A stretch of DNA of 64,000 nt from a bacterium BMS3Abin14 (GTDB taxonomy: Bacteria; BMS3Abin14). The number at the start of each line of letters is the position of its first letter. Positions within the stretch are counted from its first letter, which is position 1. Location of the stretch: NCBI GenBank assembly GCA_002897695.1, contig BDTG01000004.1, positions 1-64,000 on the forward strand, written 5' to 3'. Below are positions 1 through 64,000 of this stretch, piece by piece. The position numbers and the translations under genes are program-made. The notes beneath the pieces were generated by a model. It worked only from the letters and a program-made list of their open reading frames with translations, did not search any database and was not told where the DNA came from.

Positions 1-296
1 CCCAACGGACAGGTCCGTCGTACTCCCGCCAAAAACGGCTCCTGACCGTCATTGAAGCATAAAATATCAGCGCCGGCGCCAGACCAACCCCACAAACAAC
101 CCCAAAACACACCTGACAGCACCGCAGGACGCCGCCGGAACCCCCGATCCAGGGTAAACAGCGGTCATATCCCCCGTTTACCACCCCTGTCTCTGACACA
201 GGGGTTTGGGGTTGCGCCGTCAGGTCAATAGGATAAGATGTCATGAACGGCTACACCGGAAAACCGGACGAAACCATAGACACCAGGGAGACTGTC
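1..296. other. Leading intergenic stretch with one hairpin
   Basis: No coding region is supported here. A perfect 8-bp stem (ACCCCTGT, 183-190, pairing with ACAGGGGT, 198-205, around a 7-base loop) sits upstream of the cupin gene. It lacks a T-run, so it is not a convincing intrinsic terminator. It could be the end of a gene outside the window or part of a 5' leader. Confidence 0.35.
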
Positions 297-614
297 ATGC
301 AAAGCCTCATACTCGATTGCCGAAGCCAAATCGTATTCTCCGACGAGAAGGCGAACAAAATCCCCATAGCCGAATCCGACCGTTCCCGGGTCAACCTGTG
401 GTGCCTTGGTTCCGGCCAGCACATTCATCCTCACGTCCACGATGGAGATCACATCTGGGTTATCCTGGAGGGAAAAGGGACCTTCTTCGGAGAGGAGAAT
501 ACCCGGAAAGAGGTTGGGCCGGACACGGTCCTGTTTCTTCCAGCAGGAAGCTCCCACGGCATTGAGAACGCCCATGAAGAAGGATTGGTCTTCCTGAGCA
601 TATCGGCGGGATAG
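297..614 (+). CDS. Small single-domain cupin protein
   Basis: Encodes about 105 residues forming one cupin beta-barrel. Motif 1 is visible as a His-rich stretch (GQHIHPHVHDGDH) followed by the Gly-containing turn LEGKGTFF. Motif 2 is the later LFLPAGSSHGIEN. The histidines would bind a divalent metal. The substrate cannot be read from the sequence; such proteins range from small-molecule sensors to isomerases and dioxygenases. The start at 297 is preferred because AGGGAG lies six bases upstream. A longer reading from 243 is possible but has a weaker site. The gene stands alone and is followed by a hairpin terminator at 688-724. Confidence 0.7.
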   Translation: MQSLILDCRSQIVFSDEKANKIPIAESDRSRVNLWCLGSGQHIHPHVHDGDHIWVILEGKGTFFGEENTRKEVGPDTVLFLPAGSSHGIENAHEEGLVFLSISAG

Positions 615-640
615 ACGGCAAAACAGGATAAAAAACCGGG

Positions 641-738
641 GAAGTGAAAATGACACTTTTCGCTTTCCGCGGAGTAAAAAGCCGCGGACCTGCCTGTGCG
701 TTGCACGCAGACAGGTGGTTTTTTTACGACCCTGTCAA
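641..738 (-). repeat. Dispersed hairpin repeat, copy A
   Basis: Read on the minus strand it begins with GACAGGGTCGTAAAAAAACC and ends with a GGCTTTTTACT...GAAAGCGAAAAGTG segment. The same two blocks recur, diverged, at 2179-2243, and the first block recurs at 27572, 52620 and 54727. It is a non-coding, intergenic, palindromic element. See the finding on this family. Confidence 0.6.
688..724 (+). terminator. Probable intrinsic terminator of the cupin gene
   Basis: An imperfect stem (ACCTGCCTGTGCGT pairing with ACGCAGACAGGT around a short loop) is followed directly by GG and seven T residues. It lies about 75 bases after the cupin stop, so it would end plus-strand transcription. It is embedded in the dispersed repeat at 641-738. 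Confidence 0.6.
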
Positions 739-744
739 TAGAAA

Positions 745-1608
745 CTACGCGGTGGCGGGTATACCCGCAGGAACGTCGGCGGTGGGTTCTGAGGCAGGCA
801 GCCTGGCACCCGCAAATGCGTGGGTAATGGACACCGCAGGGCACTGGGTGCAGTCCAGGCACCGGATGCAGTTGTGGTTGTTAGCGTCCTTGTATATAGG
901 TATGTCCATTGGGCAAATGCGGGTGCACTTGTCGCAATGGGAACATTCGGCCTCGTTCCAGGCCAATCTGAGAATGCTGATCCGGTTGAAAAGTGAATAG
1001 ATTGCCCCCAGCGGGCAGGCGACCCTGCAGAACGGTCTCTTTGCAACAGCCGCCAGGCTCACCACCGCTATGAGAATGGCGATCTTGACCCAGAAAAGCT
1101 CATGGATCATCGCACGGATCTCCGGGTTAATGGTGACCCAGGGCAGCCCGCCGATAAGGGTTCCCACGGGACATAGTTTGGAAAACCAGGGCTGCAGCGT
1201 GTAGAACGGAATAATGATTGCCAACCCCACGAGAGAGGCATACTTGAGGTAGGTCATCCAGGATGGGATTCTGATCTTGAACGAACGGAATTTGTAGAGC
1301 AGGTCCTGGAGAAAACCGAATGGGCAGAGGGTGCCGCAGGCCATCCTGCCGACGCTCATGCTGAGGGTGACGAAAAGTCCGGTAAAATACACCGGCACGG
1401 ACCTGATTATTACAAAATGCTGGAGGGTTCCGATGGGGCAGGCAAAAAGGGACCCGGGACAGGCATAGCAGTTGAGGGTCGGCACACAGAACCCTTTTGA
1501 TTGCCCCTGCCAGAGAGCCCCGGGAGGTTTGAATCCACCCAAGTAGGCGTTGGTCACCCCCACGCCCAGAACAGACTGAAACAATCTCCTGAAAAGGAAC
1601 CTATGCAT
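745..1608 (-). CDS. NapH/MauN-like membrane polyferredoxin
   Basis: A membrane protein of about 287 residues with several hydrophobic segments and Cys-rich cytoplasmic loops. Visible motifs are CYACPGSLFACP, CGTLCPFGFLQD and CRVACPLGAI, typical of the NapH/NosR-type 4Fe-4S family. A C-terminal dicluster ferredoxin segment follows (CSHCDKCTRICP and CIRCLDCTQCP). The family passes electrons between the quinone pool and periplasmic or cytoplasmic partners. The partner here is unknown because no terminal reductase is adjacent. The start at 1608 follows GGGGAGAG. An in-frame extension to 1671 exists but lacks a good site. Its proximity to cytochrome c maturation genes fits a respiratory role. Confidence 0.75.
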   Translation of the reverse strand: MHRFLFRRLFQSVLGVGVTNAYLGGFKPPGALWQGQSKGFCVPTLNCYACPGSLFACPIGTLQHFVIIRSVPVYFTGLFVTLSMSVGRMACGTLCPFGFLQDLLYKFRSFKIRIPSWMTYLKYASLVGLAIIIPFYTLQPWFSKLCPVGTLIGGLPWVTINPEIRAMIHELFWVKIAILIAVVSLAAVAKRPFCRVACPLGAIYSLFNRISILRLAWNEAECSHCDKCTRICPMDIPIYKDANNHNCIRCLDCTQCPAVSITHAFAGARLPASEPTADVPAGIPATA

Positions 1609-2262
1609 CTCTCTCCCCGTTTTTCTTTCCGTGCCAGGAAACCCTACCTGAACGCCGGGGAAGCGTAGCACAATTAGTTGCCAATCTCAAATTCTAAAGA
1701 TAGTGGATTCGCAAAAAGTCCTTTGAGCAGAATGTGCGGGAAGTGTGCTTCCATGGGTAGAGGGGAACTCGGTGTATTGACCTCACCCCCCTGATTTACC
1801 ACCGAACAAATAAAAAATAGTTGACAACCACGGGAACAATCACTACTTATCAACGAAACAATTGATTTGGGAGATTCAAAGGAGCCATAATCGATGGGAA
1901 GGGGAGACACGGATATGCCCTAGTGAATACCGAAACACCCTTTAACCTGACATTCCAGGACACGCAGCCGTTCCTCACGGTTTTTCCGTTTTTCGTCCCT
2001 TTTTCCGTCCCTGTTTCCAGTACATCCGATACCAAGGGCCTCGGTGCCGCGACATTCCGAAAGCCTGCCGGGGATACCGCCGACTCTTCGCCTCTCACAC
2101 TGACTCTCACACTGACAAGGTATAGTGGCATCCCCGCGACCGTAAAACCGACGGCTGGACTCACCGGGATTATTTTTCGTAGCGTCGTAAAAAATCTATC
2201 CATGGTTTTTTATTCTACAGAAAGTGAAAAATGTAATTTTTTCAAAGGAGGGCCAGTTTTCC
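1609..2262. other. Intergenic region between divergent genes
   Basis: About 650 bases with no convincing gene. The open frames present (for example 1850-2203 minus and 1923-2276 plus) are low-complexity and lack ribosome binding sites. The region contains a degenerate dispersed-repeat copy at 1698-1726 (GATTCGCAAAAAGTCC), a perfect 12-bp tandem duplication (CTCTCACACTGA at 2092-2103 and 2104-2115) and repeat copy B at 2179-2243. Promoters for the membrane ferredoxin and for ccmE must lie here, but none stands out. Confidence 0.5.
2179..2243 (+). repeat. Dispersed hairpin repeat, copy B
   Basis: GTCGTAAAAAATCTATCC, a GGTTTTTTAT block, then GAAAGTGAAAAATG. This parallels both blocks of copy A in the opposite orientation. 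The paired A- and T-runs can fold into a hairpin just upstream of the ccmE ribosome binding site. Confidence 0.55.
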
Positions 2263-2676
2263 ATGAAAAAATCTAACTGGAGAACCCTGCTGGTGATTTT
2301 TCTCGTTCTCGGAGGGGTCGGATATCTGATCTTCAGCGGGGTGTCAGAGACAGGGGTTTACTACCGGACCGTCAGCGAGGTACTTGACCAGTTGAAAGCG
2401 AAAGACAGCGGTCCCATAAGGGTCAGCGGCGAGGTCGTGGACAATACCATTGACTACAACCAGACCGACATGCTCCTTTCCTTCGCCATTCGCGACCCGA
2501 AAGATAGTTCCAAAACCATCCGGGCAGTGTACAAGGGCGTAGCTCCGGACGCCTTCAAGGCCGACATCGAAGTGGTCCTGGAAGGCAAATACGACCGCGC
2601 CAACAACACCCTCCACGCAACCATGCTACTCGCAAAATGCCCTTCAAAATATGTCGCTGAAGACAGTTCACTTTAG
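2263..2676 (+). CDS. ccmE: Cytochrome c maturation haem chaperone CcmE, Cys-type
   Basis: Encodes 137 residues with an N-terminal membrane anchor (about residues 8-26) and a periplasmic OB-fold domain. CcmE receives haem from CcmABCD and hands it to CcmF for attachment to apocytochromes. In Escherichia coli haem is bound covalently by a His in a HxxxY motif. Here the equivalent is LLAKCPSKY, with Cys126 and Tyr130, the CxxxY variant described in archaea and some sulphate reducers. The start follows AAAGGAGG with ten bases of spacing. The gene heads a ccmE-ccmF-ccmH-ccmI-like operon. ccmABC are not adjacent, so they must lie elsewhere. Confidence 0.9.
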   Translation: MKKSNWRTLLVIFLVLGGVGYLIFSGVSETGVYYRTVSEVLDQLKAKDSGPIRVSGEVVDNTIDYNQTDMLLSFAIRDPKDSSKTIRAVYKGVAPDAFKADIEVVLEGKYDRANNTLHATMLLAKCPSKYVAEDSSL

Positions 2677-2684
2677 GAGATTGT

Positions 2685-4649
2685 ATGGTATCTATCGGAA
2701 ACTATTCTCAGCTTCTGGCGCTCTTCTTCTCGCTGGCGGCCATAGCGCTCCTCCTGGCCGGCATCATGAAAAACGATTTTCGCCTTATCCTGAGTGGGAG
2801 GAGGGCCCTCGTTACCATAGCATTTTTCACCACCACGGCCTCTATCGCCCTGGTCTATTTGTTCCTTACGAACAATTTTCAGGTGGAATATGTGGCATCC
2901 TATTCCGATCGGGCGCTTCCCCTGTTTTACAAGATCACCGCCTTCTGGGCCGGGCAGAAAGGCTCCCTGCTCTTCTGGGCATGGGTTCTGAGCCTGTTCA
3001 GCGCCATAGTCGCCTACAACACGAGGAAGGAGATCGACAGTAAAGCAACCCCCTTTATCTATACGGTACTTGCAGCTACCATGGTATTTTTTATTGCCCT
3101 GATCACGTTTGTGACAAACCCTTTCGATCTCCTCAGATTCATTCCACCCGATGGGAAAGGGCTTAACCCCATGCTCCAGAATCCGGGGATGATCTTCCAT
3201 CCCCCCACCCTTTTCCTTGGGTACGTGGGCTTCACCATACCATTCGCCTATGCCATCGCGGCGATGGTGTCGGGGGATCTCGACGAATCATGGCTTAAGA
3301 AGATCCGCGTCTGGAACATCCTCGCCTGGGTTTTCCTGACCATAGGAATCATCCTGGGCGGTCAGTGGGCTTACGTCGAACTGGGATGGGGCGGGTACTG
3401 GGCATGGGACCCGGTTGAGAATGCCTCCTTCATCCCATGGCTCGTCGCCACGGCATTTATCCACACCGCCATAATCCAGGAGAGGAGGAACATCATGAAG
3501 GTGTGGAATATGACGCTCGTCCTCCTGACCTTTGTCCTGTGCCTCTTCGGGACCTATCTCGTCAGAAGCGGGATTCTCCAGTCCGTCCACGATTTCGGCG
3601 CAACGGGCCTTGGAGGCTATTTCCTTGTGTTCATGGGGGTCGTCCTCATCGGCGGCTTTTCCCTTATCGCGTCAAACTACCATAATCTAAGATCAGAAAA
3701 GGTCCTGGAATCCTATCTGTCAAGGGAGAGTACCTTCCTGTTCAACAACGTCATCCTCCTGGCCCTGGCTTTCTCCACCCTGTTCGGAACGTTGTTTCCC
3801 CTACTCTCCGAGGCTGTCACGGGCAACAAGATCACCGTCAGCATGCCCTTTTTCAATCGGGTAAATACGCCTCTCTTCCTGGCCCTCCTTCTTGTCACCG
3901 GCCTGTGTCCTCTCATCGGCTGGAGAAAGGCCTCCGCGGACAATCTGAAAAAGAACTTCATGCTCCCATTTCTGATGATGATCACGGGCATGGTCGTTCT
4001 CATAGTCGCAGGGATAAGGGAATTCTATCCGCTGGTCGCTTTCTCCCTCTCCATCTTCGTAGCCGTGACAATCCTGAGGGAGTTCTGGACCGGCACCAAA
4101 GCGAGGGGAAAGCTGAAGGGTGAACCGCTGATAATCGCCTTCCCTCGCCTTCTCTGGAAGATGAGGAGACGATACGGGGGATTTATTGCGCACCTCGGCC
4201 TTGTGCTTATGGTCATCGGCATCACCGCATCGAATGCCTACAAGCTTGAAAACCAGGCCACGCTCACCAAGGGACAAGCCCTGAATATTGGCGCCTACAG
4301 CCTGCGCTACGACAGGATTGGGAAATGGCATGAATGGAACAGGGAGGTCTACGCGGCCACGTTGTCGGTATTCAAAAACGGTGTCTCCCTGGGAACCATC
4401 AAGCCGGAGAAGAGATTTTACGTCAACGCCGAACAACCTACCACTGAGGTCAGCCTCAGATCTACCCTGCTGGAGGACCTGTACGTAACCATGCCTGCCA
4501 TAGGTAAAAACTGGGAGATCACCTTGAAAGTCATGGTGAACCCGCTGCTGAAGTGGGTGTGGATAGGAGGTTTTACAATGATCTTAGGTGGACTGATCGC
4601 CATTATTCCAGGGAGAAAAAGAAGGGAGAGTTCCCATGACATCCTGTAA
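2685..4649 (+). CDS. ccmF: Cytochrome c haem lyase subunit CcmF
   Basis: A polytopic inner-membrane protein of 654 residues, the usual CcmF length. It carries the Trp-rich haem-handling segment (WGGYWAWDPVENASFIPW, about residues 235-252) that defines the family. Conserved haem-ligand histidines are expected in the flanking loops. CcmF takes haem from CcmE and catalyses thioether bond formation to CxxCH motifs in the periplasm. The gene begins eight bases after ccmE, and its last 14 bases overlap ccmH, indicating one coupled operon. The C-terminal region ends in a further membrane segment and a basic tail. Confidence 0.95.
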   Translation: MVSIGNYSQLLALFFSLAAIALLLAGIMKNDFRLILSGRRALVTIAFFTTTASIALVYLFLTNNFQVEYVASYSDRALPLFYKITAFWAGQKGSLLFWAWVLSLFSAIVAYNTRKEIDSKATPFIYTVLAATMVFFIALITFVTNPFDLLRFIPPDGKGLNPMLQNPGMIFHPPTLFLGYVGFTIPFAYAIAAMVSGDLDESWLKKIRVWNILAWVFLTIGIILGGQWAYVELGWGGYWAWDPVENASFIPWLVATAFIHTAIIQERRNIMKVWNMTLVLLTFVLCLFGTYLVRSGILQSVHDFGATGLGGYFLVFMGVVLIGGFSLIASNYHNLRSEKVLESYLSRESTFLFNNVILLALAFSTLFGTLFPLLSEAVTGNKITVSMPFFNRVNTPLFLALLLVTGLCPLIGWRKASADNLKKNFMLPFLMMITGMVVLIVAGIREFYPLVAFSLSIFVAVTILREFWTGTKARGKLKGEPLIIAFPRLLWKMRRRYGGFIAHLGLVLMVIGITASNAYKLENQATLTKGQALNIGAYSLRYDRIGKWHEWNREVYAATLSVFKNGVSLGTIKPEKRFYVNAEQPTTEVSLRSTLLEDLYVTMPAIGKNWEITLKVMVNPLLKWVWIGGFTMILGGLIAIIPGRKRRESSHDIL

Positions 4650-5124
4650 AACGAATCTGCCGGCCATATGTACACTATTGATGGCGCTGGCCCTTCCTAC
4701 ATCCGCTTTGGCACTCACATCCTCGGAGGTTGAGAGTGAACTCATGTGTACCTGCGGATGCTCCATGGTCCTCAACACCTGCTCCTGCGGGACCGCGGAC
4801 CAGATGAGAAAAACCATCAGCACCATGATCCGGGAGGGTAAAACCAAGAAACAGATCATCAATGGGTTCGTGCTGGAAGCGGGTGATTCCATCCTCTCTT
4901 CACCACCCCGGAAGGGATTTAACATGGTTGCCTATGCGGCACCGGTCGTAGGTCTCGCTTTCGGGGGTCTCATAGCCGTGATTTTCGTCAGAAGGTGGAC
5001 TACTTCATCAGGCAGTGACGCGGAAGATCGGGAAGACGGGGGCACAGAGGGCGGCGTGGACCTCATTACCGATGAGATGCAGAAAAAAATCGATGAGGAA
5101 CTCAGGAAAATCGAGGAGGACTGA
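4636..5124 (+). CDS. ccmH: CcmH/CcmL-like periplasmic thioreductase, Cys-rich variant
   Basis: Encodes 162 residues: a signal sequence (about 1-27), a short CcmH domain, a membrane segment (about 95-115) and an acidic tail. Classical CcmH has LRCxxCQ. Here the site is MCTCGCSMVLNTCSCG, i.e. C-x-C-G-C (38-42) plus C-x-C (49-51), with the downstream IREGKTKKQIINGFV segment typical of the family. The role would be reduction of apocytochrome CxxCH cysteines before haem attachment. It overlaps ccmF by 14 bases and is followed after three bases by the ccmI-like gene. A second, similar protein is encoded at 9471-10019. Confidence 0.85.
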   Translation: MTSCKTNLPAICTLLMALALPTSALALTSSEVESELMCTCGCSMVLNTCSCGTADQMRKTISTMIREGKTKKQIINGFVLEAGDSILSSPPRKGFNMVAYAAPVVGLAFGGLIAVIFVRRWTTSSGSDAEDREDGGTEGGVDLITDEMQKKIDEELRKIEED

Positions 5125-5127
5125 CAG

Positions 5128-6174
5128 ATGGTTATGGCTTTTACCGCAGTTATCTTTCTGGCCGCCCTTTACTATACACTTTCCCCTTTGAGGGAAGGGA
5201 AAACGGCATGGTTAGACAGAGAAAATCCCGCTGATAAACATCTGAGCGCCCTTGAGACTCAAAAGAGAATATACCTGAAGGCACTAAAAGATATCGAGTT
5301 CGAACACGCTACAGGCAAGATCAACGATGGCGATTACACCGATCTTAGAGGTCACTACCGACGGGAGGTTTCGGGCATCCTCGAGGAAATTGAGGGCCTG
5401 GGAGACGGGAATATGGGCAAGCCGGCCGAGATTGACCACGTGGATGACGACCCCCCCCCGGATGATTCGGGAGGGATTGAGAATTCCGGGGGGCCGGATC
5501 AGATAGATGACTTTGATGATGATTATGACGAGGGTCCTGAAGATGAAGATGAGGAGGAATATTTCGCCCCCATAAAGACAGGGAATCGGGAGCGGGAAAT
5601 CCGCCTGATCTGGAACCGTAAAGGGGTGATCCTCTCCCTGGCCGGGATTTCACTTGCCCTCGTCGGCTTTCTGTTCTTTTCAGGCAGCTCCAAAAGGGCA
5701 GGAAATACCAATCCTCCAGCTTCTGCCGGGTACGGCAACACCCCGGCGGCCGTAACTCCCCCCACCGAAACCGGGCTCAAACAACTCATCGAATACGTTC
5801 AGAAGAACCCATGGAACGTAATGGCGCTTTCAACCCTGGGCGGATATTACATGGACCATGACAAGCCCATGAAGGCGCTTGGGCTTTTCGAGAGGGCCGA
5901 ACAGAACAGCCCGGAAAACATCTCTGTTCTCGACCAACTCGGTCTGCTCTACCGGAAGATCGGAGATGTGGACCGGGCGGTGGAAAAGCTGGAAAAGGCG
6001 CATAAAATAGCCCCCGATAATCCCGAGCCCACCCTGCACCTGGGCCAGATTTATCTGAACGAAAAAAATGACTCCGCCAAGGCACTGATACTCTTCAGGG
6101 AGGTCCTGGCCAAGGACCCGGACGGTGACATGGGAAAAGCTGCTGCCGTGGAGATTAAAAAGCTTGGTGGGTAA
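5128..6174 (+). CDS. CcmI-like membrane-anchored TPR protein
   Basis: Encodes 348 residues. An N-terminal membrane segment is followed by a cytoplasmic stretch (KDIEFEHATGKINDGDY) typical of CcmI N-termini, a strongly acidic linker (roughly 110-150), a second membrane segment (about 168-187), then a periplasmic domain of about three tetratricopeptide repeats to the C-terminus. CcmI holds apocytochromes for the haem lyase. Position directly after ccmF and ccmH supports that role, although the acidic linker is not part of the textbook protein. It is the last gene of the ccm operon; about 120 non-coding bases follow. Confidence 0.8.
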   Translation: MVMAFTAVIFLAALYYTLSPLREGKTAWLDRENPADKHLSALETQKRIYLKALKDIEFEHATGKINDGDYTDLRGHYRREVSGILEEIEGLGDGNMGKPAEIDHVDDDPPPDDSGGIENSGGPDQIDDFDDDYDEGPEDEDEEEYFAPIKTGNREREIRLIWNRKGVILSLAGISLALVGFLFFSGSSKRAGNTNPPASAGYGNTPAAVTPPTETGLKQLIEYVQKNPWNVMALSTLGGYYMDHDKPMKALGLFERAEQNSPENISVLDQLGLLYRKIGDVDRAVEKLEKAHKIAPDNPEPTLHLGQIYLNEKNDSAKALILFREVLAKDPDGDMGKAAAVEIKKLGG

Positions 6175-6248
6175 TATGGAACCAGGCAATCGGCACGCAT
6201 GATGCTTTAAAAAACGCTGAGTTTGGCATCACCCCTTAAACCCTTTTG

Positions 6249-6276
6249 AGGATGATTTTTTACAACCCTATCAAAC
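6249..6276 (-). repeat. Dispersed hairpin repeat, partial copy
   Basis: On the minus strand this reads TTTGATAGGGTTGTAAAAAA followed by TCATCC, matching the first block of copies A and C. It lies just before the ribosome binding site of the next gene. It is diverged and lacks the second arm. Confidence 0.4.
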
Positions 6277-6292
6277 AAGGAGGTACCAAAAG

Positions 6293-6667
6293 ATGAAGTG
6301 GAAAGTATTGATGGTCGCGGCACTGAGCCTGTTGGTCGTTGGCGGAGGCTACGGCATCGCGAGGGCACACAGCGGGAACATCGGCAGTCCGATGGGTTAT
6401 GGTCACATGATGGGCGACTTCGCCGGTGACGAACATCCCTGCTCGAACAACTCGGATGAGGCCTCCTCAGTGCAGGTCACCAAGGAGGAAGCCGGAAGCA
6501 TCGTGGCTTACAAGCTCCGCCGCTCCAACCCCAGGCTCAAAGTAGGCAAGGTGCTGGAAACCGAAGACGGATTTGAGGTTCAGGTGGTCACAAAGAAAGG
6601 CGAAGCCCTGGTTGATCGCCTGCTCGTCAGCAAGGACACCGGCGATATCTACAGGATCAAGGAGTAA
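6293..6667 (+). CDS. Small exported PepSY-like protein
   Basis: Encodes 124 residues with a clear signal peptide (about 1-25, ending ...IARAHS). A His/Met-containing segment (GYGHMMGDF) is followed by a compact alpha/beta domain with VGKVLETEDGFEVQVVTKKG and DRLLVSKDTGDIYRI. That pattern resembles PepSY-type domains. No catalytic residues are evident. AAGGAGG lies a suitable distance before the ATG. It begins a run of exported or membrane proteins (to 8504) that sits between ccm genes and lgt. A periplasmic accessory or metal-related role is possible but not shown. Confidence 0.7.
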   Translation: MKWKVLMVAALSLLVVGGGYGIARAHSGNIGSPMGYGHMMGDFAGDEHPCSNNSDEASSVQVTKEEAGSIVAYKLRRSNPRLKVGKVLETEDGFEVQVVTKKGEALVDRLLVSKDTGDIYRIKE

Positions 6668-6684
6668 AACACCCCGATCTTCCG

Positions 6685-6741
6685 CCGGCCCCCCGGAGAC
6701 CGGGGACGGAAGGTTGCCCCTCTGTCTCCGGGGGGCGCCGG
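6685..6741. other. Strong GC-rich intergenic hairpin
   Basis: CCGGCCCCCCGGAGAC (6685-6700) pairs with GTCTCCGGGGGG (6724-6735) and then CCGG (6738-6741), with a two-base bulge. It lies between two co-directional genes and has no T-run on either strand in the right place. It is more likely an mRNA stabilising or processing structure than a terminator. Confidence 0.5.
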
Positions 6742-6775
6742 TCAAAAAAACCCAACCAACGGAAGGAAAAGGAAA

Positions 6776-7417
6776 ATGGCAAGGCACTACATGTGGGGCG
6801 TTGCCGGGTCAGCCGGCATTCTCTCGCTCTACTTTGCCATCCTGACCCTCTCGAACTCCCTGAGCCACGCTGTTGAGGAACTCGGGGTTATCGGGGGCTG
6901 GATCGCCCTGCTGACCATTGGATTCGGGATCCAGTCGGGGCTCTTCTCCTTCATTCGGGAAATGATCAAGGAACGTGCCGGAGCAAAAGCTACAGCCTCA
7001 ATGGCCGCAGCCGGCGGAATGGGCGGATCAAGTGACATGGGTATGACCGGCACCCGCAGCGGTACGGATTCCGACCGATCCTCGATGTGGGACGAGGGTT
7101 CAATGCCCATGATGTCCTCCGGGACAATGAACAGCGGGGACGCCGTCATAGACCTCAGGCCTGTACGGTATCACGATGGGATGATGGAGGTCGCATTCAA
7201 GGCCAACACCCATTCGGTTGCGCTGGAAAACTATAACTTCACGGATCACGCCGAGCTGGAGTTCAACGGCCACACCTATCGCCCGGTACGGAGTGATCGG
7301 ATGAGAGGACACCACAACGGTGGAAAGATGATCTTCGAGGTCAGCGAGAGACCGGAACATTTCCGGATAATAATCAAGGGCATACCCGGTCCCGCGGAAC
7401 GGGTCTATGAGTGGTAG
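6776..7417 (+). CDS. Membrane protein with Met-rich linker, unknown function
   Basis: Encodes 213 residues. Two hydrophobic segments occupy roughly residues 8-30 and 38-60. A Met/Gly/Ser-rich linker (GGMGGSSDMGMTG... MPMMSSGTM) follows, then a C-terminal domain of about 90 residues with several His (DRMRGHHNGGKM). I do not recognise the family. Methionine- and histidine-rich stretches can bind copper or silver, but that is only a suggestion. The last 11 bases overlap the next gene, implying co-translation with the DUF1573 lipoprotein. Confidence 0.65.
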   Translation: MARHYMWGVAGSAGILSLYFAILTLSNSLSHAVEELGVIGGWIALLTIGFGIQSGLFSFIREMIKERAGAKATASMAAAGGMGGSSDMGMTGTRSGTDSDRSSMWDEGSMPMMSSGTMNSGDAVIDLRPVRYHDGMMEVAFKANTHSVALENYNFTDHAELEFNGHTYRPVRSDRMRGHHNGGKMIFEVSERPEHFRIIIKGIPGPAERVYEW

Positions 7418-8504
7418 CAGTCCAAACCTCACCCCCACTTCGCGAGTGTTCCATCCCAATACACGAAAGAGACGCAACGTCAGGCTAGGGGTCACCCTGT
7501 TGTTTCTGACTGCCCTGATGGCTGTTTTCCTCTCAGCATGCGGGAAGAATGCCGACTCCTCGGAGATTAATAACTCAGGAAAAATCGTTGCAGAAAGTGA
7601 CCTGGAGTATGATTTGGGGCAGATCAATATCAAGGGAGGGGTTGTTCGGCATACCTTTGAGCTTAGGAACCGGGGAGAGAAGGACCTTGTTCTCAAAGGA
7701 GCCTTCACCTCCTGTGCATGCACCACGGCATCTATCGAGCTGTCCGATGGTCGAATCCTGGGGAAATTCGGGGAAAGGCTATCAAAATCACCGCCCCAGG
7801 CGATCAAACCGGGAGAAAGTTTCAAAGTCCATGTGGATTTCGATCCTCTCTTTCATGGCGAAAACGGTGTCGGTCCTGTTACAAGGAGTGTCTTTCTGAT
7901 TACCAGCGCTCCGGCGGATGGTAACCTCTCAACGCCTATGCCGATTGTCAAGGATGGCACGGTTACAACCATTCGCATCACCGGGACCGTTGTATACGCT
8001 GATGATTTCAGAAAGACCGGCTCGGAGAATGCGGGCGGCGATTTTGCAGCGGTCCTTGGCGACTTCAGGTTTACCGAGAAAGAGTATGACTTCGGTGTTA
8101 TCAAACAAAGTCAGGGCATCGTCAGACACGAATTCCCATTCATCTATGTCGGGGGTGAACCGGTGACCATCACCGGCACACCCACGAGCTGCGGCTGCAC
8201 ACGGGCCTACGCCACGAAAACGAAGCTCAAACCGGGAGAGAAAGGGGTCCTCGTCGTTGAATTCGATCCAAATTTTCACGAAGAACCGAAAGGCAGATTT
8301 TTCAGGACCATCACCCTTCTCACCAACCCGGCCCGCAAGGAAAGAGCGGAGTTGAAGATATGGACTCAGATCGACCTGGACATCGGCCCCAAAGTCTATA
8401 AATTTCAGGAACACGACGAGGAAGAGGAAATGGAAGGTCCTGCAAAGGATATTTCGATGACATTGAGCGAAGGAGAAAAGGAAAATTGCACCCTGAACTG
8501 TTAA
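7407..8504 (+). CDS. Lipoprotein with two DUF1573 domains
   Basis: Encodes 365 residues. A basic N-terminus and hydrophobic stretch end in the lipobox LSAC (about residues 43-46), so the mature protein should be lipidated. Two Ig-like DUF1573 domains follow. Each begins with the strand pattern (L)EYDLGxI / KEYDFGVI and contains a paired-Cys motif (SCACTTA in the first, SCGCTRA in the second). The family is common in exported proteins of Bacteroidetes and anaerobic proteobacteria; its function is not established. Its 3' end overlaps lgt, whose product would attach the lipid, by 19 bases. Confidence 0.75.
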   Translation: MSGSSPNLTPTSRVFHPNTRKRRNVRLGVTLLFLTALMAVFLSACGKNADSSEINNSGKIVAESDLEYDLGQINIKGGVVRHTFELRNRGEKDLVLKGAFTSCACTTASIELSDGRILGKFGERLSKSPPQAIKPGESFKVHVDFDPLFHGENGVGPVTRSVFLITSAPADGNLSTPMPIVKDGTVTTIRITGTVVYADDFRKTGSENAGGDFAAVLGDFRFTEKEYDFGVIKQSQGIVRHEFPFIYVGGEPVTITGTPTSCGCTRAYATKTKLKPGEKGVLVVEFDPNFHEEPKGRFFRTITLLTNPARKERAELKIWTQIDLDIGPKVYKFQEHDEEEEMEGPAKDISMTLSEGEKENCTLNC

Positions 8505-9295
8505 CAATCGGCCCGCTGACCATTCACACCTACGGAGTATTCTACGCCCTGGGAATCCTGACCGCCATTTTCCTGGCCGAGTATCTGTATCAGAAGAATG
8601 GTGGAAAAGCAGGAACCTTCCAGGACATGGGATTTTTTGTCGTAATCGGAATCCTGGTGGGGGCCAGGGCCCTTTTCATACTGGTTAACCTGGAATATTT
8701 CCTGAAAACTCCACTGGATGTTTTCAAGATCTGGAACGGAGGCCTGGTTTTCTACGGTGGCCTGATAGGAGGGTCACTGGCCTTTATTCTGACGGCCAAG
8801 GTGAAACGCCTCGATCTATGGCCTCTCGCGGATACCGTGGCTCCGGCCGTTGCTCTCGGACACGCAATAGGCCGAATCGGGTGCTTTTTCGCCGGGTCAT
8901 GCTACGGCACTCCTACGACCGTGCCCTGGGCGGTTACATTTACCGATCCCAGATCGTTGGCAACAGGAGTACTCGGTGTTCCCGTCCATCCCACACAACT
9001 GTATGCGTCGGCCCTGCTTCTTTTGCTCACCGTTGTTCTTCTGAGGATCCGGTCCCACGCGCGTTTCCCCGGCCAGGTCATCACCAGCTACGGGGCTATG
9101 TACGGAATAATCCGGTTCGGGCTGGAGTTCCTCCGAGGTGACCCCCGGGGTTCAGTTGAAATCCTCGGAGCTACCCTCTCCACAAGCCAAGCGATCAGCC
9201 TTATTATCGTCCCCCTCTCCCTTGCGGGGTATGTCTACCTCTCCCAGAGGTCATTAATGCGACGCGCTCGACCCGTCCTTGGAATCCGGTCTTGA
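8486..9295 (+). CDS. lgt: Prolipoprotein diacylglyceryl transferase
   Basis: Encodes 269 residues of a seven-helix inner-membrane enzyme that transfers diacylglycerol from phosphatidylglycerol to the lipobox cysteine of prolipoproteins. The family signature is clear (GHAIGRIGCFFAGSCYG, about residues 129-145), preceded by FYGGLIGG and followed by HPTQLYAS. The start is TTG at 8486, preceded by AAGGAG and overlapping the previous lipoprotein gene. The overlap implies co-expression. Confidence 0.95.
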   Translation: MHPELLTIGPLTIHTYGVFYALGILTAIFLAEYLYQKNGGKAGTFQDMGFFVVIGILVGARALFILVNLEYFLKTPLDVFKIWNGGLVFYGGLIGGSLAFILTAKVKRLDLWPLADTVAPAVALGHAIGRIGCFFAGSCYGTPTTVPWAVTFTDPRSLATGVLGVPVHPTQLYASALLLLLTVVLLRIRSHARFPGQVITSYGAMYGIIRFGLEFLRGDPRGSVEILGATLSTSQAISLIIVPLSLAGYVYLSQRSLMRRARPVLGIRS

Positions 9296-9433
9296 AACCG
9301 CGTCCGGGGGGTTACAGCAATCCACCGGTTTTCTGGGGTTCCCTGCCACGGAATCTTCCTCAAGGTCTTTGAAGAACTTTCTTACGCCATCCCTGGTTCG
9401 TCTCCAGAATCGGTTGCCTTTCCTGGTTTCCAT
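9254..9433 (-). CDS. Possible small protein, 59 residues
   Basis: An ATG at 9433 is preceded by AAGGGAGG with six bases of spacing and opens a 59-codon frame ending in TAA at 9254. The product is basic at the N-terminus (METRKGNRFWRRTRDG), then acidic (KDLEEDS), with an adjacent Cys pair near residue 39 and a polar tail. It follows the ccmH-like gene on the same strand by 37 bases, and its end overlaps the lgt 3' end in antisense. The strong ribosome binding site is the main support; no family is recognised. Confidence 0.45.
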   Translation of the reverse strand: METRKGNRFWRRTRDGVRKFFKDLEEDSVAGNPRKPVDCCNPPDAVSRPDSKDGSSASH

Positions 9434-9470
9434 CTCGGACCTCCCTTTTTCAGGATATACTTACACGCCC

Positions 9471-10019
9471 TTACTCATGAATGTAATCATCAAGCAGATC
9501 ATCATCAACCCCGTCACTGAAACCTTTCTTCCTGCCCCGTGATCTCCTGTTGGCCGGTTTTCTTCCACGGGAACTTCCTTTTTTTCCCTTGCCGGAGGAG
9601 GGTCCCCTGCCCGGAGGCGGAGGCGGGGAAGATGTTCTGAAATACTTTCCCGCAGTGAACGCCGCGAGAGAGACGCCGATAATGACCAGGATGAACCCGA
9701 AAGATTTTTTGCTGGAACTTCCGGCGGATGTCCCCGGAACAAGTCCGGCGCTTGTAACCAGGACAGAGCTGCCCCATTGGCCGACGAAATAGTCCACTAT
9801 CTGCTGCTCGGTCCTTCCTTGACCGACCATTCTTGAGACAAGTGCACGGTACTTGTCGGACGCCGGGCACTCACAGGTGGATAGCGCTTCGCTGCAGGTG
9901 CCGCAGGGACACATGAAGTCCAGGACCACCTGGGATGCGGATAGCGCGGACGACGATACGGGGAACAGCAACACAAGAAAAACTGCGATGACAACCGTGG
10001 GAAAGGGGTCCATTCTCAT
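9471..10019 (-). CDS. Second CcmH-like Cys-rich protein
   Basis: Encodes 182 residues: a signal sequence (about 1-27), a CcmH-type core, a membrane segment (about 95-118), then a low-complexity Pro/Gly/Lys/Arg-rich tail ending in acidic residues. The Cys site is MCPCGTCSEALSTCECP (C37, C39, C42, C49, C51), close to that of the protein at 4636-5124. The following segment (MVGQGRTEQQIVDYFVGQWG) is diagnostic of CcmH. The ATG at 10019 follows GAAGGAGG, so the upstream in-frame extension to 10130 was rejected. It is a paralogue outside the ccm operon and may serve a different apocytochrome set or another thiol-redox step. Confidence 0.75.
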   Translation of the reverse strand: MRMDPFPTVVIAVFLVLLFPVSSSALSASQVVLDFMCPCGTCSEALSTCECPASDKYRALVSRMVGQGRTEQQIVDYFVGQWGSSVLVTSAGLVPGTSAGSSSKKSFGFILVIIGVSLAAFTAGKYFRTSSPPPPPGRGPSSGKGKKGSSRGRKPANRRSRGRKKGFSDGVDDDLLDDYIHE

Positions 10020-10476
10020 GGAACGCGGCCTCCTTCTCCCCTCCAATATGTTTTTCGGCTCCAGGCGGGAAAGAAGTATTACTACCGCCACGATAGACAA
10101 AAACCAGCTGGATGTCAATTGTTTCTGCAATGATTTTGGTAATAAATCGGGTTCCTGGCCGGCACAAAAACCCGGTAAGCCTGACTCACACAGAGTTGGT
10201 TTAGGGTTGCGGCCGTAAGGCGCCAGTATGATTTGTCTCTCGGTAGAGTACGCGGAGCACGCGGAGAATGGATCAGATTGAATAGGACAAGATTAAACCC
10301 TTTTTTGTGTGTTTCTCTGTGACCCATCTCTGCGTGCTTGAGCGAGTCATGCTTACAGTATGGCGAGCGGGCGAGAGAACGGTTTTAAGTATCGGTCGGA
10401 GCTTGACGGCGCCTCCCGGGAGGGGCATCCTGCAGTGAGAATAAATCCGGAAAAGGGGGATACCGACATTATCGAC
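10020..10476. other. Intergenic region with CGCAGAGA-type inverted motif
   Basis: No gene is supported. Inverted motifs of the kind often seen between bacterial genes occur here (CGCGGAGCACGCGGAGAA at 10251-10268, and its rough complement TCTCTGTGACCC...TCTCTGCGTGC at 10313-10338). An in-frame extension of the downstream ligase gene reaches 10360, but it has no ribosome binding site and falls before the family domain begins. Confidence 0.4.
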
Positions 10477-11712
10477 ATGAAAACGGACCTGGAATACCGA
10501 CCCTACGAGGAAATCCTCAACATTCAGACGGGCAAACTACGGGAACTCATGAAAGGGCCATGGCAACAGGCTCCCGGGTTTGTCCATCGCCTCAAGGACG
10601 CGGGCCTGACCGTGGATGATCTATGTGACCCGGGTGACATCATGAAGTTTCCGATCCTCAGGAAGTCAGACCTTCCCTCCATCCAGGCCGCGGCCCCGCC
10701 ATTCGGGGGCATGATCACCGTCCCGCCCGGAAAACTGCGAAGGATGTACTCGTCCCCGGGCCCCATCTACGACCCCGATGGGCATCTGGCCTCCTACTAC
10801 CGGTGGGAGCGGGCCTTCGCCGCCTGCGGGTTTTCGGAGGGCGACATTGTCCTGAACTGTTTCTCGTACCACCTGACTCCTGCGGGAGCCATGTTCGAGG
10901 AGGGAGCGAACAACCTCGGGTGCGCCGTTATCCCGGCGGGGATCGGCAACAGCGAGATCCAGGTCTCCGTCGCGGCCCACCTCAAAGCCAATGCCTATGT
11001 GGGACTGCCCTCCTATCTGAAAGTCCTCCTGGAAAAGGCGGAAGAAACCGGGCTGAGCCTCCCATTTGAAAAGGCCTTCGTCATCGCCGAGAAACTCCCG
11101 GAGAGCCTTCGCACGGAATTTCAGGAGGAGAACGGAATCCACGTTCGTCAGGGCTATGGAACAGCCGAGGTCGGGGCCATTGCCTATGAGTGCGAGGAGG
11201 GATTCGGCATGCACCTTGACCCCACCGTTCTGGTCGAGGTCCTGGATCCTGAGACCCATGCACCCGCACCGGCCGGGACGCCCGGCGAGGTGGTGGTCAC
11301 CCCATTCAACCCCGTCAACGCCCTCCTGCGTTTCGCCACAGGCGACCTTTCCTCCGTTACCATGGAACCGTGTCCATGCGGAAGGAAAAGCCCCAGGCTA
11401 ACCGGCATTCTCGGACGGGTGGATCAGGTAACCAAGGTCAGGGGGCTTTTCGTCCACCCTGGACAGATTGCCGAGGTCATGGCTGAATTCGTGGAGATTG
11501 AACGTTTCAGGGCCGTCATCGTAAGAGAGAGGGCCATGGACGACATGACCGTGGAGGTGGAAACCGGAAAGCCCCTTGCTGCCCATACGCTGGAGACGGC
11601 GAGCGGAAGGCTGAAGGAAGTCCTGAAGCTTGGTGTCAGGGTCGTGCGGGTGGAACCCGGGACTATTCCAGATGACGCGACGGCCATCGATGACCGTCGC
11701 AAGTGGGACTGA
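10477..11712 (+). CDS. Phenylacetate-CoA-ligase-type AMP-binding enzyme
   Basis: Encodes about 411 residues of the PaaK-like branch of adenylate-forming ligases, which activate an aryl or acyl carboxylate with ATP and CoA. GYGTAEVGAIAYEC corresponds to the A5 motif and the RFATGDLSS segment to A7. The usual Ser/Thr/Gly phosphate loop is replaced by YSSPGPIYDPDG, as in a subfamily found in anaerobes. The start is uncertain: ATG at 10477 is where the fold begins, and an extension to 10360 is possible. It converges on the XRE-cupin regulator (1-base gap) and the 2-oxoacid oxidoreductase operon. A shared role in aryl/acyl-CoA metabolism is inferred from context only. Confidence 0.75.
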   Translation: MKTDLEYRPYEEILNIQTGKLRELMKGPWQQAPGFVHRLKDAGLTVDDLCDPGDIMKFPILRKSDLPSIQAAAPPFGGMITVPPGKLRRMYSSPGPIYDPDGHLASYYRWERAFAACGFSEGDIVLNCFSYHLTPAGAMFEEGANNLGCAVIPAGIGNSEIQVSVAAHLKANAYVGLPSYLKVLLEKAEETGLSLPFEKAFVIAEKLPESLRTEFQEENGIHVRQGYGTAEVGAIAYECEEGFGMHLDPTVLVEVLDPETHAPAPAGTPGEVVVTPFNPVNALLRFATGDLSSVTMEPCPCGRKSPRLTGILGRVDQVTKVRGLFVHPGQIAEVMAEFVEIERFRAVIVRERAMDDMTVEVETGKPLAAHTLETASGRLKEVLKLGVRVVRVEPGTIPDDATAIDDRRKWD

Positions 11713-11713
11713 T

Positions 11714-12301
11714 CTACTTCTCGCCCTGTTTGCCCGTCAGGATCACCGCGAGTATCCTCGCGGATTTTTTTCCCTCGCATGTCACGTGGTGGGGAGTTGT
11801 ACACCGGAAATAGATGGAGTCGCCGGGTTCGAGGGTGTCCGTGTGGTCACCCAGGCGCACCAGCATCCTTCCTTCCAGGACGAAGAGAAACTCCTCCCCC
11901 TCATGAGTGGAAAGGTGTTTTTCCTTAAGTGCCACCGGTTCAAGGGTGACAATGAAGGGTTCCATGCCTCTTTCCCTCATACCGAATCCAAGGGATTCGT
12001 ATGTGTACCCCAGATTTACTCCGGTCCTCGAGGCCACACGGGAAACGACTTTCCGTTCGTCATGGCGAATCAGGGTGAATGGTTCATCCTTCGCGTTGCC
12101 GAGAAAGTCACTGACCTCCACCTCAAGGGCGCCGGCAAGCTTGATCAGCGCGCCCAGGGGCGGGCTGATGAGATGATTCTCGAACTGTGAGAGCAGCGCG
12201 GAGGAGTACCCCGTCTTCGCGGCCAGGTCCTGGAGCCCCATCCCCTTCTCCTCCCTCAATTCGCGGATTCTTTTCCCAACCTCAACAGGTTTTTCCGTCA
12301 T
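11714..12301 (-). CDS. XRE-family regulator with C-terminal cupin domain
   Basis: Encodes 195 residues. An N-terminal helix-turn-helix (IRELREEKGMGLQDLAAKTG, about residues 11-30, then YSSALLSQFEN) is followed by a cupin sensor domain (STHEGEEFLFVLEGRM ... LEPGDSIYFRCTTPHHV). Such proteins bind DNA and respond to small metabolites, often amino or keto acids. GGGGAGG six bases before the ATG at 12301 supports this start over the longer frame. It is the last gene on the same strand as the 2-oxoacid oxidoreductase subunits and probably regulates that operon. Confidence 0.85.
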   Translation of the reverse strand: MTEKPVEVGKRIRELREEKGMGLQDLAAKTGYSSALLSQFENHLISPPLGALIKLAGALEVEVSDFLGNAKDEPFTLIRHDERKVVSRVASRTGVNLGYTYESLGFGMRERGMEPFIVTLEPVALKEKHLSTHEGEEFLFVLEGRMLVRLGDHTDTLEPGDSIYFRCTTPHHVTCEGKKSARILAVILTGKQGEK

Positions 12302-12314
12302 CTTCGGCCTCCCC

Positions 12315-12869
12315 TCAGCTGACGCTATTTTCCCTCGCATACCGGGCACCCTCACGTATGGCTTTCTCGTTCAAGGGAATAAATTTCCTGTTGCGGGCAG
12401 ACACCACCGATTCGACAGCCCCTGCGACCTCGTCCGGGCTCAATGCGCCGGAGAGTTCGGCAAAAGCGCCTAATCCCACCATATTTGCGAGACGTCCGTT
12501 CCCCAATTCTATAGCCAGCTCGCTCATGGGCACCGCACAGGATTCAAGGCCGTCACCCTTGACATCTTCCAACCTGGCAAGGGAGCTGTTGACAATGAGC
12601 ACCCCGCCCGGGGAAATGGACTCCCGGTACTTTATGAGGGACGGTTGATTCATGGCGATGACGCACCTCGGGTTGTCGACTATCGGCGAGCCGATCTCCT
12701 CATCCGAGAGGACCACCGTGCAGCGCGCGGTCCCGCCTCTCATCTCCACACCGTAGGATGGAAAGAAGGTAACGTTCAGACCCTTTTTCATCCCTGCTTC
12801 CGCCAGCAGCTGCCCGGCCAGAAGGATCCCCTGGCCGCCGAAACCGCTTATGAATACGTCATAGTACAT
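12315..12869 (-). CDS. 2-oxoacid:ferredoxin oxidoreductase gamma subunit
   Basis: Encodes 184 residues. The N-terminal segment ([20 protein letters not shown], then [20 protein letters not shown]) is characteristic of the gamma domain of 2-oxoacid:acceptor oxidoreductases (KorC/VorC type). The subunit belongs to a heterotetramer oxidising 2-oxoacids to acyl-CoA and CO2 with reduction of ferredoxin. Gene order with the alpha, beta and delta genes upstream is canonical, but a 90-base spacer separates it from the beta gene. The substrate (2-oxoglutarate, branched-chain or aryl 2-oxoacid) cannot be fixed from sequence. Confidence 0.9.
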
Positions 12870-12959
12870 GGTTTCTCCGTGTCAATGTCCAGAGTCCAGA
12901 GGTCAACCTGAAACCCGTCTTCGTTCTACCAACTACACCGCGGCGGGCCTTGAACCATG

Positions 12960-13712
12960 CTATATGTAGTCCGCCGTATCCTTCTCCTTGAATACGCCCA
13001 GGGGAAAATAGGGGATCAGTTCCTCCTGGATCCTCCTCACCGACTCCCGCGGATCCATGCCCCAGTTGGTGGGACAGGTGGAGAGCAGTTCCACGAAGGA
13101 GAACCCTATCTCGTTTATCTGCATCTCAAAGGCCTTGAAGATCGTCTTTCTCGCCTTGAGAATGTTCGCAGGTTTATCCAGAGCCATTCTGGCCACGTAT
13201 GAGGTGCCGTCGAGGGTCGCCAACATTTCCGCCATCCGGATGGGATAGCCATCCGTGTTCAGATTCCTTCCATAAGGGGAGGTGGTTGTCTGCTGGCCCA
13301 GGAGTGTGGTGGGCGCCATCTGGCCCCCGGTCATTCCATACACGGTGTTGTTGACAAAGATAACCGTGATATTTTCCCCTCTGTTGGCCGCGTGAACGAT
13401 CTCCGCCAGGCCGATGGACGCGAGATCCCCGTCTCCCTGATATGTAAAAATGATCATGTCGGGCCTTGACCGCTTCATGCCTGTTGCCACGGCCGGGGGG
13501 CGTCCATGGGGAGCCTCGATAATATCGCAGTTGAAATAATCGTACATGAGGACCGCACAGCCCACCGGCGCCACTCCGACCGTTTTTTCGACAATGCCGA
13601 AATGATCGATAGCCTCTGCAACGAGCCGATGACCCACACCGTGCCCGCATCCGGGGCAGTAGTGCATTGTGGCGTCGTTGAGGGCTTTGGGTCTGGCGAA
13701 TACCTGTTTCAT
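12960..13712 (-). CDS. 2-oxoacid:ferredoxin oxidoreductase beta subunit
   Basis: Encodes 250 residues with the thiamine diphosphate-binding signature: CPGCGHG near the N-terminus, then the GDGDLASIG Mg/TPP motif and the NNTVYGMTGGQMAPTT segment typical of KorB/VorA. The Cys near the N-terminus, with others, may bind a cluster. The ATG overlaps the alpha-gene stop (ATGA), indicating translational coupling. Together with the alpha subunit it forms the active site for decarboxylation. Confidence 0.92.
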   Translation of the reverse strand: MKQVFARPKALNDATMHYCPGCGHGVGHRLVAEAIDHFGIVEKTVGVAPVGCAVLMYDYFNCDIIEAPHGRPPAVATGMKRSRPDMIIFTYQGDGDLASIGLAEIVHAANRGENITVIFVNNTVYGMTGGQMAPTTLLGQQTTTSPYGRNLNTDGYPIRMAEMLATLDGTSYVARMALDKPANILKARKTIFKAFEMQINEIGFSFVELLSTCPTNWGMDPRESVRRIQEELIPYFPLGVFKEKDTADYI

Positions 13713-14764
13713 GGATATTTCCTCTCTATCCTCTCCAGGACCTCAAGGGGGGTGGGGATCGCCCCGCCGGGCCGGCCATAAAAAAACACCTCGGAGTCAC
13801 CAGTCACGCTGAGCCTGACATCCTCGACCATCTGCCCCAGGTTCATCTCCACCACAAGGAATCTTCCGGTCTCCAGTGAGACAGCCCGAAGCCTTTTCCC
13901 CGGGAAAGGGTAAACGGTAACCGGTCTGAAAAGCCCGACCTTAAGCCCTTTTTTCCGGGCCAAAGAGACAGCGGTTCTGGCAACCCGGGCGGCCGTTCCG
14001 AAAGCCACGACAATCAGTTCGGCGCCATCAAGGTTCTCCTCATCGTAGCGGACCTCATGCTTCTCAACTTCCCTGTATTTTTCCTCCAGCATCCTGTTGT
14101 GCGATTCCAGCTCCCCCTCTTTGAGGTAAAGGGATTTCAGATGCCTGGCCGGACGGCCGGCAGCGCCGGTGAGCGCCCAGGGTTTTTTCGGTTCCGCGAC
14201 AACCTCGTCCCGCTCGACGATGGGCTCCTGCATCTGCCCCAGGACCGCGTCCGCGAGGACCAGGACCGGATTGCGATATTTATCCGCCAGCTCGAAGGCC
14301 AGGATCGTATGCTCGTACATCTCCTGCACGCTTGCCGGGGCGAGGACGATGGTCCTGTAGTCACCATGCCCGCCACCCTTGACCGACTGGAAATAATCCC
14401 CCTGGGAGGCGGCTATTCCACCAAGGCCGGGGCCGCATCGCACCACGTTGATCAGAACGGCCGGAAGCTCCTGCCCGGCCATATAGGACAGTCCCTCCTG
14501 CATGAGGGAAATGCCCGGACTCGAGGATGAGGTCATGGCTCTGACACCCATGGCCGAAGCGCCGAGAACCATGTTGATGGAGGCAAGTTCGCTCTCAGCC
14601 TGGACGAATTCCCCGCCCAGTTTGGGAAGCTCACGGGACATGATCTCCGGAACCTCGTTCTGCGGCGTTATGGGATATCCGAAATAGTACCGGCAGCCGG
14701 CCTTGATGGCTCCCATCGCTAAAGCCATGTTTCCCTTAACCAGAATACGCTTGGCGTCACTCAA
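13709..14764 (-). CDS. 2-oxoacid:ferredoxin oxidoreductase alpha subunit (VorB/KorA type)
   Basis: Encodes 351 residues. The pyrimidine-binding domain shows GYPITPQNEVPEIMSRELP and the conserved substrate-contact region VRAMTSSSSPGISLMQEGLSYMAG. A C-terminal transketolase-like domain follows (AELIVVAFGTAARVARTAV). This form, without a fused gamma domain, is commonly annotated as 3-methyl-2-oxobutanoate dehydrogenase subunit VorB, but KorA is equally possible. The start is TTG at 14764, following GCAGGAGA. It overlaps the beta gene by four bases. Confidence 0.9.
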   Translation of the reverse strand: MSDAKRILVKGNMALAMGAIKAGCRYYFGYPITPQNEVPEIMSRELPKLGGEFVQAESELASINMVLGASAMGVRAMTSSSSPGISLMQEGLSYMAGQELPAVLINVVRCGPGLGGIAASQGDYFQSVKGGGHGDYRTIVLAPASVQEMYEHTILAFELADKYRNPVLVLADAVLGQMQEPIVERDEVVAEPKKPWALTGAAGRPARHLKSLYLKEGELESHNRMLEEKYREVEKHEVRYDEENLDGAELIVVAFGTAARVARTAVSLARKKGLKVGLFRPVTVYPFPGKRLRAVSLETGRFLVVEMNLGQMVEDVRLSVTGDSEVFFYGRPGGAIPTPLEVLERIERKYP

Positions 14765-14801
14765 TTAATAGTCTCCTGCATTACCAATCGGCAATTACTA
14801 C

Positions 14802-15008
14802 TTATTTATAAACCTCAATGCACATATCCGGGCACATCACCGCGCACAGGGTACAGCCGGTGCACTTTCCCTCCGGATCTTCCAGCAGGACAAACTGATA
14901 TCCCTGGTCGTTTATTGATTTGCCCTGGCGAATCAACCCGTGGGGACAAACGTCTACACATAGAACACATCCCTTGCAACCGGCTTCACTGATCTTGATG
15001 GTCGGCAT
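14802..15008 (-). CDS. 2-oxoacid:ferredoxin oxidoreductase delta subunit, 2[4Fe-4S] ferredoxin
   Basis: Encodes 68 residues with two classical cluster motifs, CKGCVLCVDVCPHG and CTGCTLCAVMCPD. This is the length and layout of the delta subunit that carries electrons from the TPP site to soluble ferredoxin. It is the first gene of the oxidoreductase operon, 37 bases before the alpha gene and 13 bases after the PAP2 gene, which may be co-transcribed. Confidence 0.92.
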   Translation of the reverse strand: MPTIKISEAGCKGCVLCVDVCPHGLIRQGKSINDQGYQFVLLEDPEGKCTGCTLCAVMCPDMCIEVYK

Positions 15009-15021
15009 ATCTTATCGGCCC

Positions 15022-15927
15022 TTATGGTGAGTATGGTGAATCGGACGACCCTGTCGTCCTGACGGAAAAATCTTTCGGGGAATATATTCGTTTTCCCCAG
15101 TAAAAAGCCACCAGTCCGACTGCGATTCCCATCACCACGTCACTGACATAGTGATAACGATTGTACACGGTGGCAATAAAAAGCCCGACAACCAGGGGCG
15201 TAAGGAAGATCGCCATTCGTCTTCTGTAGGACCAAGCGAGCAGGAGAATGACCAGGGCGACGGCCACGTGAGAGCTGGGCATGCATCCCCCGTGGATATC
15301 TCCGTTCTTCATGATCCACTGCTGAAACGGGGTCACAACATACCCCGTGAGAGGACCATTGTAAAGACCGGCAAGTTCGTATCTGGGCCCCTCGACCGGG
15401 AAAAGAATGAAGCCGTAGTAGGAAATAAAAAAAGCAACCGAAACGGAGAATACCATTCTCCTGAAGGGGATGAAATCTCTCTTTATGTAGAGGGATAACC
15501 CCAGGATGGGGATCAGCCAGTAGTAGGAATGATAGGCGATATTCATGATCTCCGTCAACGGGGGAGATGCGAAACGCCCCATCCAGACCGAGGGGTGGAA
15601 ACCCAGAAGCCCCTTCTCGAAATTCGCAATATGGCTATCCAGGTAATGCCCACGCATCCCCAGGATGAAATCGTCTATCTGCTCGTAGAAAACGGCGAGC
15701 AGAATGATGACATACCAGTAGCGGAAAAAACGGATCACGGGGTTATTGCTCCGGGACGAATACCTGACCCAGGCAACAAGCAGAAGGACGGAGGTGGAAT
15801 GGATCAGGACATAGACCCACCAGTGGTCAACCCCTTTGTGAAAGAGGGTGACCGTTACGGAGATGGCGATAAGATAGACGATGATTGCCGCGTCTTCCGG
15901 CCTGAACGCGGCCCTTAGCCTGGCCAT
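15022..15927 (-). CDS. PAP2-superfamily membrane phosphatase/phosphotransferase
   Basis: Encodes about 301 residues with six or more membrane segments. The three phosphatase motifs are visible in spread form: the FPVEGPRYE region, PSSHVAVAL (motif 2 with the catalytic His) and RYHYVSDVVMG (motif 3). The long N-terminal half resembles the inositol phosphorylceramide synthase-like (Aur1/Ipt1) subgroup. It would act on a lipid phosphate at the membrane surface. The start at 15927 is preferred because AAGGGG precedes it; a start at 15981 adds 18 residues. Confidence 0.75.
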   Translation of the reverse strand: MARLRAAFRPEDAAIIVYLIAISVTVTLFHKGVDHWWVYVLIHSTSVLLLVAWVRYSSRSNNPVIRFFRYWYVIILLAVFYEQIDDFILGMRGHYLDSHIANFEKGLLGFHPSVWMGRFASPPLTEIMNIAYHSYYWLIPILGLSLYIKRDFIPFRRMVFSVSVAFFISYYGFILFPVEGPRYELAGLYNGPLTGYVVTPFQQWIMKNGDIHGGCMPSSHVAVALVILLLAWSYRRRMAIFLTPLVVGLFIATVYNRYHYVSDVVMGIAVGLVAFYWGKRIYSPKDFSVRTTGSSDSPYSP

Positions 15928-16195
15928 GGGCAACCCCTTCTCGACAACCCTCCTTGATGGACCATTAATAAATTGGTTCATTCCGGAAATGAGTATCTGG
16001 ATAAAGCCCAGAGTGGGAAAAAGCTAACGGAAGATAGCAGAATCGGCCCGGCGGGTCAAACCTCCAAAGCAACTCTTTCTGGTAGGCATTGTCATGCCGC
16101 AAAGAAGGTTATTTCCCTATTAATAGATGATATCACCCATGGCACAATGGTTCATAAAGAGGCGCCCCGGTCGACACCCCCGAAGCGGGAACCTC

Positions 16196-17176
16196 CTACT
16201 TCAGCCTGGGGTCCACCGCGTCGCGCAGTCCTTCTCCGACCAGATTATAGGCGGTAACGGTGAGAAAAATAGCCACGCCGGGGAAGATGGTCAGCCACCA
16301 GGCGAAGTCGATATAGTGCTTGGACTGGGACAGGATCTCGCCCCAGGAAGGGGTTGGGGGCGGCACGCCAAAGCCGAGATAACTCAGGGACGATTCCACG
16401 AGGATCGCGCCGGCTATGCCGAAGGTCGCCGACACCAGGACTGGAGCAATGGCGTTGGGGAGGATATGATAGAATATGATGCGCCTGTCGGAAGCCCCGA
16501 TCGCTTTTGCCGCTGCCACGTAATCCATCTTCCTCTGTTTGAGGAACTCCCCCCTTACCAGCCGGGCTACCCCCGGCCACCCGGTTACCCCGATAATAAT
16601 CATGATGTTGTAGATACTCGGACGCAGGAAGGCGAGAACTGTCAGGATGAGGAAGAAGGTGGGGAAACACATCATGACCTCAATGGCCCGCGAGATAAGA
16701 ACGTCAACTTTACCGCCGTAGTAACCTGCCAACGCGCCCAGGAAAACGCCTATGAAAGCATAGATGGAAACGGCCACGAAACCGACCGAGAGGGAAACCC
16801 TCGATCCGTATATCATCCTTGCCAGTACATCCCTGCCCCGGTCGTCGGTTCCGAGAAAATGTCTCCCGTCCGGAGGCAAAAGGTTTGCCTCAAGGTCGAT
16901 CTCCGTGGGGCTGTAAGGGACGAGAGGAAATATTGCCCATCCCCTTCCTGAATCCTTGATCCCTTTCCAGTCCACGCCCCTGGTTTTGGAAAAAACGGGG
17001 ATCTGGATGTGACCGTCCAGGGACGCTATCAGGGGCCTGTTGCCCGCCAACAGGGGAGCTCCAAGAGCCACAGCGAAGAGGGCCAGGACAAAAATCAGGC
17101 CGGCGATTGAGACCCTGTCCCTGGCAAACTGCTCCCAGACCATCCTGCTGTAACTCCTTTTCGCGCCGGCTCTCAT
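16196..17176 (-). CDS. Oligopeptide/dipeptide ABC transporter permease (DppC/OppC type)
   Basis: Encodes about 326 residues. An N-terminal segment (FARDRVSIAGLIFVLALFAV) is followed by an extracytoplasmic loop with FLGTDDRGRDVLARMIYGSR, typical of OppC. The C-terminal EAA-loop region reads AAAKAIGASDRRIIFYHILPN. The ATG at 17176 overlaps the stop of the partner permease by four bases (ATGA). It is the third gene of an oppA-oppB-oppC run. No ATPase genes follow, so energising subunits must be encoded elsewhere. Confidence 0.9.
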   Translation of the reverse strand: MRAGAKRSYSRMVWEQFARDRVSIAGLIFVLALFAVALGAPLLAGNRPLIASLDGHIQIPVFSKTRGVDWKGIKDSGRGWAIFPLVPYSPTEIDLEANLLPPDGRHFLGTDDRGRDVLARMIYGSRVSLSVGFVAVSIYAFIGVFLGALAGYYGGKVDVLISRAIEVMMCFPTFFLILTVLAFLRPSIYNIMIIIGVTGWPGVARLVRGEFLKQRKMDYVAAAKAIGASDRRIIFYHILPNAIAPVLVSATFGIAGAILVESSLSYLGFGVPPPTPSWGEILSQSKHYIDFAWWLTIFPGVAIFLTVTAYNLVGEGLRDAVDPRLK

Positions 17177-18186
17177 ATCTCCGCCTCGTATGTAATCCTC
17201 GGGTCGGCCCACACATAAAGGAGGTCAGACACAAGGATGCCCAACAGTGTGAGAACCGCCGAAATTGTGGCGATTGCAAGCACCACCGGGTAATCACGGG
17301 CGAGAACAGACTCGAAGCCAAGTTGCCCCATTCCAGGGATGGAAAAAATATTTTCGATGATTACGCTCCCACCGAACATCCCGGGAAGAAGATATCCCAG
17401 GAGTGTTACGATGGGGATGATGGAGTTCCTGAATGCGTGCTTGAAGATGACCAGCTTCTCGGGAAGGCCCTTCGCCCTGGCGGTCCGGATGTAATCCTGT
17501 CTGATTACCTCGAGCATGCCGGCGCGCTGGTATCGCGAAAGAGCCGCCAGCCCCCCATAGGTGAGGCAGAATATCGGGAGAATGATGTGCCACAGGTGAT
17601 CTAGGACCCGTGCCATAACAGAGGCGCCTGCCATCCCGGAGGACACGATCCCGTAGACAGGGAAAACATCCAGGAAATCTCCACCTCCCAGAAACATGAT
17701 GAGGAGGACCGCCACCCAGAAGTTGGGGAGGGAGTACAGGACGAAGAGAACGATGGTGGTTATGCGGTCGACGATACTTCCCTGGTGGACGGCGGAATAG
17801 ACCCCCACGGGCACGGCGATGAGATAGACCAGAAAAATCGAGATAAGATTGAGTTCCACCGTAATGGGGAGCCTTTCCCATATCTTATCCATAACGGGAC
17901 GGTGATCCTTGTATGAATTACCAAAATCGAGGGTCACCACTCTCCGAAGCCAGATCACGTACCGCTGCCAGATGGGTTTGTCCAGACCGTACAGCGCCCT
18001 TGTCTGTTCAACGATCTCGGTAGTCACCTTGTCGCCGATGAACCCCTGCTGCCCTCCCATCCTCAGCTTCATGGCCGCCGGATTGCCGGGGGCCAGTTGA
18101 ATTACAAGGAACGTAATGAGGGTTATCCCCAAGAACGTGGGGATAATCAGGAGAAGACGACGTATGAGATATTCTCTAAGTGTCAT
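17173..18186 (-). CDS. Oligopeptide/dipeptide ABC transporter permease (DppB/OppB type)
   Basis: Encodes 337 residues. The opening LIRRLLLIIPTFLGITLITF and the loop LAPGNPA are standard OppB features. The EAA-like loop (YIRTARAKGLPEKLVIFKHA) lies in the C-terminal half, where five to six membrane segments can be counted. It forms a heterodimeric channel with the gene product at 16196-17176. It begins 30 bases after the binding-protein gene. Confidence 0.92.
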   Translation of the reverse strand: MTLREYLIRRLLLIIPTFLGITLITFLVIQLAPGNPAAMKLRMGGQQGFIGDKVTTEIVEQTRALYGLDKPIWQRYVIWLRRVVTLDFGNSYKDHRPVMDKIWERLPITVELNLISIFLVYLIAVPVGVYSAVHQGSIVDRITTIVLFVLYSLPNFWVAVLLIMFLGGGDFLDVFPVYGIVSSGMAGASVMARVLDHLWHIILPIFCLTYGGLAALSRYQRAGMLEVIRQDYIRTARAKGLPEKLVIFKHAFRNSIIPIVTLLGYLLPGMFGGSVIIENIFSIPGMGQLGFESVLARDYPVVLAIATISAVLTLLGILVSDLLYVWADPRITYEAEI

Positions 18187-18216
18187 TGGTTTGCGTGCCC
18201 ACCACGCCCCCTCAGC

Positions 18217-19839
18217 CTATCTGTATCTCTGGAGGTCCGCCGGTACGTACCACTCGGTGGGATCAAGACCCAGGGGATACACATTGACGTTTTCAAATCG
18301 TTTGTCGAGCGCCACGAGGCTCTTGTTGACGAAGAGGAATGTGTAGGGCTGTTCATCGTGGAGAATTTCATGAAACCTCCTGTAATATCCGGCCCTGGTG
18401 GATCGATCAAAGGTAGTGCGGGCCTTTTCGATGATCTCATCGGCCTCCTGGTTGACAAACCCGACGAAGTTCGACCCCTTTTCTGCCTGTGAGGAGTGCC
18501 ACACCTGGTAGGGGTCCGCCTCCACAGGGAGGCTCCATCCCATTATAACGGCATCGAAGCTTCTGTCATCGAGTACCTCGGTGAAAAGCGCCCATTCCAG
18601 CGGCCTGATGAGCATGTCCACACCGACTTTTCTGAGTTCCTCCTTCAGGATAGTGGCCATCTGTTCTGCAAACTGGCTCCCCGACACGATGGTGAACTCA
18701 AACCGAAAGGGAACCCCATCCTTGTCTCTTATTCCATCCCCGTCAGAATCCGTCCAGCCGGCCTCGTCCATCAGAGCCGCTGCCTTCCGGGGATCGTGGG
18801 GCCACGGTTTGATATCCTTGTCGTAATCCCGGCTTTCGTAAAAGAAGTTCCCGGTGACGATCTGCCCCAGCCCGTACCTCAGGTTTTTCAGGATGGATTC
18901 CCTGTCCAGGACCATGGTCATGGCCCGCCGGACGCGCTTGTCGGAAAAATACGGCCGCCTCATGTTCCATCCGATGAAAGAGTACCCGGGGAGGTAGTAC
19001 TGCAGCTTGTCGAACTTCCTGGTGAATTTTCGCCTCCTGGTCTGCCTTGTCCATTGGACGGGAGTCAGCCCCATCAGATCCATCTCCCCGCGTTTGAGGA
19101 CCTGCAGGGCAACCGTCTCATCGGTGATGATTTTAAAAACGATCTTTTTGAGATGTGGCTTCTTTCCCCAGTAGTCCTCGTTCCGGGAAAGGACAATCTC
19201 CTTCCCCGTCTCCCATTTGACGAACTTGTATGGGCCGGACCCGATGGGGCTTCGCCCGTGGGGGTTGGTGTTGAAATCGCCCTTGGCAAAGATGTGTCTG
19301 GGGATGATGCTCATCCCTCCGATCATCTCCAGGGATTTGAAGTAAGGTTTGGAAAAGGTGAACCTGACAGTCCTGTTGTCGAGAGCCTGGACCTTCTCGA
19401 GATTGCGATAGTAGTTTCTCAGGTGAGGAGCATCCACGGCGGGGTCCCTGACGATTTCAAAGGTAAAAACCACGTCATCGGCCGTTAAGGGCATCCCGTC
19501 TCCCCACCTGAGTCCATCCCTCAGAGTAAAAGTGTAGCTCAGATGATCCGAAGAGGCATCCAGCGTCTGGGCCAGAAAGGGAACAAGCTCAAGGGTTCGG
19601 TTGTCCCTTTTAAGAAGGCTCTCGTATATAAAGCTGTTGACCATTCCCTCGTAGACGTCCGTGGCGGTCACCGGATTGAGGGTTGCGGGTTCCGCCGGCA
19701 TACGTCGGACAAGCCAGTCTCCGTCCGCAGGAGAACCGTCGTGAACTTCCACAGCCCCAACGAGGCGCGGAGAGCCAAGAAACAGGCACAGAAGGATCAA
19801 AAACAGATACACCGATTTTTTTCCGCACAGCCTTGACAC
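18217..19839 (-). CDS. Peptide-binding protein of ABC transporter (SBP family 5)
   Basis: Encodes 540 residues with an exported N-terminus (VYLFLILLCLFLGSPRLVGA) and the family 5 solute-binding fold. Visible segments include PATLNPVTATDVYEG..., FTLRDGLRWGDGMPLTADDVVFTFE and GRSPIGSGPYKF. It delivers peptides or other oligomers to the OppBC channel. The start is GTG at 19839 with AAGGAGG five bases upstream, which removes the apparent overlap with the divergent HEAT-repeat gene. Confidence 0.9.
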   Translation of the reverse strand: MSRLCGKKSVYLFLILLCLFLGSPRLVGAVEVHDGSPADGDWLVRRMPAEPATLNPVTATDVYEGMVNSFIYESLLKRDNRTLELVPFLAQTLDASSDHLSYTFTLRDGLRWGDGMPLTADDVVFTFEIVRDPAVDAPHLRNYYRNLEKVQALDNRTVRFTFSKPYFKSLEMIGGMSIIPRHIFAKGDFNTNPHGRSPIGSGPYKFVKWETGKEIVLSRNEDYWGKKPHLKKIVFKIITDETVALQVLKRGEMDLMGLTPVQWTRQTRRRKFTRKFDKLQYYLPGYSFIGWNMRRPYFSDKRVRRAMTMVLDRESILKNLRYGLGQIVTGNFFYESRDYDKDIKPWPHDPRKAAALMDEAGWTDSDGDGIRDKDGVPFRFEFTIVSGSQFAEQMATILKEELRKVGVDMLIRPLEWALFTEVLDDRSFDAVIMGWSLPVEADPYQVWHSSQAEKGSNFVGFVNQEADEIIEKARTTFDRSTRAGYYRRFHEILHDEQPYTFLFVNKSLVALDKRFENVNVYPLGLDPTEWYVPADLQRYR

Positions 19840-19932
19840 ATTGACCTCCTTTATTGGACAATTGCCGACAACATCGTGAGAAACCTCTTGCAGCCATTTC
19901 ATGAGGCCGCTTTACCCTCTGAGGAACATTTC

Positions 19933-20559
19933 ATGCCCCTGGAAGCACGTAAACAGGCCCTTGCCCGGGCGCTTCAGGACCCTGAAGAACTGGTGAGGGC
20001 AGCGGCGTCAATGGCTTTAGACCGGGTGGAAGGCCTGGCCATGATGGGTGAAATCAACGAGGCCGCCAGAAAAGGCGCCAAACCCCACCGCATCAGAGCC
20101 ATCCATTTCCTCGGCCGGCTTAACACACCGGAATCGCTGGACATCCTGCTGTCGCTTTTACACGACCCTCATTTCGACATTCGGGTGGCCACAATAAAAG
20201 CCCTTCAGAACACCCTTCCTGAAAAAGCCCTGATGCCCCTGGTGGCCTGCCTTAACGATCCGGAACCATCCGTCCTGCAGGGCACGCTGGAGACACTATC
20301 CCGTTACCGGGACCGGAAGGTCACGGAGTATATTCTGCCCCATCTGCTCAACGGGGACCCCGAAACGGCATGCTCGGCGGCCGAGGCCCTTGGGAGAAAC
20401 GGAGATCCAAGGGCGGAACCTTACCTGGCCAAGTCCCTGGAAAGCTCATCCGACCCATTCCTCAGGGCCAAGGCGGCAGAGGCGATCGGCAACCTCCGCC
20501 CATCGGCGCCCCATGAGGAGGCTCTTCAGGACAGAAGAGATGACGCCTCGGAACGGTAG
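19933..20559 (+). CDS. HEAT-repeat protein
   Basis: Encodes about 208 residues made almost entirely of HEAT repeats (e.g. ALQDPEELVRAAASMAL, LLHDPHFDIRVATIKALQ, CLNDPEPSVLQGTLETL, AAEALGRNGDPRAEP). These form an alpha-solenoid for protein-protein contacts. No enzymatic motif is present. ATG at 19933 follows GAGGAA; a GTG at 19876 is an alternative without a site. It runs convergent to, and overlaps by 34 bases, the HD-GYP gene. Confidence 0.75.
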   Translation: MPLEARKQALARALQDPEELVRAAASMALDRVEGLAMMGEINEAARKGAKPHRIRAIHFLGRLNTPESLDILLSLLHDPHFDIRVATIKALQNTLPEKALMPLVACLNDPEPSVLQGTLETLSRYRDRKVTEYILPHLLNGDPETACSAAEALGRNGDPRAEPYLAKSLESSSDPFLRAKAAEAIGNLRPSAPHEEALQDRRDDASER

Positions 20560-21890
20560 AGGACGGGGTTAACCACACCTGCTATTATCCTGCCCTTCGA
20601 TTCGGGTCCCGAAAGATCCACGTCCATCGTTTCCTTGAAAGGCCGCCTGTCCTCATCCAGAAGCAGCCTGATTACGGGCAGCCCCTGCCTGCCGGGGTTG
20701 ATCACAACACCGATCTCGTTGGTGTTCAACCTGACCGTGGAGCCGGGGGGATAGATTCCCACCATCGACATCAGGGCATCCACATGCCGTGGATCGTGTT
20801 TTGATCCTATTCCCCGATGGAGTTCAGCCAGAGCCTCCCCGGACGAGAGGGGCCTCTTGTAGGACCGCACAGTCATGATGGCATCGTAGTTATCAACCAC
20901 GGCGATCAGCCGCGCAATGGGGCCAGGGCCGATTCCTGCGGGCCGTACCGGGTAACCCGATCCGTCCAGATTCATATGGTGCCCTTCAACGGCTCTGGCC
21001 ACCTCATCGGAGATCCCCATCCGGCTGACGATATTCGCGGAATGAACCGGGTGCTCCTTTATGGCTTCCCATTCCCGGAAGGTCAGCCCGCCGGGTTTTT
21101 TGAGTATCTCGTCCGGCACCATCATCTTCCCCACATCGTGCATCAACCCGGCGAGGGTGACAAGCCGGAGGCCCCGCTCGTCAAGCCCTTCCATATCACC
21201 AAGGAGGAGGGCCTGGATTCCAACGTTGACACAGTGCTGATAGGTATAGGAGTCGTATCCTTTCAGGTTTGAACACAGCATGAGCATTTTTTTGTCTGCC
21301 CCGAGAAGATCCATGAAATTTCCGACGATCCCCTCCACCTCGCCCATGGGCGGAATGCCTCCCCTGCGGACCTCGCTGAAAAAATCGTGCATGTGTGATA
21401 TTGCCGATCTATAGGATTCAATAAATCGGTTTGAAACCTGGATTTCTCCCTCACGCCCGGGGCTGAAGGTCATGAGGCCGATATGGGTCAGCCTCTCGTT
21501 ACCCATGAGTTCAATAAACACATCGCGGCCGACACCCTCGACGTTCATAACCCCCGCGAGGGAAACCACCTCCTCGGCGGTCACTCCTTTCCGAAAAAAA
21601 AGCGCGTCTATCTCGAACTGTTCGAGAATCCTGAGCAGATTGGCCGAGGTGGAGGTGGAATCGTAAAAAAGGTAATCATCCAGGTACAGGACACCGTTGA
21701 TGACCCCTATGTGTACCTCCTCCTTCAGGGAAAAACTCTCATCGAGGAGCTTCAGAAACTTTTCCACCGGGGCCCTCAATGAGAAATGGGATGGGGAATA
21801 GAGAGCCTGGTTTCTCACCGAATTATCGAGAAATTTTACGGTTCTCCTGGACCTGTCGATGGCTGCAACATCCTGGACATCCTGTGTCAA
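20526..21890 (-). CDS. HD-GYP domain protein, candidate c-di-GMP phosphodiesterase
   Basis: Encodes 454 residues. An N-terminal region of about 200 residues without a recognised domain precedes an HD-GYP hydrolase domain. Motifs are YQHCVNVG (217-224), HDVGK (251-255), KEHPVHS (278-284) and HHMNLDGSGYP (304-314), so the metal ligands and GYP signature are intact. A C-terminal tail of about 70 residues resembles a small beta domain (GSTVRLNTNEIGVVINPGRQGLPVIRLL). The likely activity is hydrolysis of cyclic di-GMP. The start is TTG at 21890 after GGGAG. The damaged gene at 21903-22195 ends only 12 bases upstream on the same strand. Confidence 0.88.
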   Translation of the reverse strand: MTQDVQDVAAIDRSRRTVKFLDNSVRNQALYSPSHFSLRAPVEKFLKLLDESFSLKEEVHIGVINGVLYLDDYLFYDSTSTSANLLRILEQFEIDALFFRKGVTAEEVVSLAGVMNVEGVGRDVFIELMGNERLTHIGLMTFSPGREGEIQVSNRFIESYRSAISHMHDFFSEVRRGGIPPMGEVEGIVGNFMDLLGADKKMLMLCSNLKGYDSYTYQHCVNVGIQALLLGDMEGLDERGLRLVTLAGLMHDVGKMMVPDEILKKPGGLTFREWEAIKEHPVHSANIVSRMGISDEVARAVEGHHMNLDGSGYPVRPAGIGPGPIARLIAVVDNYDAIMTVRSYKRPLSSGEALAELHRGIGSKHDPRHVDALMSMVGIYPPGSTVRLNTNEIGVVINPGRQGLPVIRLLLDEDRRPFKETMDVDLSGPESKGRIIAGVVNPVLYRSEASSLLS

Positions 21891-21902
21891 TGCGTAATCT
21901 CC

Positions 21903-22195
21903 CTACTGGGCGTTATGCCGGCGGCGGACGTACTCTGATGGCCCTCCCTCATCCATCACCAGCTCGGCGTCATCGGAAATCATCGAGAAAAGTGCGTTCA
22001 CGTCGCGCCTCTGTATTTCTCCCAAAAAAAGTATGCTCCGAATCCGCCTTTCGCCGCACTCCTCGGAAAGAAAAAGTTCGGCATGGTTTCTGGCGGGGTG
22101 CCCTACCGGATAAATGGCCGCATTTCCTACCCAATAAGCTGACGAAGGATATCACTTCTCCTTTTCACCGGCAACAGCGGGTCTATGGATTGCAA
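21903..22195 (-). pseudogene. Probable frameshifted small gene upstream of the HD-GYP gene
   Basis: Two overlapping frames join sensibly. From near 22195 the first reads QSIDPLLPVKRRSDILRQLIG, then hits TAG at a GGG run (22130-22132). The next frame continues with GNAAIYPVGHPARNHAELFL and further to VRRRHNAQ and a stop at 21903. Adding one G to the run gives a continuous frame of about 97 codons with normal amino-acid composition. AAGGAGG sits immediately before the first codons, but the exact start is unclear. It may be a true pseudogene or an assembly indel. The family is not recognised. Confidence 0.45.
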
Positions 22196-22256
22196 ACCTC
22201 CTTCAATTAATGTATGTCATGAAAATCTGCAAACAATTCGACAGGGAGCATAGAAA

Positions 22257-23177
22257 ATGACCAGCGCGCAGGAACCCAAAAACTCCGACACCATTACCAG
22301 TACCGACTTCCCGGGCCTGAAACTGTTCCGCAGGGGAAAGGTCCGCGACGTCTACGACCTGGGGGAACATCTTCTCCTGGTCGCCACCGACAGAATATCG
22401 GCTTTCGACTGCATAATGCCCAACGGCATACCCGACAAGGGTCGGATCCTGACTGCAATGTCCCTGTTCTGGTTCGAGTTTACCAGCGATATTGTTAAAA
22501 ATCATCTTGTGGCACACCGGGTTGAGGATTTTCCGGAATCGCTACAGCTCTATTCGGACATCCTGCGAGGGAGAAGCTTACTGGTGAAAAAATCCGACCC
22601 CTTCCCCATCGAATGCGTTGCGAGAGGATATCTCGCCGGCGGGGGATGGAAAGAATACCAGGAAACCGGGGCCGTCAGCGGCATCCGGCTCCCCCGGGGG
22701 CTGAGGCAGGCCGAGAGACTGCCGCAGACCATCTTCACGCCCGCCACTAAGGCCGAATCAGGGCACGACGAAAACATCTCCTTCGAGGGGGTCTGCGGTG
22801 AGGTCGGCGAAGAGACGGGCAGACGCCTCCGTGACCTTACCATCACCATCTACGAAAAAGCCCGAGCGTACGCCGCCGATCGCGGTATCATCATATCCGA
22901 CACGAAATTCGAGTTCGGCCGCACGCGGGACGGGATCATCCTCATCGATGAGATCCTGACGCCGGACTCTTCACGGTTCTGGCCCACGGAAAGCTACCGG
23001 GTCGGCGCCAGCCCTCCGAGCTTCGACAAACAGTTCCTCAGGGATTACCTTGAGGGGCTTGAGTGGGACAAGACCCCTCCCGCGCCGGAACTGCCTCCGG
23101 ATATCATCAGTAAAACCAGAGAGAAGTACATGGAGGCCTATCGCCTGCTCACCGGCAGAAATTTCATGCCGACTTGA
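22257..23177 (+). CDS. purC: Phosphoribosylaminoimidazole-succinocarboxamide synthase
   Basis: Encodes 306 residues. The ATP-grasp-like SAICAR synthase signature is clear: [38 protein letters not shown], and the C-terminal segment [20 protein letters not shown] with SRFWP. The enzyme joins aspartate to CAIR in de novo purine synthesis. The length (about 300 residues) matches the longer form of the enzyme. ATG follows GGGAG. It is transcribed divergently from the HD-GYP unit. Confidence 0.96.
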
Positions 23178-23208
23178 TTTTCTTGAGTTTCTCCCATAGA
23201 GTTAGCCC

Positions 23209-23616
23209 ATGTTGGAAGAAACAGCAAAAGTATTAGCGGTATCCGGAGGACGTGCCAGGGTTTCGCTCATCAGAACCGATGCCTGCGGTGAATGCGGAGC
23301 AAAGACGATATGCCACCCATCGTCGGAGACTTCCATGGAGATGGAGGTCGAGAACCCGGCTGAGGCACAACCCGGCCAGAAAGTCATCGTCTCCCTGCCG
23401 GCAGAGGCCCTGTTGAAAGCATCTGCCACGGCCTACCTGATGCCCGCCTCCCTCATGGTTGCAGGGGCCGCCACCGGCTGGTATATCCTGGGGACGGACA
23501 TGGGGGCTATCGTGGGCACCGTGACCGGGTTTGTGGCCTCGTCAATGCTGCTCTTTAAACTCAGTTCCGGCCGAAAGAACAGATCGATACCTTCCATTAC
23601 AAAGGTCCTGGAATAA
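23209..23616 (+). CDS. RseC/MucC-family membrane protein
   Basis: Encodes 135 residues. A small N-terminal domain contains four Cys (CGECGAKTIC), a hallmark of RseC. Two adjacent membrane segments follow (about 78-95 and 100-117). RseC homologues act in sigma-E control or SoxR reduction and are often near rnf genes in other genomes; here it sits between purC and rluD. The start lacks an obvious ribosome binding site. Confidence 0.75.
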   Translation: MLEETAKVLAVSGGRARVSLIRTDACGECGAKTICHPSSETSMEMEVENPAEAQPGQKVIVSLPAEALLKASATAYLMPASLMVAGAATGWYILGTDMGAIVGTVTGFVASSMLLFKLSSGRKNRSIPSITKVLE

Positions 23617-23631
23617 GGAGGGGTCCGAAAG

Positions 23632-23898
23632 ATGGGCATTATCAATGATCGCAAGGACGCCGTACGGCTCGCCCGTACCATCATGTCCGATATCGCCCTG
23701 TACAACAAGGAAGCGATCCAGAAAAGCATTAAGAGCGATTCCCTTTTTGAGGACATGGCAGCTCAGCTGGAGGAGGGAAGACGGCTGTACGATTCCCGCG
23801 TAGTTAAGGACATGCCCAACCGTTGGGTTCCATACAACCGGGCCATCGTGGACGTTCTGGTCAAGCAGTTCGGAAATATCGACTCGGATATCTGGTAA
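23632..23898 (+). CDS. Conserved-looking small protein, unknown function
   Basis: Encodes 88 residues, largely helical and charged (VRLARTIMSDIALYNKEAIQ, ending FGNIDSDIW). No membrane segment or catalytic motif is seen. AAGGAGG lies upstream of the ATG and the gene is tightly packed between rseC-like and rluD genes, so it is very likely expressed. Such small proteins beside rluD recur in anaerobic deltaproteobacteria, but I do not know a function. Confidence 0.65.
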   Translation: MGIINDRKDAVRLARTIMSDIALYNKEAIQKSIKSDSLFEDMAAQLEEGRRLYDSRVVKDMPNRWVPYNRAIVDVLVKQFGNIDSDIW

Positions 23899-23907
23899 AC
23901 CCTCCCC

Positions 23908-24861
23908 ATGGGGCGTTCGGAATATATCGTCCCTCCCGGGGAGTCCCGACCTCGCCTCGACGTTTTTCTCTCAAGGAACCTGGGCGAATTGACCCGTTCC
24001 CGCATAAAAAAGCTTATTGAGGGCGGCCATGTTCTGGTTGACGGCAGGGTGCCGAAGGCCGGCGCACTTCTTTCAACCGGCAGTCTGGTGACCATCGTAA
24101 TGCCTGAGGTCAGCGTCCCGGATGTAGAACCCCAGAACATTCCCCTCTCCATCCTCTTTGAGGATAGCCACCTCCTGGTCCTTGACAAGGCCCCTCACAT
24201 GGTCGTCCACCCCGCCCATGGCCATCCCGACGGCACCCTCGTCAACGCGATCCTCCATCACTGCGAGGATCTGTCGGGAATAGGCGGTGTTTTGAGACCG
24301 GGGATCGTTCACAGACTCGATAAAGGAACATCGGGTGTAATGGTCGTCGCAAAGGACGACCTCGCCCATCAGTCCCTGGCCCTGCAGTTCAAGGAACACA
24401 CTATTCTTCGTATGTATCTTGCGGCCGTCAGAGGCGCGATGAAGGACGACGGGGGGATAATCGACAGGCCCCTGGGCAGGCACGTCAGGGACAGGAAACG
24501 GATCGCCGTCAGGGAGGATGGCCGAATTGCCGTGACGGAATACTCGGTCAGGGCCTGGCGGGGCGGGGTTAGCCTGGTGGAGCTAAGACCCCGCACCGGG
24601 CGAACGCACCAGCTGAGGGTTCACCTTTCCTCCATAGGCCACCCTATCCTTGGGGATTCGACCTACGGCGGAGGGGTAAGGTCCATTCATGCCAGGGACC
24701 CGCAGCTCCGGGACATACTGCGGTCCCTCACCAGGCCCGCCCTGCATGCGCTTCGTCTCGAGTTCGTCCATCCCGTCACCGGGAGCGAAATGATCTTCGA
24801 ATCCCCTCCACCCGATGATCTGGCGCCCATGTTCGGCTGGATACGTGGGGAGAACCGTTGA
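23908..24861 (+). CDS. RluA/RluD-family 23S rRNA pseudouridine synthase
   Basis: Encodes 317 residues. An N-terminal S4 RNA-binding domain (about 17-75; RLDVFLSRNLGELTRSRIKK, then GHVLVDGR) precedes the synthase domain. The catalytic Asp lies in GIVHRLDKGTSGVMVVAK, and the RTGRTHQLRVHL motif is intact. It isomerises uridines in 23S rRNA, probably in the RluD target helix. The stop overlaps the pgeF start by four bases (TTGA). Confidence 0.92.
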   Translation: MGRSEYIVPPGESRPRLDVFLSRNLGELTRSRIKKLIEGGHVLVDGRVPKAGALLSTGSLVTIVMPEVSVPDVEPQNIPLSILFEDSHLLVLDKAPHMVVHPAHGHPDGTLVNAILHHCEDLSGIGGVLRPGIVHRLDKGTSGVMVVAKDDLAHQSLALQFKEHTILRMYLAAVRGAMKDDGGIIDRPLGRHVRDRKRIAVREDGRIAVTEYSVRAWRGGVSLVELRPRTGRTHQLRVHLSSIGHPILGDSTYGGGVRSIHARDPQLRDILRSLTRPALHALRLEFVHPVTGSEMIFESPPPDDLAPMFGWIRGENR

Positions 24862-25655
24862 GCATCATCAGGTCCGGTCTCCTCGAGAAAGCCGGCGTTC
24901 CCCACGGATTCGGCACGGTGAACACGGTATCTTCCGAGCTTCCATCTCCCATCTTTACACTCCAACAGGTCCATGGAAACCGCATCGTCGTCATTTCCGA
25001 TCCAACGGACCATGTTAACAGAGCGATGGTGTCTGATCCTCTCTCGGAGGCAGGTGAAGAAGCGAAGTTGACCATTTACAGTGTCCCGGAGCAACCTGTT
25101 CGCTTCACCGAAGGTGACGCCCTGATCTCAAATGTTTCAGGTATATTCATCGGTATCCGGACGGCAGATTGCCTGCCCGTCCTGTTGGCCGATCCACGAT
25201 CAGGCACGGCGGCCGCTGTCCACTGCGGCTGGCGCAGCCTTGCTTTGGGGATTGCAGGCGAAGCGGTCAGAACCGTTTCGGCCCTCTCCGGAAACCCTTC
25301 CCCGGAATTCCTGGCGGCCCTCGGACCGGCCATCGGCCCGTGCTGCTACGAGGTGGGGCAGGAGGTTCAGAAGGCGCTTGAGCATCTGCCGGGGTTCCAG
25401 GCGGCCTTCATCAGGAAGAAAGAGCGGCTCTTCATGGACCTCGCCGCAGCAGCCCGCGCGCAGCTCCTGGCGGCCGGGATTCCAGGGGAAAACATGGATG
25501 TGATGGAGAACTGCACCTCCTGCGGGAAGGAGCGGTTTTTCTCCCACCGGGCAAGGAGAGATGAAGGACGGATGATCTCGTTCGTGGGCGCTCGCCCTAA
25601 CGCGCCGGGACGCGCTGCAGGCGCTCAACAAGCATCCCGGCGACGAAGGCGTTGA
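24858..25655 (+). CDS. pgeF: Peptidoglycan editing factor PgeF (YfiH/laccase-domain family)
   Basis: Encodes 265 residues. The metal-binding signature is present: QVHGNR near the N-terminus, IRTADCLPVLLADP, VHCGWRSLALGI, and GPAIGPCCYEVG, containing the conserved His and Cys residues. The family includes purine nucleoside hydrolases/phosphorylases and an E. coli member that removes mis-incorporated residues from cell-wall precursors. The start is TTG, coupled to rluD. The 3' 59 bases overlap the Gx-transporter gene tail-to-tail. Confidence 0.9.
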   Translation: MSIIRSGLLEKAGVPHGFGTVNTVSSELPSPIFTLQQVHGNRIVVISDPTDHVNRAMVSDPLSEAGEEAKLTIYSVPEQPVRFTEGDALISNVSGIFIGIRTADCLPVLLADPRSGTAAAVHCGWRSLALGIAGEAVRTVSALSGNPSPEFLAALGPAIGPCCYEVGQEVQKALEHLPGFQAAFIRKKERLFMDLAAAARAQLLAAGIPGENMDVMENCTSCGKERFFSHRARRDEGRMISFVGARPNAPGRAAGAQQASRRRRR

Positions 25656-26103
25656 ATAGGCCCGTGGCCAGCGCCGCGGCCCCCAGGAAGGGGAGGATGT
25701 TAAACAGGTCCGGGGACCGGACGTAGATAAAGGACGCCACGGCAAGCTGTGCCACCACGTGGGCGAAGGCCCCGGCCGTGCTCACACCGTAGAGACTGAA
25801 GCGTCCCGCCATGAGTGTCAGGGGCACCATAACGGCGAGGGCGGCCGCGCCTCCTGCCGCGGACAGCACTGCGGTAGGCGACAGGAGCCCACCCCATACC
25901 AGAGACACCAGGGCCACCCTCCCCACGGTAACCCAGACCCCGCCCCTGATTCCCACCATGACGAAGGCAACGAGGGTCATGATGTTCCCCAGTCCAAGCC
26001 GGACCATGGGCACCGGGTTGGGCAGCGATCTCTCCATGCTCGAGAGCACGAAAGCGGCGGAAATAAGAAGCGCCAGCGTTGTGATCCTAGCGGGAGACCG
26101 CAT
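25597..26103 (-). CDS. Gx transporter family membrane protein
   Basis: Encodes about 168 residues with five to six hydrophobic helices. The segment LPNPVPMVRLGLGNIMTLVAF is typical of the family once named heptaprenyl diphosphate synthase component I. ATG at 26103 follows GGGAAGG and overlaps the NusG-domain-II gene. It is the third gene of apbE, NusG-II, Gx. This trio is repeatedly found together in anaerobes and is presumed to support flavinylated exported redox proteins, with the Gx protein as a candidate flavin or precursor transporter. That role is inferred. Confidence 0.8.
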   Translation of the reverse strand: MRSPARITTLALLISAAFVLSSMERSLPNPVPMVRLGLGNIMTLVAFVMVGIRGGVWVTVGRVALVSLVWGGLLSPTAVLSAAGGAAALAVMVPLTLMAGRFSLYGVSTAGAFAHVVAQLAVASFIYVRSPDLFNILPFLGAAALATGLFNAFVAGMLVERLQRVPAR

Positions 26104-26497
26104 CAACGGCGACCTTCCCCGTCACTCTGATGGATATCCGGTTGGGGATGCACAGGATGACATCTCCCGGTTTGCTCACCGGCCCCATGGCCTCCCCTAT
26201 CTTGAGGGGGCAGGGAGAGTTTTCCAGCCTCGCCTTCCCGCCCCTGACAGTGAGCTTCGCCTCTCCGAGGGGACCGCTCAACGTGTGAACTCCATCCTCC
26301 AGCAGGCTGAAGGTGGCCACACCGGTCTGGGTCCTGACCTCCAGAGTCGTCCCATCCCCTTTTTCGCCACGGATTATACCGGGAATCGTGAAGACCAGGA
26401 CAAAGAGCGCCACGAAAAGAGCAACATCCCAAAGGGTAGGCCGCCGGACAAGTCCTCCAACACCCTCTTCTTTTCCTTTTCGATTAACGCTTCTCAA
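26087..26497 (-). CDS. NusG domain II-containing protein
   Basis: Encodes 136 residues: one N-terminal membrane anchor (about 24-42) and a small beta domain of the NusG-II type (LEVRTQTGVATFSLLEDGVH, then LENSPCPLKIGEAMG and GDVILCIPNRISIRV). The conserved Cys-Pro turn is present. The domain is common beside ApbE and Rnf-type systems; its biochemical role is unknown. Translation seems to start at TTG 26497 inside the end of apbE (14-base overlap). Confidence 0.8.
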   Translation of the reverse strand: MRSVNRKGKEEGVGGLVRRPTLWDVALFVALFVLVFTIPGIIRGEKGDGTTLEVRTQTGVATFSLLEDGVHTLSGPLGEAKLTVRGGKARLENSPCPLKIGEAMGPVSKPGDVILCIPNRISIRVTGKVAVDAVSR

Positions 26498-27512
26498 ACC
26501 TCACCACCGACCCGACACCGGATGTCTTTAAAATTCCTCCGCCGGTCTCGATCAGAATCCCCTCCACGCCGGACGTACGTTCCAGCAGGTCCAGGCCCTT
26601 TGCCGGGCCGAGGACGAAGGCCGCCGTGGCAAGCGAATCGGCTAGGACACAGTCGGACGTAATTACCGTCGTGCTCCTCAGTCCGGACCGCGCCGGACGA
26701 CCGGTCCCGGGGTCCAGTATGTGATGATAACGTACGCCGTCCACAATAAAGTACCGCTCGTAATCCCCCGAGGTGGCCACCGATCCGGCCGCAAGGTCCA
26801 GGACACCGGCCATTCCCTGGGGATCATCCGGGTCCTGGATACCGATTCGCCAGGTTTTCCTCCCAGGCCTTTTTCCGAAAGCCCTGAGATCGCCCCCCGC
26901 ATTGACAATCCCCGATTCCACCCCTTCCTTCTTCATGACTTTTACGGCCGCGTCTACAGCGTAGCCCTTGGCTACTCCGCCCAGGTCGAGCCAGACCGGA
27001 CCGGTAGCGGTGACCTGCCCGGCGCTGTCCATTTTCAGGCGGGCATACCCGACGGTTTTCATCGCAGCTTTCAATTCCGCAGAGGAAGGGATTCCGGGTT
27101 CATCGCCATCGAAACCCCACAGATGGATCACCTTCTCCATGGTCGGGTCGAATGCTCCCGAACTTCGGCGGGCCGTATCAATGGCAACAGACAGGATCTC
27201 TCTCAGATTTTCCGGCAGATTCGCCTTCTTCCCCTCCCGGAGGAGGGACAGGGGAGAGGTGTCAGAGCGAGGATCGGCCAGAGCCGCGATATCGGTCATC
27301 CGCTTAAAGGCACGGTCGACGCTTGCCCTGACAGCTGCGGTGTCCGGATAGGCAACGATCTCAACCAGGGTCCCCATGAGGAACCTGGTCTCCCGAAAAG
27401 GCTTTCGGCTGCCGCAGCCCTGAAGGATCGGGGCCAGTGAGAGGAGAGCAAGGAGAACGATAATTTTAGTGGAAAGATACCTTCTGGAAACAGGATTTTC
27501 GCTAATTCTCAT
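26484..27512 (-). CDS. apbE: FAD:protein FMN transferase ApbE, lipoprotein form
   Basis: Encodes about 342 residues. The N-terminus has a lipobox (LAPILQGC). The ApbE core shows RFLMGTLVEI, FDPTMEKVIHLWGF, the WLDLGGVAKGYAVD loop, VESGIVNAGGDLRAFG, and HHILDPGTGRPA. It attaches FMN through a phosphoester to Thr/Ser of exported flavoproteins such as Rnf and Nqr subunits. No obvious flavinylated target lies in the window. The start at 27512 is preferred over the 10-residue-longer TTG reading. Confidence 0.92.
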   Translation of the reverse strand: MRISENPVSRRYLSTKIIVLLALLSLAPILQGCGSRKPFRETRFLMGTLVEIVAYPDTAAVRASVDRAFKRMTDIAALADPRSDTSPLSLLREGKKANLPENLREILSVAIDTARRSSGAFDPTMEKVIHLWGFDGDEPGIPSSAELKAAMKTVGYARLKMDSAGQVTATGPVWLDLGGVAKGYAVDAAVKVMKKEGVESGIVNAGGDLRAFGKRPGRKTWRIGIQDPDDPQGMAGVLDLAAGSVATSGDYERYFIVDGVRYHHILDPGTGRPARSGLRSTTVITSDCVLADSLATAAFVLGPAKGLDLLERTSGVEGILIETGGGILKTSGVGSVVRFEKR

Positions 27513-27571
27513 GGCCTGGAATGGTTTTCGCGTCACCAACAACCAGGATGGTTTTCATCATCGTCCCCCTG

Positions 27572-27638
27572 TTGATACGGTCGTAAAAAGTCCATTCACG
27601 GCTTTTTACCTTATTTAAGGAGTTGTAAAGAGTGAAAC
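27572..27638 (+). repeat. Dispersed hairpin repeat, copy C
   Basis: The clearest copy of the family. GTCGTAAAAAGTCC and GGCTTTTTACC form the two arms of a hairpin, followed by an AGTTGTAAAGAGTG segment. It lies between the dksA-like gene and apbE. Confidence 0.6.
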
Positions 27639-27677
27639 AAGGGATACCTGAAAGGTGGGGCCACCTGAACTTCCCAT

Positions 27678-28040
27678 CTACTTCTGGGTGATCTTCTCCT
27701 CTTCCTCCTGAAGTGTCTTGCAATGGATACAGAGGGTGGCTACCGGCCGGGCATCAAGCCTTTTGATCTCGATGTCTTCGCCGCACCCCTCGCAGATCCC
27801 GAAAGTGCCGTCTTTGATGCGCGCCTCAGCCTTGTCGATCTTGCTGATGAGCTTCCTTTCCCGATCGCGGATCCTGAGGAGAAAATTCCGGTTGGTTTCC
27901 ATGGAGGCCCTGTCGGTGGGATCGGGGAAGGTCGTCTTCTGCTCATGCATACCATCCACGGTCTTCGTGGCTCCGAGGACAAGCTCTTCCTTCCATCCCT
28001 TGAGCTTCTTTTCGAAATACTTGATCTGTTTTTTGTTCAT
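27678..28040 (-). CDS. DksA/TraR-family zinc-finger protein
   Basis: Encodes 120 residues. An N-terminal coiled coil (KKQIKYFEKKLKGWKEELV) contains the conserved region with acidic tip residues (FPDPTDRASMETN). A C-terminal four-Cys zinc finger follows (CEGCGEDI ... CIHCK). It binds the RNA polymerase secondary channel and mediates the stringent response with ppGpp. A start at 28040 gives the standard length; the in-frame extension upstream lacks family similarity. Confidence 0.88.
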   Translation of the reverse strand: MNKKQIKYFEKKLKGWKEELVLGATKTVDGMHEQKTTFPDPTDRASMETNRNFLLRIRDRERKLISKIDKAEARIKDGTFGICEGCGEDIEIKRLDARPVATLCIHCKTLQEEEEKITQK

Positions 28041-28150
28041 TTTCCCCGTCCGTCCAAATTGATGGGTTGCATGGCTGGAAATTTGAACGTCCCTTAGATA
28101 CTCTATATAGGACCATACTGTCCAGTAGATTTTAACCTCTCTCCCCTCTT

Positions 28151-29209
28151 TTAGCAACCATCCGGAAATACGATCAGGTCATCCGGGCTGATCTTCAGCC
28201 CCACCCTCTGTCCCGATTCGAGAACGGCGATGGGCCTTGACACCTCCACGGCGAGCAAAGGCCGCTCATCCCCTTCGCACTCCGGTGCAACCCGGTAGAC
28301 GACGGTGCTGCCGTAGTAGATCTTTTCCGTGATCACACCCATGATGTCCCCGGGATCGGCCCTGGAGGATATTTTAACGTTCTCCGGACGGATGGCGCAC
28401 GTCACGGCGCCGTCAGCGCACGGGCACTCCAATGGCACGGGGAAGATCTTTCCCAGCACAGTAGCCAGCCTGTTTGCGACGGTTCCCGGTACGAGGTTCA
28501 CCCGCCCGATGAACCCTGCCACGAAAGGCGAGGCCGGGCGCTCGTAGACCTCCCGGGGTGAGCTGTACTGTTCAATGCGGCCCCTGTTCATGACAGCAAG
28601 CCGGTCTGCGAGGCCCATAGCCTCATCCTGGTCGTGGGTGACGTATATGGTGGTCATGCCGACCTCCCGCTGGATGCGGCGGATCTCGTTCCGCATGTCC
28701 GCTCGCAGGCTGGCATCGAGATTCGACAGAGGCTCATCCAGGAGAAGGGCCTTCGGTTCGATCACCAGGGACCGGGCAACGGCGATACGCTGTTGCTGGC
28801 CGCCTGACAGTTCGTGGATCCGTCGGCCGCCATATCCTTTCAACCGCACCAGTTCCAGGACTCCGTCCACCTTCCTCTTAACTTCGCCCCTGGATGATCG
28901 GCGACGGCGCAAGCCGTAAGCCACGTTCTCGAACACGTTCATATGAGGGAAGAGGGCATAGTTCTGGAACACCATTCCGACGCCGCGCCTTTGGGGCGGA
29001 AGATGGGTGATGTCCATTCCCGACAGCCGAACCTGGCCCGAGTCGGAAGACAGAAAACCCGCTACTATCTTGAGGGTGGTGGTTTTCCCGCATCCGGACG
29101 GTCCCAGAATACAGCACAGCTCCCCCCTTCGAACCCCGAGAGAAAGACCGTCCACAACGTACGGCCCGTCATAACGTTTAAATATGGACCGGATTTCGAG
29201 CTCCATCAT
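28151..29209 (-). CDS. Iron/spermidine-type ABC transporter ATPase
   Basis: Encodes 352 residues. Walker A is GPSGCGKTTT, the signature is LSGGQQQRIAVARSLV and Walker B is ALLLDEPLSNLD, with the D-loop and H-loop (THD) intact. The C-terminal TOBE region (CAIRPENVKISS) is typical of FbpC/PotA proteins. It powers the fused permease encoded upstream. The ATG overlaps the permease stop (ATGA), so the two are translationally coupled. Confidence 0.92.
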   Translation of the reverse strand: MMELEIRSIFKRYDGPYVVDGLSLGVRRGELCCILGPSGCGKTTTLKIVAGFLSSDSGQVRLSGMDITHLPPQRRGVGMVFQNYALFPHMNVFENVAYGLRRRRSSRGEVKRKVDGVLELVRLKGYGGRRIHELSGGQQQRIAVARSLVIEPKALLLDEPLSNLDASLRADMRNEIRRIQREVGMTTIYVTHDQDEAMGLADRLAVMNRGRIEQYSSPREVYERPASPFVAGFIGRVNLVPGTVANRLATVLGKIFPVPLECPCADGAVTCAIRPENVKISSRADPGDIMGVITEKIYYGSTVVYRVAPECEGDERPLLAVEVSRPIAVLESGQRVGLKISPDDLIVFPDGC

Positions 29210-30948
29210 ACCGGCAAGTGATTTCTCAGCACTTTTTTCACCCATGACGCGGCGACCTCTTTTCGGTGTATGCAGTAAATGGCCAGAATCCCCGACACGG
29301 CAACAAGGATCATGACTATGGACAGGGCTGATGCATCCCCCACCTCCCCTCGCAAGGTGGCTTCAAAAACGTCAACAGCGAGTACCTTGTTGAAAGGGGT
29401 GATCAAGAAGATAATGGCCCCCAGGGTCTTGACCGAGGCGACGAAGGCGTAAAGGGCGCTGATCAGAAGAGCATAGCGGGCCTGCGGAACTACGATCCGG
29501 AAGAAGGTCAGGATACGTGATGCTCCCAGATTTGCCGAAGCGTCCTCGAGGGAATGGTCCATCTGCGCCAGGACACTGATCCCCACCCTCACTCCAAGGG
29601 GCAGTTCCCGGACCACCGTGCAGATGATGATGATCGACCACGTGCCGCTCAGGACCAGGGGCGCCTGGCTGAAAGCGATGGCGAAACCGATGCCCATGAA
29701 GGTACCCGGGATTGCGAATGGAAGGGTGGCGAGCAGGTCCACAAGTCTTCTGCCGAAGAAACTTGGTCTATGGACGATGTAGGCGATGACGATCCCCGCC
29801 AGGCTCATAAGGACGCAGGTGGCACCGGCGAACAACAGGGTGTTCCGGATGCTGTTCCAGCCCTGTTGCGGGAGGATTCGGAAATGGTCCAGCGTCAGGG
29901 TGAAGTTGGATCCGATGTGTCTGGTGAAGGCAGCGAGGAACACCGACGCCACCAGGGCGAAGATGGCCACGGCGAAGGCGGAACTCACCCCCAGCAGAGC
30001 TTTATTGGCCCATACGGGCAGGCTGAGACATTTCCTCTCGCCGCCCCCCTCGGTGGCCAGGACCTTGCCGCTGCCCTGAAGCGTGTTATAGAGCGGGAAG
30101 ATGCCCAGGCAGATCACCAGGAGAACAACGTTCATAGCGGAAGCCATGCTCATGTCGTAGTTGCCGATAAGCTGGTTGTATGAAGCCGAGGCGAGGGTGT
30201 CGAACCGTCCGCCAACGATGAGAGGCGTCCCAAAATCGGCCATGGACCGCAGGAAGACAAGGAGGAGGGCACCGATGATGGCCGGGCGGACCAGGGGCAG
30301 GGTCACTGTGGACAGGATGCTCCACTCGCCTGCCCCCAGGTTGCGTGCGGCGTCTTCTACACGACTGTCCACTCCCGCCAGGGCCGCAGAGATCAGCAGA
30401 AAGGTGGTGGTGGTGAAGCCGATACTCTGGAGGATCAGGACGCTCCTCCAGCTGTATACCTCCCAACTGATATGAAAAAGCCTGTACGTCAGAAGCCCGT
30501 TTCTTCCCACCAGAAAGACATAGGCCAGGGCGGTGACAAAGCCGGGAAGAATCATGGGAGTGATAGCGGCCACCGCGAACAGGCGCCTCAAGGGCAGTGC
30601 GGTCTTCATCACGGTAATGGCGAGGACCAGTCCGAGCAGAGTCGAGGTGCATGCCGAACCCGCCGCCACAAGGACACTGCTCCAGACTTTCCTGAAAATA
30701 TAGGGATTGAGCACCAGGTCCCTGTAATGGGCCAGCCCGATATTCCCCTCCACCGCCAGGCTCTCTATGATGACGCGGGCCGCAGGATAGACCACGAAGA
30801 ACAGAAGGAGCAGGAGAATCAGAAGGGGAAAGATGTGTCGTCGCCAGGCGACCACTCGTTGCAAAGGATCAAGAGGGTCCCCGCCGGTCATGTGATCGGC
30901 AGGGACGTCAGGACTACCGGAACTGCGGGTAGCGCCGTGAGAACTCAT
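29206..30948 (-). CDS. Iron(III)-type ABC transporter permease, fused two-domain form
   Basis: Encodes 580 residues with about twelve membrane segments in two similar halves, as in FbpB/AfuB. Each half carries an EAA-type loop: EDAARNLGAGEWSILSTVTLP in the first and EDASANLGASRILTFFRIVVP in the second. It forms the full translocation channel. Its start overlaps the 3' end of the damaged binding-protein gene by 35 bases; an internal ATG at 30891 is an alternative start. Confidence 0.9.
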   Translation of the reverse strand: MSSHGATRSSGSPDVPADHMTGGDPLDPLQRVVAWRRHIFPLLILLLLLFFVVYPAARVIIESLAVEGNIGLAHYRDLVLNPYIFRKVWSSVLVAAGSACTSTLLGLVLAITVMKTALPLRRLFAVAAITPMILPGFVTALAYVFLVGRNGLLTYRLFHISWEVYSWRSVLILQSIGFTTTTFLLISAALAGVDSRVEDAARNLGAGEWSILSTVTLPLVRPAIIGALLLVFLRSMADFGTPLIVGGRFDTLASASYNQLIGNYDMSMASAMNVVLLVICLGIFPLYNTLQGSGKVLATEGGGERKCLSLPVWANKALLGVSSAFAVAIFALVASVFLAAFTRHIGSNFTLTLDHFRILPQQGWNSIRNTLLFAGATCVLMSLAGIVIAYIVHRPSFFGRRLVDLLATLPFAIPGTFMGIGFAIAFSQAPLVLSGTWSIIIICTVVRELPLGVRVGISVLAQMDHSLEDASANLGASRILTFFRIVVPQARYALLISALYAFVASVKTLGAIIFLITPFNKVLAVDVFEATLRGEVGDASALSIVMILVAVSGILAIYCIHRKEVAASWVKKVLRNHLPV

Positions 30949-31680
30949 TGATAATCCGTTCCCGTTGGAGGCCCCACTTCAGGTAATCGTAGGCAACCAG
31001 GTTCAGCTCTTCGAGGTTGGGGACATCTTTAAGGGGCTGCACGGCGGTGGTGGGAACCCTTGGACTCGCTTCCATGAGAACCTTCTGCCCTTCGGGTGAA
31101 AGGCTCCAGTCTATGAATAACCGGGCGTTGTTGGGGTGCCTGGCCCCCGTAACGAGAGCCACCGGCGACGGCCAGGCGAGAACCCCGTCCCTTGGCAGGA
31201 CGTAGGTCAGTGGGGCATCTTCAGGCCCCTGTCGGTCAGCCGGTCGTTGTTTCCCAGGAACCCCACCACGACAAGGCTCACCCCGGTCCAGTATCCCTTG
31301 GCATCCCTGAAAGCTGCATTGACATTGGCCATGTTGGGCGACCGGTAGGCGGTAATAAGCCCTTCCCCGGCGGCCTTGATAAAAGCGTCCGATCCTCCTC
31401 CGAACCAAACGTCGGTCTGGGGGTTCGCCTTCTCCGCCTTGAGGCGGGTCAGTACCTCGCCGGAGGACATTTTGAGGAACCCTACCTTGATCCCGGTCGC
31501 TTTTTCAAAGGCCGCTGTGATTATCTCAGGTTTGCCGTAGGCGACGTACATACTGAGCACCTTTTCCGGATCGGGTGTCACCTGGGCACTGCACTCATGC
31601 GGGATCGCAGCCATGGAGGCGCCCAGCGCCAGACAGACGAGACCGACTGTCATTCTCAAATGGAATCCTTTTCCTCTCAT
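30914..31680 (-). pseudogene. Iron-type ABC solute-binding protein, internally deleted and frameshifted
   Basis: The N-terminal half begins at ATG 31680 after AAAGGAGAG, with a signal peptide, and reads LSMYVAYGKPEIITAAFEKA, VWFGGGSDAFIKAAGEG... up to RLTDRGLKMP, then a stop at 31207. The C-terminal part resumes in another frame with PLTYVLPRDGVLAWPSPVAL, NARLFIDWSLSPEGQKVL and ends PQFR at 30914. Family members are about 330-350 residues. Here only about 255 are accounted for, so roughly 90 central residues are missing at the junction near 31212-31220. Transport through this system may depend on another binding protein unless this is an assembly error. Confidence 0.75.
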
Positions 31681-31962
31681 GCTTTCTCTCCTTTCCCACG
31701 TTGTGGATTCATCCGGGACCGGACAACCCTCATGCTGCAAACCCGGGCATTTCAGCATGGTCGTTAGAGAGGACATAATCGCGTTGCCAACACGAGGGAA
31801 AGTTCCTTAACTTGAATCAATGCAGCATTTGAGGTATTGTCCTAATTCCTTGATTCATCATGACTTTCGACTCAGAATCTGGACACGGGATTGCTTCGCA
31901 TGGGGCTGGCTCGCAATGACTTCGCTTTCCGCGAGGACACAGAGAAGGGAAAGGGCCGAGGT

Positions 31963-32436
31963 ATGGGAGTAGCAGGTAAAGACATGAGGATAGTAGCGGT
32001 TTCCGTAAGTGACAGTAAAGGCGTGCGCAAGGAAAATATTGCGTCCGCGATCCTGATACCTGAACACGGCATCGAGAACGACGCCCACGCCGGGAAATGG
32101 CACCGGCAGGTCAGCCTCCTCGCCCGGGAAAGCATCGACAAGATGGTCGGGAAGGGGCTCGACGTGGGCCCGGGGGATTTTGCGGAGAACCTCACCACCG
32201 AGGGTATCGAACTGACCTCCCTGCCCGTGGGACAACGACTCAGGCTCGGGAGTGAATCCCTCGTCGAGGTTACACAGATCGGCAAGGTATGTCACGAGCA
32301 CTGCGCAATCTATTATCAGGCGGGCGACTGTGTCATGCCGAAGGAAGGGATATTTGTGAGGGTCCTTAAGGGCGGCACAATAAAACCCGGTGATGGCATC
32401 ACCGTAGTAGACAGCGGAAAAACAGATGGCCATTAA
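31963..32436 (+). CDS. MOSC domain protein
   Basis: Encodes about 157 residues matching the MOSC beta-barrel of molybdenum-cofactor sulphurase C-termini: GIENDAHAGKWHRQVSLLA, GDFAENLTTEGIELTSLPVG, and the Cys-containing KVCHEHCAIYYQAGDC. Such stand-alone proteins are thought to bind a sulphurated Mo cofactor or other ligands. AAGGG seven bases upstream favours ATG 31963; 31984 is possible. It overlaps mogA by 11 bases, consistent with a molybdopterin function. Confidence 0.85.
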   Translation: MGVAGKDMRIVAVSVSDSKGVRKENIASAILIPEHGIENDAHAGKWHRQVSLLARESIDKMVGKGLDVGPGDFAENLTTEGIELTSLPVGQRLRLGSESLVEVTQIGKVCHEHCAIYYQAGDCVMPKEGIFVRVLKGGTIKPGDGITVVDSGKTDGH

Positions 32437-32920
32437 GGGCGGCGTCATGACCCTGAGCGACAGGTCTTCAAGGGGTGAATACGAGGACCTGAGCGGACCA
32501 GCTATAATCGAGGGCATGTCGTCTCTGAATATCCGGTGGGGAAAGTCGGTGGTACTGCCCGATGAGGAGAGCCTCATCGCCGCAACGCTTACGGATTGGT
32601 CCGATGAGGCAGGGCTGGATCTGATCCTTACCACCGGCGGCACAGGACCATCGCCGCGGGATCGGACGCCTGAGGCGACCCGGGCTGTGCTGGACTTCGA
32701 GATCCCCGGAATACCGGAGTCGCTGCGGGCCGCAGCAAGGGACCGGGTTCCAACGGCCTGCCTCACCCGGGGGATCGCCGGGGTTCGCGGCAGAACGGTT
32801 ATCATCAATCTGCCCGGAAGCCCCAAGGCGGTCCGGGAGAGCATGGCTGTTCTGCTCCCGTTTCTCCTTCATCTTATCGAAGAGGTCAAAGGGGATCCAA
32901 CGAAATGCTGCGCACCGTGA
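32426..32920 (+). CDS. Molybdopterin adenylyltransferase (MogA/MoaB family)
   Basis: Encodes 164 residues. The MPT-binding signature LILTTGGTGPSPRDRTPEAT is present, along with TLSDRSSRGEYEDLSGP at the N-terminus and the IINLPGSPKAVRES motif. It activates molybdopterin by adenylation before metal insertion. Its coupling to the MOSC gene implies a small molybdenum-cofactor operon. Other moa genes are not in the window. Confidence 0.88.
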   Translation: MAIKGGVMTLSDRSSRGEYEDLSGPAIIEGMSSLNIRWGKSVVLPDEESLIAATLTDWSDEAGLDLILTTGGTGPSPRDRTPEATRAVLDFEIPGIPESLRAAARDRVPTACLTRGIAGVRGRTVIINLPGSPKAVRESMAVLLPFLLHLIEEVKGDPTKCCAP

Positions 32921-32995
32921 AACTGTTTTCTCACGCCCGCCTTGATTTTCCCCTCCCTCCTGGCCCGCGGAAACTTTTTGCGAAGACGGCTGCAG

Positions 32996-33066
32996 AGAGG
33001 GGACTAAGGGGAGGGTGGTGAGTTGCTCTTACCCCTGCCCTCTCCAGGAGGGAGAGGGAGAGTAGG
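32996..33066 (+). repeat. Dispersed GGGAGAGGG element, copy 1
   Basis: A purine-rich intergenic segment (CTAAGGGGAGGGTGGTGAG ... ACCCCTGCCCTCTCC ... GGGAGAGGGAGAG). A closely similar segment occurs in reverse orientation at 62262-62349. It ends about eight bases before the tmk start and so lies in its leader. Confidence 0.6.
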
Positions 33067-33073
33067 GATATCC

Positions 33074-33724
33074 ATGAGAGGTATTTTTATTACTTTTGAG
33101 GGGATAGAGGGATCCGGAAAATCCACCCTGGTTTCACAGTTGGCCCTCCTCCTCAAGAACAAAGGCATAGACCCTCTGATTACCAGGGAGCCCGGCGGCA
33201 CTGCCCTTGGAAGGGAATTACGGGCGATCCTGCTGAATCCCGCAGGGGCCGACATACAGCCTTTGAGCGAGCTCCTCCTTTACGCGGCGGACAGGGCCCA
33301 GCATATACGGGAAGTTATAGGGCCGGCCCTCGACGAGGGCAAGACTGTTCTGTGTGACCGCTTCTCGGATGCAACTGCGGCCTATCAGGGCTACGGCAGG
33401 GGGATACCGCTGGAGACGATACGTTCCGCCGACGGCCTGGCACGGGAGGGGCGGATTCCGGACCTGACAGTCCTTCTTGACCTCCCACCGGATGAAGGGT
33501 TGGAGCGGGCGAGATCCCGCAACGCACGGGACGGTGCGGGTGCGGAGACCAGGATGGACGACGAGCAGCCTGAATTTCACCGGAAGGTCCGTGAGGGATA
33601 CCTCGACCTGGCGAGGCAGCAGCCTGACAGGTTCCTGATATTGGACGCGTCAAACCGGCCGGAGCACATGGCGTCACGGGTCCTCACGGTGTTTATGGAA
33701 AGATTCCCCCATGCTTTTCGATAG
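33074..33724 (+). CDS. tmk: Thymidylate kinase
   Basis: Encodes 216 residues. The P-loop is FEGIEGSGKSTL. The DR(F/Y/S) motif is DRFSDATAAYQGYGRG, and the Arg-containing LID region reads ARSRNARDGAG. It phosphorylates dTMP to dTDP. The ATG at 33074 gives the canonical N-terminus MRGIFITFEG. The gene overlaps holB by 14 bases in the common tmk-holB arrangement. Confidence 0.95.
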   Translation: MRGIFITFEGIEGSGKSTLVSQLALLLKNKGIDPLITREPGGTALGRELRAILLNPAGADIQPLSELLLYAADRAQHIREVIGPALDEGKTVLCDRFSDATAAYQGYGRGIPLETIRSADGLAREGRIPDLTVLLDLPPDEGLERARSRNARDGAGAETRMDDEQPEFHRKVREGYLDLARQQPDRFLILDASNRPEHMASRVLTVFMERFPHAFR

Positions 33725-34730
33725 AATCAAAGGCCAGGAAAGCGCCGTACGGATCCTGGCTCGCGCCCTGGAAAGCGGGCGCATGCCAACGACATTTCTT
33801 TTCACGGGCCCCTCCGGCTGCGGCCGCATGGGAACCGCCTTGGCGCTGGCAGCGTCATTTAACTGTGAAAACAGCGCTCTGGCCTGCGGCTCATGCCAAT
33901 CATGCCGGCTCCACATTTCCAACTCCCATCCTGATCTTGTGATCGTGCGTCCCCCCGAGGGAAAAAGGGTTATCGTCATTGAACAGATCCGCACACTCAT
34001 CGAGAGAGCGTACCTCATGCCCTTGATGGGGACGACGTCGACATTCATCGTTGACGGCGCCCACCTGATGAACCCCAACGCCGCCAATGCGCTCTTAAAA
34101 ACCCTGGAGGAGCCTCCGGCCACATCACGCTTCATCCTTATCGCGCCGGACAGGGACTCAGTGCTGCCGACTGTTTCATCCCGCTGCCGAATCCTGGCCT
34201 TCCGCCCTCTGAGCCGCTCTGTCATGGAAGCCCTGTTGGAGGCTGAAGGCATCGATAAAAAACGCGCAGCTCTTCTGGCATCCATGGCGAGGGGAAGCAT
34301 GGCGAGAGGGTTGGAATACCACCGGGAGGAGATACCGGAAAGGATGGCTCAGGAGTTCGGGCCTCTGTCCTCGCTCCATGAAGCCGGGCCGAGCCGGCTC
34401 CTTGATCTGGCAAAAGGCTGGGGAAAGAACCGGACGGAGGCTTTAAAAATCACTGAGCTCATGGCCCAATGGTACAGGGACATACTCGTATTGTCGGAGG
34501 GAGCTCCCAGGGAACAGCTGATCCACAGCTCACACCTGGCGACCCTGAGAACCCTCGCTGAAGAACTGGGGAGTGCGTCACTCTCCATGATCCTCGAATC
34601 CATTGAGGATGCGAGGGAGGACCTTGAGAACAACACCAACGTCGAACTCACCATGGACAACCTGCTTTTCCGGCTAAGGAAGTTCGGGCGGACAGGTCAG
34701 GGGAATACACTGAGCAGAGAGGGTTTTTAG
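33711..34730 (+). CDS. holB: DNA polymerase III delta prime subunit
   Basis: Encodes 339 residues. The AAA+ clamp-loader fold is evident: LFTGPSGCGRMGTALALA (a degenerate P-loop as expected for delta prime), the zinc-binding Cys cluster CGSCQSC plus an upstream Cys, the DGAHLMNPNAANALLKTLEEP segment, and SRC sensor motif in TVSSRCRILAF. It is part of the clamp-loader complex. The gene abuts ricT with no gap. Confidence 0.92.
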   Translation: MLFDRIKGQESAVRILARALESGRMPTTFLFTGPSGCGRMGTALALAASFNCENSALACGSCQSCRLHISNSHPDLVIVRPPEGKRVIVIEQIRTLIERAYLMPLMGTTSTFIVDGAHLMNPNAANALLKTLEEPPATSRFILIAPDRDSVLPTVSSRCRILAFRPLSRSVMEALLEAEGIDKKRAALLASMARGSMARGLEYHREEIPERMAQEFGPLSSLHEAGPSRLLDLAKGWGKNRTEALKITELMAQWYRDILVLSEGAPREQLIHSSHLATLRTLAEELGSASLSMILESIEDAREDLENNTNVELTMDNLLFRLRKFGRTGQGNTLSREGF

Positions 34731-35579
34731 ATGGATATGGACGTCAAGAACAACGGCAATGATACGCCGAACGAGCAGCCGCATCCCAGAAAGGTACGGG
34801 TGTTTATCAGGAGCCAGCACAGGGAGTCCCTCTTCAACACAACCGACCACAGTCTTTGCCCGGGAGACGAGGTCCTGGTCCAGACCAGGCAGGGCAATGC
34901 CTTGGGGGTAATTCGAACCCCGCCGGCTGAAATGCACTGTGACGGCTGTGGGAGGCACAGCATTCTGAGGAAGGCTGACCCTGAAGAAATCCGATGCGAC
35001 AGGGAAAATCGCGCGCTGGAAAAGGATGCATACAGGATTTGCCGCGATATCATCGCCGACTGGGAGATGGCCATGCGGCTGGTCAAAACCGAGTACCTCC
35101 TGGACCGGTCCAAGGCAATCTTTTTCTTCACTGCAGAAAAACGTGTCGACTTTCGTGAACTGGTCCGGGTACTGGCCAAAAGGCTGCAGATCCGCATTGA
35201 GATGCGGCAGATCGGCATACGTGACGAGGCCAAGGTCCTTGGAGGGGTGGGGCCCTGCGGAATGGCATTTTGCTGCAGCACATTCCTCAGGGAGTTCGCG
35301 CCGATCTCCGTGAAGATGGCCAAGGAACAGAATGTTATCCTTAATCCCACCAAGATCTCCGGTGGATGTGGAAGGCTCCTGTGCTGTCTTCATTACGAGT
35401 ATGAGCAATACCAGGAAGCGACAAGCGGTCTCCCGAAGGCAGGGAAGAAGGTAAAACTACCCGAGGGGACGGGCAAGGTGAGGACCTACAATTTCTTTGC
35501 CGGGACCGTTACCATTGACATTCCGGGCCATGGCCCTTTGACCATGAGCGTCGACGACCTGAGGGAACAGCTGAAATGA
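34731..35579 (+). CDS. ricT: PSP1-domain protein RicT/YaaT
   Basis: Encodes 282 residues. The PSP1 domain has AIFFFTAEKRVDFRELVRVL, RIEMRQIGIRDEAKVLGGVG, and the Cys-rich GPCGMAFCCSTFL and GRLLCCLHYE motifs that bind a [4Fe-4S] cluster in the Bacillus Ric complex. In that organism it supports RNase Y-dependent mRNA maturation. The partners RicA and RicF are not seen here. The last four bases overlap metG. Confidence 0.9.
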   Translation: MDMDVKNNGNDTPNEQPHPRKVRVFIRSQHRESLFNTTDHSLCPGDEVLVQTRQGNALGVIRTPPAEMHCDGCGRHSILRKADPEEIRCDRENRALEKDAYRICRDIIADWEMAMRLVKTEYLLDRSKAIFFFTAEKRVDFRELVRVLAKRLQIRIEMRQIGIRDEAKVLGGVGPCGMAFCCSTFLREFAPISVKMAKEQNVILNPTKISGGCGRLLCCLHYEYEQYQEATSGLPKAGKKVKLPEGTGKVRTYNFFAGTVTIDIPGHGPLTMSVDDLREQLK

Positions 35580-37531
35580 GCAATAAAACTTTTTACATCA
35601 CCACCCCCATCTATTACGTCAACGACGTCCCCCACCTTGGCCACGTTTACACCACCGTGGCGGCGGATGCGGCTTCCCGTTTCATGCGTTCCTCCGGCAG
35701 GTCGGTCATGTTCCTGACGGGAATCGACGAGCACGGCCAGAAGGTTGAGCAGGCCGCCCGCGATCGAGGGCTCTCTCCTCAGGAGCATTGCGACGAGATG
35801 GTGGTCCGTTTCCAGCGGCTCTGGCGGCGCTTCAATATTTCCAACGACGATTTCATCAGGACCACTGAAAAACGTCATGAGGCGATCGTTCAGCATTTTC
35901 TTCAGGTGTTGTATGACAGGGGAGACATTTACCGGAGCACATACAATGGGTGGTACTGCGTCCCGGATGAGCGATTCTGGACGGAAAAGGATCTTCTGGA
36001 CGGAAAATGCCCTGACTGCGGCCGGAAGGTCGTCGAGATAAAGGAGAGCAACTACTTCTTTCGAATGGGTAAATATCAGGGCTGGCTTTCTGAGCATATC
36101 AAGGCCAACCCCGATTTTATCCAACCCGAAACCAGGCAAAACGAGATGCTCGGGTTCCTCAGAAAGCCTCTTGGCGATCTGTGTATCAGCCGTCCGAAGA
36201 GCAGACTTCACTGGGGTGTGGAGGTTCCATTCGACCACGAATATGTCACCTATGTGTGGTTTGACGCTCTCATTAATTACGTCACCGGGGCAGGATTCAA
36301 TGTCGATGAAGATCGGTTCACCCCGCTTTGGGAAAACTCCACCCATCTCATCGGCAAGGATATATTAACCACCCATACGATCTACTGGCCCACCATGCTC
36401 CACGGAATCGGGCTGCCTCCACCCAACAGGGTGTTCGCCCACGGCTGGTGGACGGTTGAAGGCCGGAAGATGTCAAAATCCACGGGGAACGTGGTTGAGC
36501 CTAACCTTCTCCTTGATGTTTACGGGGCGGACAGCGTTCGATATTTCGTCCTCAGGGAGGTGCCGTTTGGCCTGGACGGAGATTTCTCCCACTCGGCTCT
36601 GGTCAGGAGAATCAATTCAGACCTGGCCAACGATCTGGGCAACCTTCTTCAGCGTTCCCTCGGGATGTTGGGAAAATACAGGGAAGGGATCATCCCGGCA
36701 CCGAAAGGCGGAAAGGACAGCGGTGATCTTGAAAAAGACCTGGCCTCCCGCGCCACCGTGACATTGAAGGACCTTTCGGCCCACATGGAGAGCCTGGCTT
36801 TCGATCGGGCGTTGAAATCCATATGGGATCTCATCGGGGCGGCCAACAAGTACATCGATTCAGCCGCTCCCTGGGCGCTTGCGAAGGAGGGGGACGACGG
36901 GAAGCTTGATACCGTCCTGTTCACCATCTTCGAAGCCATCCGGCAGGTGGCTGTTATGGTCTCCCCTTTCATGCCGGAAACCGGGGAGAAGATGTTTCGC
37001 CAAATTGGGATCGCCGACAAACATGAACTGAAGAGCATCACATCGCTGGACCGGTGGGGAGGCATCGCCGGAGGAACAAGGACCTTCCGGGGGCCGGCGC
37101 TGTTCCCCCGCATTGACGAGATACCTGATGTCTCCGCCGGCGGCCCGGCGGAGAAAGACAACTCTTCCGAAGCTGAAGTATCGAAAGGAGTGGAACCCAC
37201 CATGGATGACAACCTTATCACCATTGATGATTTCGCAAAGGTCCAACTGGTAACCGGAAAGGTTCTCGAGGCCGAAAACGTACCGAAGTCAAAGAAGCTG
37301 ATCCGGCTCAGGGTTGATACCGGGGAGGAGAGACAGATCGTCGCGGGCATCGCCGAGAACTACACACCTGAAGACCTCGTGGGCATGAATATCGCCGTGG
37401 TCGCCAACCTGAAACCTGCTACGCTTATGGGTGTTGAGTCACGGGGCATGCTGCTTGCGGCATCGGACGACGACGGAATCCACCTTTTTACCTTCAACGG
37501 GGAGGTTAAACCGGGAACACGCATCAAGTGA
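35576..37531 (+). CDS. metG: Methionyl-tRNA synthetase with C-terminal tRNA-binding domain
   Basis: Encodes 651 residues. The HIGH-type motif is PHLGH near residue 20 and the KMSKS loop is GRKMSKSTGN at about residue 300. A Cys-bearing zinc knuckle (YCVPDERFW ... GKCPDCGRK) lies in between. An acidic linker (about 530-545) leads to an EMAP/Trbp111-like domain (FAKVQLVTGKVLEAENVP, about 555-651), which assists tRNA binding and dimerisation. The order ricT-metG-tatD is typical of deltaproteobacteria and Firmicutes. Confidence 0.96.
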   Translation: MSNKTFYITTPIYYVNDVPHLGHVYTTVAADAASRFMRSSGRSVMFLTGIDEHGQKVEQAARDRGLSPQEHCDEMVVRFQRLWRRFNISNDDFIRTTEKRHEAIVQHFLQVLYDRGDIYRSTYNGWYCVPDERFWTEKDLLDGKCPDCGRKVVEIKESNYFFRMGKYQGWLSEHIKANPDFIQPETRQNEMLGFLRKPLGDLCISRPKSRLHWGVEVPFDHEYVTYVWFDALINYVTGAGFNVDEDRFTPLWENSTHLIGKDILTTHTIYWPTMLHGIGLPPPNRVFAHGWWTVEGRKMSKSTGNVVEPNLLLDVYGADSVRYFVLREVPFGLDGDFSHSALVRRINSDLANDLGNLLQRSLGMLGKYREGIIPAPKGGKDSGDLEKDLASRATVTLKDLSAHMESLAFDRALKSIWDLIGAANKYIDSAAPWALAKEGDDGKLDTVLFTIFEAIRQVAVMVSPFMPETGEKMFRQIGIADKHELKSITSLDRWGGIAGGTRTFRGPALFPRIDEIPDVSAGGPAEKDNSSEAEVSKGVEPTMDDNLITIDDFAKVQLVTGKVLEAENVPKSKKLIRLRVDTGEERQIVAGIAENYTPEDLVGMNIAVVANLKPATLMGVESRGMLLAASDDDGIHLFTFNGEVKPGTRIK

Positions 37532-38928
37532 CGAAAACACACCTCATAGATTCCCATGCACATCTCGAGATGAAGCCCTTTCGCGGAGACCTTGAGCGGG
37601 TTCTGGAAAGAGCGCACGGCGCCGGTGTTATTCACATTGTCACCGTGGGCTCCACCGTCGCCGAGAGCCGACGGGCCTTCAAACTTGCCGAGCGCTATTC
37701 GGAAATATCCGCAGTTGTCGGCATTCACCCCCACGATGCCCTGGACGCCGACGATGAGGCGATGCTGGAACTTGCCAAGCTTGCGCACAGGGGAAAAGTC
37801 GTGGGAGTCGGGGAGACAGGCCTGGATTTTTTCCGTGACCGCTCCCCCCGCAATTTGCAGGAAGACGCCTTTCGAAGGCACCTGGACCTGGCCAAAGAGG
37901 TGGATCTCCCTGTGGTAATTCACGTTAGGGAGGCCTACCCGCGATCAATGGAGATTCTCAGGGAGGAGGGCCTGCCGCCCAAGGGCGGGGTCGTACACTG
38001 CTTTTCCGGAACAGCCGGGGATGCGGAAACTTACCTCGGCATGGGCCTCCACCTTTCCTTTACGGGGACCGTCACCTTCCCCTCCAGACGCAGCAGGGAA
38101 TGGGCTGAAGAGATTCTCACCCTTGTCCCCCTGGAAAAAATATTTGTTGAGACCGATTCGCCCTACCTGCCGCCCCACCCACACCGGGGGAAAAGGAACG
38201 AACCGGCTCATGTCGCCCTCGTCGCCCAGAAGATCGCAGAGATCAAGAACCTTTCACCGGATGATGTGGCCCGAATCACCACCCGAAACGCCGTCCGGTT
38301 TTTCCATCTTCCGGTCACCCTGCCCGGTTCCCGTTTCGCCTACACTATCCGGGATTCGGTTTACCTGAACGTTACCGGAAAGTGCACCAGCGCGTGCGTC
38401 TTCTGCCGCAGGAGTGCAAACCCCGTCGTGAAGGGCCATGACCTGATGCTCGAGTCAGATCCTTCTGTGGAGGAGATGCTCGCCGCGCTTGAGGACGAGG
38501 GTTATGCGGAACGATCTGAGGTGGTTTTCTGCGGATACGGAGAACCGACCATCCGATTGGAGGAAATACTTGAGGCCGCACGGCGCCTCAGGGAGCAAGG
38601 GGCCATGCACATTCGCCTGAACACGAACGGTCTCGGCAGCCTCTATCACGGCCGGGACATCACCCCGGAAATTGCAGGAATTATGGATGAGGTCTCCGTG
38701 AGCCTCAACGCCCAGGACGCCGGTACGTTTGAACGCCTGTGCCGCCCGAGCTTCGGGGAGGTGTCCTATGAGGCGGCGAAGGATTTTGCCCGATCATGCC
38801 TTGCTGCAGACATGGATGTGCTCATCACGGTGGTTGACCATCCAGATGTGGATATCGACGCGTGCAGAGCTATCGCCGAGGGGATGGGGGCTAGATTCAG
38901 GGTGAGGCCCCTGAATGAAGTTGGGTGA
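37528..38928 (+). CDS. TatD-family metal-dependent nuclease fused to a radical SAM domain
   Basis: Encodes 466 residues. Residues 1-255 form a TatD TIM barrel with DSHAHLEM, GVGETGLDFF, VVIHVREA, GVVHCFSGTA and ETDSPYLPPHPHRG, so all metal ligands are present. Residues from about 270 form a radical SAM segment: LNVTGKCTSACVFCRR (CxxxCxxC near 286-293), CGYGEPTIRLEEIL (a GGE-like motif), and an NTNG strand. Such 'TatD-linked radical SAM' proteins are usually separate neighbours; here they are one chain. The start is GTG overlapping the metG stop. The radical SAM substrate is unknown. Confidence 0.88.
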   Translation: MTKTHLIDSHAHLEMKPFRGDLERVLERAHGAGVIHIVTVGSTVAESRRAFKLAERYSEISAVVGIHPHDALDADDEAMLELAKLAHRGKVVGVGETGLDFFRDRSPRNLQEDAFRRHLDLAKEVDLPVVIHVREAYPRSMEILREEGLPPKGGVVHCFSGTAGDAETYLGMGLHLSFTGTVTFPSRRSREWAEEILTLVPLEKIFVETDSPYLPPHPHRGKRNEPAHVALVAQKIAEIKNLSPDDVARITTRNAVRFFHLPVTLPGSRFAYTIRDSVYLNVTGKCTSACVFCRRSANPVVKGHDLMLESDPSVEEMLAALEDEGYAERSEVVFCGYGEPTIRLEEILEAARRLREQGAMHIRLNTNGLGSLYHGRDITPEIAGIMDEVSVSLNAQDAGTFERLCRPSFGEVSYEAAKDFARSCLAADMDVLITVVDHPDVDIDACRAIAEGMGARFRVRPLNEVG

Positions 38929-39270
38929 TTAATCCTCGGGCACATCGTGCCCGATCTTGCTCCTGGATCTTTTCAATCGGCTGTTTTTCCGCTTTCTCTC
39001 AACTTCCCTGGCCCTGATTCCGGCAGACTTCCTGGTACTGACCCGGGGCTTTCGGCGTTTTGCCCTGTCCTCCAGCTTGCGGGCAAGGCGCTCAAGTGCG
39101 TCCTGAAGGTTCCTGTACTGGGAACGGCGGGATTGTCCAATTACGATAATCCCCGTGGGGAGATGCCGGAGCCTTACCGCCGATTCGGTGACATTCCTGT
39201 GCTGTCCCCCCGGCCCGCCGGCTTTGAACGCCTTGACATCACACTCTTTTTTAAGTACCTCCAGGTCCAT
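38929..39270 (-). CDS. Peptide chain release factor-like protein (RF-1 domain only)
   Basis: Encodes about 113 residues: a stand-alone GGQ domain with KAGGPGGQHRNVTESAVRLRH, then a long basic helix (RKLEDRAKRRKPRVSTRK ... KRKNSRLKRSRSK). This is the layout of ArfB/YaeJ-type or RF-H-like ribosome rescue factors, which hydrolyse peptidyl-tRNA on stalled ribosomes. The start is uncertain (39270 or 39294). It ends immediately beside the TatD-radical SAM gene, convergent. Confidence 0.82.
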   Translation of the reverse strand: MDLEVLKKECDVKAFKAGGPGGQHRNVTESAVRLRHLPTGIIVIGQSRRSQYRNLQDALERLARKLEDRAKRRKPRVSTRKSAGIRAREVERKRKNSRLKRSRSKIGHDVPED

Positions 39271-39354
39271 GGGGGGATTATAGCACACCGCCATCTTTTG
39301 CTCTGACACCAATTTTGCTCCGGGTTTGCCCATTACTTCCCGGGTGAGAAGGGA

Positions 39355-39382
39355 TTGACATAGAAAATTAAATCCTTATACC
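39355..39382 (+). promoter_or_regulatory. Candidate sigma-70 promoter
   Basis: TTGACA (39355-39360) and TATACC (39377-39382) are separated by 16 bases, in an AT-rich patch 100 bases before the Fe-S protein gene. The -35 box is perfect and the -10 box is moderate. Confidence 0.45.
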
Positions 39383-39481
39383 AATCCTATGGATTATTCG
39401 TAGGACGGATCCCCACAAGTTTCTTGTTGTCCGGGGGGCTCCCAACAAAAAGCTCTGCATCGTTCAGGGAGGAACGCGAAG

Positions 39482-40552
39482 GTGACCGTGAAAAAACATG
39501 ATGGTTTCGGAGGGTCAGGCACCCCCATGTCCGGCACGACCGACGGGTTCCTGGAGGAGTGTTCCTCCTGCGGCCAGTGCACTTCCGCCTGTCCGTTCCT
39601 GGACAGGTACGGGAATCCTGACCGTATAATCGCCGGCCAGCCGGAACTTGCGTTCCTGTGCACCAACTGCACCGGGTGCGATGCCCTGTGCCCTTTGTCC
39701 CTCAGTCCATCCGAAGCCCTGTTCCAAACCAAGGAAAGGCTCATCGCGAAAGACTCCGTTTCCGGAAAAGCGGCCTCCGCCCTGAGATCGGCCCGATCGT
39801 TCGCCGAACGGGGACACAAAGCCCCTTTCATCCACTACTCTAAAACCGGGACGGTCTTCTGGCCCGGCTGTTCCCTCGCCGGCACAAACCCCGAGACGGT
39901 CAGGGCCACAGCCTCACTGCTGGGGAAGGTACTGGAAACGGAGGTCGGGCTCGCCCTGGACTGCTGTTTTGACCCTCTCTACCAGATGGGCGACACCCGA
40001 TCCACGAGGGAGACATCGAACCGCATAAGGGAAAGGCTGAAAAAAGCCGGGATCGAAAGGATCATCGTCGGGTGCATGAACTGCCGAAAGGTCTTTCGCG
40101 AATACCTGCCGGACCTGGACATACAGTACGTACTGGAGGTCCTTCCGGATGGGATCATGGACCAACCCCCTGCCGGGAAGGTGTACCTGCACCACCCGTG
40201 TCCATTCTATCGCCTGGAGGGCATCACCGAAAAAGCCGAGGGGATGCTGCAAAATGCCGTGGAGGAGATGGAAGCCCAGAGAGCCCCGGCCTGCTGCGGA
40301 CTGGGCGGGAATCTGGCTCAGCAGGCCCCGGGACTTGCGGATCAGTTCACCGAGAGAGTGACAATGGAGGCTTGCGGCTCAACCATCATAACCTCGTGCA
40401 TGGGGTGCGTGAACATCTTCCTGAAGAAAGGGCAGGAGACGTACCACATACTGGACCTGATCACAGGAACCAAACCGAAGAGCAAGCCAGTCTCATCTGT
40501 TATAAAATGGGCCAACCGTTTAAAGCTGGCCCAAACCTCCCGAAGCCGGTGA
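39482..40552 (+). CDS. CCG-domain Fe-S oxidoreductase (HdrB/GlpC-like)
   Basis: Encodes 356 residues. A dicluster ferredoxin region near the N-terminus (CSSCGQCTSACPF and CTNCTGCDALCPL) is followed by two Cys-rich CCG repeats (DCCFDP, VGCMNCRKVF; HHPCPFYR, ACCGLGGN, SSCMGC-like TSCMGCVN). CCG proteins bind a noncubane or [4Fe-4S] cluster and move electrons between quinones, thiols or ferredoxin. The start is GTG at 39482. It is a single gene with its own promoter, so the partner is unknown. TmcB- or lactate-utilisation-like roles are both possible. Confidence 0.85.
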   Translation: MTVKKHDGFGGSGTPMSGTTDGFLEECSSCGQCTSACPFLDRYGNPDRIIAGQPELAFLCTNCTGCDALCPLSLSPSEALFQTKERLIAKDSVSGKAASALRSARSFAERGHKAPFIHYSKTGTVFWPGCSLAGTNPETVRATASLLGKVLETEVGLALDCCFDPLYQMGDTRSTRETSNRIRERLKKAGIERIIVGCMNCRKVFREYLPDLDIQYVLEVLPDGIMDQPPAGKVYLHHPCPFYRLEGITEKAEGMLQNAVEEMEAQRAPACCGLGGNLAQQAPGLADQFTERVTMEACGSTIITSCMGCVNIFLKKGQETYHILDLITGTKPKSKPVSSVIKWANRLKLAQTSRSR

Positions 40553-40556
40553 CACT

Positions 40557-40757
40557 TCACCTCTTGCAGGTATTTATCCCAAACAGGGCGTAGGGGGGAC
40601 AGTACCCGAAAAGGGCGGTGCCGATGAGTACGACCGCAAATATCCCCAGGACCACAGCCAAAACTCCGCTCGCCTGCCCCATCAGAACCAGTATCCCGAA
40701 AATAGCCCCCACGATTATCCTGATCGTCTTGTCCGCTGTTCCCACATTCTTCTTCAT
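40557..40757 (-). CDS. DUF2892 small membrane protein
   Basis: Encodes 66 residues: MKKNVGTADKTIRIIVGAI, two close hydrophobic helices, and a C-terminal GTALFGYCPPYALFGINTC. This is the full pattern of the DUF2892 (YgaP-type membrane) family. GGGAGGAAA precedes the ATG at 40757. It is convergent with the CCG protein gene. The function is unestablished; members often occur near sulphur-transfer proteins. Confidence 0.88.
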   Translation of the reverse strand: MKKNVGTADKTIRIIVGAIFGILVLMGQASGVLAVVLGIFAVVLIGTALFGYCPPYALFGINTCKR

Positions 40758-41079
40758 AGTATTTCCTCCCGATGCCGGTGGTTTACACCCCGCCCCCCTC
40801 ATTCGTACATTATAACAGCATAATACAGGATTCTTTTCCATTTTTTCTCCAGGCTATCCGTCATTTTCTCCAAGCTATCCGTCAGATGACGGTTCGTGAT
40901 GCATTCGGGATATCAAGGGGCGATGATACGAATCCAACAAGATACTTCGAGGACCATACACGCTCAGATCTTTACGAGGCGTTCGGACTCATCGTTACGG
41001 CTACCACGGGTGAGGATGAAGAAGCACACCGACCTTCTAAAAAAAGTGTTCTGTGAACAATGAGGACATAGAATCTGAA
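40758..41079. other. Low-GC intergenic stretch with a 21-bp tandem duplication
   Basis: No gene is supported. TTTTCTCCAGGCTATCCGTC (40843-40862) is repeated with one change at 40864-40883. The stretch downstream is lower in GC than its surroundings, and its open frame (to 41056) has no ribosome binding site. It may be remnant mobile DNA next to the MITE-like element. Confidence 0.4.
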
Positions 41080-41261
41080 GGTCGTAGCTTATATTTTAAC
41101 ATGTCCTACAGCGTCGGATTTTGGCAATTTCTTTGCACCATGTTTTCAGCAATCAAACATCAAGAGGCTGGAATCGGAGGGACGGCTAAAAATGCACTCG
41201 GTTTCCATCTCACGGATTATCAGAGACTTGATAGGCAAATGTGAAAATACAAGCTACGACC
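41080..41261. mobile_element. MITE-like element, about 182 bp, with 23-bp terminal inverted repeats
   Basis: The left end (41080-41102, beginning GGTCGTAGCTTATATTTT) and the right end (41239-41261, whose complement begins GGTCGTAGCTTGTATTTT) match at 21 of 23 positions. The interior is AT-richer than flanking genes and holds no credible gene. No clear target-site duplication was seen. It has the size and form of a non-autonomous miniature inverted-repeat transposable element. A regulatory stem cannot be excluded. Confidence 0.55.
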
Positions 41262-41322
41262 CCAATATTGAAAAATTCCATGATTGAACCATCGTCCACA
41301 ATCCGGCAGAAAAGGAGACTCC

Positions 41323-41796
41323 GTGACAGAGATCAGACGGAAGGTCATAGAGGGGATCAGGGTCGGGGACACCCTGACCGTTACGAGGACATTCACCCGT
41401 GAGGATACCAGGGCCTTCGCCGACGTCTCCCTGGACTACAACCCCTACCACTTCCACCGCAGCTACACTGATTCCCGGGAATTCGACGGGCTTATCTGCC
41501 ACGGGCTTCTGGTGGGGGGGATGTTGACCGAGATCGGGGGCCAATTGGGGATGCTGGCCTCCGGCATGGAGTTCCGTTTCAGGGGGCCGGTCTACTTCGG
41601 GGATACCATCACCTGCCGCATGACGTTCACGGAAATCGATGAAAAGGGGCGGGCCGAAGCAGAGGCAGAATACACCAACCAGGATGGAGAGGTTGTGCTT
41701 CTCGCCAGTCTGAGGGGGATACTGCCCGGTCCCGAGGAGGTAAAGATCCTCAAAGAATTGGTGAAAAGAGCCGCGCGACCCGGACCGCAATCCTGA
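41323..41796 (+). CDS. MaoC-like hot-dog hydratase
   Basis: Encodes 157 residues. The hydratase-2 signature is present: DVSLDYNPYHF (with the Asp-x4-His dyad D...NPYH), RSYTDSREFDGLICHGLL, and VYFGDTITCRMTF. It would hydrate enoyl-CoA or a related thioester. The start is GTG at 41323 after AAAGGAG. It stands alone and its last 47 bases overlap the cardiolipin synthase gene tail-to-tail. Confidence 0.88.
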   Translation: MTEIRRKVIEGIRVGDTLTVTRTFTREDTRAFADVSLDYNPYHFHRSYTDSREFDGLICHGLLVGGMLTEIGGQLGMLASGMEFRFRGPVYFGDTITCRMTFTEIDEKGRAEAEAEYTNQDGEVVLLASLRGILPGPEEVKILKELVKRAARPGPQS

Positions 41797-43195
41797 ACCA
41801 GAGGGACCGCTGCTCATACTCGGCGATGTCGGCCTTACGGCAGTGGGAAAAATCCTCCTCCAGCATGGCTGCCACTTCGGAGGCAAAATCGGTATCGGCA
41901 ATAACCAGGATGATCTCGAAGTTCAGCCGTAGTGACCGGCTGTCAAGATTTGCGGTCCCGACGGCCGCCAGCTCGTCGTCCACAAGCAGGACCTTCTGGT
42001 GCAGGAACCCATCCTGATACCGATATATCTCCAGGCACTCGCAGGCCGTCTCGTCCAGAAAGGAAAATGCCGCCAGGTACGCCATCAAGTGATCAATCTT
42101 CTCGGGCATCATGATTCGGACGTCCACTCCGCGCATGGCGGCCAGTCGCAGGGCACTCAGGACAGCCTCATCCGGGACGAAATAGGGACTGGTGATCCAG
42201 ACACGGTCCCGGGCCATATTGATGGCCTGGACGAAAAACAGGCTGCATGTTCCCATGTCGTCCGCCGGTCCGCTTCCAAAAACGAGTACCCGTTTTCCAC
42301 CCTCTTCGGCAATACTGGGTACCCAGTTCAGGTCGGGAACACTGCGGGACGCCCAGTACCAGTCCTCCAGAAAGGAGAGCTGTATCCCCAGCACCGAGGG
42401 TCCGCTGACCTTCACGTGTGTATCTCGCCATGGACTTAATTTCGGATCGCCGCCAAGATACTCGTCCCCAATGTTGTGCCCACCCACGTAAGCCTCGAGA
42501 CCATCAACGACTACTATCTTGCGATGATTGCGGAAGTTGACCTGGAAACGGTTGGCCCGCCCTCTGGTCGTTCTGAATGGCTTCATGGACACACCGGCAG
42601 CGTTCAGCTCATTCACGTAGGAGGACGACAGAGAATGGCTGCCAACCTCGTCGAACAGAAAATATACCTTGACGCCCTCGGCAGCCTTTCGGATCAGGCG
42701 CTTTTGCATCTCCCCTCCAAGGCGGTCGTCGTTGACGATGAAAAACTGGAGAAGAATGTATTCCTTCGCCCTTTCGATGGCGTCGAAAATAGCATCGAAG
42801 GTCGCCCGGCCGTTTACGAGAAGCCGCACCTCGTTGTGCCGTGTGAACGGCATCTTCGCCAGAAGCTGAAGGGCCTCCATGGAGGCTTCAGATCCCTCGA
42901 AAGGAACAACGATCTCGGGAGAATGCGCGTTCGCCACCTCCTGGGCGATGCGCCGAATGGGGATATTCTCGTCGGCCAGGGCCTCCATGTAGCCGTGAAA
43001 CCGGTCACGCCCAAAGACGGCGTAAAGGGGAAGTGTGATGTAGGGGAAAGTGATGAGCGCAATGGCCCAGGCGACAGCCGCCTGGGAAGTGCGGACATTC
43101 ATGACCGCGTGTCCGGCTACAACAATCCCGATCACGTGGAGGACTGCGGCGACCAGACCGATAAAACCGAGAAGATGGGCGTAGATAACTGACAT
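41750..43195 (-). CDS. cls: Cardiolipin synthase (phospholipase D family)
   Basis: Encodes 481 residues. Two N-terminal membrane segments (about 8-30 and 38-60) precede two PLD domains. The first HKD motif is NHRKIVVVDGLEAYVGGHN and the second LHQKVLLVDDELAAVGTANLD, both intact. The enzyme condenses phosphatidylglycerols into cardiolipin at the inner membrane. The ATG overlaps the stop of a 33-codon ORF by one base, and the giant glucan synthase gene lies 40 bases before that ORF, so all three are probably co-transcribed. Confidence 0.93.
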   Translation of the reverse strand: MSVIYAHLLGFIGLVAAVLHVIGIVVAGHAVMNVRTSQAAVAWAIALITFPYITLPLYAVFGRDRFHGYMEALADENIPIRRIAQEVANAHSPEIVVPFEGSEASMEALQLLAKMPFTRHNEVRLLVNGRATFDAIFDAIERAKEYILLQFFIVNDDRLGGEMQKRLIRKAAEGVKVYFLFDEVGSHSLSSSYVNELNAAGVSMKPFRTTRGRANRFQVNFRNHRKIVVVDGLEAYVGGHNIGDEYLGGDPKLSPWRDTHVKVSGPSVLGIQLSFLEDWYWASRSVPDLNWVPSIAEEGGKRVLVFGSGPADDMGTCSLFFVQAINMARDRVWITSPYFVPDEAVLSALRLAAMRGVDVRIMMPEKIDHLMAYLAAFSFLDETACECLEIYRYQDGFLHQKVLLVDDELAAVGTANLDSRSLRLNFEIILVIADTDFASEVAAMLEEDFSHCRKADIAEYEQRSLWFRIAVRVARLFSPIL

Positions 43196-43296
43196 CAGTC
43201 GGGCAGGGTCACTACGGTGCGGCCCCTCGACCGCCCGGATAACATACCCATGATCCTGTCCTCCAGGCTATCGAGGACGCATTCATCCGCCATCAT
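43195..43296 (-). CDS. 33-residue ORF translationally coupled to cls
   Basis: An ATG-ATG at 43296 follows AAGGAGG with four bases of spacing and opens a 33-codon frame. Its TGA shares its A with the cls start codon (TGATG). The product begins MMADECVLDSLEDRIMGML and ends in a basic then hydrophobic stretch (GRSRGRTVVTLPD). The strong site and exact coupling argue for real translation, either as a leader peptide or as a small accessory protein. Confidence 0.6.
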   Translation of the reverse strand: MMADECVLDSLEDRIMGMLSGRSRGRTVVTLPD

Positions 43297-43336
43297 TTTA
43301 CCTCCTTGGTTCATCCGGTCTCTGACACTGTGGACG

Positions 43337-46300
43337 CTACGTTATTCCGGCGTCGGTTTTGATTCGACCCTCGCCCATGCGGACGAGGATCTTGTGCTTG
43401 ATGGCGGCCTCTACGATCCCCGCCTCCTCTTCCTCCACAAGGGGCACTGCGTTTTCATCCAGCCTGCGACCGTCCATCTCGATCCAGGAAACACCTTTTC
43501 CGACCCCGTCGGGGTTCTGGACCGTTATCTCGTAAATAGCCTTTCCACGCCTGTACCGCACCGAAAACATGTCCCAGGACCCAGGAATTACCGGGTCCAC
43601 CATCAGCCGATCCCCCTTGACCCTGATCCCGAGAACATCCTCGATCCAGACACGGTACATCCAACCGGCCGCTCCCGTGTACCACGTCCAACCTCCCTGC
43701 CCCACGTGTCCGGGAAGACGGTAGACATCGGCCGCCATTACATAGGGTTCGGTCCTGTACCGCTGCATTTTCTCAGGGTCACCGGCGTGTTCTATGGGGT
43801 TGAGCATGGTGAGGAGATCGACAGCCCTGTCACCATCTCCCAACCCGGCAAGGGCTTTGGCCAGCCACACAGCCCCGTGGGAGTACTGTCCGCCGTTCTC
43901 GCGGACACCCGGTGGGTATCCCTTAATATACCCGGGGTCTTTTTGTGAGCCGTCGAAAGGCGGCGTCAACAACAGTGCAAGCCCCTCGTCTTTCAAGACC
44001 AGCTCATCCCAGGCCGATTCCACCGCCTGACGGGATCTTTCGCCATCGGCGCCGCCGCTGATCACGGCCCACGACTGCGGTATGGAGTCAATGCGATCCT
44101 CATCGTTTTGGGCCGAACCCAAGGGGGTCCCGTCGTCAAAGTATGCTCGCCGGTACCAGCGACCGTCCCACGACGATTTCTCAACGGCCTCCGCGATACC
44201 GGCAGCCCTCTCCCTGAATGCCTCAGAATCCTCATCCCGCCCCCGGTCCCGTGACAGTTCTGAAAACCCCCGTAAAACATCCACCAGAAACCAGGCCAGC
44301 CACACGCTTTCCCCCTTGCCGCCGAGACCGACCCTGTTCATGCCGTCGTTCCAGTCCCCGGAACCGATAAGGGGCAGGCCGTGGGGGCCGGAGGTCGCAC
44401 CCCGCTCGATCGCCTTCATGCAGTGATCGTACAGTGTCGTCTTTCTCGCCGTCTCCGTAGGTGACATGAACGCCTCATGCACGTCCTCATCCAGAGCTTC
44501 GCCCCAGATGAACGGAACCATTTCGTCCAGTATCCCGGCGTCCCCCGTGTGATGCACATACCGGATGACCGCATAGGGCAGCCACAGCAGGTCATCCGAG
44601 CACCTGGACCGGATGCCAGCGCCACCGGGAGGATGCCACCAGTGCTGGACGTCTCCCTCGGCAAACTGCCGGCCGGCCGCGGTTAGAATGTGTGAACGTG
44701 CGATTCGGGGATAAGCGTAGAGCAGCGCCAGCACATCCTGAAGCTGATCCCTGAATCCGAAGGCTCCTCCGGATTGATAGAAACCGGACCGCGCCCAGAT
44801 CCGGCAGCTCACAACCTGGTAAAGAAGCCATCGGTTCACCATCAGATTTACGGATTCCACCGGGGTTTTGATCTCGACCTTCCCGAGAAGCCGGTCCCAC
44901 CAGCCCATGGTAGCATTAAGGGATTCCTGGACGGTCACGGAATGGCGATACTTCCGGGTGAGATCTCTGGCTTCATCCCGTGAGGCCCCCTGTCCCAGGA
45001 GGCAGATAACCTCTGCTTTCTCACCGGGAGGGATGGTCAGCATCGTCTGGATGGCGGAGCATGGGTCCAGCCCCGCACCGGTCTTCCCTGAAAGGCTCAC
45101 CCGTCTCATGGCTTCTGGACTGGAGAGGTTTCCGTTGCGCCCCAGAAATTCGGTGCGATCCGCGGTGCAGCTGTCGGGATGAGGGCTGATGGATGCAAAG
45201 GCCACCCGATCCGGATAATCGGGATTGTACCTGTTGGTAACCATCATCATCTGGGCGATACTGTCCCAGGCGGTGTTCACGAACATCTGGCTGCTCTCAC
45301 GATCCTCGCCCAACACCCACTCAAGATAGAAGGTCACCGACAGGTTCCTTGCCTCCGGGGTGTCGTTTTTCAACCGGAGCCGCTGAATGCGGACAGGATC
45401 ACCACTGCCATCTTCGCCCAGCGGCACAAAGATCGTCAGTTCCTGCTCGATACCATGGCTGTTGTGCTCGAAAACCGTGTATCCGGCCCCGTGGCGAACC
45501 CGATAGTCCTCCACCTCTCTGATGGGGTTCGGGGTGGGGGTCCAGAAAATTCCGCTGTCCTCATCCCGGATGTAAACAGCATCCGAAGGCGGGTCTGATA
45601 CGGGGTCGTTGGACCAGGCCGTAAGCCGGTTGCGCTGGCTGTTGCCATACCAGGAGAAGCCGGCCCCGGATTCACTGACGAGGCATCCAAAGGACGGATT
45701 GGCCATGATGTTGACCCATGGAGCCGGGGTCTGCTCCCCCGACCGCAGGGTGATGACATATTCCCGGCCGTCGGTGGAGAAGCCGCCCATGCCGTTAGTT
45801 AGTTTCAGTTCCATGTGCCGTAATGCCGTGGACGCCTCCTCCTTCGGCAGCCTTTTCGGAAGATGTTTCACCGGAAGATGCCGGCGTGCGGGAGGCGCTC
45901 CCAGTTGCTGTGGGAGAGGCCCCCTTGCCGCAACCATGGCGACGTTGGCCGCGGAGAGCAGGAGGGTAAGGCTCTCCTCCGGAATCTGATCGGCGTTTCT
46001 CAGAAACACGCCGCCGGGCTGCTCGGTACCCGTGTACATCGTGTGTCCGTTTATCAGCCGGGTCAGCTGACCATGGAGCGGCTGGTCATATCCGGAGGAC
46101 TCCTCATTGATTATCAGGAAGTCGGCCATAAAACCGTGCCTGCGCCAGTAGGTATGGGCCTGAAGCAACTGGGTCACCAGATTGATATCCCTGGAATCAG
46201 CCAGGGTAACAGCCAGGATGGGCAGGTCTCCCGAAATGCCGTAGGCCCACAGCCCCGCCTGGCCGAGGACGTTCTGTCTCAGGCGTTCTTCCGGAGACCG

Positions 46301-49300
46301 CATTTTCTGCCCGGGGAAGAGCATGTAACTGGCAAGGTGCTGGAAACGACGGGCTTCCTCAGGCTGAATACGGAGGTGGCGGAGCTCAAGCTGCGACTGT
46401 CTCCAGGTCCGCTCAAGCGCGCGGTGAACCGCCTTCGGATCACTGTATTTATCCAGCAGGGCGAGAAGGGAATCCCTGGTTTCGGCGGCGCCCAATATGA
46501 TGGAGAAGGATACGGTCTGACCGGCCCTGAGCCTGATCCGGCGTCTCAGGCTGAACATGGGGTCAAGGACCATTCCCGTGGACCCGGACAGGGGATTTCG
46601 CAAAGCGTCCGGATTGCCTGGCGACCGCCCCCGCCCAATAAAACGGAGACGGTCGGTCTCCATCTGCCACGGTTCCTTTGATGGCTGATCGAATGTGATC
46701 AAATGCCCCGCCCACACCGGTTCGTCATCGGGGTTTCTACGCCGCCTCCCGGCAACGAGGGCATTGAGTTTTTCCACCCGCTCCGTGAAGACAAACATCT
46801 TCTGGAACGCCGGATGCATTCTGTCGGACCGATGGTCCGCCAGGGAGAGCTCGATGTAGCTCGTAATCTCCAGCACCCTCGGCCGGCCGGATCGATTGAC
46901 GATGGTCACGTGCCGGATCTCCACGTCGTCCTCGGGAGCAACGATGATCCGGCTCCCGGTTTCGATCCCTCCGTCGGAGCGCCTGATCTCCGCATGATCA
47001 AGGGTGAACCCGACGACATAGTTGTCCATTTTTCCGCCAACGGGCTGGTAGCTGTTGCTCCAGACCCTGTCTGTCTCCAGGTCGCGAATATAGCAGAAGG
47101 TACCCCACGCGTCCCGGGTGGTGTCGGCACGCCATCGGGTGAGATCGATCCCGCGCCAGCGGCTGTATCCGCCTCCGGCGTTGGTAACCATCAGGGAATA
47201 GTTCCCGTTGGATATTATCTGTGTCTTCGGTAATGCAGTGTGCGGGGTTCTGAATTTGCTCTCGGCGGGGACAAATTCAGTGGGCATCACGCTTGAGGAA
47301 GCCTGTTCCCGGGCCCGGACATGAAAGAGGGAAGGATTCGGTGGAATTCGCTCATAAAGCAGTGGTTCCAGCGCCTTCACACGCACATCCGAATGGAAGC
47401 GGCGCTGCATGACCTGATTGTGAAGGGCGTTGTCGATAGCAAGAAATCCCATGGCCTGATGATGGGCCATGTAGGTTCTGACAATCACCCCTTTGTCCCC
47501 CTGCCGTTTTTTACGGCGGGAAAAATCGATAGACTCGAAGAAACCGAACCTCCCATAAAGTCCCATCCCGGCAAGCCTGTTCAGATTTCCAATGGCTTCA
47601 GCGGGAACGAGGGACAGGGCCAGCATAGTAGCGTAAGGGGCGACAACCAGATCCTCATCCAGACCACGTTTGAGACCAAGTCCGGGGACCCCGAAGGCCT
47701 GGTACTGATAGATTTTGGAAGCATCCAGGTCGGCATAGGCGGATTCGGAAATACCCCAGGGTACTCCGCGCTGTTTTCCATATTTGATCTGGGTATCCAC
47801 AGCCTCACGGCAGGCCATGTCAAGCAGTGAGTTCTCGTAGTTTTTCTGAAAAAGAAGGGGCATGAGATACTCGAACATCGTCCCGCTCCAGCTGAGCAGA
47901 ACACGCCGGCGGCCCATTGCGCCGAAAGGCCGGGATAGCGCCATCCAGTGCTCGATGGGGACATCCCCCCTGGCCACAGCGACATAACTGGTTAGTCGGG
48001 CCTCGCTGGCCAGGAGATCATAAAAGGCGTTGTCAAGACGCTGATCGTTGATATTGAAACCTACGTGAAAGATCTTCCGTCTCTCATGGTAGAGAAATTT
48101 AAGGTTAATCCCGTCGGCAAGTTCCCTTCCCATCCTGATGAGGTCTTCGACATCTTCCAGGGTCTCCCATGCGGCCCATACAGCCGGGGCCATCGACTCT
48201 GTCAACCCTGCCGGATTACGGGAAGATGGGCTTCCATTTTCCGGCTGCCCGTCAATAACGGACTGGACAAAAGACGCGTTCTCCGCCGCGAGCTGACGGA
48301 GGGACGGCGCCTGATGGAGCAGTTTCCAATCCCTTCGCTCCCCGCCGGCGAGGGCCTCTATCTCCCCTGGATGGTTTTCAAAAAGCATCTCCGCCCATTT
48401 GAGATACCGGTCGATTATCTGATTCCATTCGGCGATTTGACTGTCGACCCGTGCCGCCCAGTAGGCAGCATCCTCAACAGGATTCAGTTCCTCATCATCC
48501 AGCTTGCGGTAATGCATTTGCGGATACCGGTCAACCTCGGCCCTGAGCCCAAGGACCATTTTCCCGGAGGGGGCGGCGATCTCCCTGATTCCTCTGATCA
48601 TCCCCTCCAGTTCGTCATGCGGATCCCCGGTAAGCTCCATCAATTCAGTAATGGTTTTCCCGAATTTGGAGGTGAGGCCCGCATCCCGGAGAGCGTCGCC
48701 GAGAATCAGCACCGTATCGTGAATCCCTCTGAATGTTCTGGGCCCTATTATCGGCTCATCCATCAGCTCTTTGAGCCCATGTTCCAGCGTCCAGAGACTT
48801 CCGATGAAGTTCCCGCTGTCCACGGTGGAGACGTACCCGGGCATCAAAGGCCGCAGGGTTGCCACATCATACCAGTTAAAAAGGTGCCCTTCGTACCGCT
48901 TCAGCTGTTTCAGTGTGGAATGGGTATTCCGCAGGCGCTGTGAAACTTCATCGAGGGTTATGAAACCGAAGTCCCCCGCGGCAAGCACCGTGAGCAGATA
49001 AAGCCCGATGTTCGTCGGACTGGTCCTGGGAGCTATCTCGTCCACATGTGATATCTGATAGTTGTCGGGAGGAAGCCAGTGGGTCCCGGTCCCGACAAAA
49101 TCATCGAATATCCGCCAGGTTTTCCTGGCAATCTTCCTCAGAACCAGGGCCTCACGGCGGGAAAACATCCTTTGCTTCCCCATAACCGTCAGATCCATTC
49201 GCCAGATGATAATTGGGCTGACAAGCCACAGGGCCAGGAAGGGAGCGGCCGGAACAAGGCTCAAGGGGTCCCTCAACCAGATCGCGGCAATCATCAGAAA

Positions 49301-52300
49301 GGCGAGGAATGCATTCCCCATTACCTGAGAAAAGAACTCGTGCATATGCTTCTTGGCTTTCGTCTTTGCCATCTGGGCGGTGGTCCAACGGAGGAGACCC
49401 TTGTGGCTGACAAAGCGGCGATATAGAACCCTGAGGATAGCGTCCGCCGCAAGGCCGGCCTGGTGAACCATGATTGCGATCTCGGCCAAAGAGCGGTTCA
49501 GATCATGTCGGAAGGATCGAAGAATGTTTTTCCTGACATCCCGGTTGGAGGTGAGCCAGGTTGACAGGTTTGCCATAAAAGCGGACATATACAGCAGCCC
49601 GACAAAACCACTGCACAAGAAACCTGCGGCAGGGGACATGAGCCAGGCGGCCGCCAGAAAAGGCACGGAAGCCACCGGCAGGAGGCTCCGGCGAAGATTG
49701 TCGAAAAATTTCCACCTGGCCATAGCCGAAAGCGGATTTTTTTCCCGCCTGCCGTCCTTGACCGGAACTTTCGATAGACACCACTGGGCGATCTGCCAGT
49801 CACCACGAATCCACCGGTGAGTCCTGAAACAGTAGGAATGATAGTCGGCGGGAAACTCGTCGAAAAGCTCGATATCGGTGGCAAGCCCCACCCGGGCGTA
49901 TGCCCCTTCCACCAGGTCGTGGCTGAGCAGGCGGCCATCCGGAAACCTGTTCCTGAGAACCTGTTGCAAAACCTTTGGATCGTATATCCCTTTCCCAAGA
50001 TATGACCCCTCCCCGGTAAGGTCCTGATAGACGTCGGAAACAGCCGTTGTGTAGGGGTCCGTACCCACCGGGTTGGTAAACAGCCGGCTGAACAAGGTGC
50101 CCGTGGCGCTGGGCAGGGAGGTACTGACCCGAGGCTGGATTACGGCATATCCGGAACGGACGACCATTTTTACGGGATCGATTACCGGTCTGTTAAGCGG
50201 GTGAGCCATAGTCTCTATAAGCCGGGCTCCGGTTCCATGGGGCAGCTGCGTGTCGCTGTCCAGGGTAATAACATACCGGATATCCGAGAGACGATCAGGG
50301 TCCCCAACGCGGACGATCTGCCGCCCATTCCGTGGTGATTCGCCGCAAATAAGGCGGTTCAGATCCTCAAGCTTGCCTCTTTTTCTCTCCCATCCCATAT
50401 AACGGTCCTCAGATTCCGCCCATTCCCTTTCCCGGTGAAAAAGGTAGAACCTGTTGGAACCGTATCGGTTGTTCAGCCTCTCAAGCCCTTTTTCCGCAAC
50501 ACTGAAAAGCTCCTCATCGTCCTCCCGGTGGGGTTCCACGTGATCCACAAAATCGGTGAACAACCCGAAGACAAGATTGTGGTCCGGATTTGCCTTGTAG
50601 CGTATTTCGAGGCTCTCCAGGTCCGACATGGCGCCGGCCCGGTCGGTGAGGAGAACAGGGACAACGACCAGGGTTCGAAACTCGTCGGGAATCCCTCTCT
50701 TCTGAAAAAACATCTTCGGCAGCTTCCTTGGCGGAAGAAGGCGGGTTACAAGGTAGTTGACCACCTGGACACCGAACTGGCTGGCCGGAACCAGGGAAAG
50801 AAGGACAAGGATCGCAAGGTAAGCAGGATTTGAGCCGAAGGATAGTCCCAGACCCAGGATAGTTCCCGTCACGGCGAGGGACACGGCGCCGATTGTGGTG
50901 AGATACAGGGAAGTGTGGCGCCTGTAGACCCACTGTAAAACCCTGTTGCGCCTGTTATCCCTGCATTCCAGTCTATCTAGGAGTTCTTCTTTCCCGTCAC
51001 CTATCAGATACCGCCCCACATGTGACGCCGACGGATCGGTTGACACACCGGAACCCTCCATGGCCATTTTTATGGCAAGCTGCGCAACTTCCCTTTCATC
51101 GTGTTTTCCGCATCTCGAAATCTCCTCCGCAGCTTTTCGATAGCTGTCCCTGGTGTAAAAATCCATGGATGAATATATCCCCATGGGGTCGTCACGGAGG
51201 ATCGCCTCCACGGAGCTTTGTTCCTCGAAAACCTCCCGCCAGTCAAACTGCTTAAGCCAACGGAGGCTCGTCATCCCGTTGCCTATGGCGATTTCGTCCG
51301 AGGTCTGGAGCGCCCTCTCCTCACTGATAATGCTCTCCAGCGGGGATCCGACTTTCCTCTCAAGCCATCCCCTGACCGGGTTGAGGATGGATTCCTCGTC
51401 ATAAATGTGATCGATAATCTGGAGGGCAAAGTTTGCGCTGGGATCGGGGAATTCCTCCGTGAGCCTGGACAGGATATTAAATATCTGATCGGGATCATTG
51501 CGCACGGCCACCGCAAGCCTGTTGGACCAGAAATCGGCGCTCTCACTCTCTCGCAGCCAGGAATCCACCTTCTCGAACAAACTGCGGAGGCGGTCCACAA
51601 GAGCGATACGCAGCATGATGGGCAGCGCCCACAACTCCCCGGTCGACAGGGAAGAGACAGACTGATATGCATCCAGAAAGTCACGGATGTTGTGACGATC
51701 CAGCTGACCGTCGGTGTGAATAACGAGTTCAGCGGCGATACCGTAAACCCGGGGATCACCTCTGTAAGGGCCTTCGGTCAGGACAGGAAGCTCATGATAA
51801 AACCTCTTCGACAGGTTCTCACGAACATCCGTGATGTGCCCATGAACGATAAAATAATTGTCCAGTATCCATTCAGCGGAGGTTGAGATGCTCTGTTCAA
51901 ACCGTGACGCTTCAGCCAGCGTCTGGCGGACCTCCAGAATTATCTTCTCGCAGATGGCAAGATGATCGAGAAGGGGCTCCCCCCTTCCCTCGGCAGGCTT
52001 GATGGAATGGGCCTCGGCAAGTTCTCTGGCATGTTCCTCGATGTGGGCGGTGGACAGCGGCTCGTCCTGGTCATTTTCGTCTGCCTTAAGATGAATCTTT
52101 CGAGCGGGATGAGAGGCGAATATGGTGGGCTGATCCCGGCTGATCCGTCGGAGCAGCGCAACGGCCCTCCCAATGGATCTGGGGGAGGCCTGGACAATGA
52201 CCACCGCCTCCTCGGCGATGAGACAGCGTGAATATCGCCCGAGAAGCTCCTGCTCCACCGCTATCCCGAGAAAACGGATAAACGCACGGTGGAAAACAAC

Positions 52301-52591
52301 CCCCAGTATGAAAGAAAAGACCAGGGTGATGGATGTGAAGAACAGGCTCTGGTTTAAGGAAAAACCCAGGAAGGCCGAAAAACCGTATACCAGCACGGGC
52401 ATAAAGATGCCGATAAACAGCCCCGCTATCAGCGCGTAAAATGATGAAACCTCATCGAAGGAGATCACACCGGCCGATGATCTTTGAATGAGCGCGGAAC
52501 GTCGGAAGTGATGTTTTCTCAACTGCTTCAATGCTTCCTCGGCGGCCTCTGCCGAAGGGTAGAATCCAAGAAGGGATCCTGATTTTCTCAT
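43337..52591 (-). CDS. Cyclic beta-1,2-glucan synthase-like giant protein (NdvB family)
   Basis: Encodes 3084 residues. Membrane segments at about 50-110 precede a long regulatory region. A second membrane block (about 560-625) leads to a GT84-type glycosyltransferase domain with DSDTQ (near 780) and HRWIRGDWQIAQW (near 930), then further membrane segments. A glucoamylase-like domain follows (THWLPPDNYQ near 1170). From about 1800 to the end lie two GH94/carbohydrate-binding regions with the catalytic GSGDWNDGMN motif near 2745. In rhizobia this enzyme primes, extends and cyclises osmoregulatory glucans. It is larger than or similar to classical NdvB. Co-transcription with cls suggests an envelope role. 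Confidence 0.92.
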   Translation of the reverse strand: MRKSGSLLGFYPSAEAAEEALKQLRKHHFRRSALIQRSSAGVISFDEVSSFYALIAGLFIGIFMPVLVYGFSAFLGFSLNQSLFFTSITLVFSFILGVVFHRAFIRFLGIAVEQELLGRYSRCLIAEEAVVIVQASPRSIGRAVALLRRISRDQPTIFASHPARKIHLKADENDQDEPLSTAHIEEHARELAEAHSIKPAEGRGEPLLDHLAICEKIILEVRQTLAEASRFEQSISTSAEWILDNYFIVHGHITDVRENLSKRFYHELPVLTEGPYRGDPRVYGIAAELVIHTDGQLDRHNIRDFLDAYQSVSSLSTGELWALPIMLRIALVDRLRSLFEKVDSWLRESESADFWSNRLAVAVRNDPDQIFNILSRLTEEFPDPSANFALQIIDHIYDEESILNPVRGWLERKVGSPLESIISEERALQTSDEIAIGNGMTSLRWLKQFDWREVFEEQSSVEAILRDDPMGIYSSMDFYTRDSYRKAAEEISRCGKHDEREVAQLAIKMAMEGSGVSTDPSASHVGRYLIGDGKEELLDRLECRDNRRNRVLQWVYRRHTSLYLTTIGAVSLAVTGTILGLGLSFGSNPAYLAILVLLSLVPASQFGVQVVNYLVTRLLPPRKLPKMFFQKRGIPDEFRTLVVVPVLLTDRAGAMSDLESLEIRYKANPDHNLVFGLFTDFVDHVEPHREDDEELFSVAEKGLERLNNRYGSNRFYLFHREREWAESEDRYMGWERKRGKLEDLNRLICGESPRNGRQIVRVGDPDRLSDIRYVITLDSDTQLPHGTGARLIETMAHPLNRPVIDPVKMVVRSGYAVIQPRVSTSLPSATGTLFSRLFTNPVGTDPYTTAVSDVYQDLTGEGSYLGKGIYDPKVLQQVLRNRFPDGRLLSHDLVEGAYARVGLATDIELFDEFPADYHSYCFRTHRWIRGDWQIAQWCLSKVPVKDGRREKNPLSAMARWKFFDNLRRSLLPVASVPFLAAAWLMSPAAGFLCSGFVGLLYMSAFMANLSTWLTSNRDVRKNILRSFRHDLNRSLAEIAIMVHQAGLAADAILRVLYRRFVSHKGLLRWTTAQMAKTKAKKHMHEFFSQVMGNAFLAFLMIAAIWLRDPLSLVPAAPFLALWLVSPIIIWRMDLTVMGKQRMFSRREALVLRKIARKTWRIFDDFVGTGTHWLPPDNYQISHVDEIAPRTSPTNIGLYLLTVLAAGDFGFITLDEVSQRLRNTHSTLKQLKRYEGHLFNWYDVATLRPLMPGYVSTVDSGNFIGSLWTLEHGLKELMDEPIIGPRTFRGIHDTVLILGDALRDAGLTSKFGKTITELMELTGDPHDELEGMIRGIREIAAPSGKMVLGLRAEVDRYPQMHYRKLDDEELNPVEDAAYWAARVDSQIAEWNQIIDRYLKWAEMLFENHPGEIEALAGGERRDWKLLHQAPSLRQLAAENASFVQSVIDGQPENGSPSSRNPAGLTESMAPAVWAAWETLEDVEDLIRMGRELADGINLKFLYHERRKIFHVGFNINDQRLDNAFYDLLASEARLTSYVAVARGDVPIEHWMALSRPFGAMGRRRVLLSWSGTMFEYLMPLLFQKNYENSLLDMACREAVDTQIKYGKQRGVPWGISESAYADLDASKIYQYQAFGVPGLGLKRGLDEDLVVAPYATMLALSLVPAEAIGNLNRLAGMGLYGRFGFFESIDFSRRKKRQGDKGVIVRTYMAHHQAMGFLAIDNALHNQVMQRRFHSDVRVKALEPLLYERIPPNPSLFHVRAREQASSSVMPTEFVPAESKFRTPHTALPKTQIISNGNYSLMVTNAGGGYSRWRGIDLTRWRADTTRDAWGTFCYIRDLETDRVWSNSYQPVGGKMDNYVVGFTLDHAEIRRSDGGIETGSRIIVAPEDDVEIRHVTIVNRSGRPRVLEITSYIELSLADHRSDRMHPAFQKMFVFTERVEKLNALVAGRRRRNPDDEPVWAGHLITFDQPSKEPWQMETDRLRFIGRGRSPGNPDALRNPLSGSTGMVLDPMFSLRRRIRLRAGQTVSFSIILGAAETRDSLLALLDKYSDPKAVHRALERTWRQSQLELRHLRIQPEEARRFQHLASYMLFPGQKMRSPEERLRQNVLGQAGLWAYGISGDLPILAVTLADSRDINLVTQLLQAHTYWRRHGFMADFLIINEESSGYDQPLHGQLTRLINGHTMYTGTEQPGGVFLRNADQIPEESLTLLLSAANVAMVAARGPLPQQLGAPPARRHLPVKHLPKRLPKEEASTALRHMELKLTNGMGGFSTDGREYVITLRSGEQTPAPWVNIMANPSFGCLVSESGAGFSWYGNSQRNRLTAWSNDPVSDPPSDAVYIRDEDSGIFWTPTPNPIREVEDYRVRHGAGYTVFEHNSHGIEQELTIFVPLGEDGSGDPVRIQRLRLKNDTPEARNLSVTFYLEWVLGEDRESSQMFVNTAWDSIAQMMMVTNRYNPDYPDRVAFASISPHPDSCTADRTEFLGRNGNLSSPEAMRRVSLSGKTGAGLDPCSAIQTMLTIPPGEKAEVICLLGQGASRDEARDLTRKYRHSVTVQESLNATMGWWDRLLGKVEIKTPVESVNLMVNRWLLYQVVSCRIWARSGFYQSGGAFGFRDQLQDVLALLYAYPRIARSHILTAAGRQFAEGDVQHWWHPPGGAGIRSRCSDDLLWLPYAVIRYVHHTGDAGILDEMVPFIWGEALDEDVHEAFMSPTETARKTTLYDHCMKAIERGATSGPHGLPLIGSGDWNDGMNRVGLGGKGESVWLAWFLVDVLRGFSELSRDRGRDEDSEAFRERAAGIAEAVEKSSWDGRWYRRAYFDDGTPLGSAQNDEDRIDSIPQSWAVISGGADGERSRQAVESAWDELVLKDEGLALLLTPPFDGSQKDPGYIKGYPPGVRENGGQYSHGAVWLAKALAGLGDGDRAVDLLTMLNPIEHAGDPEKMQRYRTEPYVMAADVYRLPGHVGQGGWTWYTGAAGWMYRVWIEDVLGIRVKGDRLMVDPVIPGSWDMFSVRYRRGKAIYEITVQNPDGVGKGVSWIEMDGRRLDENAVPLVEEEEAGIVEAAIKHKILVRMGEGRIKTDAGIT

Positions 52592-52619
52592 GAAACCACC
52601 TTTGTCCCGCGAATCATCC

Positions 52620-52650
52620 TTGACGGACTCGCAAAAAGTCTATCCACTGC
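52620..52650 (+). repeat. Dispersed hairpin repeat, partial copy
   Basis: TTGACGGACTCGCAAAAAGT followed by CTATCCACTG matches the first block of copy C. It fills most of the gap between the hpt stop and the glucan synthase start. Confidence 0.5.
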
Positions 52651-53183
52651 TACTGTTTCACCTCAAAAATACCTGGGAGTTCCCGGTATTTCCCTCCCCA
52701 GTCAAGACCGTACCCGACGAGAAAACCCTTTTCTATCTGAAACCCGACGTAATCGATATCGAGGGTAAACTCCTGACGTTCCGGTTTATCGACAAGGGCA
52801 CACACCCTCAGGGAGGCCGGCCCACGTGTCTGGAGCTCATCCAGGTAATGGGCCAGGGTGCGGCCTGTATCAATGATGTCCTCCACAACGATCACGTGGC
52901 GGCCCGCCACCGGAGTGGTGATATCCTTGATGACCTTGATCCTGCCTGAGCTGGTGGTCTCATCACCATAGCTGGAGATCTCAGCAAAATCCACCTCAAG
53001 GGTGATATCCAGCGCCCGCACCAGGTCTGCCAGAAAGATGAATGCTCCCTTCAGGATTCCCACGAACAGGGGAAAACTGCCATCAAGTTCGCCACCGATC
53101 TGAAGGGCCATCTCCCTGACCCGATCCCCGATCTGTTCTGCGGTCAGGACCGGCCTCAGGTTTTCATTCGTTAGATTTCTCAT
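52650..53183 (-). CDS. hpt: Hypoxanthine phosphoribosyltransferase
   Basis: Encodes 177 residues. The PRPP-binding motif is HVIVVEDIIDTGRTLAHYL, with FVGILKGAFIFLADLVR and the C-terminal DYVGFQIEKGFLVGYGLD segment, all standard for bacterial HPRT. It salvages hypoxanthine and guanine. It precedes the giant glucan synthase gene on the same strand with a 58-base gap containing a dispersed-repeat copy. Confidence 0.95.
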   Translation of the reverse strand: MRNLTNENLRPVLTAEQIGDRVREMALQIGGELDGSFPLFVGILKGAFIFLADLVRALDITLEVDFAEISSYGDETTSSGRIKVIKDITTPVAGRHVIVVEDIIDTGRTLAHYLDELQTRGPASLRVCALVDKPERQEFTLDIDYVGFQIEKGFLVGYGLDWGGKYRELPGIFEVKQ

Positions 53184-53318
53184 TTTACGCCTCCTGCTTT
53201 TTGATTATCTGCGACGGCCCGTTATGTGTCAAGGAAAGCGGAGCAGCCCTGTCCTTTTCAAACCCGCACTTTTGTGATAAAAAGAACATAAGTGTTTGTA
53301 TCTTCCGGGGGAGTAGAC

Positions 53319-54728
53319 ATGACAGGTGTGAAGGTTCTTATCGTCGATGATGAAGCCGTGATCCGGAGGGGACTCTGCCGTGTCCTTGAGGGAAGGGGCT
53401 ATCAGGTGGAAACCTCCGAAAGCGGTTTCATGGCCATCGAAAGGCTCCAGAAAACGCCCTTTGACATAGTCATCACTGACCTCAAAATGCCGGGAATGGA
53501 CGGGATCGAGGTACTGAAGGCCATCAAGATCCTGCAGCCGGCCGTGCCGGTCATCATCATTACCGGGTATTCCACCGTGGGGACAGCCGTGGAGGCCATG
53601 AAAAATGGGGCCTTCGACTATATTTCCAAACCCTTTACACCCGCACAGATCATCGAGATGGTTGAAAAGGCGCTGGAACAGCGAACCGTTCAGATGCAGC
53701 GCACCCATCCCGAGGTCGGGCACAACCTGAACGGGTTCGAGGTCTTTATCGGTGAGAGTGAAGCGATGCAGAAGGTATACATCAGGATCAAGCAGGTTGC
53801 GCCCACCGACAGTACGGTTCTTATCACGGGTCAGAGCGGAACCGGAAAGGAACTGGTTGCCAGGGCTATTCATAAGAACAGCATGCGCTGCAATAAGCCA
53901 TTTGTAGCTGTCGACTGCACATCCCTTGTGGAGAACCTTCTGGAGAGTGAACTGTTCGGCCATGTAAAAGGCTCCTTCACCGGGGCGGTACAGACTAAAA
54001 TGGGCCTGTTCAAGGTCGCAGACGGAGGGACCCTGTTCCTCGATGAGATATCCAACATCAGCCTGGCCACCCAGGGCAAACTATTGCGGGTCCTCCAGGA
54101 GTTCGAAATAACCCCCATCGGGGGAACCGAACCCCTCCCCATCGACATCCGTCTCATAACCGCCACCAACCGGGACCTGGATGAACTGGTCGATGAGGGG
54201 CTTTTCCGAAAGGACCTGTTCTTCAGGCTAAATATCATCCCTGTCCACCTGCCTCCCCTGGTTGATCGAAAGGGGGATCTTCCCCTTCTCATCGGACATT
54301 TCCTTAAAAAGTTCTCCGAGGAGATGGGCAAGGACATCCATGGGGTATCACCGGCCGCCATGTCCATCCTGACGCAGCATCCCTTCACCGGGAACGTCAG
54401 GGAGCTGGAAAATATTATCGAAAGAGCTGTCGTCCTCACCAACAGCAAGCTCATTCAACCTGAGGATCTGGAAATTCGGCCGGTCGGCGACAGTCCTTCC
54501 AAGACTATTTCCGAGCCTGTTCCCCTGAGCGCGGAGAGCCTGAAAGAGATCAAGAGACAGGTCAGAGAAGAAGCGGTCAGGCCCATTGAACGCGCCTTCC
54601 TTCTCCAGGCCCTTGAGCGAAACGACTGGAACGTCACCCGGGCCGCCAGGGATGTGGGAATGTTGAGGCCCAACTTTCAGGCGCTGCTAAAAAAACAGGG
54701 GATTTCCGCGAGGAACCATACAGGATGA
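53319..54728 (+). CDS. Sigma-54-dependent response regulator (NtrC family)
   Basis: Encodes 469 residues: a receiver domain (VLIVDDEAVIRR, phospho-acceptor Asp54 in VITDLKMPGMDG), an AAA+ domain (GQSGTGKE Walker A; sigma-54 contact loop GSFTGA instead of the usual GAFTGA; DGGTLFLDEI Walker B), and a Fis-type helix-turn-helix (NDWNVTRAARDVGMLRPNFQ). ATG at 53319 follows GGGGGAG. The kinase gene follows by 77 bases. Its target could be the -24/-12 promoter at 61989-62005 of the convergent operon. The Ser in the GAFTGA loop is a tolerated but less common variant. Confidence 0.93.
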   Translation: MTGVKVLIVDDEAVIRRGLCRVLEGRGYQVETSESGFMAIERLQKTPFDIVITDLKMPGMDGIEVLKAIKILQPAVPVIIITGYSTVGTAVEAMKNGAFDYISKPFTPAQIIEMVEKALEQRTVQMQRTHPEVGHNLNGFEVFIGESEAMQKVYIRIKQVAPTDSTVLITGQSGTGKELVARAIHKNSMRCNKPFVAVDCTSLVENLLESELFGHVKGSFTGAVQTKMGLFKVADGGTLFLDEISNISLATQGKLLRVLQEFEITPIGGTEPLPIDIRLITATNRDLDELVDEGLFRKDLFFRLNIIPVHLPPLVDRKGDLPLLIGHFLKKFSEEMGKDIHGVSPAAMSILTQHPFTGNVRELENIIERAVVLTNSKLIQPEDLEIRPVGDSPSKTISEPVPLSAESLKEIKRQVREEAVRPIERAFLLQALERNDWNVTRAARDVGMLRPNFQALLKKQGISARNHTG

Positions 54729-54755
54729 ATGGACTATTTACGACCCTGTCAATGT
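54727..54755 (-). repeat. Dispersed hairpin repeat, partial copy
   Basis: The minus strand reads CATTGACAGGGTCGTAAATA followed by GTCCATTC, the first block of the family. It occupies the gap between the response regulator and kinase genes. Confidence 0.5.
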
Positions 54756-54805
54756 GGCAGTAACCTCTCCCTGAAAAGGGAACAGGGGAAACGGAGGAGG
54801 CGGGC

Positions 54806-56359
54806 GTGCGTCTGAAACTGATCGTTCAGATCTCGCTGATTACAGGAATCGTCCTGTTTTTTACCTCCGCCCTTTTCGGTTATTTCAACATCTCCACCCT
54901 CAAACATGCCTTCCTCGAGAGTACAGTAACCGACCTCGACCATCTGAGCGAAACCATACTTAGAACCGTATTCCATCAGATGCTGAAAAACGACAGGGAT
55001 GAGATCCAGGTTACGATAAGGGAGGTCGCCCAACAGAAGGGGATTGAGCAGGTCAGGCTTATCAACAGAGAGGGAGTGGTGGCCCTCTCCACCGGAAGGG
55101 CTGGAATCAGCGCCGGCCCCGGTGGCGTAAAGGCCCCTGCCTGCATAATTTGCCATAACTATGGAATGTCCTGGGAAGATCCCTCCCCCATGGCCCGAAG
55201 CAGAATGTTCCTTGACAGTAACGGGAACAAAGTTCTCGGCCTGGTCAAGCCCATATATAATGAGAAGGTGTGCTGGACCGGTGAATGCCATACCCATTCC
55301 AGGGATACACATCTTCTGGGCCTTCTGGACATTACCATCTCCGCCGCCCCCATGCTGTCGAAGATCCGCAATTATCGCAACAATACAATCATTCAGATAC
55401 TTTTCCTGATCCTCTCCATATCACTCTGCCTCACCCTGCTCACCCAGAGGCTGATCGTCAAGCCGGTTCATACGCTGTTGGAACACACACGGGCCGTCGG
55501 CAGGGGAAAATGGCGTTTCATAGAGTCGGTGCCGGGGGATGAACTGGGGGAACTTGCCGAGGCGTTCAACGACATGACAGGCAAACTGAAAAAGGCCCGG
55601 GAGGAACGGGATGAGTGGGCAGCAACCCTGGAAACCCGCGTGGAGGAACGAACGCGCAAAATAAAGGAGATGCAGTCCGTTCTTATCCGCTCGGAAAAAC
55701 TGGCGTCCCTCGGGGAACTCGTCGCGGGGATCGCCCACGAGCTCAATAATCCTCTTACGGGGATCATGATACACGCTCCTTTCATCGCGGAGGACCCACG
55801 GCTGGACGAAGGGCTGAAAGAGGATTGCCAAACTATTATCCACGAGGCCAAGCGCTGCTCCAGGATCGTCAGGAAACTGCTGGACTTCGCCAGGGTTTCC
55901 GATCCCCAAAAAACGATGCAGTCGGTCAATGAGGCCATTAATCGAAGCATTGCCCTGATTGAGCACCATGCCGATTTCAACGACATCGAGATCGTCAAAG
56001 AGTATGCTCCTGACCTTCCGAATACATTGATGGACGCTTCCCAGATCGAACAGGTCTTCATCAACATGATGGTTAACGCTAGCCAGGCAATGCCGGCGGG
56101 GGGGAAGCTGACCATCGGAACGGGGTTAAATGCGGCAGGGGACAGCATCTACATCCGGATCGAGGACACAGGCTGCGGCATTCCGAAAGAAAACATGGAA
56201 AAACTCTTCGATCCCTTTTTCAGCACCAAGGGAAACAAGGGAACCGGCCTGGGCCTTTCGGTTTCCTACGGAATCATCCAGTCCCACGGCGGTGAGATCG
56301 AGGTTGACAGCAAGCCGGACAGAGGGACAGTCTTTATCATTACTCTTCCCGTCGCATGA
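54806..56359 (+). CDS. Sensor histidine kinase with periplasmic c-type haem motifs
   Basis: Encodes 517 residues. A membrane segment (7-27) precedes a periplasmic domain of about 165 residues containing CIICH (113-117) and CWTGECH (156-162), i.e. CxxCH and a Cx4CH variant. A second membrane segment (about 193-213), a HAMP linker and a coiled coil lead to the HisKA domain with AHELNNPLTG (His311) and an HATPase domain (N box MMVNASQAM, G1 DTGCGIP, G2 GTGLGLS). The haems, if attached, would let it sense redox state, NO/CO or quinol status. The start is GTG at 54806. It is paired with the upstream response regulator. Confidence 0.9.
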   Translation: MRLKLIVQISLITGIVLFFTSALFGYFNISTLKHAFLESTVTDLDHLSETILRTVFHQMLKNDRDEIQVTIREVAQQKGIEQVRLINREGVVALSTGRAGISAGPGGVKAPACIICHNYGMSWEDPSPMARSRMFLDSNGNKVLGLVKPIYNEKVCWTGECHTHSRDTHLLGLLDITISAAPMLSKIRNYRNNTIIQILFLILSISLCLTLLTQRLIVKPVHTLLEHTRAVGRGKWRFIESVPGDELGELAEAFNDMTGKLKKAREERDEWAATLETRVEERTRKIKEMQSVLIRSEKLASLGELVAGIAHELNNPLTGIMIHAPFIAEDPRLDEGLKEDCQTIIHEAKRCSRIVRKLLDFARVSDPQKTMQSVNEAINRSIALIEHHADFNDIEIVKEYAPDLPNTLMDASQIEQVFINMMVNASQAMPAGGKLTIGTGLNAAGDSIYIRIEDTGCGIPKENMEKLFDPFFSTKGNKGTGLGLSVSYGIIQSHGGEIEVDSKPDRGTVFIITLPVA

Positions 56360-56364
56360 ACCCA

Positions 56365-56880
56365 TCACTCATCCAGCAGCGCGAGGAGTTCCCGTTCCTG
56401 CCTTATTGCCTCACTGCAAACTGACCAGACCCGATAGTTCTCAAGACCGAGAATCGTCAGGCCCGCGAAGAACACCGGCCAGAAATTCTCCCGAAGCCCG
56501 CCGGCATAGTAGTAGAACAGATAAAATGCCGAAAGATACCCGATGTGCGACCAGCCCCGGTAGCGATCGGGGCCTGTGCTCAAATGGCCCAGGATGAGAG
56601 CGAGGGCGGAAAAGGCGTAGACGACCAGTGCGATGCTGATGAGGGTGGTGGGAGGGGAGCCGCCCAGAAGATGCCGCATTTTTTCGGAAATTGGGGGGAG
56701 AAACCGGAAATTTGCCACTGCCCCCAGGCTAACCAGGAAAAAAAGGACCATCCACCAAATACTGTAACGTATCTGTTGTTTAAGGTATCGGATTCGATCA
56801 AGGATTTTGCTGCGGCGCGAGTCCTGGCTCGGCACACCCTGTCCGGAGCCAAGCGATGACTTTGTTCCTGTTCTCGCCAT
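56365..56880 (-). CDS. Membrane protein of unknown function, four helices
   Basis: Encodes about 171 residues. A basic, probably cytoplasmic N-terminus (about 1-35, RIRYLKQQIRYSIW) precedes four hydrophobic helices, with short loops containing STGPDRYRGWSH and a C-terminal charged helix. I do not recognise a family. It follows the haem-sensor gene by 66 bases on the same strand and is the last gene of that operon. The start at 56880 is tentative. Confidence 0.6.
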   Translation of the reverse strand: MARTGTKSSLGSGQGVPSQDSRRSKILDRIRYLKQQIRYSIWWMVLFFLVSLGAVANFRFLPPISEKMRHLLGGSPPTTLISIALVVYAFSALALILGHLSTGPDRYRGWSHIGYLSAFYLFYYYAGGLRENFWPVFFAGLTILGLENYRVWSVCSEAIRQERELLALLDE

Positions 56881-56946
56881 AAGAGCACTCAGCTCGCCAT
56901 TTAGCCCGAGGACTTTCAAGGGTACTCGGGGCCACACCCAAGGGGA

Positions 56947-57804
56947 CTAAACCGGATCAACCTCCTCTTCTTTTGACATACTATCCTCTTCCCTGATTTT
57001 TCTCAATTCCATTTCAGCAAGATGTCTCCCCCTGGCCATGTCAAGATAGGTCCTTGCAAGTGACTCAACTTCCCTGACTCCTTTTGGAAGATCGTTATCC
57101 AGGCTCCCCTCGGAGACCTTTTTCACATAGTCCATCAACTGGCCAATCGGATGCAGAAGGTTCCGTCTGAGGATGGCGCTTACCCCGCCCACCGACAAGA
57201 TGAGAACCATTATGCAGAAAACCGTCATTCTCCAGCGCAGGGCGCGCAGTCTTGTGTCCAGAGGATCGGGCGACAGACCGACATCCAGTGTTCCGAGAAT
57301 TTTCTGGTGGGGAGGGTGAAAATGACAGTCACCCGCGGAGCATCCGGTATCGTTGTATATGGGCGCGGTGATAGCCAGCACATTGCGGTTCTTTTTATTT
57401 ACGAACCGCCTCGCCTGCTGCATGGACCCCAACCGTGCCGTCGGCTTGGAACCGCTGTGACACCCTATACAGCCGGCTGTCTTTTTGTCCACGACCTGGT
57501 TTACCTCCCCGGGGTCCGAGGAGAACATGATAACCCCTTTTTTATTGAAGATACGAAGATGCTCGACTCCCTTCTGGGCGCCGATACTGTCTATTACACG
57601 GTAAAGGGTTTCCCTGTCCGACTTCATCATGGTGTAGCGCGTTGAACTGATGACGGTATCGGCAAGGCTGACCTCATGCTGTATCGCATCCCTCAGAAGG
57701 TCCCCCTTAATGGAGGAGTAGAGAATGAGGCTGCAGACGATGACAAAGCCGGTCAGGGAAAGCGCGATCGGGACAATGGCTTTGGAAACGAAGTTGTTAA
57801 ACAT
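56947..57804 (-). CDS. Kinase-less membrane protein with the same haem sensor segment
   Basis: Encodes 285 residues. A membrane segment (11-31), a periplasmic domain with CIGCH (112-116) and CSAGDCH (155-161), a second membrane segment (about 194-212) and a HAMP-like helix pair follow, then a short charged tail with no output domain. Motif order, spacing (CxxCH then Cx4CH, about 43 residues apart) and flanking helices match the sensor half of the kinase at 54806-56359. ATG at 57804 follows AAAGGAGG. It may gate electron flow, act as a co-sensor, or carry signals to the kinase. Confidence 0.85.
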   Translation of the reverse strand: MFNNFVSKAIVPIALSLTGFVIVCSLILYSSIKGDLLRDAIQHEVSLADTVISSTRYTMMKSDRETLYRVIDSIGAQKGVEHLRIFNKKGVIMFSSDPGEVNQVVDKKTAGCIGCHSGSKPTARLGSMQQARRFVNKKNRNVLAITAPIYNDTGCSAGDCHFHPPHQKILGTLDVGLSPDPLDTRLRALRWRMTVFCIMVLILSVGGVSAILRRNLLHPIGQLMDYVKKVSEGSLDNDLPKGVREVESLARTYLDMARGRHLAEMELRKIREEDSMSKEEEVDPV

Positions 57805-57859
57805 GTCCACTCCTCCTTTCCGGCCTTCCGTAAGCGCGGTGATGATTTCTGAAAAGCGC

Positions 57860-59152
57860 TCAACCCTGAGGTGGTCTTGAGGTAGTCCTGTACGCCGCGG
57901 ACGGCGCTGCCCTCCACGGATACAGGATTGGGAGCCGGTAGAGGATAAAACGATACACCACCACGAACAGGGCAAACAATGTTACCGATATGATCAGTTC
58001 GAACGGGTGGGGGATTTCCTGATAAAGGTTCCAGTTGAAACTGATCAGGGCAGTATCCAGACGGTTCATCACCACACCAAAAATGGTGAGAAAAGCGGTA
58101 AACCGGGCCAGACCTACGCTGTTTTTCCTGATGGCGATGGAGAAGAGGATGAGGGGAAGAATTACCCCAAGGAAGATCTCCAGCATGAACAAACGACCCC
58201 AGCCGGTTGCCAGATAGGCCCACTCGTTGTCATGGGCAATCCCTATAAGCTTGATAGCCAGGTAGGTTATCAGAGCCATGGCTGAGCCTTTGGCCAGACT
58301 GATGGTAATGGTCCCGAGATTATCCAGAAACTCACGGCTGCATCTCCAGGCCATGGTTTTTTCAACAATGGTGCTCACCGCAATGATCATGCACAGCCCC
58401 GCGAATACCGATGAACAGAGAAAAAATATCCAGAGAAACTCCTGCGAATACCAGAGTGGATGCACCTTTCCCGGCGCATAGGTAAAGAGGGCTCCCAAGG
58501 CCCCCTGGTGGAGAGTTGACAGGATAATCCCGGCCACGGTCAGCCCGATGGTCCCACTTTTTATAAACTTCTTCGCGTTGGGCCAGTTGATCCATTCAAA
58601 AAACGACTCGGAAACTTCCATCATCTGCACTGACAGGTAGATCGCAACATGCCACCCGACCAGAAAGAGGACAGCAGCCGTACCCCAGGAAACAAACATG
58701 GGATAGTAGAGCCGCCACGGACGCCCAAGATCCATCAGGAGGTAAATAACCGCAAAGGAATATCCCATCAATCCGTTGAGCAGCGCCAGTTGCAATATGG
58801 GCTTGAATTTGCTCTGGCCAAACAGTTCCACCGCAGTACCGAGCAGAAACCCAGAGGCGGAGAGTGGGACCATTACGAAGAGTCCGAAACCCAGGAAAAG
58901 ACCCCACGGATAATCGTTGGAAGCGCGGGTAACGGCGCCGAGGCCCGCGGCATACCTGTACAGGATTAGAGGAAAGCCCACGGCAAAGATCAGGGCTATG
59001 ACCCAATTGAACGGGTTATGCAGGACCTGCCGCAAGTACTCCCTGGGCGAGAATCCCAGCAGAAGTTTCTGCCTGAAGCTCCACGTATGGCCATCATCAG
59101 GATCATTCAGAGAGTCGATCGGCCTAAAGCCATTTTCCACAAGGCGGTTCAT
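57860..59152 (-). CDS. NrfD/HybB-family quinone-interacting membrane subunit
   Basis: Encodes 430 residues with about ten membrane helices. Characteristic segments are DYPWGLFLGFGLFVMVPLSASGF, LMDLGRPWRLYYPMF and the LHQGALGALFTY loop. NrfD/HybB/HmcC proteins exchange electrons between menaquinol and the adjacent HybA-like Fe-S subunit. The last bases of the Fe-S gene overlap its start by four bases, so the two are translationally coupled. Confidence 0.92.
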   Translation of the reverse strand: MNRLVENGFRPIDSLNDPDDGHTWSFRQKLLLGFSPREYLRQVLHNPFNWVIALIFAVGFPLILYRYAAGLGAVTRASNDYPWGLFLGFGLFVMVPLSASGFLLGTAVELFGQSKFKPILQLALLNGLMGYSFAVIYLLMDLGRPWRLYYPMFVSWGTAAVLFLVGWHVAIYLSVQMMEVSESFFEWINWPNAKKFIKSGTIGLTVAGIILSTLHQGALGALFTYAPGKVHPLWYSQEFLWIFFLCSSVFAGLCMIIAVSTIVEKTMAWRCSREFLDNLGTITISLAKGSAMALITYLAIKLIGIAHDNEWAYLATGWGRLFMLEIFLGVILPLILFSIAIRKNSVGLARFTAFLTIFGVVMNRLDTALISFNWNLYQEIPHPFELIISVTLFALFVVVYRFILYRLPILYPWRAAPSAAYRTTSRPPQG

Positions 59153-60096
59153 TCTCCCTGGCCCTCCTCTCCATTATGCGGCTCTTTATCTTCCGTTTCT
59201 TCCTTTCCCCCGGTCGCCAGCAGGTGAAATCCCATAAACATGGCGGGCCAGATGGCCAGGACCATCGGCACGGTGGAAAGGAAACTCTTTGCGTTGTCCA
59301 GGATCGGATGGTGCTGAAGGGTGGTGTCGAAACCCACCTGGTCGAAAGGAACGCCGGAAAGGTACATCCAGGACGTTCCGCCTACCTCCGTCTCCCCGTA
59401 GACATAGTCTATATACTTCTCGGGTTCCGACCGGATCCGCTCATGGGCGATCTTTATGAGGGTTTTCCGGTGGCCAAAGGTGAGGGTCTCCTGGGGGCAA
59501 GCCTCTACACAGGCGGGAGGCTTCCCATATTTCAGGCGGGTGTCGTAGCAGAAGATACATTTTCTTATCCTGGGCTCGAAAGCGCTGGAATAGGAGAATG
59601 CCGGGATTCGGAAGGGACAGGCGATCATGCAGTTTCTGCATCCGACACAGACATTCGGGTTGTAGATAACCGCTCCCTCATCTGTCTTAGTGTAGGCGTT
59701 GACGAAACACGAGGTCAGACATGCCGGTTCGTTGCAATGGTTGCACTGGATCTTTCGATAGACCGGCCCGCCTGATCCCTCCGTCTCATATCGGTTGACG
59801 ACCGTGTAGGCCCCCTCGTCGGTTCTGCGCTTCTGTGTGCCTTCGTGGAAGGTCTGGTCAAAAACCGAAGGATCGTCGAAGGGAAGGTCGGGCTCAGGAA
59901 GGCCCTGTTCCAGGTTGCACGCCGCCTCGCAGGTTCGGCAGCCGACACACCTGGTCAGGTCCACCAGCACCCCCATCCCCTCCGGGTAACCCTCGAACTC
60001 AGCCATGCCCAGGGCATTTTTGGTTGAGAACAACACCAGGGCGCTGCCGCCGGCAACGGTTGCCTTCAGGAATCTTCTCCGGCTTATACCACTCAT
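59149..60096 (-). CDS. Tat-exported four-cluster Fe-S subunit (HybA/HmcB-like)
   Basis: Encodes about 315 residues. The Tat signal is SRRRFLKATVAGGSALVLF. Cluster motifs are CVGCRTCEAACNLEQ, CNHCNEPACLTSC, CVGCRNCMIACPFR and CIFCYDTRL...CVEACP, i.e. four [4Fe-4S] sites. A C-terminal membrane anchor (about 268-290) and an acidic tail follow. It would link periplasmic cytochrome haems to the NrfD subunit. The start at 60096 places the Tat motif at the N-terminus. Confidence 0.92.
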   Translation of the reverse strand: MSGISRRRFLKATVAGGSALVLFSTKNALGMAEFEGYPEGMGVLVDLTRCVGCRTCEAACNLEQGLPEPDLPFDDPSVFDQTFHEGTQKRRTDEGAYTVVNRYETEGSGGPVYRKIQCNHCNEPACLTSCFVNAYTKTDEGAVIYNPNVCVGCRNCMIACPFRIPAFSYSSAFEPRIRKCIFCYDTRLKYGKPPACVEACPQETLTFGHRKTLIKIAHERIRSEPEKYIDYVYGETEVGGTSWMYLSGVPFDQVGFDTTLQHHPILDNAKSFLSTVPMVLAIWPAMFMGFHLLATGGKEETEDKEPHNGEEGQGE

Positions 60097-60147
60097 AATG
60101 TTCCAGCCCCCTTTCCATGTCGCAAGACGATCCCTTTCCATGAGAAC

Positions 60148-60675
60148 CTATTCATGCTGCCCTCCGATCCCGCCGCCTGAAGGCGCATATTTGCCGGAAT
60201 GATAGAATTTATTGCCCGCATCAGTCCTTTTGTGACAGTCCGTACACCCTGAGGGCGCTCCCATTTCAACGTGGCAATTGAGGCATCTCAGGTGATAGGC
60301 GCCTTTGAGTCCAGGTATGTCGTTATGAAACCGATCCGGATCGGACTCCATCGCCTTGATATGTTTTGCGGTGAAAGGATCTTTAACGTGGCAATCCGGG
60401 CAAGCCGCGGAGGATGTGCCTTTGTTATCCGAATGGCATTTCGCACATTTTTTCTCCGCAACGTTCGCTCCAAACGCGTGATGATGGCAGACAGAGCAAT
60501 CGTCCGCGATGTTCATGTGCATCGCGTGGTCAAAATCCACCCCACCGTAGAGGTTGGACAGGGAGTCTATCAGCAAGGATGAGGGCGGATCACCGGCGGC
60601 GCCGAAAGTTGGACCGGCGATAAAAAACAGCGCCACGATCATCCCTGCCAGTGCCCATTTCCTTCTCCTTTTCAT
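60148..60675 (-). CDS. Pentahaem cytochrome c (class III-like)
   Basis: Encodes about 175 residues. A signal peptide precedes five CxxCH motifs (CSVCH, CAKCH, CPDCH, CLNCH, CTDCH) interspersed with extra histidines suitable as distal ligands. ATG at 60675 follows GGGAGGG. It is the periplasmic electron carrier of the complex with the HybA- and NrfD-like proteins. Compared with the Hmc complex, which has a 16-haem cytochrome, this one is much smaller. Confidence 0.9.
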   Translation of the reverse strand: MKRRRKWALAGMIVALFFIAGPTFGAAGDPPSSLLIDSLSNLYGGVDFDHAMHMNIADDCSVCHHHAFGANVAEKKCAKCHSDNKGTSSAACPDCHVKDPFTAKHIKAMESDPDRFHNDIPGLKGAYHLRCLNCHVEMGAPSGCTDCHKRTDAGNKFYHSGKYAPSGGGIGGQHE

Positions 60676-60706
60676 CCGTTCGTCCCTCCCATGGTGTGCA
60701 GACTCG

Positions 60707-60904
60707 TTATTTATCATGTCTCTCATGTTTCCCGACATCCCCCCGGTATTTGATAACGTCCCTGTAAAATATCGGAAACACTACGAAAAACCCGAGGCAG
60801 ATAAGGTATTCGACGGCCTTGACATAATTATAGTAGTCCACAAGAGTGTGTATCTGCACCAATCTGCCGATGAAATCGAAAAACTCTGTTATCAGATGGA
60901 CCAT
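60707..60904 (-). CDS. Small membrane protein, 65 residues
   Basis: An ATG at 60904 follows AAGGAG with seven bases of spacing. The product has an aromatic, amphipathic N-terminus (MVHLITEFFDFIGRLVQIHT), one membrane helix (YLICLGFFVVFPIFYRDVI) and a basic tail with several His. It is co-directional with the cytochrome gene (31-base gap). Small one-helix subunits such as HmcD occur in related complexes, and this may be the equivalent. No homology could be tested. Confidence 0.7.
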   Translation of the reverse strand: MVHLITEFFDFIGRLVQIHTLVDYYNYVKAVEYLICLGFFVVFPIFYRDVIKYRGDVGKHERHDK

Positions 60905-60925
60905 GGAATATCTCCTTTTTCGCTG

Positions 60926-61183
60926 TTATTCGCCCATCCGGGTGGATTCGGTCGCCGGGATCTCTTTTCTGGAATGGCCGGTCACCAGCGCCTTCATGAA
61001 ACCAAGGAACAGCACAAGGGCCGGGACCAACTGGGCCACAACGATCAGCGCACAGACACCGATAAAGATGCTTACAAGAATTCCGCTCTTGTAAACCACC
61101 GAGGTGTCCACGGCGAACGCCGGGCTTATGGCCGCCAGAACCGCAGCCAGAGCCAACGAGATTGTCGAGATAACCGTTTTCAT
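60926..61183 (-). CDS. Small exported membrane protein, paralogue 2
   Basis: Encodes 85 residues with a cleavable-looking signal (MKTVISTISLALAAVLAAIS, ending AFA), a short exposed segment and one long helix (IFIGVCALIVVAQLVPALVLF). The helix shares IFIGV.A.IV..QL.PA.VLF with the protein at 61683-61931. GGAGAGGA lies upstream of the ATG. Function unknown; the pair flanks the receiver-like protein. Confidence 0.75.
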   Translation of the reverse strand: MKTVISTISLALAAVLAAISPAFAVDTSVVYKSGILVSIFIGVCALIVVAQLVPALVLFLGFMKALVTGHSRKEIPATESTRMGE

Positions 61184-61204
61184 TTTAATCCTCTCCTTTC
61201 CGTC

Positions 61205-61639
61205 CTACCCCTGTTGCATCTCCCCGCTCGGTTTCCCCGGCAGGACCTTTCTGGACAGCCTCCTGTCCGTTGAGTTATCGAAGGCACAGTGGACCACCTG
61301 TCTCAGTTCCTCCCTGTCATCGCTGTTAACGGGCTTTAAGGCATGGTAGAAGATCCCCTCTCGACGGAACCTTCGGATGAGGGGCAGGGACTCCTCATTT
61401 GATACGAGGATAATGATCAAATCCCGGTTGCACCTCTTCAAAAGGGGGATAATTTCCCTTGCCGATAATCCGTCGAACTCACTGCCCAGCAGGATGACCT
61501 TGGCCTCTTTCTTCAGGACATCACGAAGGACCACATCCACGGAATCCGCCTCGATAACCTCGTACTCGCTCCTGCTGAAAAACCCGGCGATCCGTCTGCG
61601 AGTCTCCTCATCCTTGTCCGCTACGAGAAGAAGCTGCAT
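61205..61639 (-). CDS. Receiver-like domain protein lacking the phospho-acceptor Asp
   Basis: Encodes 144 residues with a CheY-like pattern: LLLVADKDEETRRRI at the N-terminus, hydrophobic beta strands, and a conserved Lys in YHALKPVNSDDRE (the KP pair). The position normally held by the phospho-acceptor Asp (end of strand 3) reads VILLGSEFDG, so the acid is replaced by Gly/Ser. The acidic pocket at the start is partly retained. ATG at 61639 follows GGGGGAAGG. It is a probable pseudo-receiver that signals without phosphorylation. Redox operons of the Hmc type also encode a response regulator (rrf1). Confidence 0.75.
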   Translation of the reverse strand: MQLLLVADKDEETRRRIAGFFSRSEYEVIEADSVDVVLRDVLKKEAKVILLGSEFDGLSAREIIPLLKRCNRDLIIILVSNEESLPLIRRFRREGIFYHALKPVNSDDREELRQVVHCAFDNSTDRRLSRKVLPGKPSGEMQQG

Positions 61640-61682
61640 GGTCCTTCCCCCTTTCCAGGAAATACCCTGGCAGGTCATCCAA

Positions 61683-61931
61683 TCAGGAGACGCCGGACTT
61701 TCCATTCTCCGTCGCTCTCCCATGGTTTTTCGCCTTTCCGAAAATGGCCACCAGCATAGACCCGAAAAGAACCATAGCCGGGATCAACTGGAAGGCAACA
61801 ATGGCAGCGATAACTCCGATAAAAATCCATCCAATTAGACCGATGCCCCCACTTTCTGCGCCGCTCGCAGCAAAAGCCGAATTCGCGCACAGGAGGGTCA
61901 TCAACGTTACGACTCGAACCGTGTTTTTCAT
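61683..61931 (-). CDS. Small exported membrane protein, paralogue 1
   Basis: Encodes about 82 residues: a signal peptide (ending NSAFA), a Gly-rich turn, and the helix GLIGWIFIGVIAAIVAFQLIPA shared with the protein at 60926-61183. AAGGAGGTGAGAACA directly precedes ATG 61931. It is the first gene of the electron-transfer operon, downstream of the -24/-12 promoter. Function unknown; the duplication suggests a structural role in the complex. Confidence 0.78.
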   Translation of the reverse strand: MKNTVRVVTLMTLLCANSAFAASGAESGGIGLIGWIFIGVIAAIVAFQLIPAMVLFGSMLVAIFGKAKNHGRATENGKSGVS

Positions 61932-61988
61932 TGTTCTCACCTCCTTCGTTCCAGGAAAGCCTCCTGTTCCCCTTGTCGCTTCTCTTTA

Positions 61989-62005
61989 CGCATAAAACGT
62001 TCCAA
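61989..62005 (-). promoter_or_regulatory. Candidate sigma-54 (-24/-12) promoter
   Basis: The minus strand reads TTGGAACGTTTTATGCG. GG and GC are separated by the obligatory 12 bases, and the -24 half (TTGGAACG against TTGGCACG) has one mismatch. The -12 half (ATGC against TTGC) is weaker. It would start transcription about 50 bases before the ATG at 61931. A sigma-54-dependent regulator is encoded nearby at 53319. Confidence 0.5.
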
Positions 62006-62027
62006 CAGGTGAGTTAATCTTGCCTGG

Positions 62028-62063
62028 TTACGTAACACATTGAAATTACAAGATTTTACGTAA
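62028..62063. promoter_or_regulatory. Paired TTACGTAA palindromes, candidate activator sites
   Basis: Two perfect copies of TTACGTAA (62028-62035 and 62056-62063) lie 28 bases apart, roughly 50 and 78 bases upstream of the predicted transcription start at the -24/-12 promoter. Spacing upstream of the promoter suits enhancer-type sites for an NtrC-family protein. The binding factor is inferred, not shown. Confidence 0.5.
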
Positions 62064-62100
62064 TAAACGGGTGGAAGTGAATTCGCTGTAATTCGGCTAT

Positions 62101-62121
62101 ATGTATATATTTTTTATACAT
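62101..62121. promoter_or_regulatory. AT-rich inverted repeat
   Basis: ATGTATA and TATACAT form a perfect 7-bp inverted repeat around a T-rich 7-base spacer, in the 600-base region between divergent genes. It may be an operator or terminator-like structure. The rest of 62122-62261 shows no gene. Confidence 0.35.
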
Positions 62122-62261
62122 TTAACGGCTATTATGGACCGCAGGGAGGTTTTGAATATACTAAACACCTTAAAATTAAAGGCTTTTACGATCACCATCG
62201 GGGGGTATACGAAAAACGTGCCCCCTCATATTTTTCTTCCCTTCTGAATGGACCATCTCAT

Positions 62262-62349
62262 TACTCTCCCTCTCCCCCTGGGAGAGGGCAGGGGTGAGGG
62301 CAACCTACCACCCTCCCCTAAGTCCCCTCCCCTCAAGGGAGGGGAATGT
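62262..62349 (-). repeat. Dispersed GGGAGAGGG element, copy 2
   Basis: In reverse complement this contains the blocks GGAGGGTGGTAGGTTGCC, ACCCCTGCCCTCTCCC and GGGAGAGGGAGAG in the same order as the copy at 32996-33066. It is intergenic; about 175 further bases without a gene follow to the kinase start. Confidence 0.6.
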
Positions 62350-62526
62350 TGAGGAGAAGCCAGGTGGGGGGAACACCCCATCCCTGTTAAATCATGCCTT
62401 TACCTGCGATAAGGGCCGCATTATCCGGATTAACCATTTTCTATTCATTTGTGATAAGTTTTGTCGGTCAGTGGATTATTCACACTCATGGGTACTGCAG
62501 GTTTTACTGGGGGGACACCGAACACC

Positions 62527-64000
62527 ATGACCAGGAGAATCCCGGAAAACATTTTCCTCGAGATGGGTGAACTGCTGAACTCCAGCCTCGATGAGACGAG
62601 TATACTTCGAACCTTCTGCAACAAGATTCTGTCCCTGTTCGAAGCGGAAAGGGTCTCTATCCTTGCGGTGGACCCTCAGGGAAAGAAACTGACACTCACC
62701 GCATGGGCGGGCAGATACCCTGAGGATTTCGGCGGGGTCAGCATACCCATTGGAGAAGGGGTGGCAGGTTGGGTCGCGGCAACGGGAGAAAGCCTGTTGG
62801 TCCAGGACGTCCGAAAGGATCCACGATTTCCTGACCCCTTTCCGGACCGATACAGGACCCGGTCCTTCATCAGCGTTCCCCTCAAGAGTCGCGGAAAACT
62901 CCTTGGAGTCCTTAACGTTACCGATACATCCCGGAATGCAGGTTTTTCCGATGAGAACCTCAGTATTCTCAACCCCCTCGCCCTGCAGGTAGGCATGGGG
63001 ATGGAAAATCTTCTCTTGAAAGAAAGGTCGGATTTCGGGGGCACCGGACTATCCACCCTCACATCGACTATCAGGAGCATCAAGACAGATGTCATCGACA
63101 TGGAGAACGGGTTGATTCCGAGTCTGATGCGAGGAGTTGAATCTGTACTCAATCCACAATTTCACATTATTCTGATGGGCGAAATGGGATCCAACCGTGC
63201 CTGGGTGGGACGTTCTTCAAGGAATGGCCTCTCCGAGGTGTCGGTCATGGATTATTCTTCCGGTTTAAGACTGTATCAGTCCCTTTCGACAATGTCGCTC
63301 CACTCCCCCATGCCGGACCATCCTTACCTGAGGGAACCCGGGATCGAGTGGGAGCTGGTTCTGGAGGAAAAGCTGAACCTCGTCAGAAGTGTCCTTCCTC
63401 CCAGGCCAGACATCTTCGGGATAAGCCTGGGGGCGATCCTCGACATGGATCCGGAAACCGGCGGCATCCTGCGTCATTTACAGAACCTCATCATAATGTT
63501 TGGAGGCCTCGTTATGGAGAGTATTTCAGACAGGTCACAGATTCGAAAACTGGACCACCTGAAAACCGAACTCATATCCACCGTCTCCCACGAACTCAGA
63601 ACTCCGTTGACATCCATTCAAGGTTTTTCGGAACTGGTTCTTCGTGGCGATGGTATTCCTGACCCGCAGCGAAAGTATCTGTCCATTATCAACAGTGAAA
63701 GTCAAAGGCTCAACCGCCTCATCAATGATTTTCTGGATCTGGCACGCCTGGAATCCGGGCAGTTGAATCTCGTCAAGGAACCCATGGACCCGGTGCAAGT
63801 CGTGGAGAGCGCGGTGCGGCTGCTTAAACCCCAGACGGAGGCGGGAAAGGCTTTCGTACACCTCGACTGTCGGCAGAAACTGCCCTGCCTTATCGCCGAT
63901 CGGGATCGAATCGAGCAGGTTCTTGTCAACCTTGTAAGCAATGCCATCCGACATGGGGGCTCCGGGGTCCATATCAGCATCACGGTTCAAAAACATGCCG
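62527..64000 (+). CDS. GAF-domain sensor histidine kinase, truncated by the window end
   Basis: An open frame runs from ATG 62527 to the end of the window (at least 491 codons). An N-terminal GAF domain (SILAVDPQGKKLTLTAWAG ... PIGEGVAGWVAATGESL ... RSFISVPLKSRGKLLGVLNV, about 35-165) is followed by a region without a clear domain. Then come HisKA with TVSHELRTPLTSIQG (His near 355) and the beginning of HATPase (DRDRIEQVLVNLVSNAIRHGG). No membrane segment is evident, so the sensor is probably cytoplasmic. The output partner lies beyond the window. Confidence 0.88.
   Translation, partial: MTRRIPENIFLEMGELLNSSLDETSILRTFCNKILSLFEAERVSILAVDPQGKKLTLTAWAGRYPEDFGGVSIPIGEGVAGWVAATGESLLVQDVRKDPRFPDPFPDRYRTRSFISVPLKSRGKLLGVLNVTDTSRNAGFSDENLSILNPLALQVGMGMENLLLKERSDFGGTGLSTLTSTIRSIKTDVIDMENGLIPSLMRGVESVLNPQFHIILMGEMGSNRAWVGRSSRNGLSEVSVMDYSSGLRLYQSLSTMSLHSPMPDHPYLREPGIEWELVLEEKLNLVRSVLPPRPDIFGISLGAILDMDPETGGILRHLQNLIIMFGGLVMESISDRSQIRKLDHLKTELISTVSHELRTPLTSIQGFSELVLRGDGIPDPQRKYLSIINSESQRLNRLINDFLDLARLESGQLNLVKEPMDPVQVVESAVRLLKPQTEAGKAFVHLDCRQKLPCLIADRDRIEQVLVNLVSNAIRHGGSGVHISITVQKHA

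Follow-up and report, generated by a model that had tools for sequence, protein, structure and literature searches.

The window (the whole stretch analyzed, 64,000 nucleotides of contig BDTG01000004.1 of bacterium BMS3Abin14) carries a two-gene regulatory unit on the forward strand and an electron-transfer operon on the reverse strand, with the following features.

53292–54728, forward strand: sigma-54-dependent response regulator (receiver, AAA+, and Fis HTH), the presumed partner of HK
54806–56359, forward strand: HK, a 517-aa sensor histidine kinase (dihaem Cache domain, HAMP, HisKA, and HATPase)
56365–56937, reverse strand: smallTM, a small integral membrane protein, the last gene of the operon, CbcE-like by position
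57804–56947, reverse strand: KL (285 aa, start MFNNFVSK), a kinase-less dihaem Cache-HAMP membrane protein, CbcD-like
57860–59152, reverse strand: NrfD/HmcC-like membrane quinone-interacting subunit (HmcC model 352 bits, under the equivalog cut-off of 550)
59149–60141, reverse strand: HybA/HmcB-like Fe-S subunit with a Tat signal (HmcB model 385 bits, under the cut-off of 420)
60148–60738, reverse strand: five-CxxCH c7/c3-type cytochrome
60926–61183, reverse strand: mem1, a small membrane protein conserved in the locus
61205–61723, reverse strand: RRsh, a stand-alone pseudo-receiver in which the phospho-acceptor Asp is replaced
61683–61940, reverse strand: mem2, a small membrane protein, the first gene of the operon
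61989–62005, reverse strand: putative sigma-54 −24/−12 promoter, TTGGAACGTTTTATGCG, upstream of mem2

Elsewhere in the window (43337–52591, reverse strand), a gene encodes a protein of 3084 aa resembling a glycosyltransferase of the cyclic glucan synthase type.

A first-pass annotation had proposed that HK and KL share a segment with CxxCH and Cx4CH motifs, one with and one without a kinase. Both reading frames lie where it placed them, and Pfam detects HisKA and HATPase in HK only. HK is organized as a TM helix, the Cache domain, a second TM helix, HAMP, HisKA, and HATPase; the layout of KL corresponds to the first half of this arrangement, and its chain stops soon after HAMP (25.5 bits against a cut-off of 25, compared with 34 bits in HK). 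The CxxCH and Cx4CH motifs occupy residues 113–117 and 156–162 in HK and residues 112–116 and 155–161 in KL, and are separated by an identical gap of 38 residues. The two sensor segments align over nearly their full length with 30% identity (E 1e-30), which rules out a chance likeness and points to a common origin. KL was also taken to be the final part of the operon; the smallTM gene (56937–56365) in fact follows it after approximately 10 bp.

In AlphaFold models of the two proteins (pLDDT 77 and 83), helices and strands follow one another in an identical order; haem 1 lies between the second and third strands, and haem 2 on a short helix that separates the final two. Together with the homology, these models, a check that the first-pass annotation had suggested, rule out unrelated folds for the two periplasmic domains. 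Foldseek gave WalK as the top match and also recovered the haem sensors GSU0935 and GSU0582, which profile searches matched weakly; a single-sequence search of the PDB returned chance matches only. Most members matched the Pfam model Mcp40H-20_sensor, below its cut-off wherever a score was listed, and DUF3365 was absent among the matches listed. The shared domain stays below the curated Pfam cut-off for sensor models of the sCache_heme type; its modeled fold is a Cache fold, and it is recognizable as a haem-Cache domain. Its best haem-bearing relatives, by profile and by fold, are GSU0582 and GSU0935. These Mcp40H-20 sensors and the sCache_heme (DUF3365/Tll0287) proteins resemble HK and KL in having a Cache/PAS-like domain in the periplasm and, between its late strands, a haem motif. 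The known sensors have one haem motif, whereas HK and KL have two, the second being Cx4CH. At the position of the CxxCH insertion between the late strands of sCache_heme, HK and KL carry Cx4CH and their mono-haem kinase relatives CxxCH.

Haem attachment in both proteins is predicted from these motifs. Cytochrome c3 contains two CXXXXCH sequences (PMC10454114), in line with the earlier description of Cx4CH as a known rare attachment variant. Judging from its conservation, the Cx4CH of HK and KL is very probably a genuine site of haem attachment as well. Both motifs are present in 42 of 42 full-length KL orthologues in a first set, with the six Cys/His positions invariant. The corresponding count for HK (49/49) is circular, since the group was defined by the motifs. 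In a second set, chosen by position with no motif filter, both sites were found in 20/20 kinases and 14/17 KLs. The statement that every HK has both motifs is contradicted by three loci (L158, L177, and L178), where HK has lost haem 1 and retained Cx4CH; the same loss is seen in the KLs of L146 and L147, and the KL of L139 has Cx3CH. Whole-site loss, where seen, always concerns haem 1. Moreover, more distant mono-haem kinases have CxxCH where HK and KL have Cx4CH, and because the losses hit haem 1 and the mono-haem kinases keep this position, haem 2 looks like the core site. One such mono-haem relative is encoded in the same genome as the window (G000 C8:5300–6010, L003).

The domain could be a gas sensor. 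NO or another ligand would bind to an open haem, a mode reported for sCache_heme proteins that have TM helices and HAMP, and KL would be a signaling receptor with an unspecified partner. KL and HK do belong to the same broad fold group as those proteins. However, the surroundings are those of a quinol-oxidizing operon, the HAMP of KL is degenerate, and the second haem together with a nearly invariant HxH adjoining Cx4CH suggests a bis-His low-spin haem. We regard this reading as very unlikely.

The operon itself resembles known menaquinol-oxidizing systems. As in the Hmc/NrfD-HybA menaquinone-cytochrome c oxidoreductases, HmcB-like and HmcC-like subunits are present; unlike Hmc, which has the 16-haem HmcA, the window has a five-haem c7-type cytochrome, and its HmcB and HmcC matches fall under the equivalog cut-offs. 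In G. sulfurreducens, Cbc5 corresponds to cbcEDCBA (PMC11434368), and the published annotation of CbcD (GSU0591) gives it HAMP and two haems and makes it a cytochrome c subunit of Cbc5 (PMC7894505). KL likewise combines HAMP with two haem-attachment sites, and its gene adjoins that of a small membrane protein within an operon for a menaquinol oxidoreductase. Because of this annotation and the composition of Cbc5, KL is very probably a CbcD-type protein, likened to GSU0591 by annotation and operon context. The Cbc5 set of CbcA (7 haems), CbcB, CbcC (12 haems), and CbcE was not encountered in the window, where c7-HybA-NrfD stands in place of CbcA-CbcB-CbcC, and CbcB has no match in the window's genome; the set was found in orthologous loci (L134, L155, and L157) in the Cbc5-like order CbcA-CbcB-12-haem-KL-smallTM.

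Three different types of quinol-oxidizing module are found alongside KL. The c7-HybA-NrfD module accompanies it in the window and approximately 20 other loci. CbcA-CbcB accompanies it in approximately 20 loci, often with an additional 9–12-haem cytochrome, and a CbcL-like protein (nine haems and b561) in one, L169. In every operon locus examined smallTM adjoins KL. In one genome, G260, KL has no adjacent quinol-oxidizing module. Since the modules differ and none is adjacent in G260, KL does not belong to the core of one particular enzyme.

The first part of the operon has features of its own. RRsh is a conserved pseudo-receiver within an electron-transfer operon: in approximately 35 aligned orthologues the phospho-acceptor Asp is replaced by Gly, Ser, and similar residues, while the surrounding motif is conserved. 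In most loci RRsh is flanked by mem1 and mem2, which are apparently related to each other, are duplicated in L041, and gave no convincing family match. One locus, L158, has a second CbcA-CbcB-smallTM-RRsh copy with no KL in the stretch read, and the haem-1 site of a nearby kinase is CxxCN.

Turning to regulation, the response regulator gene lies just upstream of HK, which places HK in a regulatory pair as previously suggested, and it is conserved as the neighbor of HK. A HisKA/HATPase kinase adjoining an AAA+/Fis response regulator is the composition of a sigma-54 two-component system. On the basis of linkage, this regulator probably controls the KL operon. In 18 of 19 loci, the window among them, the best −24/−12 site upstream of the first operon gene beats most shuffled sequences (p < 0.05); in the window the site is not unusual by itself, the support coming from the comparative scan. 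Orthologous sites are often near the consensus (TTGGCACG-N5-TGCT), and a search of the window alone with a strict sigma-54 consensus gave nothing at the operon. A search for a shared enhancer palindrome found none; the window has two copies of TTACGTAA upstream of its sigma-54 site (62034–62063, reverse strand), and these are not conserved in orthologous loci. In Geobacter, BccR regulates CbcBA through sigma-54. That system also has a sigma-54 response regulator near a Cbc-type operon, and the two are likened by arrangement.

The kinase and the operon protein are widespread. Matches were detected in 11 of 12 genomes of the BMS3Abin14 phylum and in 201 of 277 genomes of the class that includes L043, mostly two in each; the HK sensor query gave 199. 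Among the matches listed for Desulfuromonadia, HK and KL share a contig in 63 of the 91 genomes having both, always within 19 kb (median 8.1 kb). In the remaining 28 they are mostly split over contigs, though a few genomes (G187, G208, and G232) have them on separate long contigs. In a tree obtained by a short search, with several long branches meeting and the exact root unsure, KL forms a single clade (SH-aLRT 100), as do the paired kinases (99). Kinases of other phyla that lack a KL, several of them beside HybA/NrfD, fall outside both clades. Because KL and the paired kinases form separate clades, the simplest history would be one old kinase duplication followed by loss of the kinase core, giving KL.

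What happened to the protein after this loss can be approached by comparing mean pairwise identities among 28 genomes carrying both KL and HK, with bootstrapping over genomes. Identity within the Cache domain is the same for both proteins (0.47 in KL and 0.46 in HK; difference +0.01, 95% −0.04 to 0.06). All other differences exclude zero. The TM helices are more conserved in KL (0.58/0.58 vs 0.38/0.41 in HK; +0.20 for TM1 and +0.18 for TM2) and bear KL-specific conserved motifs absent from HK, whereas HAMP is less conserved (AS1 0.33 vs 0.48, connector plus AS2 0.23 vs 0.49; differences −0.15 and −0.26) and was detected in 24 of 41 KLs compared with 46 of 49 HKs. Selection for a signaling-competent HAMP in KL was not apparent: the domain is degenerate, and some copies lack it. 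Since the TM helices are more and HAMP less conserved than in HK, constraint on the surface of KL has shifted from its cytoplasmic part to the membrane, as fits a subunit of a complex.

With its kinase core gone and its HAMP weakening, KL might be thought a functionless, decaying relic of a kinase. The Cache domain is nonetheless as conserved as that of the kinase, the haem motifs are nearly invariant, the TM helices are highly conserved, and KL is retained in many genomes. Conservation contradicts a pseudogene, and we consider a relic extremely improbable.

A stronger contender is the co-sensor or decoy role that the first-pass annotation had put forward. KL would form heterodimers with HK through the Cache domain or TM helices, and would tune or damp the kinase or inform it of the complex's redox state; as a product of the operon that the kinase itself targets, KL could act on kinase output as a feedback partner. 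The common domain, the location of KL inside the probable target operon, and the linkage within 19 kb in Desulfuromonadia agree with this reading. Against it, HAMP is decayed or deleted in KL, the TM helices have motifs missing in HK, and the haem-1 losses of KL and HK fall in different genomes. In addition, KL survives where the paired kinase is undetected: three genomes (G255, G257, and G260), possibly incomplete, keep KL and smallTM with no detectable paired HK, NrfD, or CbcB and no close orthologue of the regulator (best identity 45–49% compared with 68–69% in control genomes). The core of the earlier proposal stands, in that one dihaem Cache domain is conserved in kinase and operon protein across many genomes, and a redox domain common to complex and kinase is a reasonable idea. 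Its decoy part, or co-sensing via HAMP, is weakened by the state of HAMP, by the unusually conserved TM helices, and by persistence in these three genomes. A co-sensor in this form seems to us rather unlikely; for a kinase decoy, the persistence of KL and the decay of its HAMP are a poorer fit than for a subunit of a membrane complex.

Other contexts of KL were also encountered. In L170, from a genome lacking the paired kinase, a FeoB ferrous iron transporter gene (12962–14953) follows KL-smallTM. Second, orphan KL copies occur in L149, L150, L151, L154, and L156 near a gene whose product, of approximately 1079 aa, has a GAF domain and a SpoIIE phosphatase domain; HAMP is missing from three orphan KLs beside this GAF-SpoIIE gene.

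On balance, we judge it somewhat probable that KL arose from the sensor of the kinase, the probable controller of the KL operon, and serves as a redox subunit in the membrane. The locus would then be a redox-regulated inner-membrane electron-transfer operon in a host that probably respires through electron-carrying haem proteins. The dihaem Cache domain of HK would respond to the redox state of the periplasm, or to a small molecule that binds at haem, and HK would phosphorylate the sigma-54 regulator, which would bind at the operon and switch it on from the −24/−12 promoter. KL, descended from the sensor half of HK minus the kinase core, would have been taken on as a dihaem c-type subunit anchored in the membrane, with smallTM as its partner. 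It would serve menaquinol oxidoreductase modules, in the window c7-HybA-NrfD, and would most likely hand on the electrons of the complex to cytochromes in the periplasm, or dock these cytochromes. Several points speak against the subunit reading: HAMP, needless for an electron-transfer subunit, is still recognizable in about half of the KLs, the near-constant linkage of KL and HK is also expected of a co-sensor, KL goes with modules of differing make-up and in G260 with none adjacent, and the genomes in which HK was undetected may be incomplete. A limited literature search found no biochemical evidence for KL within a complex. A further, unlikely arrangement is that KL in the oxidoreductase and HK in the membrane exchange electrons or pair via their Cache domains and so set operon transcription. 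If true, the redox load of the enzyme would directly set transcription of the operon, whichever quinol-oxidizing module is present.

Returning to KL as a redox subunit, the CbcD-type protein and the haem-Cache domain have already been described. In a limited literature search, we found no prior report of the kinase-subunit pair, of the exchange of quinol-oxidizing modules around a constant KL-smallTM unit, or of a shift of constraint from HAMP to the membrane. Together, these features would mean that a sensor-kinase domain was duplicated, became an apparent respiratory component, and was retained beside its parent kinase across many genomes. Inheritance from a kinase is a possible reason why CbcD has a HAMP domain, which is now being lost. 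For metal-reducing and related bacteria, the pair may also offer a way into the question, still open for the Cbc complexes, of how electron exits in the inner membrane are matched to redox conditions.

Follow-up and report, generated by a model that had tools for sequence, protein, structure and literature searches.

The window, a stretch of 64,000 nucleotides of bacterial DNA, carries a quinone–cytochrome electron-transfer operon in which a constant frame of regulatory and accessory genes surrounds a redox core that has been swapped repeatedly, in place, for an unrelated one among the genomes compared. The frame consists of a trio (two small exported proteins, smA and smB, with a pseudo-receiver, psREC, between them), a haem-sensor gene with a DUF2304-like gene, and a haem-sensing histidine kinase with a sigma54-dependent regulator. 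We picture the trio as standing in front of the core, the haem-sensor and DUF2304-like genes behind it and the kinase and regulator beside it, the exchangeable core being of the Hmc type in the window and of the CbcAB type elsewhere. The reading that best accounts for the whole, to which we give a probability of about 0.72, is that of a sigma54-controlled and haem-sensor-regulated quinone–cytochrome module with a constant frame, an exchangeable core and the trio as a generic helper. As far as searchable papers show, neither a modular frame whose core is repeatedly exchanged in place nor a pseudo-receiver/small-protein trio has been described, and no name for exactly this gene set was found in the searchable literature. 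For bacteria that respire metals or electrodes, the redox potential that will support life depends on which inner-membrane quinone–cytochrome oxidoreductase they use, and a frame of regulators and accessory genes with exchangeable oxidoreductases would explain how such bacteria shift their redox set-point.

Gene layout and conservation of the operon

The operon comprises nine minus-strand genes, running from 61931 to 56365 with intergenic gaps of at most 55 nt, and the two-component genes on the plus strand point at its 3' end (Table 1). The sequence-only reading had described a single operon that joins an Hmc-like quinone–cytochrome module to a pseudo-receiver and small membrane partners. This is supported: every part that it named was found on the minus strand where it had been located, which confirms the observation, and the cytochrome with five CxxCH motifs, the Fe-S protein with its Tat signal and C-terminal tail, and the NrfD-family subunit (PF03916) are all present. 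The two small exported proteins are indeed paralogues (one finds the other at E 2e-7, with 36% identity), and the receiver-like protein indeed has no phospho-acceptor Asp, the acceptor position being Gly (VILLGSEFDG). The extent proposed for the operon, 56947–61931, is too short: it encloses an eighth gene that had gone unmentioned (the HAMP protein at 56947–57804), and a ninth conserved gene (56365–56937) lies beyond it.

Table 1. Features of the redox operon and of the adjoining two-component genes, with positions in the window.
Feature	Position	Strand	Basis
Promoter-like site of the sigma54 type (-24/-12), TGGAACGTTTTATGCG, its end 57 nt upstream of the smA start codon	61989..62004	-	
smA, 82-aa exported one-helix protein with intramembrane QxxP	61683..61931	-	Paralogue comparison
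psREC, 144-aa stand-alone pseudo-receiver, Gly at the acceptor Asp position	61205..61639	-	PF00072
smB, 85-aa smA paralogue; predicted signal helix 2-23, long helix 33-69	60926..61183	-	
HmcD-like 65-aa one-helix protein	60707..60904	-	NF045712 matches among homologues
Exported pentahaem c-type cytochrome; likely start 60675	60148..60738	-	Five CxxCH
HmcB/HybA-like Fe-S protein, Tat signal, C-terminal membrane tail	59149..60096	-	NF045715
HmcC/NrfD-family membrane subunit with putative quinone site	57860..59152	-	PF03916, NF045714
Kinase-less haem-sensor/HAMP protein with CxxCH and CxxxxCH; CbcD-like in position and motif	56947..57804	-	
DUF2304-like membrane protein, closing the operon; CbcE-like in position	56365..56937	-	
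Histidine kinase, dihaem-type sensor domain as in 56947-57804; convergent with the redox operon	54806..56359	+	
Sigma54-dependent response regulator with GSFTGA and an intact receiver Asp; paired with the kinase; BccR-like in position	53319..54728	+	

The operon is a real, conserved unit, whose gene order recurs far beyond chance in the window's phylum and at dozens of Desulfuromonadia loci. The phylum is a small one. Among 12 genomes sampled from it, all of one family, the trio is present in 11 and the full gene order is retained in most; an HmcC-family protein occurs, as a single copy, in eight. A scan of named genomes returned 80 loci, chiefly from Desulfuromonadia and Desulfobulbales. Flanks were long enough for classification at 54 of these, and 35 of the 54, of the Desulfuromonadia type, have the downstream haem-sensor gene. 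HmcD-like, cytochrome and DUF2304-like genes are found at all 35, psREC at 28 and at least one small protein at 30. The other 19 loci, which with one exception are of the Desulfobulbales type, have the cytochrome–HmcB–HmcC core without the frame, again with one exception. Of 146 genomes from the class that includes Desulfuromusa, 98 carry psREC, in one to four copies each, as do 41 of 395 genomes sampled across the phylum of Desulfogranum; none of 192 genomes from the class of Desulfogranum has it.

The promoter-like site is likewise recurrent. Upstream of the first cassette gene, a -24/-12 site scores at least 12 in 45 of 49 regions (three of which are second records of the same genomes) and at least 13 in 32 of the 49, compared with 14% and 2% of shuffles, respectively, a background rate that is approximate because the shuffles permuted two-base blocks.

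Replacement of the core in place

In two genomes, G004 and G006, a heptahaem cytochrome and a cytochrome b561 (PF01292) take the place of the Hmc-type core, with the small proteins on one side and the haem-sensor gene on the other; the cores of G006 and G004 are 71% identical. Compared with G007, a genome of the same genus, the DNA of G006 is 86% identical through smA, psREC, smB and about 50 nt into hmcD, and identity of 83–93% resumes at the start codon of the haem-sensor gene, with a non-homologous core in between. The hmcD stub MLDLLRQFFGSTGDTVKV is still legible at one G006 junction. A contig chimera is unlikely as the cause of this swap, since a single contig of 9.5 kb holds the new core together with its two flanks, the stub is recognisable and G004 independently has the same core type.

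Within the window's phylum, HmcC and full-length CbcA-like proteins are mutually exclusive. Two genomes of about 72% completeness, G009 and G003 (the latter with a run of N after smA), were left out of the evidence for absence of a core. Both core types also alternate in Desulfuromonadia. Quick trees, with SH-aLRT as their only measure of support, demand about five core changes: the tree of the haem-sensor protein requires at least six, five of them forced by well-supported branches, and that of the sigma54 regulator five, all forced. At a further locus, L240, two small proteins, a receiver-like protein, a nine-haem cytochrome and a cytochrome b-like protein follow a sigma54 regulator, and this last pairing is probably a third core type.

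Probable correspondence with Geobacter Cbc5

The heptahaem cytochrome and PF01292 protein of the swapped core match the published CbcA and CbcB (PMC7726332). In Geobacter sulfurreducens, Cbc5 is composed of CbcA (heptahaem, PF09699), CbcB (PF01292), CbcC, CbcD (c-type) and CbcE (membrane) (PMC7726332, PMC11434368). At locus L212 the genes are ordered smA, psREC, smB, a second smB, heptahaem c, cytochrome b, 12-haem c, haem-sensor protein and DUF2304-like, and a divergent sigma54 regulator and haem kinase adjoin them. Cbc5 (CbcEDCBA/CbcBA) would share with L212 and its relatives the trio, the core, a protein with one CxxCH at the CbcD position, a membrane protein at the CbcE position and the sigma54 regulator/haem kinase pair. 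The window differs in having HmcD–cytochrome–HmcB–HmcC in place of CbcA–CbcB and in missing the 12-haem CbcC-like gene; heptahaem CbcA and b561-type CbcB are absent from the window operon and present in G004, G006 and the L212-like loci.

From gene order, haem counts and domains we infer that the eighth and ninth genes of the window operon correspond to CbcD and CbcE. The sigma54 regulator of the window is probably the counterpart of BccR, and the three genes beside cbcA in G. sulfurreducens presumably correspond to the trio. These three overlooked genes beside CbcBA would become candidates for a shared helper or sensor, and operon names given from the core alone miss half of the conserved unit. 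The sequence-only reading had regarded the gene set as singular; this view is not upheld, for the same order occurs in many genomes and the accessory genes match in order and domain content those around the Geobacter CbcBA/Cbc5 core.

The trio and the haem sensors

Neither smA nor smB matched any family in Pfam or NCBIfam. Each is predicted to have a signal peptide followed by one long helix, and in 185 of 191 distinct smA/smB sequences a QxxP motif lies within an uncharged stretch of about 31 residues. psREC scores above the Pfam gathering cutoff for PF00072 (32.7 bits; cutoff 30.2) and is predicted to adopt a receiver fold (AlphaFold2 pLDDT 85), its closest solved folds being Spo0F and CheY-like. 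At the acceptor position, the end of strand 3, each of the 76 distinct core-linked copies has Gly or Ser. Six distinct orphan copies have Asp there, together with an Asn in the acidic pocket; because these Asp copies form a single clade, the difference between orphan and core-linked psREC (Fisher P 3e-5) does not count as independent evidence. In the divergent receiver type of loci L239–L241, as read from the sequence, Asp stands at the acceptor place and the pocket acids are replaced.

A neighbourhood check on the two small proteins together with the cytochrome, suggested by the sequence-only reading, showed that the small proteins and psREC accompany a minimum of two unrelated cores, probably three, and in places stand by themselves. 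It follows that they are not subunits peculiar to an Hmc-like complex. Nor is the trio essential everywhere, as trios without any redox core exist in some genomes and the upstream trio is missing from some Hmc-type cassettes (L069, L071, L072 and L074).

One and the same periplasmic domain, which has two motifs of the haem type, is found in the kinase and in the protein encoded by the eighth gene (hhalign probability 100%, E 3e-40). This domain gives weak matches to PF21563 (E about 0.001) and to the Geobacter haem-c PAS sensors of PDB entries 3b42 and 3b47 (E 0.006), from which the window proteins differ by the combination of CxxCH with CxxxxCH and, in the HAMP protein, by the absence of an output domain. 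Having no kinase domain, the eighth-gene protein may tune the kinase or itself carry electrons.

Relation of the core to Hmc

Profile comparison places the core nearest to Hmc, as the sequence-only reading had supposed. The HmcB-like protein reaches 385 bits with the NCBIfam model NF045715, below the cutoff of 420, which makes it a close homologue under the equivalog line, and the HmcC-like protein reaches 352 bits with NF045714, below the cutoff of 550; in none of the 12 genomes of the window's phylum does an HmcC-family match exceed this cutoff. The same subunit scores 51.8 bits with PF03916 (cutoff 25.8), the domain of NrfD-like membrane subunits, for which residues of a quinone site and of an ion half-channel have been published (PMC8076601). 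With the HmcA model NF045713 the pentahaem cytochrome attains 39 bits (cutoff 400), and its C-terminal part resembles the HmcA C-terminus. The 65-residue protein does have the single helix ascribed to it. It had been grouped with the unusual membrane partners, but 13 of 14 homologues match the HmcD model NF045712 (best E 2.5e-4; the window copy is weak alone, 14 bits against 34). It thus appears to be HmcD-like and to belong to the Hmc-type core.

The Hmc complex of Desulfovibrio vulgaris (HmcABCDEF) and the window operon have in common HmcB- and HmcC-like proteins, probably an HmcD-like one, and a presumed quinone–cytochrome function, and regulator genes adjoin both; in Hmc these are rrf1/rrf2 (PMC10924467). 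The differences are considerable. The 16-haem HmcA is not in the window operon, which encodes instead the cytochrome with five CxxCH motifs, and neither HmcE (a NarI-like cytochrome b) nor HmcF found a match among the nine operon genes, the set that was searched. The window also has other regulators, the extra trio and two downstream accessory genes. The core is a reduced relative of a known complex and probably resembles the periplasmic half of Hmc in its working; lacking the 16-haem HmcA, and with HmcE and HmcF missing from the operon, it does not qualify as an Hmc complex. Horizontal acquisition of a complete Hmc operon is rejected on the same ground, HmcA, HmcE and HmcF being missing here. 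A search of viral contigs with the HmcC-like protein gave no match, and a search of a plasmid collection with the Fe-S protein gave only general FdnH/HybA-type homologues.

Three-gene modules of a tail-anchored Fe-S protein and a HybB-like quinol oxidase are also known (PMC10924467). They likewise combine a Tat-exported Fe-S protein with a C-terminal tail, a HybB-like subunit and a c-type cytochrome; the cytochrome is often octahaem, however, and their flanks are not conserved, whereas those of the window operon are strongly so. The name NetBCD was weighed for the module and set aside; NetBCD is described as an Aeromonas system beside CymA.

Proposed function and alternative explanations

Cores of this family are menaquinol:cytochrome c oxidoreductases that work in either direction, and the core of the window is, by its family memberships, most likely a reversible menaquinol:cytochrome c oxidoreductase. 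Under sigma54 and haem-sensor control, the module would connect the menaquinone pool with c-type cytochromes of the periplasm and exchange electrons between the two. The path suggested by the families would lead from quinol at the HmcC-like subunit through the Fe-S clusters of the HmcB-like protein to the pentahaem cytochrome, and from there to soluble periplasmic cytochromes; the direction may be reversible. The trio, in this proposal, would be a generic, phosphorylation-independent membrane helper of quinone–cytochrome complexes, acting in assembly, placement or activity control, with psREC possibly binding to smA and smB where their ends reach into the cytoplasm. We advance more tentatively, at a little under even odds, the claim that a pseudo-receiver between two paralogous one-helix membrane proteins constitutes a new general accessory unit for quinone–cytochrome complexes, independent of phosphate signalling, indifferent to core chemistry and retained while NrfD-type, b561-type and possibly third cores swap in the same sigma54 operon.

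The receiver fold of psREC would also suit a signalling device, in which psREC, incapable of carrying phosphate, acts as a decoy or anti-activator by attaching to the sigma54 regulator or to the haem kinase, the small proteins tether it and the complex feeds back to its own transcription. The cassette contains a haem-sensing kinase, a kinase-less copy of the sensor of that kinase and a sigma54 regulator; the frame, regulators included, stays constant while the core changes; and the related set at L240 lies behind a sigma54 regulator and before another cytochrome pair. We nevertheless consider such a device somewhat unlikely, the orphan trios at L141, L194, L196 and L208 having no kinase or regulator nearby. 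It is less probable still that smA and smB belong to the redox complex as one-helix structural subunits in the manner of HmcD, with psREC as a cytoplasmic cap. The common operon, the one-helix topology, the constant position immediately ahead of the core genes and the conserved intramembrane QxxP would agree with this role, but the trio accompanies cores as unrelated as HmcC (NrfD family) and CbcB (cytochrome b561 family) and is also found without any core; it goes with the frame and not with the core, which argues against a core-specific subunit.

The homology of the core proteins to HmcB, HmcC and HmcD might equally be expected of an ordinary Hmc complex whose HmcA, HmcE and HmcF are encoded elsewhere in the genome. 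This we regard as highly improbable: HmcB and HmcC, together with every HmcC-family match in the phylum, fall under the curated equivalog cutoffs, the cytochrome is a pentahaem one, the operon encodes neither HmcE nor HmcF, and exactly this reduced core is retained in dozens of relatives.

Further multihaem clusters in the host genome fit respiration via periplasmic cytochromes. One contig (C46) encodes an 11-haem c-type cytochrome, a cytochrome b and a 10-haem protein, and another (C32) a 12-haem protein, a tetrahaem c-type cytochrome, an Fe-S protein and an NrfD-like subunit.

Core exchange and dispersed trio genes

The second smB-like open reading frame of G006, a genome with a CbcAB-type core, has the initial 18 hmcD codons as its own start, and this piece of hmcD is a scar left by exchange of the redox core. 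Genes of the complete or partial trio (smA, pseudo-receiver, smB) were also seen with no cytochrome genes nearby, at loci L141, L147, L194, L196, L208 and L211, and L235 (G634) holds the complete small protein–pseudo-receiver–small protein set twice, once upstream of the core and once downstream of the DUF2304-like gene. In Desulfogranum marinum, three HmcD-like frames of 98–101 aa lie close to the core but away from the position where hmcD normally sits, and other Desulfobulbales loci have comparably displaced copies.

In divergent sm-sm-receiver sets (L239, L240, L241, L246, L247), the acceptor place is occupied by Asp and the acidic pocket is changed. Beside the L240 set are genes for a cytochrome with nine haems and for a cytochrome b-like protein.

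Other genes of the host

The host genome, G000, carries further multihaem clusters, and that on contig C32 is its second of quinone-cytochrome type. Within the window, the 3084-aa protein resembles cyclic beta-glucan synthases.

Coordinates of the features discussed
Feature	Location	Genome or contig
smB-like frame with hmcD start	L028:3602-3955	G006
Three HmcD-like frames	L116:13919-16889	Desulfogranum marinum
Divergent sm-sm-receiver set	L240:4724-9567	
12-haem NapC-like protein, tetrahaem cytochrome, Fe-S protein, NrfD-like subunit	L224:489-7263	G000, C32
11-haem cytochrome, cytochrome b-like protein, 10-haem NapC-like protein (consecutive)	L223:9205-12928	G000, C46
3084-aa protein, glucoamylase-like and GH94 domains	window 43337-52591
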